From Chloroflexota bacterium (GTDB taxonomy: Bacteria > Chloroflexota > Anaerolineae > UBA1429), in the NCBI GenBank assembly GCA_019873625.1, contig JAIOAW010000024.1:1-39647 (forward strand): 39,647 bases of DNA, given 5' to 3'. The stretch's first letter is position 1; the number at the start of each line of letters is the position of its first letter. Below the pieces are notes generated by a model. The model had not been told where the DNA came from. It saw only the letters and a program-made list of their open reading frames with translations, and searched no databases. Shown here one piece after another: positions 1 to 39,647 of the stretch. Position numbers and translations under genes: made by a program.

Positions 1-30
1 GCCGGCGTCGTCACCCAAATCATCGAGTAA
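1..30 (+). CDS. tuf: Elongation factor Tu, C-terminal end only (partial)
   Basis: Only the last nine codons and the TAA stop are in the window. They read A-G-V-V-T-Q-I-I-E, which fits the usual EF-Tu ending (G-A-G-V-V-x-x-I/V-x). EF-Tu is the GTPase that brings aminoacyl-tRNA to the ribosome. A tuf gene directly before rpsJ is the classic junction of the str and S10 operons, and this supports the call more than the short peptide does. The gap to rpsJ is 65 nt and shows no clear terminator, so read-through from tuf into the ribosomal genes is likely. The rest of the gene lies outside the window. Confidence 0.8.
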
Positions 31-95
31 ACGACATTTCGTATTCGGGCCTAGGGCGGCGTTCGCCGGCCCCAGGCCCTCGATCCGAGGAGACT

Positions 96-407
96 ATGGC
101 GAAACAGCAACGGATCAGGATTCGACTCAAGGCATACGACCATCGCGTTCTCGATCAATCGGCGCGGCAGATCGTGGATACGGCGGAGCGCACGGGCGCG
201 GCCGTGGTGGGGCCGGTGCCCCTCCCGACCAAGATCGAGCGCTTTAGCGTGGCGCGGTCTCCGTTTATCGACCGGGATTCGCGCGAGCAATTGGAGATCC
301 GCACGCACAAGCGCCTGATTGATGTGCTGGACCCCAATTCCAGGACGATTGATGCGCTGATGCGCCTGGATCTGCCTGGCGGCGTGGATATCGAGATCAA
401 ATTGTAA
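96..407 (+). CDS. rpsJ: 30S ribosomal protein S10 (NusE)
   Basis: This 103-residue protein matches the usual S10 length. It carries the N-terminal RIRLKAYDH strand and the [11 protein letters not shown] segment typical of the family. S10 sits in the 30S head, and as NusE it also binds NusB and NusG in transcription antitermination. The ATG at 96 has a GAGGAG ribosome-binding site a few bases upstream. It is the first complete gene of the S10-spc-alpha superoperon, after tuf and before a 115-nt structured gap ahead of rplC. Nothing unusual is seen in the protein. Confidence 0.97.
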
Positions 408-522
408 AACGCCCGCAAGGGCATAAAAACAACGGGGGAAGGGGGAATGTGCCCCTGCAGCCCTCCTGGAAGGCCCTGCGGCCGCCAGCGGCTGCCCAAA
501 TTTGGCCCCCCTGAGGTGGGAG
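408..522 (+). promoter_or_regulatory. Structured gap between rpsJ and rplC
   Basis: These 115 nt hold no gene. They contain a small hairpin with a GCAA tetraloop (411-414 paired with 419-422), a GCAGCC/GGCTGC long-range pairing that encloses a GCCG-CCAG-CGGC hairpin, and the palindrome CCAAATTTGG just before the rplC ribosome-binding site. No T-run follows any stem, so a terminator is unlikely. The structure could be an RNA-processing site or a translational control element for L3, but no known leader class was recognised. Confidence 0.35.
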
Positions 523-1149
523 ATGGCAAAGCGAAAAGGCCTTTTGGGCAAGAAAATCGGGATGACGCGCCTTTTTACCGAGACTGGGGAAGTCCAGCCG
601 GTAACAATTATTCAACTGGGGCCTTGCTATGTGACCCAGGTGAAAACGGTGGCCACCGATGGCTATAACGCCATTCAAATCGGCTATGGCCACAAACCTC
701 GGCTCAACAAGCCGGAGGCGGGGCATCTGGGGTCTAACCCGCCGGTGCGGTACTTGCGCGAAATCCGCACCGATGATGCGGCCGAGTACCAGGTGGGCCA
801 GGTGATTGACGTGAGCGTATTCAAGCCGGGCGACCTGGTGGATGTTACGGGCACTTCCAAAGGGAAAGGGTTTGCGGGCGCGGTAAAGCGCTATGGCTTC
901 CGCGGAGGCCCCAAGACGCACGGCCAATCTGACCGGCATCGTGCGGTGGGTTCGATTGGTTCTACCACCACGCCGGGCCGCGTGTTCAAAGGATTGCGCG
1001 CGCCGGGGCATATGGGGAACCGCCGCACCACGGTTCTGAACCTCGAAGTGGTCAAGGTGGATGTCGAGCGCAACGTGATCGCCGTGCGCGGCGCGGTGCC
1101 TGGGCCAACGGGCGGCCTCCTTTTGGTGCGCAACGCGATCAAATCCTAA
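523..1149 (+). CDS. rplC: 50S ribosomal protein L3
   Basis: The 208-residue product has the family start MAKRKGLLGKKIGMTR and the L3 core containing GTSKGKGFAG, FRGGPKTHGQS and the signature FKGLRAPGHMG. L3 binds 23S rRNA near its 3' end and helps nucleate early 50S assembly; its central loop reaches toward the peptidyl transferase centre. The reading frame opens further upstream at a TTG (502), but the ATG at 523 sits 3' of a GAGGTGGGAG site and gives the standard N-terminus, so it was chosen. Confidence 0.97.
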   Translation: MAKRKGLLGKKIGMTRLFTETGEVQPVTIIQLGPCYVTQVKTVATDGYNAIQIGYGHKPRLNKPEAGHLGSNPPVRYLREIRTDDAAEYQVGQVIDVSVFKPGDLVDVTGTSKGKGFAGAVKRYGFRGGPKTHGQSDRHRAVGSIGSTTTPGRVFKGLRAPGHMGNRRTTVLNLEVVKVDVERNVIAVRGAVPGPTGGLLLVRNAIKS

Positions 1150-1217
1150 GCCGTGGAACGAGCAGGGGTGAACCCAGTGCCCGCTTGCCGGGTAGATGAA
1201 ACGCAGGAGATGTAGCC

Positions 1218-1856
1218 ATGCAAGTACCGGTTCGCAACATGGCCGGCGATACGGTGGATCAAATAGAGTTACGGGATGATATTTTCGCGATTGAGCCGAA
1301 CGTGGCCGTGATGCATCAGGCCCTGGTGCGCCAAATGGCCAACGCACGCCTCGGCACGCACAGCACCAAAACGCGCGGCGAGGTATCGGGCGGGGGGCGC
1401 AAGCCCTGGCGGCAAAAGGGCACTGGCCGCGCGCGCCAAGGGAGCATCGTGGCGCCGCACTGGGTGGGGGGCGGCATTGCCCTGGGGCCCAAGCCGCGTT
1501 CCTACGCGCAAAAGATGAACCGCAAAATGCGGCGCCTCGCCTTGCGTTCGGCGCTGTCGGTCAAAGCGGCGGAAGACCAAATCGTCGTGCTGGATTCGCT
1601 CGAGATGCCCGAGCCGCGCACCAAAGAGGTCTCGGCGATGCTGGAGCGGTTGAATATCGCCGACGAAACGGTGTTGGTGCTCTTGCCCGAGCCGAACGAC
1701 AATTTTGAACTTTCGGCGCGTAACTTGCCCTTTATCAAGACGTTGCGAGCGAACTGCCTCAGCGTGCGGGACCTTTTGCGCTACGACCGCATCTTGATGA
1801 CGCGTGACGCCGTGGAGATGATTCACGGCTGGCTCGGCGCCACCCGCGAGGCCTAA
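1218..1856 (+). CDS. rplD: 50S ribosomal protein L4
   Basis: At 212 residues this is normal L4 length. The long rRNA-binding loop is visible as [19 protein letters not shown] followed by [14 protein letters not shown]4 lines the exit-tunnel constriction together with L22. In E. coli it also represses its own S10 operon; nothing in this sequence shows whether that control exists here. The ATG at 1218 follows a CAGGAGA ribosome-binding site. It lies between rplC (68-nt gap) and rplW, as in most bacteria. Confidence 0.97.
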
Positions 1857-1901
1857 AGCCTGGGGCCAGGCCGATTTAGCAGGTAAACGGAGAATAAGGC
1901 G

Positions 1902-2189
1902 ATGCATCTGTTCGAAGTTCTCAAACGGCCCATCTTGACCGAAAAATCGAACTACCAGGCCGACGAGTTAGCGCAGTACACCTTTGAGGTGGATGTGCGC
2001 GCCAACAAACTCTTGGTGCGCAAGGCCGTCGAGGCGGTGTTCAACGTGCACGTGCAAGAGGTCAACATCATCTCTATGCGCGGCAAGAAGCGCCGTTTTG
2101 GCCGGCATGAGGCCCAACTCAAGAGTTGGAAGAAGGCCATCGTGAAATTGGCCCCGGGCGAGAGCATCTCGTTCTTTGAGGGCGTGTAA
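1902..2189 (+). CDS. rplW: 50S ribosomal protein L23
   Basis: This 95-residue protein begins MHLFEVLKRPILTEKS, the classic L23 opening, and ends with the basic GKKRRFGRHEAQLKSWKKAIV segment. L23 sits at the tunnel exit, where it docks trigger factor, SRP and the Sec translocon. The flexible loop between residues about 60 and 80 (MRGKKRRFGRH) is the part that protrudes into the tunnel in homologues. It is preceded by a GGAGAAT site and followed after 51 nt by rplB. Confidence 0.96.
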   Translation: MHLFEVLKRPILTEKSNYQADELAQYTFEVDVRANKLLVRKAVEAVFNVHVQEVNIISMRGKKRRFGRHEAQLKSWKKAIVKLAPGESISFFEGV

Positions 2190-2240
2190 TCGCGGATGGG
2201 GCCTGCGCGTCGTCGTTAGCCGTAGTGAAGGGGAGCGATT

Positions 2241-3077
2241 ATGGCGATCAAACTCTACAAGCCCACAACGCCTTCTCGTCGAGGCATGACGGGGTACACA
2301 TTCGAAGAGATTACGCGGGATGAACCCGAAAAGTCGCTGGTGGTGCCGCTGCCCGAAAAGGCCGGGCGCAACGTTCGCGGCAAGATCACGGTGCGCCACC
2401 GCGGTGGGGGGCACAAGCGCCTGTATCGGATTATTGACTTTCGCCGCGATAAGGTCGGCATCCCGGCGCGGGTGGATTCCATCGAGTACGATCCGAACCG
2501 CTCGGCGCGCATCGCGCTCCTCGTCTATGCCGATGGCGAGAAGCGCTACATCTTGGCGCCGATGGGGCTAGCGGTGAACGATACGGTGATGTCTGGCCCA
2601 GGGGCCGAGGTGCGTGTGGGCAATGCCCTGCCCTTGGAGAACATCCCCTTGGGCACGATGATCCATAATATCGAGTTGTACAAGGGGCGTGGCGGCCAAT
2701 TGGTGCGGGCGGCCGGCACGGCGGCGCAGTTACTGGCCAAAGAGGGAGAATACGTCCAGGTGCGTTTGCCCTCTGGCGAGGTGCGTATGATCCGCAAAGA
2801 GTGTATGGCCACCATCGGCCAGGTGAGCAATGTGGATCACGCGAATATCAAACTCGGCAAGGCGGGGCGCAAGCGCTGGTTGGGCTTCCGGCCTACGACC
2901 CGTGGCTCGGCGATGACGCCGCGCGATCACCCGCACGGCGGTGGCGAGGGCAAGGCCCCCGTCGGGATGCCCGGCCCCAAGACGCCTTGGGGCAAGCCCG
3001 CCTTGGGGTACAAGACGCGGCGCAACAAGCGCACCGATAAGTACATCGTTCGCCGGCGGGGTGGGAATCGCAAGTAG
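2241..3077 (+). CDS. rplB: 50S ribosomal protein L2
   Basis: This 278-residue protein is typical L2. Its RNA-binding domain carries [15 protein letters not shown] (residues 55-69), and the C-terminal signature HPHGGGEGK starts at residue 230. H230 corresponds to the conserved histidine near the peptidyl transferase centre (H229 in E. coli), and it is intact. L2 is needed for subunit association and 50S activity. The ATG at 2241 follows a GAAGGGGAGCG site. It sits in the usual order between rplW and rpsS. Confidence 0.98.
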
Positions 3078-3132
3078 GCTCAAGCCGGCGCGAGTTCGCC
3101 TGGCGATGTGAACTGGTTAGGAGGAGCGAAAT

Positions 3133-3414
3133 ATGTCGCGATCGTTGAAAAAGGGCCCGTATGTATCGCCCAAACTCCTAAAAAAGATTGAGGAGATGAA
3201 CCGCCGCGGAGAGAAACGCGTCATCCGCACGTGGTCTCGGGCGTCAACGGTGTTCCCTCAGATGGTGGGGCATACCATCGCCGTGCATGATGGGCGGCGG
3301 CATATCCCCATCTATATCACCGAGAATATGGTGGGCCATAAACTGGGCGAGTTCGCACCGACGCGCTTTTTCCGCGGCCACGAGGCGAAGGAACGCCGAA
3401 CGCGCGTTAAATAG
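3133..3414 (+). CDS. rpsS: 30S ribosomal protein S19
   Basis: The 93-residue product starts [11 protein letters not shown] and contains [16 protein letters not shown] and [15 protein letters not shown], the standard S19 blocks. S19 pairs with S13 in the 30S head and contacts the A-site tRNA region. The ATG at 3133 has a strong TTAGGAGGAG site upstream. Length and motifs match the family with no insertions. Confidence 0.97.
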
Positions 3415-3492
3415 AGGATGGCCACCCGCCGAGGTCCCATCATACCCAAGGGGGCGTAAGGCGCAATCACGGGGCACGCGAGGAGTATAGGG

Positions 3493-3837
3493 ATGGCTGT
3501 AGAAGTCCGGGCAGTTGCTAAATACATTCGCATGTCGCCGCACAAAGTGCGGCTGGTTACAGACCTTGTGCGCGGCCGCGATGTGGATGAGGCGTTGGCC
3601 CTGCTGCGCTTCACCCCCAAAGTAGCGGCCAAGGCCGTGAGTAAGGTGATCGCCTCGGCAGCGGCCAATGCGGAGGAGAACCTGGGCCTCTCCTCGAACG
3701 AGTTGTACATCGCCGAGATTCGGGCCGACGAGGGGCCTATGCTCAAGCGGGGGCGCCCAGGGCCGCGCGGGCGGTTCAAGCCGATCCTGAAGCGGAGCAC
3801 GCATATCACCGTCGTGCTGGCCGAAAAGCAGGCCTAA
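3493..3837 (+). CDS. rplV: 50S ribosomal protein L22
   Basis: The 114-residue protein has the N-terminal [11 protein letters not shown]-type motif ([17 protein letters not shown]) and the extended beta-hairpin [16 protein letters not shown] near residues 82-97. That hairpin narrows the exit tunnel with L4 and is where macrolide-resistance changes occur in other bacteria; no insertion is seen here. The ATG at 3493 follows a CGAGGAGTATAGGG leader. The 78-nt gap from rpsS contains no gene. Confidence 0.96.
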
Positions 3838-3877
3838 CGCGGGTTCGGCGGAGTTTAGGGGCAGCAAGGAGGAAAAC

Positions 3878-4555
3878 TTGGGCCGTAAGGTAAATCCAAT
3901 AGGCTTTCGACTGGGGATTATCAAGGATTGGGAGTCCAAGTGGTTCGCTGAGGGCCGGGAGTACGCCCGGCTTGTCACGGAGGATATTACGATCCGTGAT
4001 ACGATTAAGCGAATCCTGGGGCGCGCCGGCATCTCGCGCATCGAAATCCAGCGCTTCCCCAAGCAGATCAGCGTTACCATTGTGACGGCCAAGCCGGGCA
4101 TCGTCATCGGGCGGCGCGGGGCGAGCGTCAACGCGCTCAAAGAGGAACTGGAAAAGTTGACCAGCATCACCGGCAAGAATCTGCGCGTGGATGTCGTCGA
4201 GGTCGAGCGCCCCGAATTGGATGCCCATGTGGTGGCCGAGAGCATCGTCGAGCAAATCGAGCGGCGCGTTTCGCACAAGCGGGCTATGCGCCAAGCGGTG
4301 ATTCGGGCGATGCGCGGGGGCGCCAAGGGAATCAAGATCGTCTGCGCGGGTCGCCTTTCTGGGGCGGAAATGAAGCGGACCGAGTGGGTGCGCGAGGGGC
4401 GCGTGCCCCTGCATACGATCCGCGCCGATATTGACTACGCCCACGATGAGGCATTGACCACCTACGGGCGCATCGGCGTCAAAGTGTGGATTTACCGGGG
4501 CGATGTGCTGCCGGAAGCGGCCCAAGTGAGCACGGAGGCCCAGAGGGAGTTGTAA
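3878..4555 (+). CDS. rpsC: 30S ribosomal protein S3
   Basis: This 225-residue protein begins [14 protein letters not shown] and contains the KH domain [11 protein letters not shown] (about residues 73-83) and the C-terminal [13 protein letters not shown] and [10 protein letters not shown] blocks. S3 forms part of the mRNA entry tunnel and has helicase-assisting basic residues. The start codon is TTG at 3878, fixed by the strong AAGGAGG site seven bases before it and by the invariant G-R-K-V-N-P opening. It is one of several non-ATG starts in this operon. rplP follows after only 2 nt. Confidence 0.97.
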
Positions 4556-4557
4556 CG

Positions 4558-4995
4558 ATGTTAATGCCAAAAAGGCTCAAATATCGGCGGCAGCATCGCG
4601 GCCGCATGAAGGGCAAAGCCACTCGGGGCACCGAGTTGTATTACGGCGATTACGCCATCAAGGCTTTGGAGGCCGCCTGGATCACCAGCCGGCAAATTGA
4701 GGCCGCGCGGCGCGTCATCGTGCGCACGCTGCGGCGCGCGGGCAAGGTGTGGATTCGCATCTTCCCCGATAAGCCGGTGACGATGAAACCCGCCGAGACC
4801 CGTATGGGCGGCGGCAAAGGGGCGGTGGATCACTATGTGGCGGTGGTCAAGCCGGGGCGCATCTTGTTCGAGGTGGGCGGTATTGACCGCGAGACGGCGC
4901 GAGAGGCGCTCTTGCAGGCCTCGCACAAGTTGCCCATTGCCACCGAGTTCATCGAGCGCGAAGAGGTCGAACTCAGCGGAGGTGAGGGAGCATGA
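4558..4995 (+). CDS. rplP: 50S ribosomal protein L16
   Basis: The 145-residue protein has the family opening [15 protein letters not shown] and the signature blocks [20 protein letters not shown] and [13 protein letters not shown]16 contacts the A-site tRNA elbow and is a late-assembly protein. The frame stays open upstream inside rpsC, but the ATG at 4558 gives the conserved N-terminus. Its ribosome-binding site (CAGAGGGAG) lies within the end of rpsC, so translation is probably coupled. Its stop overlaps the rpmC start in an ATGA junction. Confidence 0.97.
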
Positions 4996-5195
4996 AGGCA
5001 AAAGAACTCCGCGAGATGAGCCGTGAAGAGTTGCTTCGCACACTGGATGAACTTTACCGAGAGCAAATGAACCTGCGCTTTCAAGCGGCGACGCGCCAAA
5101 TCAAGAATACGGCGCGCTTCCAGCAGGTACGGCGAGATATTGCTCGCGTCAAGACGATCTTGCGCGAGCGCGAGTTGGGTGCGGAGGTGCACTAG
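4992..5195 (+). CDS. rpmC: 50S ribosomal protein L29
   Basis: This 67-residue, highly charged helical protein starts [14 protein letters not shown] and contains the L29 block [21 protein letters not shown] split across two helices. L29 sits beside L23 at the tunnel exit. The ATG at 4992 overlaps the rplP stop by 4 nt, a standard translational-coupling arrangement, and GGTGAGGGAG within the end of rplP serves as its binding site. rpsQ starts 2 nt after its stop. Confidence 0.95.
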
Positions 5196-5197
5196 GT

Positions 5198-5464
5198 ATG
5201 CCGCGTAAAGTTCTAGAAGGCCGTGTGGTCAGCGATAAGATGCTCAAGACCGTCGTCGTGGCGGTAGAAACGACGACTCGGCATCCGCTCTATAACAAGG
5301 TGCTCCGCCGCACAAAAAAATATATGGCGCACGATGAGGAAGACGTGTGCCAGATGGGCGATTGGGTGCGCATCGAAGAATGCCGCCCGATGAGCCGGCG
5401 CAAGCGCTGGAAGGTGATCGAGATCGTTCGCCGGGCCAGCCCTGAGATCGAGGTGAACGCCTAG
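5198..5464 (+). CDS. rpsQ: 30S ribosomal protein S17
   Basis: This is an 88-residue OB-fold protein with [17 protein letters not shown] near the N-terminus and the C-terminal signature [21 protein letters not shown]17 is a primary 16S rRNA binding protein of the 30S body. The ATG at 5198 lies 2 nt after rpmC, so it is probably translated by coupling; only a weak AGGT-type site precedes it. Length is normal for the family. Confidence 0.96.
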
Positions 5465-5525
5465 GGTGCGGCCTCGCGGCGGAGCGCTTGGTCGGGCCGG
5501 CATATTCGCAGGGGAGTGAGAGACG

Positions 5526-5894
5526 ATGATTCAACCATTCACAAGGCTCAAGGTAGCCGATAACACCGGCGCAAAAGAGATTATGTGCATCAAAGTGCTG
5601 GGTGGCACCCGGCGCCGGTATGCCGGCGTGGGCGATATCATCATCGCCTCCGTCAAAGAGGCGGCGCCTGGCGGCTCGGTAAAGAAAAAGGACGTAGTCC
5701 GCGCCGTGGTGGTGCGGGTCGCCAAGGAATACGGCCGGCCGGATGGATCCTACGTGCGGTTCGATGATAACGCCGCCGTGATCCTCGACCAGGAAAAGAA
5801 CCCGCGCGGCACCCGCATCTTTGGGCCGGTGGGCCGCGAACTGCGCGAGGCCGGGTTTATGCGCATCGTGTCGCTTTCGCCCGAAGTGCTGTAA
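5526..5894 (+). CDS. rplN: 50S ribosomal protein L14
   Basis: The product is exactly 122 residues, the usual L14 length. It begins [17 protein letters not shown] and ends with the block [16 protein letters not shown]-type sequence (here [17 protein letters not shown]). L14 forms intersubunit bridge contacts and is the docking site of the silencing factor RsfS. A GGGGAGTGAGAG site precedes the ATG at 5526. No anomalies are seen. Confidence 0.98.
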
Positions 5895-5938
5895 GGCCAA
5901 GGCGTGCGCAGTAGGATGAGGATGGGTAGGAGTTTCCG

Positions 5939-6253
5939 ATGAAGATCAAAAAGGGCGATACTGTCGAAGTAATCAGCGGCGACGATAAGGGGATGCGCGG
6001 CGAAGTGCATCGCGTCATCCCCAAGGAGAATCGCGTCGTCGTTTCTGGGGTGAATATGATCCGCAAACACCAGCGGCGGACGGGCGACGTGCGCACGCAG
6101 GTGGGCATCATCGAAATGGAGGCGCCCATCCACATCTCGAATGTGGCGCTCGTGTGCCCGCATTGCGATAAACCCACCCGCGTGGGATATCAAATCGAGG
6201 CCGATGGCACCAAGGTGCGCATCTGCCGCCGCTGCAAACAAGCGGTAGATTAG
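5939..6253 (+). CDS. rplX: 50S ribosomal protein L24, zinc-site form
   Basis: The 104-residue protein has an N-terminal KOW motif ([15 protein letters not shown], residues 4-18). Its C-terminal half keeps two CxxC pairs, C73/C76 and C96/C99, which can bind zinc. L24 is an assembly initiator that contacts the 5' end of 23S rRNA near the tunnel exit. The ATG at 5939 follows a GGTAGGAG site. The intact cysteines put it in the zinc-binding ('C+') class, like S14, S4 and L36 in this operon. Confidence 0.96.
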
Positions 6254-6281
6254 GCGTGGGTGCTGGGATGAGGAGAGAGAG

Positions 6282-6824
6282 ATGCCGAATCTAAAAGAGT
6301 TGTATCGCAAAGAGATCGTTCCGGCGATGATGGAACGGTTCGGATATAAGAACGTGATGCAAGTGCCCCGCCTAGAGAAGGTCGTCATCAACATCGGCCT
6401 GGGAGAGGCCTTGCAGAACGCCAAGGCCTTAGAGGCGGCAACGCGCGACCTGGCTATGATTTCTGGCCAGAAGCCGGTCATCACGCGGGCGCGCAAATCC
6501 ATCGCGGCCTTTCGCCTGCGTGCGGGCAACCCCATCGGGGCCAAAGTTACACTGCGGGGCGAGCGGATGTATGCCTTCTTGGATCGTCTGATGAACATCG
6601 CCCTGCCTCGCCAGCGAGACTTTCGCGGCGTGCCTAGGACGTCTTTCGACGGCCGAGGGAACTATACCCTGGGCCTGAGCGAACAGTTGGTCTTTTTGGA
6701 AGTGGATTACGACCAGATTGACAAGATCCGTGGCATGGAGATCACCATCGTCACGACGGCGCGCACCGATGAAGAGGCGCGTCACCTGCTTGAACTGATG
6801 GGGATGCCTTTCGCCAAGGCGTAA
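6282..6824 (+). CDS. rplE: 50S ribosomal protein L5
   Basis: At 180 residues this is normal L5. Blocks present are [13 protein letters not shown] (about residues 31-43), [15 protein letters not shown]-type sequence (here [17 protein letters not shown]) and [16 protein letters not shown]5 binds 5S rRNA and contacts the P-site tRNA and S13 through bridge B1b. A GAGGAGAGAGAG site precedes the ATG at 6282. Gene order rplX-rplE-rpsZ is standard. Confidence 0.97.
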
Positions 6825-6889
6825 GGGTCTGGTTCCGGCCGCAGGCCCCTCGGAAGGGGCGCGCGGCAAGATGATTCGGAGGAGTAACA

Positions 6890-7072
6890 GTGGCCAAAAA
6901 GTGCATGCCGATTCGTGAGACGCGGCGCAAGTATGCCGTTCGGGTTCGCAATCGCTGCTCGCGGTGTGGGCGGCCTCGTGGCTATATGCGGCGGTTCAAC
7001 CTGTGCCGCATCTGCTTCCGTGAACTGGCTATGGAAGGCAAGATCCCAGGCATCATCAAATCGAGTTGGTAA
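6890..7072 (+). CDS. rpsZ: 30S ribosomal protein S14, type Z (zinc-binding)
   Basis: This short 60-residue S14 carries a zinc knuckle made of C23, C26, C39 and C42, the arrangement of the type Z family rather than the long zinc-free form. S14 is a late-assembling protein of the 30S head. The start is GTG at 6890, preceded by GGAGGAG. The C-terminus G-I-I-K-S-S-W is the usual ending. An additional cysteine at position 5 is not part of the knuckle. Confidence 0.96.
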
Positions 7073-7163
7073 TCTAGGCGAAGGATGGAACGACCTGTCG
7101 CCGGCATCGGGAAGGGTTATCGAGCCGGCCAGGGCGATTTCGCAGAAGGGGAGTCTGATAGTG

Positions 7164-7562
7164 ATGACCACGAGTGACCCAATTGCTGATATGCTGACGC
7201 GCATCCGCAACGGTCTGGCCGTGCGCCGGCGCTATGTGGCCGTGCCGCATTCTCGGCTGAAGCAGGCCGTGGCCGAGGTCTTGCGCGACGAAGGATACAT
7301 TAGCCGCTATGAGGTCAACCGCGAGGGGCGCTTCCCGGTGCTCCGCATCTATTTGCGCTATACCGACGATCGGCGGCCCATCATCCGTGGCCTGCGGCGC
7401 GTGAGCAAGCCAGGGTGCCGCATCTACACCCGGCGCCGTGAGATCCCGTGGGTGAAGCAGGGTATGGGGACGGTCATCCTTTCCACGCCCAGGGGAGTGC
7501 TTTCGGGCCGGCAGGCGCGGCGACAGGGCGTTGGCGGGGAGATCCTCTGCGAAGTTTGGTAA
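7164..7562 (+). CDS. rpsH: 30S ribosomal protein S8
   Basis: The 132-residue product starts MTTSDPIADMLTRIRNG and ends with the S8 signature GTVILSTPRGVLSGRQAR. S8 is a primary 16S rRNA binder, and in E. coli it represses the spc operon by binding the L5 coding start; that was not tested here. The frame is open far upstream through rpsZ, but the conserved N-terminus places the start at ATG 7164, or at the GTG 7161 directly before it. The AAGGGGAG site at 7146-7153 suits either. Confidence 0.96.
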   Translation: MTTSDPIADMLTRIRNGLAVRRRYVAVPHSRLKQAVAEVLRDEGYISRYEVNREGRFPVLRIYLRYTDDRRPIIRGLRRVSKPGCRIYTRRREIPWVKQGMGTVILSTPRGVLSGRQARRQGVGGEILCEVW

Positions 7563-7601
7563 GGCTCGGCGCAAGCCCGGCCATAGTGGGAGGTAAGAAC
7601 T

Positions 7602-8150
7602 GTGTCTAGAATAGGACGTTTGCCTATTCCCATCCCGCAAGGGGTACAGGTGCACCTAGAGGGGAATAAAGTGACGGTGCAGGGGCCTCAGGGCAGGCTG
7701 AGCCGTGAATTCCACCCGAATATGCAGATTGAGATGGTGGGCGGCCGCCTCATCGTCAAGCGGCCCAATGATGAGCGCCAAAATCGCGCCCTGCACGGCC
7801 TGACCCGGGCGCTCCTGGCGAATATGGTGCTGGGGGTAACGCAGGGGTTTCAAAAGGCCTTGGTCATCAACGGCGTGGGCTACCGTGCGGAACTCCAGGG
7901 GAAGGATCTCGTGCTCCAGGTGGGGTTCAGCCATCCGGTGCGCTTTAGCCCCCCGGAGGGAATCCAATTCGAGGTGGATCGCACGGGGCAGAGGGTGGTC
8001 GTCCGCGGATATGATAAAGAGTTGGTGGGCGAAATGGCCGCCAAGATCCGCGCCGTGTACCCGCCCGAGCCGTACAAGGGCAAGGGCATCGCGTACGAGA
8101 ACGAGGTTATCCGACGTAAGGCCGGCAAATCCGGCAAGGCTGGAGGCTGA
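7602..8150 (+). CDS. rplF: 50S ribosomal protein L6
   Basis: At 182 residues this has the two-fold L6 layout, opening with [15 protein letters not shown] and closing with the signature [21 protein letters not shown]6 sits at the base of the L7/L12 stalk near the sarcin-ricin loop. The start is GTG at 7602, after a GGGAGG site 9-10 nt upstream. The final G-K-S-G-K-A-G-G is a short basic tail. rplR begins one base after its stop. Confidence 0.97.
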
Positions 8151-8151
8151 T

Positions 8152-8520
8152 ATGATCAACAAGGCTCACGTGCATGAAGCACGCGCTCGGCGGCATCGCC
8201 GCGTCCGTGCGCGCGTGGTTGGGACGAGCGATCGGCCCCGACTCAGCGTGTTCCGAAGCCTGCAGCATATCTATGCGCAGGTGATTGATGATAGCATCGG
8301 GCATACCCTGGCATCCGCTTCGACGCTCGATAAAGAGGTCGAGGCGCTCTGCAAAGATCTGACCAAGTCCGAGGCGGCCCGGGTGGTGGGGCGCGTGGTT
8401 GCACAGCGCGCCTTGGCTTCGGGCGTCACTAAAGTGGTGTTTGATCGCGGGGGATATCAATATCATGGGCGCGTCAAGGCCTTGGCAGAGGCGGCGCGCG
8501 AGGCGGGGTTGCAGTTCTAG
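8152..8520 (+). CDS. rplR: 50S ribosomal protein L18
   Basis: The 122-residue protein has a basic N-terminus ([19 protein letters not shown]), then [18 protein letters not shown] and the C-terminal block [19 protein letters not shown]18 binds 5S rRNA and delivers it to the 50S subunit with L5. The frame is open through the end of rplF, but ATG 8152 follows a CTGGAGG site and yields the family N-terminus. The 1-nt gap to rplF suggests coupled translation. Confidence 0.96.
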
Positions 8521-8586
8521 TCCCTGCGCCTCGCGGCGGCTGGACGCTTGAGGCCGCTCGAGGGGCGCGATAACGAGGAGAAGGTC

Positions 8587-9135
8587 ATGTCGGAACGAGA
8601 TTTTCACGATGAGTTTACCACTCCCGAGGGCGAGGAGTTTGAAGAGCGCGTCGTCCATATCGGCCGCGTGGCCAAAGTGGTCAAGGGCGGGCGGCGGTTT
8701 GCCTTCCGTGCGCTCGTGGTGGTTGGAGATGGCAAGGGCCGCGTCGGTGTGGGCATCGGCAAGGCGCGCGAGGTGCCTGCCGCCATCCGCAAGGGCGCGG
8801 AGCGCGCCCGCCGGAATATGGTGAACGTGCCCCTTTACGGGCGCACGCTGCCCCATGATGTCTTTGTCAAATTCGGTGCGGCCAAGGTTCTCCTCAAGCC
8901 GGCCTCGCCGGGCACGGGCGTCATCGCGGGCAGCGGCGTGCGCGCCGTGTTGGAGGCCGCCGGCGTACATGACGTGCTCTCGAAATCTCTGGGCAGCGAT
9001 AACGTGTTCAACGTCGTGATGGCGACGTTCAAAGGCCTGCAAGAGATGGTCCCCGTCGAAGAACGGGCGAACCAACGCGGCAAGGCCGTGACCGATCTTT
9101 TGCCACCGTGGAGGTTGAGCGCCCATGGCGAGTAA
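8587..9135 (+). CDS. rpsE: 30S ribosomal protein S5
   Basis: This 182-residue protein has an acidic N-terminal extension (about residues 1-20), then the dsRNA-binding-like S5 domain with [19 protein letters not shown] and [15 protein letters not shown], and the C-terminal domain with [21 protein letters not shown]5 affects decoding accuracy and lines the mRNA entry channel. ATG 8587 follows GAGGAGAAGG; the in-frame ATG at 8548 lacks such a site. Its 3' end overlaps rpmD by 11 nt. Confidence 0.96.
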
Positions 9136-9322
9136 ACTACGCATTACCTATGTGCGCAGCGCCATCGGCTACAACGTGCGCCAGAAGCAGACGATTCGCG
9201 CTTTGGGCTTGACCCGCCTGGGGGCTACGGTCGAGCGCGAAGATTCGCCGATGGTCCGCGGTATGATCAGCAAAGTGCGCCATCTGGTGCGGGTGGAAGA
9301 GGTGAACGATGAAACTGCATGA
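9125..9322 (+). CDS. rpmD: 50S ribosomal protein L30
   Basis: The 65-residue product begins [20 protein letters not shown] and has the family core [27 protein letters not shown]30 is a small ferredoxin-like-fold protein of the 50S subunit. Its ATG lies inside the end of rpsE (11-nt overlap), and its own end overlaps rplO by 14 nt, so all three are probably translated by coupling. The length is slightly above the 58-60 residues common in other bacteria. Confidence 0.95.
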
Positions 9323-9758
9323 CTTGCGCGAACCCGAGGGCACCAAGCACCGCCGCAAGCGGCGCGGGCGAGGCATTGCCGCTGGGCAAGGTAAAACGGG
9401 CGGCTTTGGCACCAAAGGCACCGGGGCGCGGAGCGGCCATGGCGGCGGCAAGCGTTATTTCGAGGGCGGCCAACTGCCCCTCGTGCGGCGCCTGGCGGTG
9501 AAGCGCGGTTTTAACAATGTGAACCGCGTCGAATATGCCGTGGTCAACGTGGCGGCCTTGAATCGCTTCGAGGCTGGGAGCGTCGTAGATGTGGAGGCCC
9601 TGACGGCTTCGGGGCTGGTGAAGGATACCCACCGCCCCATCAAGATTTTGGGCGAGGGTGAACTCGACCGGCCGCTTACCGTCAAGGCGCATGCCTTCTC
9701 GGCCTCGGCCCAGGCCAAAATCGAGCAGGCCGGCGGGGCCGTAGAGTGGATCGGATGA
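9309..9758 (+). CDS. rplO: 50S ribosomal protein L15
   Basis: The 149-residue protein starts [22 protein letters not shown], has the glycine-rich [21 protein letters not shown] stretch typical of L15 split over residues 25-46, and a conserved C-terminal domain ending in the block [10 protein letters not shown]15 is a late 50S assembly protein. The ATG at 9309 overlaps the rpmD stop by 14 nt and has GAGGTG as its binding site. secY follows after 40 nt, the usual order. Confidence 0.96.
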
Positions 9759-9798
9759 CCTTTGGACCTAGGGGCGCGCTCGTAGAGGACGGGAACTG

Positions 9799-11103
9799 AT
9801 GCTGCAAGCAGTCGCAAACGCCTTCAAATTGCCAGATCTGCGCAAAAAGATTCTCTTCACGCTGCTGATCTTGGTCATCTATCGGTTTGCATCGCACGTG
9901 CCGGTGCCCGGTGTGGACCTCGTCGCCCTGCGCGAACTCTTTCGCAACAACCAGTTGCTGGGCCTGTTGGATATGTTCTCGGGCGGTGCGATGTCCAACT
10001 TTTCGGTGATGGCGTTGGGGGTCTACCCCTTTATCACGGCGCAGATCGTGCTCCAACTGTTGCAGCCTATCATTCCCGCCTTGGAGCAATTGAGTAAAGA
10101 GGGCGAGGCGGGTCGCCAAAAGATGAATATGTACACCCATCTTTTGACGATTCCCCTGGCGGCGCTCCAAGCCTTTGCCCAAGGCAACCTCTTGGCGCAA
10201 TCGGCGGGCGCAACGGGCGCGGTCCTCTCGAACTTTGGCTTCCGCGCTGGGACGTGGCTCCCGACCCTGGCGACCATCGCCACGCTCACGGCAGGCACGA
10301 TGTTCGCCATCTGGCTGGGGCACCTGATTGATGAGCAGGGCATTGGCAACGGTATCTCGATTATCATCTTTGGCGGCATCGTCGCCGGCGTGCCAGGGCG
10401 GATGGTTCAACTTTGGATCTCGAACCCGTGGAGCGTGATCGTCTTTGCCATCGTCACGGTGATTACCGTGGTGGGCATCGTCGTGGTGCACGAGGGGCAG
10501 CGGCGCATCCCGGTGCAATATGCCAAGCGCGTGCGCGGCACGCGCATCTATGGCGGGCAGAGCACGCACATCCCGTTGCAGGTCAACTCGGCGGGGATGA
10601 TCCCTCTCATCTTTGCCGTCTCGATCATTATGCTGCCGGGGGTGATCGCCAGTTACTTTGTGAATTCACAAGTCAAATTCATCGCCAGTGTGGCGAGCGG
10701 CATCACCCGCATCTTTGATACGAATAGCGTAGTCTATTGGATTCTTTATTTCTTGTTCGTGGTCGGCTTTACCTACTTTTATGCCGACGTGATCTTTCAA
10801 CAACAGAATTTGGCAGAGACGTTGCAGCGGCAGGGCGGGTTCGTCCCCGGCATTCGGCCCGGCACACGCACAGCCGAGTACCTGCAAGGGGTGTTGAGGC
10901 GCATCACCTTCGTGGGGGCGCTCTTCTTGGGCATCGTGGCCATCATCCCCTTCTTGGTGCGGCCGCTCGTGGGCACGAGCCAGATGCTCATTACTAGCAC
11001 GGGCCTTCTGATCGTGGTGGGGGTGGTGCTCGATACGATGAAACAACTCGAGGCCCAACTCTTGATGCGCCACTATGAAGGCTTTATCCGAAAGATGAGG
11101 TGA
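9799..11103 (+). CDS. secY: Preprotein translocase subunit SecY
   Basis: This 434-residue polytopic protein is the channel subunit of the SecYEG translocon. Hydrophobic segments consistent with ten transmembrane helices are spread along it. The opening [19 protein letters not shown] and HVPVPGVD, the [17 protein letters not shown] stretch and the C5-loop basic residues ([18 protein letters not shown]) are family hallmarks. The start ATG 9799 has a GAGGACGGGAA leader. It is placed between rplO and adk as in most Gram-positive and Chloroflexota genomes. Confidence 0.97.
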
Positions 11104-11110
11104 TGACCCT

Positions 11111-11773
11111 ATGGACCTTGTGCTTCTTGGGGCACCGGGGGCGGGCAAAGGGACGCAGGCCAGCCTGTTGGGAGAGATTCTCCCCTTGCCGCGCGTATCG
11201 AGTGGCGATCTCTTTCGGGCGGCGCTGGCGAACCAAACGGAACTCGGCCTGAAGGCCAAGGTCTATATGGATCGGGGCGAACTCGTGCCGGATGAGATCA
11301 CCATCGGCATGGTCGCGGAACGCATCAGCCAGCCCGATTGTGCGCACGGGGTGATCTTTGATGGGTTCCCGCGCACAGTGGCCCAAGCCCAGGCGCTCGA
11401 TGACCTTCTCGGGCGTATGGGGCGCAAGGTGGATTTGGTCATCTACATCCGCGTTTCGACGCCGGTGCTTTTGGAGCGCCTGGCCGGGCGCTGGACGTGC
11501 CCCAAGTGCGGGCGGGTGTATCATCGCCTATATAGCCCGGAAAAGGTGCAGGGCGAGTGCGATGATTGCCATGTGCCGCTTTACCAACGCGATGATGATA
11601 CGCCCGAAACGCAGAGCCGGCGCATCGCCGTCTATCTCGAGCAGACGGCCCCTTTGCAAGCCTTTTACCGCGAGCGGGGGCTGTTGGTGGAGGTCAACGG
11701 CGAGCAGGATATCCAGGCCGTCCATGCGGATATCGTGAAGGCCATTCAAAAGGCGCGCGGCGAGGCCGCGTGA
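11111..11773 (+). CDS. adk: Adenylate kinase, zinc-lid form
   Basis: The 220-residue enzyme converts ATP + AMP to two ADP. The P-loop GAPGAGKGT spans residues 7-15, the AMP-binding FDGFPRT is at 83-89, and the lid carries four cysteines (C130, C133, C150, C153) able to bind zinc, as in the long Gram-positive type. The start ATG 11111 lies 7 nt after the secY stop, with GAGGTG as binding site. Placement between secY and map is conserved in many bacteria. Confidence 0.97.
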   Translation: MDLVLLGAPGAGKGTQASLLGEILPLPRVSSGDLFRAALANQTELGLKAKVYMDRGELVPDEITIGMVAERISQPDCAHGVIFDGFPRTVAQAQALDDLLGRMGRKVDLVIYIRVSTPVLLERLAGRWTCPKCGRVYHRLYSPEKVQGECDDCHVPLYQRDDDTPETQSRRIAVYLEQTAPLQAFYRERGLLVEVNGEQDIQAVHADIVKAIQKARGEAA

Positions 11774-11789
11774 CGGAGCCATTGCGGGG

Positions 11790-12557
11790 ATGACGGACGT
11801 GGTGCGCCCCAAAACCCCTGAGGAACTCGCCAAGATGCGGCGGGCAGGGGAGATTGTGGCGGAGGCCTTGGAGGCCTTGCGGCGGGCGATTGCACCGGGC
11901 ATAACGACCGCAGCGTTGGATCGCCTGGCGGAGACCGTCATCCGCGATTTGGGGGGGATTCCCTCCTTCAAAGGGTACCTTGGTTACCCGGCGACCATCT
12001 GCACCTCCATCAACGAGGAGATCGTCCACGGCATCCCGGGTCAGCGGGTTTTGCGCGAGGGCGACATCATCAGCGTGGATGTGGGGGCCATTTGGCAGGG
12101 GTACCAAGGCGATGCGGCCATCACGGTGGCCGTGGGCGAGGTGAACAAGCGCCTGCTCGATTTGATGGCCGCGACGCAGGCCGCTTTGCAGGCGGGCATC
12201 CAGGCGGCGCGAGCGGGGGCGCGTCTGGGCGATGTGTCTCACGCCATCGAAAAGGCGGCGCGCAAGGCGGGGTTCGAGGTGATCCGCGAATATGGCGGGC
12301 ACGGCATCGGCCAAAAGATGCATGAGCCGCCACGCATCCGCAATTGGGGGCCGCCGCACCAGGGGATGCGCCTTGAAGAAGGGATGACCTTTGCCTTGGA
12401 ACCGATGTTGAGCCTGGGGGGCTATGCCACCAAGGTGCTGGCCGATGGCTGGACGGTGGTTACGGTGGATGGCAGCCCGACGGCCCACTTTGAGCATACG
12501 GTTGCTGTTACGGCTAATGGCGCCGAAATCTTGACGCGGCTGAATCGGCCGTCATAA
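11790..12557 (+). CDS. map: Methionine aminopeptidase, type I
   Basis: This 255-residue metallopeptidase removes the initiator methionine from nascent proteins. All five metal ligands of the family are visible: D97, D108, H171, E204 and E235, along with H80 and H178 of the active site. There is no N-terminal zinc-finger extension, so it is the short bacterial form. It starts 16 nt after adk with a weak GGGG-type site. It is followed directly by rpmJ; the infA gene often found here is missing. Confidence 0.97.
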
Positions 12558-12568
12558 GGGAGGCTACG

Positions 12569-12682
12569 ATGAAGGTGAAACCGTCTATCAAAAAGCGTTG
12601 CGCCAAATGCAAGATCATCCGGCGGCATGGCGTGGTGCGCGTCATTTGCGAGAACCCGCGCCACAAGCAGCGCCAAGGGTGA
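12569..12682 (+). CDS. rpmJ: 50S ribosomal protein L36, zinc-binding form
   Basis: This 37-residue protein is the exact usual L36 length. It carries the C+ zinc ligands C11, C14, C27 and H32 within the conserved sequence [16 protein letters not shown]36 is a small 23S rRNA-binding protein near the L7/L12 stalk base. The ATG at 12569 has AAGGGAGG seven bases upstream and lies 11 nt after the map stop. A 66-nt gap without a gene separates it from rpsM. Confidence 0.96.
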
Positions 12683-12748
12683 TGCTTGGCGCCAAGCAAG
12701 CGTTGGACCGCCACGGAGTGCAGAGGAAAGAAGTGAGGTGAGAGCGGC

Positions 12749-13132
12749 ATGGCTCGTATTGCGGGTGTAGATATTCCGAACGAGAAGCGCGTCGAGGTCG
12801 GCTTGACCTATATTTACGGCATCGGCCTCTCGCGGAGCCGGGAGATCTTGGCCAAGACGGGGATCAACCCCGACACGCGGTGCAAAGATCTCACCGAGGC
12901 GGAACTGGCCAAGTTGCGCGAGGTGATCGCCCAAGATTACGTGGTTGAGGGCGATTTGCGGCGCGAAGTGGCTATGAACATCAAGCGGCTGATTGATATT
13001 GGCTGTTATCGCGGGCTTAGGCACCGCCGCAATTTGCCGGTGAGGGGCCAGCGGACGCGCACAAACGCGCGCACCCGCAAGGGGCCTCGCAAGACGGTGG
13101 CGGGCAAGAAGCGCAGCCGGGCCAAGAAGTAA
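12749..13132 (+). CDS. rpsM: 30S ribosomal protein S13
   Basis: The 127-residue product starts [26 protein letters not shown] and has the signature [20 protein letters not shown] near the C-terminus, followed by a lysine/arginine tail that reaches the P-site tRNA. S13 contacts L5 across the subunit interface. The ATG at 12749 follows GTGAGGTGAGAG. It is the first gene of the alpha-type group (S13-S11-S4-rpoA-L17). Confidence 0.97.
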
Positions 13133-13156
13133 TCGAGGCGTAAGCGGAGGTAAGGT

Positions 13157-13549
13157 ATGGGGCGTAGGAGAGCAAGAGGGAGGACCCCGCGCCGCGAAAG
13201 GCGCAACGTGCCGTTTGGGCGCGTGTACATTCAAGCGACCTTCAACAACACCATCGTAACTGTAACCGATCGCGACGGCGCGGTGCTCACGTGGCGGAGC
13301 GCTGGCCAGGATTTCAAAGGGTCGCGCAAGAGCACGCCTTTTGCGGCGCAGACGGCAGCCAACGCAGCGGCGCAGGCCGCTATGGATATGGGGATGCGTC
13401 AGGTGGATGTGTTCGTCAAAGGCCCTGGGCCTGGGCGCGAGGCCGCCCTGCGGCAGATTCAGGCCGCCGGGTTGCAGGTGCGTTCCATTACCGATGTGAC
13501 GCCTATCCCCCACAACGGCTGCCGGCCTCCGAAGAAGCGCCGCATCTAG
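13157..13549 (+). CDS. rpsK: 30S ribosomal protein S11
   Basis: This 130-residue protein has the block [16 protein letters not shown] (about residues 25-40), the ring of small residues [17 protein letters not shown] and the C-terminal [17 protein letters not shown] signature. S11 forms the platform near the E site. The ATG at 13157 follows GCGGAGGTAAGG. It lies 24 nt after rpsM and is followed by a 147-nt structured gap before rpsD. Confidence 0.97.
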
Positions 13550-13589
13550 CGCGCGTGCTGGGTAGGGTTGTGTGGATGAAGCGTTCGGT

Positions 13590-13679
13590 AGGACGGCGGG
13601 GAAGACGCGGGGCTGTGCGTCCTGCCCCTCGGCGAAGCGTAAACCCGCTCCTGATGGCCCAAAACGTTCGGGCCATCAG
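13590..13679 (+). promoter_or_regulatory. Structured leader directly upstream of rpsD
   Basis: The 147-nt gap 13550-13696 has no gene but carries clear RNA structure. A perfect 10-bp stem, CTGATGGCCC (13651-13660) with GGGCCATCAG (13670-13679), closes a 9-nt loop and ends only 17 nt before the rpsD ATG, next to its GAGGAGG site. A second stem AGGACG/CGTCCT pairs 13590-13595 with 13618-13623. No T-run follows, which argues against a terminator. S4 binding to its own mRNA controls expression in E. coli and B. subtilis, so an S4-responsive leader is a reasonable inference, but no known consensus was matched. Confidence 0.5.
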
Positions 13680-13696
13680 CATCTTGAGGAGGTTAG

Positions 13697-14332
13697 ATGG
13701 CTAGGTACAAGGATCCGGTATGCAAGTTGTGTCGCCGTGAAGGGATGAAGTTGTTCCTCAAGGGGGAACGCTGCCTTTCGGCCAAGTGCGCTATGGAGCG
13801 CCGGGCGTATCCGCCTGGCCCTCATGGTCGGGGAGGGCAGTTCCGCCGGCAGGAATCTGACTATGGGCAGCAGTTGCGCGAAAAGCAGCGCCTGCGCCGC
13901 ATTTATGGCGTCCTCGAGCGGCAGTTCCGCCGCTACTTTGAAGATGCCCTGCGCATCCGCGGGCAAACGGGCGCCAACTTGCTCAGCATTTTGGAGAGGC
14001 GTTTCGATAACGTCATCTATCGGTTGGGTTTTGCCGATTCTCGCGCGCAGGCGCGGCAATTGGTGGCCCATGGCCATTTTGAGTTGAACGGTCACATCCA
14101 TAATATTCCTTCCGCTCTTGTGAACGTCGGCGATGTGATCCGCGTGCGCGAGGCGAGCCGTCGGAACGCATACTTCCGGGGCATCGCCGAAATCTTGGAG
14201 CATCGCTCGGTGCCCGAGTGGCTCCGTTTGAATGCCGAGGATCTCTCGGCGGTGGTGGTCTCCATCCCCACGCGCGAACAGATTGACGTGCCCATCAACG
14301 AGCAACTCGTCGTCGAATACTATTCGCGGTAA
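13697..14332 (+). CDS. rpsD: 30S ribosomal protein S4, zinc-site form
   Basis: This 211-residue protein has an N-terminal cysteine cluster C9, C12, C26, C31 that can hold zinc, followed by the S4 RNA-binding domain with [22 protein letters not shown] and [11 protein letters not shown]4 nucleates 30S assembly and helps maintain decoding accuracy. The start ATG 13697 has GAGGAGG ahead of it, exposed right after the strong hairpin at 13651-13679. The intact cysteines place it in the C+ class. Confidence 0.97.
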
Positions 14333-14348
14333 TCGAGAACCTCGAGGC

Positions 14349-14386
14349 GACGTTCGTCAAAAGGGGAAGGGCGCGTTCATCGCGCC
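14349..14386 (+). promoter_or_regulatory. Two small hairpins in the rpoA leader
   Basis: In the 87-nt gap between rpsD and rpoA, GACG/CGTC (14349-14352 with 14355-14358) and GGCGCG/CGCGCC (14370-14375 with 14381-14386, 5-nt loop) form adjacent hairpins. They end 33 nt before the TTG start of rpoA. No T-run follows. They may shape RNA processing or translation of rpoA; no function is claimed. Confidence 0.3.
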
Positions 14387-14419
14387 GGAGGCCGCTCTCA
14401 AGGGCAAGGAGGTTTTCCA

Positions 14420-15367
14420 TTGCTGCATCAGGTATTACCGAAAATTGAATGTGAAGCGAGCACCCAAAGTTATGGCCGTTATGCCATTGGCCCCATGGCG
14501 CGCGGCTATGGTTTGACGCTGGGCGTCAGCCTGCGGCGGGTTCTCTTATCGTCTCTACCGGGCGCGGCCATTACCTCGGTGCGGGTGAGCGGCATCCCCC
14601 ACGAGTTTATGGCGATCCCTGGGGCCAAAGAGGATATGACGCTTCTGTTGCTCAACCTCAAGCGGGTGCGGCTCATTTGCCATTCCGATGAGCCGGTGCG
14701 GCTGAGGGTCTCGGCGCGGGGTAAGAGCGTGGTTACAGCGGGCGATATTGAGTGCCCGGCCGATGTCGAGATCGTCAACCCCGAGTTTCGGCTCTTGACG
14801 TTGGATACGCTCGACTCGGACTTGGAGATGGAGATGATCGTCGAGCGGGGCGTGGGCTATTCGCCGGCGGAGGAGCGGCGGAATTTGCCCATCGGGCAGA
14901 TTCCGGTGGATGCCATCTTTAGCCCGGTGGTGAAGGTGAGCAACCGCGTGGAACCGGCGCGCATCGAGCAGATTACGAACTATGACTTGCTCAAAATGGA
15001 AATCTGGACCGATGGCACCATCTCGCCCACCGAGGCGCTAACGCAGGCGGCGGAGATCTTGATCCAGCACCTGCAACCGGTGGCCGAGTTCTCAGCGGCC
15101 GCCAAAGTCGGGGTGGGCCGCGTCGAAGAGGCGGCTATCGCGCCCGAGTATTACGACGTGCCCATCGAGGATCTCGACCTTTCGATGCGCGCCTTCAACT
15201 GCCTCAAGCGCGCGGGCATTAGCACCGTGGGTGAGGTGCTGGAGCGATTGAATCGGGGTGTGGACGAGATGCTGGCCATCCGCAATTTTGGGCAAAAGTC
15301 GCTGGCTGAACTCGTCGAGAGCCTGCGGTCAAAGGGCTATGTGCCACCCGATTATGAACCTGCCTGA
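14420..15367 (+). CDS. rpoA: DNA-directed RNA polymerase subunit alpha
   Basis: The 315-residue protein has the N-terminal dimerisation domain, with ARGYGLTLGVSLRRVLLSSLPGAAI (split here over residues about 31-55) and the MELELDT-like region, then a linker and the C-terminal domain with IEDLDLSMRAFNCLKRAGI and LAIRNFGQKSLAEL, which binds UP elements and activators. The start is a TTG at 14420, fixed by an AAGGAGG site 8 nt upstream and by the conserved opening. rpoA between S4 and L17 is the standard alpha operon order. Confidence 0.97.
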   Translation: MLHQVLPKIECEASTQSYGRYAIGPMARGYGLTLGVSLRRVLLSSLPGAAITSVRVSGIPHEFMAIPGAKEDMTLLLLNLKRVRLICHSDEPVRLRVSARGKSVVTAGDIECPADVEIVNPEFRLLTLDTLDSDLEMEMIVERGVGYSPAEERRNLPIGQIPVDAIFSPVVKVSNRVEPARIEQITNYDLLKMEIWTDGTISPTEALTQAAEILIQHLQPVAEFSAAAKVGVGRVEEAAIAPEYYDVPIEDLDLSMRAFNCLKRAGISTVGEVLERLNRGVDEMLAIRNFGQKSLAELVESLRSKGYVPPDYEPA

Positions 15368-15430
15368 TGAGATGAGGGCCGCGCTGGGCGCCCCTTGGAG
15401 AGAGGATATCTGATAAAGAGGTAACGTGCG

Positions 15431-15811
15431 ATGAGACATCGTGTGGCTGGGCGTCATCTAAGTCGCAGCACGGGTCACCGCAATGCGCTTCGAAGGAACC
15501 TGATGACGGAACTCTTCCGTTATGAACGGATCGAGACCACGCGCGCCAAGGCGCTGGCCATCCGGGCGGAGGCTGAACATCTGGTGTCTATCGCCAAGCG
15601 CGGCAAGACCAAGCGCGACGCCAACCAGCCGGACGTCTTTGAAAGGCGGCTGGTGGCGGCGGTATTGCGAGACCCGCAAGTGGTGAAAAAGTTGTTCGAT
15701 GAGATCGCTCCGCGCTTTAGCGAGCGGCCGGGCGGTTATACGCGCGTGTATCGCATCGGCCAGCGCTTGGGCGATGGGGCGGAGATGGTGGTGTTGGAGT
15801 TGGTCAAGTAG
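15431..15811 (+). CDS. rplQ: 50S ribosomal protein L17
   Basis: The 126-residue product starts MRHRVAGRHLSRSTGHRNAL and has the signature LFRYERIETTRAKALAIRAEAE over residues about 28-49, ending with the YTRVYRIGQRLGDGAEM block. L17 lies near the exit tunnel on the 50S subunit. An AAAGAGGTAACG site precedes the ATG at 15431. It closes the alpha-type group and is followed by truA after 50 nt. Confidence 0.97.
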   Translation: MRHRVAGRHLSRSTGHRNALRRNLMTELFRYERIETTRAKALAIRAEAEHLVSIAKRGKTKRDANQPDVFERRLVAAVLRDPQVVKKLFDEIAPRFSERPGGYTRVYRIGQRLGDGAEMVVLELVK

Positions 15812-15861
15812 CGCCATCGCCGATGGCGTGATACGGGTTCTTTAAAAGAAGGGTGGGCCGG

Positions 15862-16674
15862 TTGGAAACGCGCATATGGCGCGCCATCGTGGCGTATGAT
15901 GGCACCGAGTACCGTGGGTTCCAGGTGCAGGCCGAAGGCCCGACCATTCAGGGCGAGTTGGAGCGCGCCCTAGAGCGCCTCACGGGGGCGCCCGTGCGGG
16001 TGCAGGGCGCGGGGCGCACCGATGCCGGGGTGCACGCCATAGGGCAGGTGATCAGTTTTGCGGCGCCCTGGCGCCACAGTTCGGAGGATCTCTGCCGGGC
16101 GTTGAACGCCACACTGCCGAGGGATATCGCGGTGCGCCGGATAGGGGAGGCCGAGGCGACCTTTCATGCGCGCTATAGCGCCCAAAGCCGCCTCTACGTG
16201 TACCACGTGTATGCGAGCCAAGAGAGGCTGCCCCTTTTGGAGCGGTATGCGCACCACGTGGCGGCGCCCTTGCCCTTGGAGGAACTCAACCGGGCGGCGG
16301 CCTTTCTGGTGGGGGAACATGACTTTGCCACCTTTGGCCAGCCCCCCGTGGGAGAGAACACGGTGCGCGTGGTGCACCGCGCCGGTTGGAATGCCCTCCC
16401 GGCCCAGGTGTGGGGGGGCGCACCCGAGGAGGTGCACCTCTACCGCTTTGAAATCGAGGCAAACGCCTTTTTGCGCGGGATGGTGCGCCGCATCGTAGGG
16501 GCACTGCTTGAGGTGGGTGCGGGGCGTTTGGGCGCGGAGGACGTGGCCGCCCTCTTAGAGGCGTGCGATATCAGCCAGGCCTGCCCGCCGGCCCCGGCCT
16601 GCGGGTTGTGCCTTTGGCAGGTGCGCTACGGGCAGGGCGAACGAGGCCCGCAAGAGCGTTATGGTGAGGAGTGA
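15862..16674 (+). CDS. truA: tRNA pseudouridine(38-40) synthase TruA
   Basis: This enzyme converts uridines 38-40 in the tRNA anticodon arm to pseudouridine. The catalytic aspartate is D54 in [11 protein letters not shown], the [11 protein letters not shown] strand is near the N-terminus, and [17 protein letters not shown] marks the C-terminal part. A TTG at 15862 gives 270 residues and suits the AGAAGGG site; a GTG at 15853 would add three residues but sits against that site. It lies between rplQ and rplM, a common arrangement, and its stop is 5 nt before the chosen rplM start. Confidence 0.93.
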
Positions 16675-16679
16675 ACAGC

Positions 16680-17108
16680 GTGAAGACATACGTGGTCAAA
16701 GCGTCGGAGATTCAACGCGAGTGGTATGTGGTAGATGCCGCCGGGCAAAACCTGGGCCGCTTGGCGAGCAGGATCGCGACGATCCTGCGGGGCAAGCACA
16801 AGCCCATCTATACCCCCGGTATGGATGTGGGCGATTTCGTCATCGTCATCAATGCCGATAAGGTAACGGTTACGGGCGATAAACTGCTGGAAAAGAAATA
16901 CTATCGTCATTCCCTGTATCCCGGCGGGTTCAAGGAGGTTACCCTGGGGCGTTTGCTCGAGACGCACCCCGAGCGCGTCATCGAGTTCGCCGTCAAGGGG
17001 ATGCTCCCCAAGAATCGCTTGGGCCGGGCGATGTTCAAAAAACTCAAGGTCTATGCGGGGGGAACGCATCCCCACGCTGCGCAGAAACCCAAGCCCTTGC
17101 CCCTATGA
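16680..17108 (+). CDS. rplM: 50S ribosomal protein L13
   Basis: With the GTG at 16680 the product is 142 residues, the classic L13 length, starting [20 protein letters not shown]. It contains [18 protein letters not shown] and the signature block [20 protein letters not shown]13 is an early 50S assembly protein. An in-frame GTG at 16671 overlaps the truA stop but lies against the GGTGAGGA binding site, so 16680 is preferred. It pairs with rpsI downstream as in nearly all bacteria. Confidence 0.96.
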
Positions 17109-17170
17109 ACCCCGGGCCAGGCTGGGGCAGGCGAGCGTCTCAAGTATGAGGTGGTAGGAGGAGCATTTTG

Positions 17171-17563
17171 GTGGCAACTCAGTATTACTATGGCGTAGGC
17201 CGCCGCAAGACGTCGGTGGCAACGGTGAGGCTCTACCCCGGCGAAAAGGGATTCGTGGTCAACGGCAAGCCGGCGGAGGCATTCTTTTCTCGCGAAAATG
17301 ATCTGCAGACGGCCCTTGAGCCGCTTGAGGCGGCGGGCCTGATGGGGCAGTGCTTGGTATCGGTCGTCGTGAAGGGGGGCGGCATCTCCGGCCAGGCGGG
17401 GGCCATTCGGCATGGCGTGGCACGGGCGCTCCTTGCGATGAACCCCGACTATCGGCAGGTTCTGCGCGAGCATGGCTTCCTCACGCGCGACCCCCGCGTC
17501 AAGGAGCGCAAGAAGGCCGGCTTGAAGCGTGCCCGCAAGGCGCCGCAGTACACCAAGCGATAA
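17171..17563 (+). CDS. rpsI: 30S ribosomal protein S9
   Basis: The 130-residue protein starts MATQYYYGVGRRKTSVATV and carries the signature GGGISGQAGAIRHGVARAL and the C-terminal KKAGLKRARKAPQYTKR. Its last residues, ending K-R, reach the P-site tRNA anticodon loop. GTG 17171 is nine nt after a TAGGAGG site; a TTG at 17168 is a possible alternative. It is the last gene of the superoperon and is followed by an intrinsic terminator. Confidence 0.96.
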   Translation: MATQYYYGVGRRKTSVATVRLYPGEKGFVVNGKPAEAFFSRENDLQTALEPLEAAGLMGQCLVSVVVKGGGISGQAGAIRHGVARALLAMNPDYRQVLREHGFLTRDPRVKERKKAGLKRARKAPQYTKR

Positions 17564-17598
17564 GGGCGGCCTTTTCAGGGCGATTGGAAGGATATTGT

Positions 17599-17646
17599 GC
17601 GGCAGGGGATGCGCCTCACCGGCGCCCTCTGCCGCTTTTCCTTTTT
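17599..17646 (+). terminator. Intrinsic terminator closing the ribosomal superoperon
   Basis: The stem GCGGCAGGG (17599-17607) pairs with CCC-T-CTGCCGC (17625-17635, one bulged T) and is followed by TTTTCCTTTTT (17636-17646). It lies 36 nt after the rpsI stop. The T-rich tract is on the plus strand only, so it ends plus-strand transcription before the convergent gene at 17684-18556. Confidence 0.85.
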
Positions 17647-17655
17647 GGCTATGGG

Positions 17656-17684
17656 GATAACTTGAGTGCCCCCAGGGGGTTATC
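17656..17684 (-). other. Hairpin at the 3' end of the convergent prenyltransferase gene
   Basis: GATAAC (17656-17661) pairs with GTTATC (17679-17684), or alternatively the inner CCCCC/GGGGG (17669-17673 with 17675-17679) forms. It touches the minus-strand stop codon. Read on the minus strand, the sequence that follows (CCCCATAGCC) is not T-rich, so an intrinsic terminator for that gene is doubtful. Confidence 0.35.
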
Positions 17685-18556
17685 TAAAAAGGCCAATAAA
17701 TGACCAGGCCAGCCGTCAGCGCCCAAAGGAGGATGGCGATGAGCGTCGGCCTATCGTGAAGGACGATATCCTCCGGCGCACCCCCCAGCCCCTTGGTGTG
17801 GATGAGATAGAGGTAGCGAAAGATGCCGTACATCACAAAGGGGATGGTGAACATCATCGCGTGGTTGGGCGGCAGGTTGGGCGCCGAAAAGGTGTAGAAG
17901 GAATAGGAGACGAGCGTCGCCGCGGTGACGACGGAGGTCATCTCGTCTAAAAAGGGCACGGAATACTCTTCGAGGATGGCGCGATGGTTGTTCGCCTCTC
18001 GGTCGAGGAGGAGCATCTCGTGGCGGCGCTTGTTGATGGCGATGAACAGGGCCAGCAACGTTGTGCAGACGTAGAGCCAAGGCGAAAAGCGCGTAACTTG
18101 GGCGGCTGCCGTGCCGGCATAGACGCGCACCACGAACCCCGCTGCGACGGCCATCACGTCCAGGATGACGACGTTCTTGAGCACGAAACTGTAAAGGATC
18201 ATCAGGATGGCATAGGTGAGCGCGGCCAGGCCAAAGCCCAGCGAGATGGCGAAACTCCCCGCCAAGCATCCAGCAAAGAGGATGACCGCCGCAACCTGGG
18301 CCACGCGGGGGCTTAATTCGCCGGAGGCCAGGGGCCGAAAGCGCTTCTTGGGGTGAGCGCGGTCTCGCTCGATATCCACCAAATCATTGACGAGGTACAC
18401 CGCCCCTGACAGGAGGCAAAAGATCGCAAAGGCCAGGAGGCTGTTCTTGAGGCGTTCGGGGTCGCGGATGCGGCCATCAAAAAAGATGCCCGCCAAGACG
18501 AACACGTTTTTGACCCATTGTTTGGGGCGCATTGTTTTGATCAGAGCACGCAGCAT
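17684..18556 (-). CDS. UbiA-family polyprenyl-phosphate phosphoribosyltransferase
   Basis: This 290-residue integral membrane protein belongs to the UbiA superfamily and most resembles decaprenyl-phosphate phosphoribosyltransferase (mycobacterial Rv3806c type), which moves 5-phosphoribose from PRPP to a polyprenyl phosphate. The opening MRPKQWVKN, the first Asp motif N57-D58-x-x-D61-x-x-x-D65 and HPKKRFRPLASGE (68-80) are characteristic, as is the later KRRHEM. A GTG seven codons upstream is in frame, but AAGGAG eight nt before ATG 18556 decides the start. It has its own promoter (18586-18614). The substrate is inferred from family resemblance; no dprE1/dprE2 epimerase genes are in the window. 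Confidence 0.85.
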   Translation of the reverse strand: MLRALIKTMRPKQWVKNVFVLAGIFFDGRIRDPERLKNSLLAFAIFCLLSGAVYLVNDLVDIERDRAHPKKRFRPLASGELSPRVAQVAAVILFAGCLAGSFAISLGFGLAALTYAILMILYSFVLKNVVILDVMAVAAGFVVRVYAGTAAAQVTRFSPWLYVCTTLLALFIAINKRRHEMLLLDREANNHRAILEEYSVPFLDEMTSVVTAATLVSYSFYTFSAPNLPPNHAMMFTIPFVMYGIFRYLYLIHTKGLGGAPEDIVLHDRPTLIAILLWALTAGLVIYWPF

Positions 18557-18585
18557 GCCGCCATCTCCTTTTTGCACGTGGCATC

Positions 18586-18614
18586 ATCTTATGGCGAAGG
18601 GGTGGCTTCGTCAA
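18586..18614 (-). promoter_or_regulatory. Sigma70-type promoter for the prenyltransferase gene
   Basis: Read on the minus strand: -35 TTGACG (18614-18609), a 17-nt spacer, and -10 TAAGAT (18591-18586). That is five and four matches to consensus with ideal spacing. Transcription would start near 18579, leaving a short leader with the AAGGAG site ahead of the ATG at 18556. The -35 boxes of this promoter and the divergent tlyA promoter are 23 nt apart. Confidence 0.7.
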
Positions 18615-18637
18615 AACACACAAAAGTCTAATAATTC

Positions 18638-18666
18638 TTGACATCTGTGCAAACCCTCTTTATGCT
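18638..18666 (+). promoter_or_regulatory. Sigma70-type promoter for tlyA
   Basis: A perfect -35 TTGACA (18638-18643), a 17-nt spacer, and -10 TATGCT (18661-18666, four of six). The expected start of transcription (18672-18674) falls on or within two bases of the tlyA ATG at 18674, so the message would be leaderless. No Shine-Dalgarno sequence precedes that ATG, which agrees. Confidence 0.78.
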
Positions 18667-18673
18667 CTGGGCG

Positions 18674-19483
18674 ATGAAAGCGGTGCGGCTAGATGTTCTT
18701 TTGAGCGAAAAGGGGCTGTGCGCCAGCCGCGAACAGGCCAAGCGCCTGATTTTGGCGGGGCGCGTGCTTGTCGAGGGTGCCGTGGTAGATAAAGTGGCGG
18801 CGCGCGTCTCGCCGGAGGCGCACATTGAGGTTACCGAGAGGCCGCAATACGTCAGCCGCGGGGGGTATAAACTGACTGCGGCCTTGGAGACCTTTGGTGT
18901 GAACCCTGCCGGGCGCGTCGCAGCGGATGTGGGGGCCTCGACCGGTGGGTTTACCGATTGCCTCCTCCAGCGCGGGGCAGCCAAGGTCTATGCCCTCGAT
19001 GTGGGCTATGGGCAGTTGGCCTGGGAACTGCGCCAAGACCCGCGCGTGGTGGTGATGGAGCGTGTCAACGCGCGCTATGTGGATTCTCTGCCCGAGCCGG
19101 TGTCGCTGGTGACGATAGATGTTTCTTTCATCTCGCTCAGGCACATCCTGCCGCAGGTGGCGCGCTGGCTTGGCCCCGAGGGCGAAGTCATCGCGCTCAT
19201 CAAGCCGCAATTCGAGGCCGGCCCGCGTTGGGTGGGCAAGGGCGGTGTGGTGCGCGAGGCGCGCGTGCACGCCTGGGTGCTCAATCGCTTATTGCAGTGG
19301 GCGCGCGAGGAGGGGTGGGCTGTGCTCGGGCTGATGCCTTCGCCCATCAAAGGGCCGAAGGGGAATATCGAGTTCCTGGCCCACTTGGCGCGCGGCGAGG
19401 GCCGCCCCTCGGTGGACCTGGCCCAGGCTATCGAAGGGGCGTTGGCCCGCGCTCACGAGGCGCCTGACCAGCCCGTATTGTAA
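18674..19483 (+). CDS. tlyA: TlyA family 2'-O-ribose rRNA methyltransferase
   Basis: The 269-residue protein has an N-terminal S4 RNA-binding domain (residues 1-60) and an FtsJ/RrmJ-like methyltransferase domain. The SAM motif DVGASTGGFTD spans 85-95, and the K-D-K-E catalytic set appears as K66, D149, K177 and E181. Mycobacterial TlyA methylates 16S C1409 and 23S C1920; the target here is inferred. The frame opens at a TTG inside the -35 box, but ATG 18674 gives the family N-terminus and sits at the predicted transcription start. The older 'hemolysin' label is best avoided. Confidence 0.94.
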   Translation: MKAVRLDVLLSEKGLCASREQAKRLILAGRVLVEGAVVDKVAARVSPEAHIEVTERPQYVSRGGYKLTAALETFGVNPAGRVAADVGASTGGFTDCLLQRGAAKVYALDVGYGQLAWELRQDPRVVVMERVNARYVDSLPEPVSLVTIDVSFISLRHILPQVARWLGPEGEVIALIKPQFEAGPRWVGKGGVVREARVHAWVLNRLLQWAREEGWAVLGLMPSPIKGPKGNIEFLAHLARGEGRPSVDLAQAIEGALARAHEAPDQPVL

Positions 19484-19506
19484 TAAACCAAGGAGGAAGA
19501 AGACCC

Positions 19507-20631
19507 ATGCCGCCGTGGTTGGCAACGCCGGCGCAGAGGTATCGAGCGGTGCTGATTGCCGCCGCCGTGCTGGTGTGCTTTATCGTGATCCGTGCGGCGT
19601 GGGCGGCGCTAGTGCCCTTTTTTGTGGGCCTGATCTTTGCCTATATGCTCCTGCCGGCCGTCAATTTCCTCGATCGGCACGCGCCCAAGTTCTTGCGGCG
19701 CAAGAGGCTGGCCCGGCCTCTGGCGATCCTCATTGTGTACATTGGCTTGGCGGGGATCATCGCGGGGATGCTCGCCTATTTCATCCCCGCGGTCATCAAG
19801 CAGGCGAACGTCTTTGCGGCGGCGGTGCCGGCCTATCTGCGGCGCATCAACGCCTTGCTCACCGAGGATTTGACCAACTTTCTTGAGCGCATCCCCCCCG
19901 AAATCAGCAAGGCCGTGCAAGCCAACCTCGATAAGGCGACGGAGACCCTGGCCACGGCGCTCCAAAAGGGCGTGGGGGGCACCATCCGCACCCTGTGGCA
20001 GACGGTCAGCTTCATCTTGGGGATGGCCATCGTGCCCATTTGGCTCTTTTATGTGCTGAACGACCACGAAAAGGGGCGTCGCGCTTTCTATCAACTCATC
20101 CCCGAAAAGGCACGCGAAGACGTCCGCTGTATCGAGATTATTTTAGATAACCTTTTGGGCGCCTATGTGCGGGGCCAACTCCTCTTATGCCTTCTGGTGG
20201 GGGTGATGGCCACTACCGTGCTCCTCGTCTTCCGGGTGGATTTGGCGCTCCTCCTGGGGACTTTTGCGGGCCTTTTTGAGATCGTGCCCATCGTCGGGCC
20301 ATACATCGGCGCCGCGCCGGCCGTGCTCATCGCGCTCCTGAACCGCCCCATCACGGGGCTGTGGGTGGCACTCTCCTTTGCCGGCATCCAGCAGTTTGAG
20401 AACATTTTCCTCGTGCCGCGCATTTCGGGGAGCGCGGTGCGCTTTCACCCGGCCATCGTGATCGTCCTCGTCATCGTGGGCGCCGAGGTCGCCGGGCTGT
20501 GGGGCATCGTCTTGGCCGTGCCGTTCGCGGCGATGCTGAGGGATATCTTTCGCTATCTCTATTTGCGCACCACCGAACAGGGCGCTACGCCTCAAATGGC
20601 CCTCGAAAACCTCCGCGCCCGCATGCGTTGA
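19507..20631 (+). CDS. AI-2E family transporter (TqsA/PerM-like)
   Basis: This 374-residue membrane protein has the AI-2E layout: two N-terminal hydrophobic helices (about residues 15-50), a third near 70-95, an amphipathic soluble stretch, and four or five C-terminal helices. The family block GPYIGAAPAVLIALL and the block QQFENIFLVPRISG near the C-terminus are present. Members include the AI-2 exporter TqsA and Na+/H+ antiporter-like proteins, so the substrate cannot be named. A strong AAGGAGGAAGAAG site precedes ATG 19507. It follows tlyA by 23 nt and probably shares its promoter. Confidence 0.9.
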   Translation: MPPWLATPAQRYRAVLIAAAVLVCFIVIRAAWAALVPFFVGLIFAYMLLPAVNFLDRHAPKFLRRKRLARPLAILIVYIGLAGIIAGMLAYFIPAVIKQANVFAAAVPAYLRRINALLTEDLTNFLERIPPEISKAVQANLDKATETLATALQKGVGGTIRTLWQTVSFILGMAIVPIWLFYVLNDHEKGRRAFYQLIPEKAREDVRCIEIILDNLLGAYVRGQLLLCLLVGVMATTVLLVFRVDLALLLGTFAGLFEIVPIVGPYIGAAPAVLIALLNRPITGLWVALSFAGIQQFENIFLVPRISGSAVRFHPAIVIVLVIVGAEVAGLWGIVLAVPFAAMLRDIFRYLYLRTTEQGATPQMALENLRARMR

Positions 20632-20647
20632 TTGCGGCGCCCCTCAA

Positions 20648-20676
20648 TTGGGCTTCTGCTGAACCTCATGTATACT
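20648..20676 (+). promoter_or_regulatory. Probable promoter for lepA
   Basis: -10 TATACT (20671-20676, five of six) with a weak -35 TTGGGC (20648-20653) at a 17-nt spacing. The start of transcription would be near 20683, giving a leader of about 23-38 nt with no evident Shine-Dalgarno sequence before either GTG start of lepA. Confidence 0.55.
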
Positions 20677-20720
20677 AGGGTGATCATCCGACCGCTTTTT
20701 CGATAGTGAGCGTTCACATC

Positions 20721-22541
20721 GTGGCTGATCAAATCGATCGCACAAACCAATTTATCCGCAATTTTTGCATCATCGCGCATATTGACCACGGCAAATCCAC
20801 CCTATCCGATCGGCTGCTCGAGCGGACGGGGACCATCCCCGTGCGCGAGATGGCCGAGCAGTTCCTCGACCGGATGGATCTAGAGCGCGAGAAGGGCATT
20901 ACCATCAAGGCCAAGGCCGTGCGTATGCTCTACGAACGGCCGGAGGGCGTGTATGAACTGAACCTCATTGATACGCCGGGGCATGTGGATTTCTCCTACG
21001 AGGTTTCGCATGCCCTTTCGGCCTGCGAGGGGGCCGTGCTCGTGGTAGATGCCACCCAAGGCGTGGAGGCGCAGACGCTCGCCAACCTCTATATGGCGCT
21101 CGATTTGGGGCTGGATATCGTCCCCGTGGTGAACAAGATTGATCTCCCCTCCGCCCGCCCCGATGAGGTAGCCGAAGAGATCGAGGACCTCCTCGGCATA
21201 GATGCGGCGGAGGTCTTGCAGGTTTCGGCCAAAGAGGGCATTGGGATTGAGGCGCTCCTCGAGGCGATCATTCGGCGCATTCGCCCGCCGGCCGGCCAGC
21301 CCGATGCGCCCCTGCGCGCCTTGGTATTCGATTCGCATTATGACGCCTATAAAGGGGTCATCGCCTATGTGCGCGTGGTGGATGGCGCCATCTGGCCGGA
21401 GATGCCGACGCTTATTATGTCCACCCAGCGGCGTATTGAGCCGTTGGAGGTGGGCATTTTTAGCCCCGATATGAAACCCGTGCCGCGCCTTGTGGCTGGG
21501 GAGGTGGGCTATGTGGCCACCGGCCTCAAGACCGTGCGCGATTGCCAGGTGGGCGGGACCCTCACGAGCGCCGAAAACCCCGCGCAGGAGCCTTTGCCGG
21601 GCTATCGCCCTCCCAAGCCGATGGTCTTTGCCGGGCTATACCCCGTGGATACGGAGGATTACTTTGCCCTCCGCGACGCTTTGGAAAAACTCCAACTGAA
21701 CGATGCCTCGCTCGTCTTTCAGCCCGAATCGTCCGTCGCGCTGAACTTGGGGTTCCGCTGTGGGTTCTTGGGGTTGCTCCATATGGAGATCGTTCAAGAG
21801 CGGTTGGAGCGCGAATATGGCCTGGACCTCATCGCCACGGCGCCGAGCGTCGAATATCAGGTGCTTCGCAGGGATGGGACGGTGGTCGAAATCGAGAACC
21901 CCTGTGACCTGCCCGATGCCGCCGAAATCGAAGAAATCCACGAACCCTGGATGCGCGTCAGCCTCTTTACGCCCAAAGAGTACATCGGGCCGCTGATGGA
22001 TTTGGCCACCTCTCGCCGGGGCGAGTTCGAAAAGATGGAATACCTCGATGAGCGCCGCGTAGTGCTCGTGTTTCAGATTCCTCTGGCGGAGATCTTGGTG
22101 GATTTTCACGATCAACTCAAATCCCGTTCGCGGGGCTATGCCTCGATGGATTATACCTTCCTCGGCTACCGCCCCGGTGATCTCGTCAAGATGGATATCC
22201 TCCTCAACGGCGAACCGGTGGATGCCTTGGCGCTCATCGTGCATCGCTCGCAGGCCTATGCCAAGGGCAGCGTGCTCGTGCGCAAACTCAAAGAGGTCAT
22301 CCCCCAGCAGTTATTTCCCATCGCCATCCAAGCGGCCATCGGCGGCCGTGTGATCGCGCGTTCTACGGTCAAGGCTCTGCGAAAAGACGTGTTGGCCAAA
22401 TGCTATGGCGGCGACGTGACGCGCAAACGCAAGTTGCTGGAGCGCCAGAAGGAAGGGCGCAAACGCCTGAAACGCTTTGGGCGCGTGGAACTCCCGCAAG
22501 AGGCCTTTATGGCCGTCCTTCGGCTGAACGAAGAGGCGTAA
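20721..22541 (+). CDS. lepA: Elongation factor 4 (LepA)
   Basis: This translational GTPase acts on stalled or mistranslocated ribosomes and in 30S biogenesis. From GTG 20721 it has 606 residues, the usual size. The P-loop AHIDHGKST is at 19-27, switch [16 protein letters not shown] starts at 53, DTPGH is at 84-88 and NKID at 138-141. The LepA-specific C-terminal domain is intact, with [20 protein letters not shown] split near the end and [14 protein letters not shown]. An upstream in-frame GTG (20706) would add five residues. Neither start has a clear ribosome-binding site. It is likely cotranscribed with the glycosyltransferase gene that follows after 32 nt. Confidence 0.95.
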
Positions 22542-22573
22542 CGCCGCCGCGGGCGAAATCGAGGCAGGGGGCG

Positions 22574-24442
22574 TTGAACCGAAGGGGTTGGCAGCGAACG
22601 GCAATCTTGGTCGCTATCCTCGTGGGGGCGGCGGGCCTACGCCTCTACGGCATCTTGTGGGATGGCGGCTATCTCTTTCACCCCGATGAACGCCAGGTAA
22701 TGCTCGTGGCCGACGGCCTGCGCTTGCCTTGGCCCGTGCCGTGGCGTGCGCTCCTCACGCCTTCTAGCCCTTGGAACCCCCGCTTTTTCAGTTACGGGTC
22801 GCTGCCCATTTACCTCTTGCGGGTCTGCGCGAACCTGGCCGGGTTCATTTGGCCCAAGGTGCGCACGCTGGAGAGTTCCTTCTGGGTGGGGCGCATCCTC
22901 TCGGTGGCCTTTGATTTGGGGACGATCTACGTAACCTACCTCCTCGGGCGCCGCCTTTACCGCGAGGCCGTCGGCCTTTTGGCTGCGGCCTTGGTCGGGC
23001 TGACGGTGCTACACATCCAATTGGCCCATTTTTACGTCGTGGACCCCCCTCTGGCCTTCTTTGTGACGCTTACGATCCTTTTGGCCGTGCGCGCCGCGCA
23101 AAGGCCGCGTTTGGCGAATTGTTGGCCCTTGGGTGCGGCCTGGGGATGCGCCCTGGCCACCAAGGTGAGCGCGGCGCCCCTCGCCGTGCCCATCGCCCTG
23201 GCCTGGCTCCTCGGCACGGGGCGCCCTTACCCAAGCGCGGAGGGCGAGCGACGCGCCCTTTCGCCCCAGCGTTCGGCGGCTGGCTTTTGGCTCACGGCGT
23301 TGGTGGCGGTGGCGGTTTTTCTCTTCCTTGAGCCGTATGCCCTCATTGACCACAAGACGTTCCTGACCGATGTGGTCGGCGAGAGTATGATGGCGAGCGG
23401 GCGCATTGACGCGCCCTACACCCGGCAGTATATCGGCACCTTGCCCTACCTATACCTCATCTGGCAGACGGTGGTCTGGGGGATGGGCATTCCCCTCGGG
23501 GTGGCGGGGTTTGCCGGGTTCTTGGCGGCCATTGCCCAGGGCATTCGGCGGGTGTGCAAAAAGCAGGCCTCCCTTGTGGCGGGCGAGTTCGTGCCCCTCG
23601 GGTGGGGGCTGACCTATTTCGGCCTGATCGGGTCGCTCCATGCCAAGTTCTTGCGCTATATGCTCCCCCTGACGCCCTTGTTGTGCCTGTGGGCGGCTTG
23701 GCTCCTCGTGCAGGGCGCCTCATGGCGCGGCCGCCTATGGCGAAGAGGGCTGGGCTATGCCGCGATGGGCGTCGTCTCCGGGGGCGCGCTCTTTTATGCC
23801 CTGGCCTATATGAACGTTTACCGCCAACCCCACCCGTGGATTCAGGCGACGGCCTGGCTCTGCAAAAATCTGCCCCCGCGCAGCCGGATTATGGTGGAAC
23901 ATTGGGATGATCCCCTGCCGCTTTATCAGGGGACGGGCGAACTGGAATGCTACGGCCGGCATTACTTTATGGAGTTCCCGGCCTATGAGCCGGATGACCA
24001 AGGCAAACTGGATACGCTCCTGATGATGTTGCGCGCCAACGATTACATCATCTTGGCGAGCAATCGCCTGTATAATACGATTCCCCGCCTGCCGGAGAGG
24101 TACCCCCTGACGAGCCGCTATTACCAGGCCCTGCTGGGCGAGGAGTTGGGGTTCGAGTTGATCCATTACGATGCCGTGTATCCCTCCCTCTTTGGGGTGG
24201 ACTTGGTGGATGATACCTTTTCGGACCCGCCCCTGCCCCAGCCCAAATTGCTTCGCGAGGGCGAGGCCCATCGGCGTAAGATTATCCTGGGTAGGGCTGA
24301 CGAGAGTTTCACCGTGTACGATCACCCCAAGGTGTTGGTGTTCAAAAAGCGGGAGTTCCTCGACCGGGAGGGCTTTCGCCAGCGGTTGGGGCCGGTGACG
24401 GAGAATTTGCCGGGCAAGAAGGAGGAGCAACTCCTGCGTTGA
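22574..24442 (+). CDS. GT39-like GT-C membrane glycosyltransferase (paralog of the fusion protein N-terminus)
   Basis: This 622-residue polytopic protein starts with a transmembrane helix (about residues 9-26) followed by the HPDER motif, with D38-E39 as the GT-C acidic pair expected in the first outer loop. About ten hydrophobic segments follow, and a soluble C-terminal region carries FTVYDHPKVLVFKKR near residues 578-592. GT39-type enzymes move a sugar from a polyprenyl-phosphate to an acceptor on the outer face. The frame extends back into lepA, but TTG 22574 follows AGGGGG and yields a membrane start. The closest relative in the window is the first module of the 31596-38792 protein. Donor and acceptor are unknown. 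Confidence 0.82.
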   Translation: MNRRGWQRTAILVAILVGAAGLRLYGILWDGGYLFHPDERQVMLVADGLRLPWPVPWRALLTPSSPWNPRFFSYGSLPIYLLRVCANLAGFIWPKVRTLESSFWVGRILSVAFDLGTIYVTYLLGRRLYREAVGLLAAALVGLTVLHIQLAHFYVVDPPLAFFVTLTILLAVRAAQRPRLANCWPLGAAWGCALATKVSAAPLAVPIALAWLLGTGRPYPSAEGERRALSPQRSAAGFWLTALVAVAVFLFLEPYALIDHKTFLTDVVGESMMASGRIDAPYTRQYIGTLPYLYLIWQTVVWGMGIPLGVAGFAGFLAAIAQGIRRVCKKQASLVAGEFVPLGWGLTYFGLIGSLHAKFLRYMLPLTPLLCLWAAWLLVQGASWRGRLWRRGLGYAAMGVVSGGALFYALAYMNVYRQPHPWIQATAWLCKNLPPRSRIMVEHWDDPLPLYQGTGELECYGRHYFMEFPAYEPDDQGKLDTLLMMLRANDYIILASNRLYNTIPRLPERYPLTSRYYQALLGEELGFELIHYDAVYPSLFGVDLVDDTFSDPPLPQPKLLREGEAHRRKIILGRADESFTVYDHPKVLVFKKREFLDREGFRQRLGPVTENLPGKKEEQLLR

Positions 24443-24449
24443 GGCCTTT

Positions 24450-24525
24450 TGCGGAAGCCTTGCTTCCGCACTCGATATATCTGCGGGAGTAAGCCTCCCG
24501 CACTCCGCATAAATGCCGCCGGCAT
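24450..24525. repeat. Cluster of three small palindromes (REP-like)
   Basis: Two related 21-nt palindromes, 24450-24470 (9-bp stem TGCGGAAGC, 3-nt loop) and 24482-24502 (8-bp stem TGCGGGAG, 5-nt loop), are both followed by CT. They read alike as TGCGG-R-AG...CT-Y-CCGCA, with compensating changes at the variable stem positions. A third, ATGCC-GCC-GGCAT, lies at 24513-24525. No T-run follows. The matching units with compensatory changes suggest a dispersed palindromic repeat rather than a single terminator. Confidence 0.6.
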
Positions 24526-24544
24526 CCTGCCTGGGTGGGATGTT

Positions 24545-24573
24545 TTGTGAGGGGCCTTGGGGGGTGCTATAAT
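24545..24573 (+). promoter_or_regulatory. Extended -10 promoter for the envelope-glycan cluster
   Basis: A perfect -10 TATAAT (24568-24573) preceded by TGC (extended -10, TGn at 24565-24567), with -35 TTGTGA (24545-24550, four of six) at a 17-nt spacing. The predicted start near 24580 gives a leader of about 47 nt before ATG 24627. It is the best candidate for driving 24627 onward, where genes are close or overlapping. Confidence 0.78.
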
Positions 24574-24626
24574 GCGCCGCGCCCCCTGCGCACGTGGAGT
24601 AGCCCCCCTGTGGGCGATAGGAGCCT

Positions 24627-25637
24627 ATGAAGAAGCAGCGTTTGCGCCTCATCGGTGGGATTTTGGTGAGCCTGCTCTTTTTGGGGTGGGCGCTTTGGGG
24701 CGTGCGCTGGGATGAATTCTGGCAATCCCTCAGAGGCGCCCGGTATGGCTATTTGGTGCCGGCGGCGGTCATCATCTACCTCGTCAGTTGGGTGAGGGCT
24801 TACCGCTGGCGCCTCCTGATGGCCAATGATCCGGCGCTCTCGCTGGGGCGCGTGTTCCGCTTTGTGAACATCGGTTACTTTTTCAATAACGTCCTGCCGG
24901 CCAAGGCGGGCGAGGTAGTGCGCGGCTACCTCGCAGGGCGGATCATCGAGGGGAGTTATGGGCAGGCGGCTTCCTCGCTCCTCATCGAGCGCCTTTTGGA
25001 TGTGCTCTGCGTCGTAATCCTCCTTGTCATCCTGCTCCCCTTCGTGGCGCTGCCCCCTTGGCTTATGCGCGGCGGGCTGATTTTTGGCGCCGCCGCTGTG
25101 GGGGGCACCATCGTGCTCATCATCCTTTCGCGCTTTGGCGCACGAGGGGTGGATTTCGTCTGGCGGTGGGTGGGGCGCATCCCCATCGTGGGGCACCGCC
25201 GCGTCAAAGAGGCGTTGGAGCACCTTATGGAGGGGTTTGGCGTGCTCACCAACAGGCGCCTGCTGCCCGGCATCCTTTTGGGGTCGGCGCTGGTGTGGCT
25301 GGGGTATGCCCTCTTTAACTATACGGTGATGGCGGCCTTTGGGCTGAACGCGCTCCCCTTTTCGGCGGCGGCTATGGTGCTTTGTGCCACAGGGTTCGCC
25401 ATGGTGCTCCCTTCGTCTCCGGGGGCCATCGGGGTGTTCGAAAAGGCGGGGATGATCGCCCTGGCGCTTTACGGGGTGGGCGAATCGTTGGCCTTTAGCA
25501 CGATGCTCGTGTTGCACTTGTATACGAATGTCATCCTCATCGCATTGGGGTTGGTGGGCCTGGCGATGGAGGGCCTGAGTTACCGCCGCCTGCGCGAGGA
25601 GGCCATCGCCCGCGAGGAGGCCTTGCCGAAATCCTAA
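24627..25637 (+). CDS. Flippase-like LPG-synthase-TM family membrane protein
   Basis: This 336-residue protein belongs to the lysylphosphatidylglycerol synthase transmembrane region family (UPF0104, AglD-tail-like). Seven or eight hydrophobic helices are spread along it. The signatures WVRAYRWRLLM (55-65), NNVLPAKAGEVVR (87-99) and the E121-R122-x-x-D125 set are intact. It lacks the soluble aminoacyl-transferase domain of MprF, so lysyl-lipid synthesis is unlikely. Members often sit beside glycosyltransferases and may move lipids or lipid-linked sugars across the membrane; that role is inferred. ATG 24627 has a GATAGGAG site. It heads the cluster behind a strong promoter. Confidence 0.85.
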   Translation: MKKQRLRLIGGILVSLLFLGWALWGVRWDEFWQSLRGARYGYLVPAAVIIYLVSWVRAYRWRLLMANDPALSLGRVFRFVNIGYFFNNVLPAKAGEVVRGYLAGRIIEGSYGQAASSLLIERLLDVLCVVILLVILLPFVALPPWLMRGGLIFGAAAVGGTIVLIILSRFGARGVDFVWRWVGRIPIVGHRRVKEALEHLMEGFGVLTNRRLLPGILLGSALVWLGYALFNYTVMAAFGLNALPFSAAAMVLCATGFAMVLPSSPGAIGVFEKAGMIALALYGVGESLAFSTMLVLHLYTNVILIALGLVGLAMEGLSYRRLREEAIAREEALPKS

Positions 25638-25676
25638 GTCTTGGAATCGTTACCCTTGGAGGGGAGAAGCGCCTGT

Positions 25677-26813
25677 ATGAGAGTTCTCGTGGCCCTGACG
25701 TATTATTACCCGCACTGGACGGGCCTTACCGCCTTTGCCCAACGCATTTCGGAGGGGCTGGCCGCGCGCGGCCACCAGATTACGGTGGTTACCTCGCGCT
25801 ATAGGCCCGATTTGGCGCCCGAAGAGGTGCACAACGGCGTGCGCATCGTGCGCGTCAAGCCCATTATGCGCCTGAGCCGCGGCCAGGTGATGCCGGGGTT
25901 TTTGCCCACCATCGCCAAGTTGGTCAAGGAGCATGACGTCGTCCAAGTGCACACGCCGATGCTGGAGACCTGGCCGGTGGGCGTCATCGCCCACCGCGCG
26001 GGGCGCCAACTCCTGATGACCCATCATGGCGACCTCGTGATGCCGGCGGGGCTGTGGAACCGCATCGTCCAGCATACGGTGGGCTATATGTTGAAGCGCG
26101 GTGCGGAGGTGGCCGACCGCATCAGCATCTACACGCAAGATTACGTGGAGCATTCGGATTTTTTGCGCCCTCACGCCCACAAGATCGTGACCATCTTCCC
26201 GCCGGTGGTCTTCCCCAAGCCGGACCTCGAAGCGGCCCGCGCCTGGCGGCAAGAGTTGGGGCTGGATGGCGCCCGTCTCATCGGGTTTGCGGGGCGCTTT
26301 GTGGAGGAAAAGGGGTTTGATTACCTCCTCAAGGCGATCCCTTATGTTCTGGAAAAGGTGCCCAACGCGCGGTTCGTGTTCGCCGGCGAGCACCGCGTGG
26401 TGTATGAGGATTTCTATCAGCGCTGCTTGCCCCTCATCGAGGCGCAAAAAGAGCACCTCGTTATGCTGGGGCTGATCACTGACCCGCGCCGAATGGCCAA
26501 CTTTTACGCGATGTGCGACGTGTTCGCCCTCCCCAGCCGCACCGATTGCCTGGCGAGCGTGCAGGTGGAGGCTATGCTCTGCGGCACGCCCGTGGTGGCC
26601 ACGAACATCCCCGGCGCACGGCAGGCCGTCAAGCGTTCGAATATGGGCCTTTTGGTAACACCCCGCGATGAGAGGGCCTTGGCGGAGGGGATTATCCAAG
26701 TGCTGGAACAGCGCCAGGCCTACGTGCGGCCTTATGAGGAGATTTTGACGACGTTTGACCCGATGACCTCCATCCTCGAATACGAGTGCCTTTTGCAGAG
26801 TATGTGCCGTTAG
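25677..26813 (+). CDS. GT4 family glycosyltransferase (GT-B fold)
   Basis: The 378-residue cytoplasmic or peripheral enzyme has an N-terminal acceptor domain starting MRVLVALTYYYPHWTGLT and a C-terminal donor domain with GFAGRFVEEKGFDYLLKA and VFALPSRTDCLASVQVEA. The catalytic E-x7-E motif appears as D290-x7-E298, an acidic substitution at the first position. GT4 members use nucleotide-sugar donors, often with polyprenyl-linked or lipid acceptors. The frame opens at 25641, but ATG 25677 follows TTGGAGGGGAG and gives the standard N-terminus. It lies 39 nt after the flippase-like gene. The specific sugar is unknown. Confidence 0.88.
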   Translation: MRVLVALTYYYPHWTGLTAFAQRISEGLAARGHQITVVTSRYRPDLAPEEVHNGVRIVRVKPIMRLSRGQVMPGFLPTIAKLVKEHDVVQVHTPMLETWPVGVIAHRAGRQLLMTHHGDLVMPAGLWNRIVQHTVGYMLKRGAEVADRISIYTQDYVEHSDFLRPHAHKIVTIFPPVVFPKPDLEAARAWRQELGLDGARLIGFAGRFVEEKGFDYLLKAIPYVLEKVPNARFVFAGEHRVVYEDFYQRCLPLIEAQKEHLVMLGLITDPRRMANFYAMCDVFALPSRTDCLASVQVEAMLCGTPVVATNIPGARQAVKRSNMGLLVTPRDERALAEGIIQVLEQRQAYVRPYEEILTTFDPMTSILEYECLLQSMCR

Positions 26814-26847
26814 GCGTTACGCTCACCCTGAATTCGGGAGGTGGGCC

Positions 26848-27711
26848 TTGCCGCTGACCGACCCGCAACGCCAGATCATCGAGCGCTTTTTGCGTAACGA
26901 ATCGGACGTGGCCTACAAGCGCCGCGTGCGCACTATGCTCGATTACCTCGACCTCGCCCCTGGGCAGACGGCCCTCGATTGCGGCACGGGGATGGGGTTC
27001 TACACGAAACTCCTCTCCACACTCTATCCTTCCGCGCGCCTTTACGGCATTGACCAAGACAAGAAGGCGCTGGCCTTTGCCGCCGGCCAACTGCGCGGGC
27101 GCAACGTGCTCCTTACGGAGGGGGATATCCTCCATTTGCCCTTTGCGGACGCCTCTTTTGATGCCGTGGTGATGTCTGAGGTGCTGGAACACCTGGTGGA
27201 TGACGCGGCGGGTGCGCGCGAGGTGTGGCGGGTCCTCAAGCCGGGGGGTACGCTGGCCGTTACAGTGCCATATGCCCGCTACCCTTGGTGGTATGATCCC
27301 ATCAACCGCGCGGCCGAGGCGCTGAGGGGGCGGCCCATCCGCCAGGGGCCTTTTGCGGGCATTTGGGCCAACCATAAGCGCCTCTACACGGCGGAGCAAC
27401 TCGCCGCCGTGCTGGAAGGGGCGGGGTTCGCCATCGAGCGGCTCGAGTTCCTCACGCATTACTGCTTTCCTGGGACGCAGACGATCGTCTATACTTTCGG
27501 CAAGGGGCTTATCGAGCATAACCTCCTGCCGGAGGCGATTAGCCGCTCGGCGCATCGCTTCCGCAGCGAGGAAAACCGCGGCAGCCGCTGGAACCCAGTG
27601 AATTGGGCTTTGGCCGTGTTCAACTGGGTGGACCATTTCAACGAGCGCCCCGGTGGCGCGAGCCGGCATCGAACCTTTGTGAACATTGCCGTCAAAGCAA
27701 GAAAGGTCTAA
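26848..27711 (+). CDS. Class I SAM-dependent methyltransferase
   Basis: This 287-residue protein has motif I LDCGTGMGF (43-51), an acidic end of beta-2 at GID (67-69), motif LLTEGDILHLPF (88-99) and MSEVLEHL (109-116), as in the UbiE/COQ5-like and Methyltransf_11 group. The final third is specific and includes tyrosine- and proline-rich segments. The start is a TTG at 26848 with GGGAGGTGGG upstream. It sits between a GT4 and GT39-like genes, which suggests it modifies a sugar or lipid carrier in the same pathway, but the substrate cannot be read from sequence. Confidence 0.85.
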   Translation: MPLTDPQRQIIERFLRNESDVAYKRRVRTMLDYLDLAPGQTALDCGTGMGFYTKLLSTLYPSARLYGIDQDKKALAFAAGQLRGRNVLLTEGDILHLPFADASFDAVVMSEVLEHLVDDAAGAREVWRVLKPGGTLAVTVPYARYPWWYDPINRAAEALRGRPIRQGPFAGIWANHKRLYTAEQLAAVLEGAGFAIERLEFLTHYCFPGTQTIVYTFGKGLIEHNLLPEAISRSAHRFRSEENRGSRWNPVNWALAVFNWVDHFNERPGGASRHRTFVNIAVKARKV

Positions 27712-27720
27712 ACGGGGCCT

Positions 27721-29676
27721 ATGGGCGCGGAGAAACGAGGGAAGGCTCTCTTGCGCTTGGGGGTGGCTACGGTGTGCGCCTTTGCGGCGCAATGCCTGTT
27801 GACGGCGCGCCGCGCCTCCGTGTGGGATGGGATCGCCCTCTATGCCTTGGCTATGGCCATCCTAGCCGGCGCCTGGCGCGAGAGGGCGCCCGCACGGGGC
27901 GAGGGGTTGTTCCGCGAGGTCATTAGGGGTTTGTGGCAGGCCCTCGATCGCAGTGCCCTGCGCCTTGCGATGGCCCTTGTGGGGTGCGCCTTGGTCGCCT
28001 CGGCGGCCTTTGCGGCACCGGGGAGGCACCCTCAACAACCCTATATGGACCTTCTCGCCCTATGGCTGGTGGGCCTGGCGGCCTTTGGCGGGGCGTTTGT
28101 GCGTTGGGGCGCTTTCTCCAACAAGGCCCTGTGGCGGCGCGCTCTTCAGCCGGAGGGGGTGGGCGTTGGGCTGATCGTCCTCGGCACCATCCTTCTGCGG
28201 GCCGTTGCGGTGGAGTATATCCCTTCCGTCCTTTCCGGCGATGAGGCTTCCTTCGGGCTGGAGGCCTTGCGCGTCTTGCGAAGGGAACTGGGCAACCCCT
28301 TTGCCACGGGGTGGCTTTCTCACCCCTCCCTCTATTTCTTTATCCAGGCCGCGTTCATCCGCTGGTTCGGCGCCACGACGGCCGCGCTGCGCCTTTCTTC
28401 GGCGTTCATCTCGGGGGGGAGCGTGTTGCTCCTCTACCTTTTGGCGAAACGCTTTTGGGGGCGTGGCGTGGCCTTTATGGCGGCCCTCTATTTTGCCGTC
28501 TATCATTACGCCATTCACTTTGGGCGGCTGGGGCTGAATAATATCTGGGATACGTTTTGGGCGCTGGGGAGCCTTTACGCCCTCACGCGCGGCTTGCAGG
28601 AACGGCACCCCGGTTGGATGGCCTTGGGCGGCCTTTTTACAGGGATGGCCATCTATTTCTACCTCGGCGCGCGCTTGGTGCCGGTTTTGGCGGGGGTGTA
28701 TATCCTCCTTTGGGCGTGGCAAGAGAAGGGGTTTTGGCGCGCGCACGGCGCGCACCTCATCCTCTTTGGGGTGATGGCCTTGCTGGCGGCCCTGCCGCTT
28801 TTGGCTTTCTTCCGCCTGCACCCCGAACAGTTTACCGCGCGGTGGAGGTGGGTGGGCATCTTTCCGAGCGGCTGGGTGGCCTCGGAGATGGCTCGCACGG
28901 GGCGCAGTGTCTTCAGCCTGCTGTGGGAGCAATTCCTCAAATCCATCTTGGCCTTCAATGCCATCCCAGACCCCACCTTTTGGTACCGCCCGGAACGCCC
29001 CCTGTTGCTTTGGATGAGCGCGGTCTGGTTTGTATGGGGGGTGACGTACTGCCTCGTGCATTGGCGTAAACGGCCTTGCGCCTTGCTCCTCATCTGGTTT
29101 TTGGGCGTCGTGATCTTTGGCGGGGTGCTGCTCGAGAACCCCCCTTCCAGCCCGCGCTTTGTGATGGCCATCCCTCCGGTGGTGATGATGATCGCTTTGG
29201 GGATTCGCCAGGCGGCAGGCCTGGTGAGTGACCTCTGGGGGGGCCGCAAGGCCGTAACTTGGATTATGGCCCTCGTGCTCTTGGGGCTGTGCACGTATGA
29301 GAGCCTGCATTTCTACTTTGGCGTCTATACGCCCAGGCGGATGTTCTCCGACGAGAACACGGCCGTTGCCGACGCCATCGGGAAGTACCTGCGCGCCAAA
29401 GGGCCAGGCACGACGTGCTTTTTGGCCGGCCCGCCTCGGCTGTATTTCGGCCATGCGACCATCCCTTACCTGGCCCAGGGGGTAACGGGGGTGGACATCG
29501 TCGAACCCCTGACCGATCCGCAATCGTTGGATATTCCGGCCGGGGCCGTGTTCATCTTTTTGCCGGAACGGGCCGGCGAATTGGATGCCCTCTGGCCGTA
29601 CTATCCGCAAGGGACCATCTGGCGCTACCATGACACACGGGGCAACCTCCAATTCATCGCTTACGAACTGCCGTAA
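27721..29676 (+). CDS. GT39-like GT-C membrane glycosyltransferase
   Basis: The 651-residue protein has a run of about a dozen hydrophobic segments. After three or four N-terminal helices comes SGDEASFGLEALR, with D174-E175 as the expected GT-C acidic pair, then LSHPSLYFF and the LGRLGLNN-like block FGRLGLNNIWDTFW. A soluble C-terminal region (about residues 540-651) includes LAGPPRLYFGHATIPYL. ATG 27721 lies 9 nt after the methyltransferase stop. Family members transfer sugars from polyprenyl-phosphate donors to proteins or glycans outside the cytoplasm. The extra N-terminal membrane block (about 150 residues before the DE motif) is longer than in typical members. Confidence 0.8.
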   Translation: MGAEKRGKALLRLGVATVCAFAAQCLLTARRASVWDGIALYALAMAILAGAWRERAPARGEGLFREVIRGLWQALDRSALRLAMALVGCALVASAAFAAPGRHPQQPYMDLLALWLVGLAAFGGAFVRWGAFSNKALWRRALQPEGVGVGLIVLGTILLRAVAVEYIPSVLSGDEASFGLEALRVLRRELGNPFATGWLSHPSLYFFIQAAFIRWFGATTAALRLSSAFISGGSVLLLYLLAKRFWGRGVAFMAALYFAVYHYAIHFGRLGLNNIWDTFWALGSLYALTRGLQERHPGWMALGGLFTGMAIYFYLGARLVPVLAGVYILLWAWQEKGFWRAHGAHLILFGVMALLAALPLLAFFRLHPEQFTARWRWVGIFPSGWVASEMARTGRSVFSLLWEQFLKSILAFNAIPDPTFWYRPERPLLLWMSAVWFVWGVTYCLVHWRKRPCALLLIWFLGVVIFGGVLLENPPSSPRFVMAIPPVVMMIALGIRQAAGLVSDLWGGRKAVTWIMALVLLGLCTYESLHFYFGVYTPRRMFSDENTAVADAIGKYLRAKGPGTTCFLAGPPRLYFGHATIPYLAQGVTGVDIVEPLTDPQSLDIPAGAVFIFLPERAGELDALWPYYPQGTIWRYHDTRGNLQFIAYELP

Positions 29677-29695
29677 GGGCGGTGCGTGGTGGGGT

Positions 29696-31606
29696 ATGGC
29701 GCTCGGCGCGGCCCTTGCCGCTGCCGGGCAGGCCCTGCTCGATCGGCGGCAGATGCTATGGCTCGCCGCGGCCTGCTTGGCAGGGGGCGCGGTGGCCTTG
29801 GCGTGCACCGCGCCGGGCCTGGCCGGGCCAAGGGCACCCACAGGAGAGGCCCCAAGGGTGGCCATCAAATGGCCGTACCTTTTGGCGCTCGTGCCGCTTG
29901 GGGCCGTGTGCTTTTGGCGCTCGGCGGGGAACCGCTTCCGCTGGGAGGGGGTGCTGGCCTGGGCGGCGGGGTTTGCCTGCCTTGGGGTTGCGGCAGGCGT
30001 GGATTGGCCGCGCCGAATGGCTTTAGCCCTTAAACGGGCCTGGCGCGAGGGCATACACCTGGGCGCGGATGCGCTCCCCTTAGGGGGCATCGTGGCGCTC
30101 GGGGCCTTCTTCCGGCTGTATCGCATCGGCGAGATTCCCCTGGAGATGGGCTGCGACCTGCCGCTCATCCAAGGGAATATCGCCCAAATCCTAAAAGGGG
30201 AGTTCCCCACCTTTTTCACCTCCCATCCGGGGCGCGAGGCGCTCTTTTTCTACCTGGCGGCGCCCCTTGGTGCGGCCTTTGGCCTGAACCATACGACGAT
30301 CAAAGTGGCCTCGGCCCTGGTGGGTGTGGGGTGCCTATGGCTCATCTATCTCTTGGGGCGGGAGATGTTCGACCGCCGCGTGGGGGTGTGGGCCGCCTTC
30401 TTACTGGGCATCAGCCATTGGCATATCATCCTTTCGCGAACGGGGTTTCGCCTGAACACCTTGCCGCTGGTGTTTATGGCGATGTGGTATTTCGCCCTGC
30501 GCGGGGCGCGCACGGGCCGGCTTGGGGCGTGGATGGCCGCCGGCGCTTTCTTGGGGCTGGGGTACTATACCTACAATGCGTTCATCGTGGCGCCCTTGGC
30601 GCTCTGCGCCATCCTCCTTTGGGGACGAAAGCGCATACGCCGGCTGCCCCTCGCCCATTGGGGGATGGCGATTCTGGCGGCGTTGTGGGTGCTCTTGCCC
30701 TTGGGGCGGTATATCTATGATGACCCAGCGCGCTATGTCTATCGTGTGGCCACCCGCATCACGGATCTCGAGGTGCCCTTGCCGGAGCACCCTTGGGCCG
30801 TGCTAGGGCAGAATGCCCTGCGCGCCGCGCTGATGTTCAATATGCAAGGGGATGCCGTCTTTACCAACAACGTGCCCTTTTACCGCGAACTGGGGTTTAT
30901 GAGCGCCGTTTGCTTCGTCTTGGGGGTGGGCTATGCGTTGCGTCACATTCGGGCTGCGCCGGGCAGCCTTTTGGCCGTGGGCAGCGTGATGCTCCTGCCG
31001 ACGGCGCTCTCGCTCGCCTTCCCGCACGAGGTGCCCAACGCGGGCCGCGCCATCGGCGCCCTGGTGCCGGCCATCCTCCTCGCCGCGGTACCGGCCTCCC
31101 TTTTGCAAAGGGGCCTTTTCGGCGCCGTGCGCGCATCCGGCCGGGTGGGTTGGGCCGCAGGCGCTTTGGGCGTTCTTTTCATCGCCTCCTTTGCCGCCGA
31201 GGGGGTGAGCGTCTACCCGCTCTATTTCGAGAGGTACGTGTGGCACTTGCCGGACCACAACTATTCTATCTCGCTCGATATGGCGCGGACGATAGACGCT
31301 TTTGGCGAGAACGGGGAGGCCTATATCAAAGTGTGGCCCTATTGGTATGATGGGAACGCCATCCGCGCCCAACTGCGCCGCGTGGACTTTCCTTGGGAGC
31401 ACGAATTGACGACCCTGGACGTATCCAAGCCGCCCTTTACGGGCGAGCCGGGCAAGTTCTTGATGATCATCCACCCGGCGGATGCGGAGACTTTGGCCCA
31501 ACTGCGCAAGGCCTTCCCCCACGGGGTGCTCTTGGAGCACCGCAAGAATAGCGGTGAAATCGCCTTCTATGCCTTCTACGGAGAACGCGAACCCTATGGA
31601 CGATAA
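29696..31606 (+). CDS. GT39-like membrane protein with altered acidic motif
   Basis: This 636-residue polytopic protein resembles the preceding gene in layout: N-terminal helices, a first-loop motif, SHPGREALFFYLAAPLG, ILSRTGFRLNTLPL, then a helix block with PNAGRAIGALVP and a soluble tail. Where relatives have D-E it has D154-L155 (G-C-D-L-P), so the second acidic residue is missing. It may be inactive, may use another residue, or may have a structural role. The frame opens at 29585 inside the previous gene; ATG 29696, with GGTGGGG ahead, gives a membrane start 20 nt after the previous stop. Its end overlaps the giant gene by 11 nt. Confidence 0.75.
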   Translation: MALGAALAAAGQALLDRRQMLWLAAACLAGGAVALACTAPGLAGPRAPTGEAPRVAIKWPYLLALVPLGAVCFWRSAGNRFRWEGVLAWAAGFACLGVAAGVDWPRRMALALKRAWREGIHLGADALPLGGIVALGAFFRLYRIGEIPLEMGCDLPLIQGNIAQILKGEFPTFFTSHPGREALFFYLAAPLGAAFGLNHTTIKVASALVGVGCLWLIYLLGREMFDRRVGVWAAFLLGISHWHIILSRTGFRLNTLPLVFMAMWYFALRGARTGRLGAWMAAGAFLGLGYYTYNAFIVAPLALCAILLWGRKRIRRLPLAHWGMAILAALWVLLPLGRYIYDDPARYVYRVATRITDLEVPLPEHPWAVLGQNALRAALMFNMQGDAVFTNNVPFYRELGFMSAVCFVLGVGYALRHIRAAPGSLLAVGSVMLLPTALSLAFPHEVPNAGRAIGALVPAILLAAVPASLLQRGLFGAVRASGRVGWAAGALGVLFIASFAAEGVSVYPLYFERYVWHLPDHNYSISLDMARTIDAFGENGEAYIKVWPYWYDGNAIRAQLRRVDFPWEHELTTLDVSKPPFTGEPGKFLMIIHPADAETLAQLRKAFPHGVLLEHRKNSGEIAFYAFYGEREPYGR

Positions 31607-34600
31607 ACCGACCACCCCAATCCCCCAAGAGGATTTGCCCAGCGAAGAGAACGCGCTCACGTGGGCGGCCGTGGGCCGGGCCTTACGGCAAACCTGGCAG
31701 GCCCTGCCCCGCCTGGTGGAGGAGCCACCTTACGCGGCCCTTTTGCTCGTGGCCATCTTGATCTTGGCGGGGGCCTTTCGCTTCACCGGGTTAGATTGGG
31801 ATGAGGGCCAGCACCTTCATCCCGACGAGCGCTTTCTCACGATGGTGGAAAACAGCCTGCAATGGCCGAAATCGTGGGGAGAGTATTGGGATACGGCCGT
31901 TAACCCCCTCAACCCGAATAATCACAACTTTGGCTCCTATGTGTATGGCCTCTTCCCCGTGGTTGTAACCAAGTTTATGGGCGAGTTGCTCGGGATGACG
32001 GGCTACGGCGCCGTGTACTTGGTGGGGCGCGCCCTTTCGGGGGTGATGGACCTCCTCTCCATCGTCATCGTGTTCCTATTGGGGAGGAGGCTCTATAACG
32101 CGCGCGTGGGGCTAGTGGGCGCGCTCCTCGGCGCGTTGACGGTGCTGACGATCCAGCAATCGCACTTTTTCACGGTGGATAACTTTACCACCTTCTTTAT
32201 CACGTTGGCGCTTTATGCCGCGGTGCGCGTGGCCCAAGGCGAGGGGTGGGGGAGCGTGCTCCTCTTGGGGGTGGCCTTTGGGCTGGCCGTCTCTTGCAAA
32301 ATCAACGCCCTGACGTTCCTGCTCATCATCGGCTTGGCCTTTATCTTGCGGGCTGCGCGCCGCGCGGCCCTCTTTACAGAAGCGCCTGCCCACACGCGGC
32401 AAGTGCGCTTGGGGCGCTTTCAAATGCGCTGGGAGTGGGGCGCGAACCCACTCTGTGGCCCCCTGCCAAGCCGCGAGCGGTTTTTCGCCAAGGCCGTCGA
32501 GGCCATACCGGCCCTTTTGCTCGTGCTCGTGGTGGCCTTTTGGACCTTCCGCATCGTCCAGCCGCAGGCGTTTACCGGGCCGGGATTTTTCGACGTGCGC
32601 CTGAACCCGCAGTGGCTGGAGCAGATGGATTTCATCCGCAAACTGGTGGGCGGGGAGATTGACTACCCGCCCAGCCACCAGTGGGCGGCGCGCGCGCCTG
32701 TGCTCTATATGCTGGAGCATATGGTCCTATGGGGGCTGGGGCTGCCCTTGGGCCTTGCCGTCTGGGCGGCGTGGGCGCTTATGGCCTATGAACTCTATCA
32801 CCTGCGGTGGAAACACCTCCTCCCCTGGGCCTGGATGACCTTTACCTTCTTTTATCAGAGCGTGCAATTCGTCAAGACGGTGCGCTATCTCCTGCCCATC
32901 TACCCGACGATGGCGCTGATGGCTGCCTACGGCCTCGTCTATGCTTGGGATTGGGCGCGCCGCCCCAGGCGAGGGCGCCTGCTCTGGCTGCGGCGCTTGA
33001 CGAGGGGCGCGGTGCGGGCGCTGGTGATCGTGATCGTTGTGGGGACGGGCCTATGGGCCTTGGCCTTTACGAGCATCTATACCCGGCCGGTGACGCGCGT
33101 GGCGGCCTCGCGTTGGATTTTCCAGAACATCCCCAAGGGATCTACGCTCTCGTATGAACTGTGGGATGATGCCCTGCCCCTCAATATAGATGGCCGCCTG
33201 GCCGATGCGAATTATCGGCAGATCCGTATGGACCTCTATTGGGAGGACGTGCCCGAAAAGCGCGAACAGTTGTACCGGTGGTTGCAGGATACGGAATACA
33301 TCATCCTCTCCAGCAACCGCTTGTATGGGTCCATCCCCCGCCTGCCTATGCGCTACCCGATGACCCGGCGCTACTATCAAGCGCTCTTTTCGGGCGAACT
33401 GGGCTACGAGCTGTTTGCCACCTTTACCTCTTACCCACGGATTTTCGGCCTCGAGATTGTCGATGACGCGGCGGATGAATCCTTTACCGTGTACGATCAC
33501 CCCAAGGTGCTCATCTTCAAAAAGCGCCCCGATTTCAGCCTGGAGAACGTCAAGGCCATCCTGGGCGGCTATGACCTCGACCGCGTGGTGCGGATGCTAC
33601 CCAAGCAGGTATCTGCCGCGCCTAACGGCCTGATGCTCTACCGCAGCGAATGGGCGGCCCAGCAGACCGGCGGCACGTGGATAGCCATTTTCAACCCTGC
33701 CAGCCTGATGAATCAATTCCCGCTCTTGTGGTGGCTTGTAATCTTGGAGGGGGTGGGATGGGTGGCCTTCCCCCTGGCGTTCGTGGCCTTGAGCGCCTTG
33801 CGAGATCGCGGCTTTGCTCTGGCCAAGGCGGTGGGGCTACTCCTTTGGGGGTATGTTACCTGGCTTCTGCCGAGCCTCAAATGGGTGCCCTATAGCCGCG
33901 AACTCATTGCGGGGGCCTTGGCGGGGCTGGCGCTGCTTTCCTTGGGGGTGGGGATAGGGCGCCACGCGGAGATGGCGGCCTTTTTCAAGGCACGGTGGCG
34001 GCTCGTGATCGCTTACGAGGTCATCTTCTTGGCCGCCTTCGGGGCCTTTCTCTGGGTGCGGTGCGGCAACCCGGATTTGTGGCACCCCGTCACCGGCGGC
34101 GAAAAGCCGATGGACCTTGCCTATCTCACGGCCATCCTCAAGAGCGTCTCCTTCCCGCCGTATGACCCGTGGTTCGCCGGCGGGGCGATGAACTATTACT
34201 ACTTTGGCTGGGTGCTCTTGGCGAGCATCATCAAACTGACGGGCATCGTGCCGGAGGTGGCCTATAACTTGGCCATCCCCACGCTGTTTGCCTTGGTGTT
34301 CAGCGGCGCCGTGGGGATCGTGTACAACCTCACCGCCTCGGCGGAGGAGGAAGGGGGCTGGTTCCCACGGCCCTTGCGTTACGGCCTGGCCGGGGGATGC
34401 CTCTTGGCCATCCTTGGCAACTTGGGGGAACTCACCCTGGTGGTGGGGGGCCTGCGGCAACTCGGCGAGGGGGTGGCCTTCCAAAGCCGCGTGCCCCTCT
34501 TGAAGGCCATCGTCCAAGTGGGCGCGGGGCTGTGGCAGGTCCTTTCCAAGCGGACGCCCCTTCCCTTCCGCAGCGAGTGGTGGTATTGGAACCCCACCCG

Positions 34601-37600
34601 CGTGATGAAGTTCGGGGAAATCAACGAGTTCCCCTTCTTTTCCTTCCTCTATGGAGACCTGCACGCCCATATCCTCGCCATGGCGCTGGCCCTTTTGGCC
34701 TTGGGCGCGGCCCTACAAGTGGCCCTGCGGAGCCGGGCGCGCGCCCCGTGGGAAGGCAGGCCGGCGGCGCCGTGGCCCGGCATCCTGGGGCGGCTAGGCC
34801 TCTCGACGGATACTATCCTCTCGTTGGGGTTGGGGAGTTTGGTCTTGGGCGCGCTGTGGGCCGCCAACACGTGGGATTACCCAACCTACACGCTCATCTT
34901 TCTCATCGCCCTGGCCATCGGCGTGTATGAGGAGCGGCGGCGCTTCGATCGGCAGGCTTGGCTGTGGCTAGGGGTGCGAGGGGCATCCACGGTAGTGGCG
35001 AGTTATCTCCTCTTTGGGCCGTTCCACGGGCGGTTTGGCTCGGCCTACTCTCAAATCGAACGATGGCGCGGCCCGCGCACCCCGCTGGGGGATTATGTGA
35101 TCATCCACGGGGTGTTCCTCTTTATCTTGGCCTTTTATCTCCTCGCCTTGGCCTTTCGGCCTGGCGTGCGCAACGGGGTGGCGCGCACGGTGCGCCTTTT
35201 CTGGCATCATTGGAAGAGGCGCTGGCGCGCCTGGGTGCTCTATGAGCGCTGGGTGCGCTGCCCTACCTTGGGCTATTCTCTGGCCTGGGTGGCGCTCGCC
35301 TTGGGGGGCGCCGTGTGGCTGGGCCTTGTGATGGCGGGGGCTTGGCTGTGGGCGCTTGCCCTGCCCCTGGTGGGGGTTGGAGCCGCGCTGTGCCTTTCGG
35401 CCCGTTTAGCGCCGGAGCGTCGCTTGCAGGCGGTATGGATCACCCTGGGGCTGGCGATGACGCTCGCCGTGGAAGTGGTGGTGCTCAAGGGGGATATCGG
35501 GCGGATGAACACCGTCTTTAAATTCTACCTGCAAGTATGGATCCTCTGGGCGCTCTCGGCGGGGGCGGGGCTGGCCTACCTCGCCCGCGATGAGGCCAGA
35601 TGGCCCAGGCGTTGGCGCGCCCTCTGGCGATGGGGGCTGGGGGTGCTCCTTTTGGCCGCTTCGATGTATCCGCCGCTGGCGACGTGGGCGCGCCTGCGCG
35701 ATCGTTGGGATCCCTCATTACCACCCACCCTGGATGGTATGGCCTATATGACGACGGCTGCCCACTCGGAAAACGGCTCGCCCATTACCCTAGAATACGA
35801 CCGCCGCGCCATCTGGTGGATGCGCGAGCACATCCCGGGCACGCCCGTGGTGGCCGAAGCGAATACGCCGTTCTATCGCTGGGGAGGGCGCATCTCCGTC
35901 TATACCGGGCTGCCCACCATCCTCGGCTGGGATTGGCACCAAAAACAGCAGCGCGCGGCTTACAGCGGCCTTGTGGTGGATTGGCGCCAGCAAGATGTGA
36001 ACGACCTCTATAACACGCACGACGTTTCGCTCGCGCGCCAGATCATCGCACGTTACAACGTGCGCTACATCTATGTGGGGGAATTGGAGGCTGCCTACTA
36101 TGACCCCGCCGGCCTCGCCAAGTTCGAGGCTATGGTGGGGACGGATCTGGAGGTCGTTTACCGCGATGGGCCGGTGACGATTTACCGCGTGCTGGGCGGG
36201 GAGGGCGTAACTGGCGCCGTGCGACCGATGGGCCTTGGGCGACAGATTGCCCATTGGCTGCGCGCGCATTGGGTGCCCCCGGTAGTCAAGGCAGAGGCCC
36301 CCGCAGAGGCAAACCCTATGCTGAGCACGCCGGTTGAAGAACTCCCCGTATTGCGAGACCGGGGCTGGAACCGCCTGGCGAACGCCTCGCCCATCGGGGC
36401 CATCTTGTGCTGGTGGGGGGTGCTGCAACTGATCGGTTTGGCCGCCTGGCCCCTGGCGCGGCGGGTCTTTGGCGCCGAGGATGGCGGATACGCCCTCGCC
36501 AAGCCGTTGGGGCTGTTGGTGCTCTCTTATGGCTTGTGGCTTGGGATGAGCCTGCGCCTCGTGCGCAATACGCCGCTCGCCGCCTGGGTCGGTTTGGCTC
36601 TCTTGGGGGGAGTGTGCACCCTCTTGTGGGGGTGGCGCTGGCGGAGGGCAGCGCGCCCTTTTGCCTGGCGCCTCCTCGCGGCGGAGGAGGGCCTTTTTAG
36701 CGCCGCCTTCGCCGCCTGGGTGGTGCTGCGCCTCCTCAACCCCGACCTTTGGCAACCCTGGTTCGGCGGCGAAAAGATGATGGAGATCGCCTTCCTCAAC
36801 GCCATAACACGCTCGGCCTATATGCCCCCCTATGACCCGTACTTTGCGGGGGGCATCATCAACTATTATTACTATGGCTATTTTATGGTGAATATCCTCG
36901 TCAAGATGACGGGTTTGCGGCCGGAGGTGGCCTTCAACGTGGCGGTGCCCACCTTTTTCGCTCTGATGGCCTCCATCACTTTTTGGGCCGGGCGGAGCCT
37001 GACGCGCCTGGGGATGACGGCGAAGGAGGGCGAAAAGGGGCATTGGGCCATATGGGGGGGCGCGGCGGCCGTCTTTTTCGTCGTGTTGGCCGGGAACCTG
37101 ACGGGCGCCAAACAACTGCTGGATGGCCTAGCCCAAGCGGGAGGAGCGCCCTTGGAAGAGGGGCGGCGGAACATCTTGGGGTATGCCCTCCCTGGCCTCG
37201 TGCGCATCGCCCAGGGGAAGGCCGTGCTGCCGCCGTTCGATTATTGGTGGGGCGGCACGCGCGTCATCCCAGGGACGATCAGCGAATTCCCCTTTTTCAC
37301 CTTCCTATTTGCGGATTTGCACCCCCACTTGATGGCTTTGCCCTTTACCGCGTTGGCCTTGGCGGCGCTGGTGGATATGGGCGCCTCGCGCGAGGCTTGG
37401 CTTGCCCCGGATCTTTGGCGGTGGGGCGCCCTGGCGCTTACGGTGGGCGCCTTGGGGGCCATCAACACCTGGGACCTGCCCACCTATCTTGGCCTGGCCT
37501 GTTTGGGGCTGTGCTGGGCGGGGTGGCGCAGCCGTTCCTCGCGGGGGATTTTGATGGCCCTTTTGGGGTGTGCAACCCTCGTGGCCGGGGCCTTTTTTCT

Positions 37601-38792
37601 TTACAGCCCTTTTTATGCGCATTACCGCCCGCAATATGTGGGGTTCAAGTTGGCCCTTGTGCCGCAAGGCTTGCGCTCTCGGCCAAAGGATTGGAACCTC
37701 GTCTGGGGAGGGATGCTCTTCTTGAGCGCCTCCGGGCTATGTTACGGCCTGCGCCTTTCGGCCGCCGTGCGCACGGTGGGCCTCATCGCTCGCTACGGTG
37801 CGCGGCGCGCCTGGGGCACCCTGCGCCGGTTTGGGGTCGTTTCTCCGGCGAAGGTGGCCGGCCTCCTCTGCCTTGTGGGCCTGACGGCGGCCGGCGCGGC
37901 CCTGGCGGCGGGGCAGGGCTTCCCCACGGTGGGCATCTTGTTGGCCTTGGTGGTTCTCGCGGCGTGGAATATCGCCCTCTGCCGGCGCGAGGCGCGTGCG
38001 CTCCCCTATGCGCTCATCCTGTTGGGGTTGCTCATCATCGCGGGCACCGAGGTCTTTTATCTGCGCGACTTTTTGGAGGGCAGCGAATGGCGCCGGATGA
38101 ACACGGTGTTCAAGTTTGGCTTACAGGCCTGGGTGCTCATCGGGTTGGGCGGCGCGGCGCTCTTCCCTTTGGTTTGGAAGGGCTGGCGAGGCGTTTGGCG
38201 CGGCGCGGCGGCGCTTTGCCTAATTGCCGTTGCGGTGTACCCGCTCAAAGCCGTACCGGTGCGCGTGGAAGAGCGCTTCCCGGAATATCCTGGCCCCCGG
38301 TGGACGCTCGACGGCACCGCCTATATGGAGAATGCCACCTATACCTGGCCGGATGAAACCCACCGCATCGCGATGCGCTACGACCGCGAGGCGCTCGAGT
38401 GGTTGTGGCAGAACGTTGAAGGCACGCCCGTCATCCTCGAGGCGCCCGTGGGGTTCTACCGCGAGGGCGGGTTGCGCATCTCATCCTATACGGGGTTCCC
38501 GACGCTCCTAGGGGCGCACGAGGGCGAACAGCGCCCTTGGCCCGTGGTGGCCGAACGGGAGCGGGATGCCATCCGCCTCTATACCACGCCCTATGCGGAG
38601 GAGGCGGCGCACTTGCTCGAAAAGTATCGCGTCCGCTATGTGTACATCGGTCCGTTGGAGCGGGTGCTCTATGCCGAAGAGGGCCTGCGCGGGCTAGAGG
38701 CCCTGGCAGAACAGGGGGCGCTGTGGTGCGTCTTTCAAAACGAGGGGGTAACGATTTACCGGGTTCAGCCCACGCAGCCCTTAGAAGGGTAA
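31596..38792 (+). CDS. Giant membrane fusion: GT39-like module plus two DUF2298 (Chlor_Arch_YYY) modules
   Basis: The 2398-residue protein has three membrane modules. Module 1 (about 1-690) is GT39-like: D69-E70, HPDER at 75-79, a helix block, and FTVYDHPKV at 630-638, all echoing the 22574-24442 protein. Module 2 (about 700-1532) is DUF2298 with E836-K837, D857, YYYFG 867-871, EFPFF 1011-1015, DLHAH 1021-1025, MNTVFKF from 1304 and a soluble tail from D1380. Module 3 (about 1590-2398) repeats this: E1726-K1727, D1747, YYYYG 1757-1761, EFPFF from 1897, DLHPH 1907-1911, M2168 and a tail from D2239. ATG 31596 lies 11 nt inside the upstream gene. The TPR repeats I recall for the two-copy class are absent. 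No frameshift or internal stop is seen. Biochemical activity is unknown; a GT-C-like transferase role is inferred. Confidence 0.85.
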   Translation: MDDKPTTPIPQEDLPSEENALTWAAVGRALRQTWQALPRLVEEPPYAALLLVAILILAGAFRFTGLDWDEGQHLHPDERFLTMVENSLQWPKSWGEYWDTAVNPLNPNNHNFGSYVYGLFPVVVTKFMGELLGMTGYGAVYLVGRALSGVMDLLSIVIVFLLGRRLYNARVGLVGALLGALTVLTIQQSHFFTVDNFTTFFITLALYAAVRVAQGEGWGSVLLLGVAFGLAVSCKINALTFLLIIGLAFILRAARRAALFTEAPAHTRQVRLGRFQMRWEWGANPLCGPLPSRERFFAKAVEAIPALLLVLVVAFWTFRIVQPQAFTGPGFFDVRLNPQWLEQMDFIRKLVGGEIDYPPSHQWAARAPVLYMLEHMVLWGLGLPLGLAVWAAWALMAYELYHLRWKHLLPWAWMTFTFFYQSVQFVKTVRYLLPIYPTMALMAAYGLVYAWDWARRPRRGRLLWLRRLTRGAVRALVIVIVVGTGLWALAFTSIYTRPVTRVAASRWIFQNIPKGSTLSYELWDDALPLNIDGRLADANYRQIRMDLYWEDVPEKREQLYRWLQDTEYIILSSNRLYGSIPRLPMRYPMTRRYYQALFSGELGYELFATFTSYPRIFGLEIVDDAADESFTVYDHPKVLIFKKRPDFSLENVKAILGGYDLDRVVRMLPKQVSAAPNGLMLYRSEWAAQQTGGTWIAIFNPASLMNQFPLLWWLVILEGVGWVAFPLAFVALSALRDRGFALAKAVGLLLWGYVTWLLPSLKWVPYSRELIAGALAGLALLSLGVGIGRHAEMAAFFKARWRLVIAYEVIFLAAFGAFLWVRCGNPDLWHPVTGGEKPMDLAYLTAILKSVSFPPYDPWFAGGAMNYYYFGWVLLASIIKLTGIVPEVAYNLAIPTLFALVFSGAVGIVYNLTASAEEEGGWFPRPLRYGLAGGCLLAILGNLGELTLVVGGLRQLGEGVAFQSRVPLLKAIVQVGAGLWQVLSKRTPLPFRSEWWYWNPTRVMKFGEINEFPFFSFLYGDLHAHILAMALALLALGAALQVALRSRARAPWEGRPAAPWPGILGRLGLSTDTILSLGLGSLVLGALWAANTWDYPTYTLIFLIALAIGVYEERRRFDRQAWLWLGVRGASTVVASYLLFGPFHGRFGSAYSQIERWRGPRTPLGDYVIIHGVFLFILAFYLLALAFRPGVRNGVARTVRLFWHHWKRRWRAWVLYERWVRCPTLGYSLAWVALALGGAVWLGLVMAGAWLWALALPLVGVGAALCLSARLAPERRLQAVWITLGLAMTLAVEVVVLKGDIGRMNTVFKFYLQVWILWALSAGAGLAYLARDEARWPRRWRALWRWGLGVLLLAASMYPPLATWARLRDRWDPSLPPTLDGMAYMTTAAHSENGSPITLEYDRRAIWWMREHIPGTPVVAEANTPFYRWGGRISVYTGLPTILGWDWHQKQQRAAYSGLVVDWRQQDVNDLYNTHDVSLARQIIARYNVRYIYVGELEAAYYDPAGLAKFEAMVGTDLEVVYRDGPVTIYRVLGGEGVTGAVRPMGLGRQIAHWLRAHWVPPVVKAEAPAEANPMLSTPVEELPVLRDRGWNRLANASPIGAILCWWGVLQLIGLAAWPLARRVFGAEDGGYALAKPLGLLVLSYGLWLGMSLRLVRNTPLAAWVGLALLGGVCTLLWGWRWRRAARPFAWRLLAAEEGLFSAAFAAWVVLRLLNPDLWQPWFGGEKMMEIAFLNAITRSAYMPPYDPYFAGGIINYYYYGYFMVNILVKMTGLRPEVAFNVAVPTFFALMASITFWAGRSLTRLGMTAKEGEKGHWAIWGGAAAVFFVVLAGNLTGAKQLLDGLAQAGGAPLEEGRRNILGYALPGLVRIAQGKAVLPPFDYWWGGTRVIPGTISEFPFFTFLFADLHPHLMALPFTALALAALVDMGASREAWLAPDLWRWGALALTVGALGAINTWDLPTYLGLACLGLCWAGWRSRSSRGILMALLGCATLVAGAFFLYSPFYAHYRPQYVGFKLALVPQGLRSRPKDWNLVWGGMLFLSASGLCYGLRLSAAVRTVGLIARYGARRAWGTLRRFGVVSPAKVAGLLCLVGLTAAGAALAAGQGFPTVGILLALVVLAAWNIALCRREARALPYALILLGLLIIAGTEVFYLRDFLEGSEWRRMNTVFKFGLQAWVLIGLGGAALFPLVWKGWRGVWRGAAALCLIAVAVYPLKAVPVRVEERFPEYPGPRWTLDGTAYMENATYTWPDETHRIAMRYDREALEWLWQNVEGTPVILEAPVGFYREGGLRISSYTGFPTLLGAHEGEQRPWPVVAERERDAIRLYTTPYAEEAAHLLEKYRVRYVYIGPLERVLYAEEGLRGLEALAEQGALWCVFQNEGVTIYRVQPTQPLEG

Positions 38793-38805
38793 AGGGAGAG
38801 AGACG

Positions 38806-39647
38806 ATGCTCGCCGTGATCGTTTGGTGGGTGGCGCTTGACGTCATCGCCCTGCTTGCCTTGCCCATCGCCTGGCGGCTCCTGCGCCCCCTGCCCGATAG
38901 GGGTCTGGCGCTGGCCCGGCTCGTGGGGCTTCTCCTTACGGCGTACCTCTTTTGGCTTTTGGTGAGTTTGGGCATCCTTCACAACACGCGCGCCAATATC
39001 CTCGCCGTGCTCCTCCTTGTGGGGGGCGGTTCATTCCTCGTGGTGCGGCGGCACGGCCCCGCCCTTTGGGCTGACCTCGTCTCTCGGCGCACGGTGTGGC
39101 TCATTGGCGAAATCCTTTTTGGCCTGGCCCTGTGCGCCTTTTGCCTCTTTCGGGCCTATAACCCCGACATCGCGGCCACCGAAAAACCGATGGAATTCGG
39201 CTTCATCAACGCCACCCTGCGCAGCCGCACCTTCCCGCCCAACGACCCCTGGCTTTCGGGATATAGCATCAGTTACTACTATTTCGGCTATGTGATGATC
39301 GCTATGCTCACCCGCCTCACGGGCCTTCCGAGCAGTATCACCTTCAACCTGGCCGGCGCCACTTGGTTTGCGATGACGGCCGTGGCCTCGTTCAGCCTGG
39401 CCTATAACCTAGCCAAGGCGGGCGATGTGGGCCAAGCGGTGCGCGCCGGCGCCGTGCGCTTGGGGCACATCTTTGCCGGCCTTCTGGGGGCCTTTTTCGT
39501 GGCCCTGATGGGCAACCTGGAGGGGATTTTCGAGATCGTGCGCGCCTGCGGTTGGGGCACCCCCTCGCTGTGGGCCTGGTTGGATATCAAAGGGATGCCC
39601 CTTGCGGCCTCTCGCGTGCCGTGCTTGCCCGATGACCCCTGGTGGTG
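38806..39647 (+). CDS. DUF2298 (Chlor_Arch_YYY) membrane protein, truncated by window edge
   Basis: An open frame runs from ATG 38806 (binding site AAAGGGAGAGAG) to the window end: 280 complete codons without a stop. It starts with hydrophobic helices (MLAVIVWWVALDVIALL). It then shows the same motif set as the two copies in the upstream fusion, E126-K127-P-M-E130, D147 and YYYFG at 157-161, with identical spacing. It begins 13 nt after the fusion gene stops, so it is probably the single-domain class of the family and part of the same operon. The rest of the protein, including the DLHxH region, lies outside the window. Confidence 0.88.
   Translation, partial: MLAVIVWWVALDVIALLALPIAWRLLRPLPDRGLALARLVGLLLTAYLFWLLVSLGILHNTRANILAVLLLVGGGSFLVVRRHGPALWADLVSRRTVWLIGEILFGLALCAFCLFRAYNPDIAATEKPMEFGFINATLRSRTFPPNDPWLSGYSISYYYFGYVMIAMLTRLTGLPSSITFNLAGATWFAMTAVASFSLAYNLAKAGDVGQAVRAGAVRLGHIFAGLLGAFFVALMGNLEGIFEIVRACGWGTPSLWAWLDIKGMPLAASRVPCLPDDPWW

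Follow-up and report, generated by a model that had tools for sequence, protein, structure and literature searches.

A three-module GT-C-type membrane protein of Chloroflexota carrying two Chlor_Arch_YYY modules in one reading frame

The fusion protein described here is a very large bacterial membrane protein with three GT-C-type modules in one chain: a PMT_2-type module (M) and two Chlor_Arch_YYY/DUF2298 (Y) modules, YA and YB. In most relatives, such glycosyltransferase folds are found in separate proteins. The gene lies in the window, the whole stretch of 39,647 nucleotides of Chloroflexota DNA that was analysed (table 1). Its layout has been described before, in a family of unknown function, and is seen here without the TPR repeats; to this the analysis adds the identity of M, three Y lineages (A, B and C), a linker scar, a probable second origin of the fusion and an AglB-like domain. 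In those parts of the literature that were searched, DUF2298 is barely mentioned and is given no functional account; TIGR03663, the Agl23 family, had no mention in the literature searched. The layout of the fusion is a good handle on the function of Chlor_Arch_YYY proteins.

Table 1. Features of the fusion gene and its neighbourhood (window coordinates).
Feature	Position	Strand	Residues, basis or remarks
Stand-alone paralogue of M, PMT_2 type	22400..24442	+	profile match, alignment, M tree
Flippase-like membrane protein (LPG_synthase_TM, TIGR00374), conserved neighbour	24627..25637	+	profiles, synteny
GT4-type cytoplasmic glycosyltransferase, conserved neighbour	25641..26813	+	profile, synteny
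Methyltransferase, conserved neighbour	26848..27711	+	profile, synteny
PMT_2-type glycosyltransferase, conserved neighbour	27721..29676	+	profile, synteny
PMT_2-type glycosyltransferase, conserved, directly upstream of fusion	29585..31606	+	profile, synteny
Whole M-YA-YB fusion gene	31596..38792	+	2398 aa; coordinates include stop
Module M, PMT_2-type GT-C module	31596..33665	+	residues 1-690
Module YA, first Chlor_Arch_YYY/DUF2298	33684..36191	+	residues 697-1532; N-terminal helices, GT-C core, C-terminal globular domain
YA predicted first outer loop	34095..34208	+	GGEKPMD 834-840 (invariant E836), NYYYFG 866-871
YA invariant block EFPFFSFLYGDLHAH	34626..34670	+	residues 1011-1025 (D1021, H1023, H1025)
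YA C-terminal globular domain, AglB-like fold	35781..36191	+	residues 1396-1532
YA-YB linker	36192..36395	+	residues 1533-1600
Scar in YA-YB linker, PMLSTPVEELPVLRDRGWNRLANASPIG	36315..36398	+	residues 1574-1601; equals M(B)-to-YB joining segment of M-YB proteins
Module YB, second Chlor_Arch_YYY/DUF2298	36396..38768	+	residues 1601-2391
YC, third, stand-alone YYY gene, cut by contig end	38806..39647	+	profile matches

The frame contains no internal stop over its 2398 residues and is also open upstream to 31482; counted from the ATG at 31596, the gene shares only 11 bases with the one before it. A single intact frame had been claimed in the earlier note, and the frame is unbroken in independent genomes as well. 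The contig ends just downstream, where strains differ by 1.9%, which might suggest an assembly or sequencing artefact. This is scarcely credible and is ruled out as an account of the frame, as the YA-YB junction lies in a single frame in 12 other genomes of two families, and full-length proteins of 2355-2464 aa are encoded in six. An Rfam search of the window gave no matches.

Module M is recognized by the PMT_2 profile (PF13231; residues 143-256, 50.8 bits against a cut-off of 26.1) and by PF02366 (31.8 bits against 22.7), the PMT-type matches spanning only about 115 residues. Against the TIGR03663/Agl23 family, it scores 27.1 bits, well under the cut-off of 126.25, and falls outside that family. 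The best match to its sequence profile is AglB, with STT3A and PMT2 also found. The GT-C core is present in an AlphaFold2 model of M built on an alignment of 73 locus sequences (pLDDT 93.9, pTM 0.91). Fold neighbours identified with VIA-align are AglB (Z 31.4, 6.8 Å over 439 residues), ArnT (Z 28.3, 3.5 Å over 347), ALG12 (Z 28.3) and PMT4 (Z 27.7). Of the label 'GT39-like GT-C module' given earlier, the fold is retained; GT39 is too narrow, because AglB/STT3, ArnT, ALG12 and PMT4 are roughly tied. Twenty-two columns are invariant in 73 M modules, among them R62, W68, H75, P76, D77 and E78; residues 75-78 form an HPDE motif in the predicted first outer loop. The suspected kinship of M to its stand-alone neighbour was correct, with 34% identity over the length of M. 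Contrary to what the earlier note implied, the module is not special to the fusion protein: the TPR-bearing two-copy class carries the same M, and M-Y proteins are widespread in Chloroflexota and Acidimicrobiia.

Both tandem DUF2298 modules reported earlier are evident from profile searches. TIGR03662 (Chlor_Arch_YYY) matches twice, for a sum of 1067 bits; taken singly, the modules score 566 and 526 bits (cut-off 300.25). PF10060 (DUF2298) also matches twice, with 734 bits in total against a cut-off of 27.8. YA and YB share 35% identity over their full length, and each has a YYYxG motif, NYYYFG at 866-871 and NYYYYG at 1756-1761. Across 106 Y modules, twenty alignment columns do not vary; they include R, the E of GGEKxM, the YY of YYYxG, EFP, DxHxH, RxN and H; the residues concerned are R822, E836, M839, Y867, Y868, E1011, D1021, H1023, H1025, R1303, N1305, H1448 and others. 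Lineages A, B and C alike keep these residues (134 copies), so that none of YA, YB and YC looks dead. The conserved columns argue for purifying selection on each module. Searches of the fusion protein found no WWDYG motif, no match to the STT3 family (PF02516) and no TPR profile match, the last in agreement with the earlier observation that the protein stops without TPRs.

Structure prediction places YA within the GT-C fold. The AlphaFold2 model (alignment of 106 locus sequences; pLDDT 95.0, pTM 0.95) was compared with known structures by VIA-align, and the first 39 rows contain nothing but GT-C enzymes and isolated C-terminal domains of AglB. The best match is STT3 (Z 20.1, 7.1 Å over 473 residues); others are ArnT (Z 16.9), PMT4 (Z 15.5, 4.8 Å over 367) and AftA (Z 15.0), and among unrelated rows none exceeds the Z 6.6 of a designed helical protein. 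Foldseek alone gave only two matches with E < 0.001, and the structure searches may have missed some distant folds. The C-terminal domain of YA fits the globular domain of AglB (3vu0) with Z 11.8 and an rmsd of 2.6 Å over 117 residues. For YB, the GT-C fold is likely from homology to YA. Lack of a GT-C fold, the outcome that would have spoken against the earlier description, was thus encountered in neither M nor YA. The further claim that each module ends in a soluble domain holds in the models of M and YA, and YB aligns across the same region. Comparison of the Y profile with solved structures gave only chance matches and no relative by sequence. When the profiles of Y and M were compared, the match was weak and confined to the C-terminal part (probability 28%), and the kinship of Y and M therefore rests on fold.

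The alignment of YA with STT3 starts at about residue 97 of the model; the first approximately 92 residues form three extra helices (697 to approx. 790). Lysines plus arginines, counted together, average 1.66 and 3.70 in the predicted inside loops and 0.50 in the predicted outside loop, a positive-inside pattern that puts the predicted N-terminus of Y outside. A Y module so oriented could follow a module with an outer C-terminal domain while the orientation of the core is kept. Indirectly, this supports the view that the three extra helices before each Y core would keep all cores the same way up.

The Y modules fall into three groups, A, B and C, in trees of 134 and 100 modules. Group A always stands behind M, group B is second in the fusion and elsewhere follows its own M, and group C stands alone. 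Judged from these trees, YA, YB and YC are three old paralogues. A simple tandem duplication of YYY within the fusion protein is rejected, YA and YB belonging to separate old lineages. In the M tree, M of A, M of B and stand-alone M are separate, and M(B) does not form a single clade. One locus (L131) has M-YA, M-YB and YC side by side. At its end the fusion linker carries LxLxxPVxxLPVVxxRGWNxLAN, which in M-YB proteins stands before YB, and a comparable LML...GTW segment occurs at the M-to-YA join. Because YB elsewhere has its own M and the linker carries the M(B)-YB joining segment, the simplest reading is that adjacent M-YA and M-YB genes apparently merged, with loss of the body of the second M. 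The opposite course, in which YB gained an M later, is less parsimonious.

YYY was present in 60 of 60 relatives searched. A survey covered 75 named loci and 20 regions from relatives. M-Y proteins of about 1400-1800 aa are the general architecture there, and Anaerolineae, Dehalococcoidia/SAR202 and Acidimicrobiia all have them. The TPR-less three-module form is full length (2355-2464 aa) in the window genome and in G003, G005, G010, G012, G043 and L041; in other genomes it is cut by contig ends. A YA-YB junction probe, run against 298 genomes of the class, found the junction in one frame in 13. It is unbroken in 12 (ten of family f1, including the window genome, and two of f30), and in the thirteenth, G013, the match is in two pieces of one frame. 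The remaining listed matches cover one side only, mostly the YB half within proteins of M-Y length. In the stretches that follow M-YA in L045 and YC in L119, no further YYY gene was seen. In L043, where YB is missing, M-YA and YC share a frame and are split by a single TGA and six bases before the ATG (L043:14423-14434), one stop codon short of an A-C fusion. In L103 (9935-17637), YA and YB are encoded apart, by overlapping genes in two different frames, and this YB nests among the fused ones; either fission or a sequencing frameshift would account for the split.

The two-copy class of TIGR03662, which we take to be defined by an extra N-terminal region, two copies and C-terminal TPR repeats, exists, as the earlier note stated. 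Its members are frames of 2336-2774 aa in other Chloroflexota (families f70, f80, f106 and f109), with M-YA-YB followed by about 200 residues of TPR; clear TPRs were present in both members tested. The window protein has the extra N-terminal region and both YYY copies, and ends without the repeats. Its YB groups with Anaerolineae M-YB proteins, whereas the YB modules of the TPR class form a separate branch. When all fused B modules are made to group together, as expected of one ancient fusion common to the window protein and the TPR class, the log-likelihood is worse by 50 and the tree is mildly rejected (p-AU 0.025); a tree with one fusion within Anaerolineae is not (p 0.18). The separate branching and this mild rejection favour two independent fusions, and the trees suggest that fusion probably arose twice, from the same neighbours in the same order.

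The gene belongs to a glycosylation cluster directly after lepA, downstream of a ribosomal protein/secY/map/rpoA/truA region (window 2241-22541). The order is lepA, stand-alone M, flippase-like protein, GT4, methyltransferase, two PMT-type genes and the fusion, followed by YC, a PMT-type gene, Agl23/NHL, HAD and a poly(A) polymerase-like gene; from lepA to the last, it is largely kept in relatives. The last 638 bases of YC (window 39010-39647) overlap the start of contig C38 (L036:1-638) at 98.1% identity, which suggests that the assembly mixes strains and that the contig broke inside YC for this reason. Contig C38 carries the rest of YC, then two more PMT-type genes. The second of these (L036:4060-7122) encodes a protein of 1021 aa with a C-terminal NHL beta-propeller, which at 296 bits (cut-off 126) truly belongs to TIGR03663/Agl23; homologues occur downstream of YC in many relatives. 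Another stand-alone lineage-C YYY gene, long-branched, lies on contig C1 of the same genome (L037:6141-8441). The genome is rich in GT2 and PMT_2 genes, and a search for STT3 found no clear member, the one match, exactly at the cut-off of 24.5 bits, being another PMT-like gene. Such a setting would fit a pathway for surface glycans.

The fusion is probably a set of three linked, active GT-C modules that face outward and depend on a polyprenyl donor for transfer. We infer that the modules are active, what type of donor they use and that they act jointly on one substrate. The chain would contain three GT-C glycosyltransferases, with all active sites expected to face the cell exterior. Polyprenyl phosphate would probably be the sugar carrier for each module, and the recipient a surface glycan or glycolipid made by the surrounding cluster; the globular domains at the C-terminal ends may hold the acceptor. 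The fusion of neighbours supports modules that work together, not an order of action; a fixed order on a single substrate, as the earlier note proposed from the covalent linkage, is a guess that we doubt. Equally doubtful is a wider scheme in which M-YA-YB, YC and the Agl23-type and PMT-type neighbours form an outward assembly line that replaces STT3, with three sites acting on the same glycan in fixed order, and in which selection for equal amounts fused the neighbours twice. The GT-C fold, AglB-like domain, invariant residues and repeated fusion to a PMT-type module provide testable hypotheses and point mutations for a large family of unknown function.

Other roles can be envisaged for the same architecture. 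The Y modules might act as an oligosaccharyltransferase in place of a missing STT3: a complete lipid-linked glycan would be handed to protein en bloc, and the AglB-like domain would present the acceptor. STT3 and AglB are the best structural matches, the C-terminal domain of YA fits that of AglB at 2.6 Å and the genome has no clear STT3. We nevertheless consider this unlikely, as the protein has neither WWDYG nor an STT3 family match, and ALG12, ArnT, PMT4 and AftA, enzymes with single-sugar lipid donors, fit nearly as well. In some GT-C systems, certain paralogues are non-catalytic, and a single module could be catalytic here with the others serving as docking or scaffold domains. Partners are indeed sometimes lost or absent (YB in L043; YC in L077 and L103), but the same invariant residues persist in the YA, YB and YC lineages and M has an invariant set of its own, which makes this very unlikely. 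M and Y keep acidic and histidine residues in the loops by which enzymes of the GT-C fold bind the donor. This speaks against a flippase or scramblase role for lipid-linked sugars in at least one module, as does the presence in the cluster of both a TIGR00374 flippase-like protein and an Agl23 member. Such a role is quite unlikely, and M scores far under the TIGR03663 cut-off. It is suggested by the weak relationship of M to Agl23 and by the true family member two genes past YC. Agl23 of Haloarcula hispanica was reported to move M5GN2-PP-Dol in liposomes (PMC11182771), so that a GT-C-like sequence need not mean sugar transfer.

Transfer by three linked GT-C modules, the preferred reading, invites comparison with several known systems. 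The STT3/AglB/PglB oligosaccharyltransferases have the GT-C core in common with the fusion protein, and a C-terminal globular domain similar to that of YA; they differ in WWDYG and PF02516, both absent from the fusion, and in lacking the three extra N-terminal helices of Y. With PMT, ArnT and PMT_2 proteins (GT39, GT83), M shares the fold and the PMT_2 profile match, but it has a C-terminal domain and invariant residues of its own. M is weakly similar to Agl23 of TIGR03663, whose true member is encoded in the same cluster. The two-module M-Y proteins resemble the fusion in having M directly before a YYY module, and lack a second YYY. The TPR class shares the order M-YA-YB, lineages A and B as in the window protein and a similar linker motif in most members; it differs in its TPR tail of about 200 residues.
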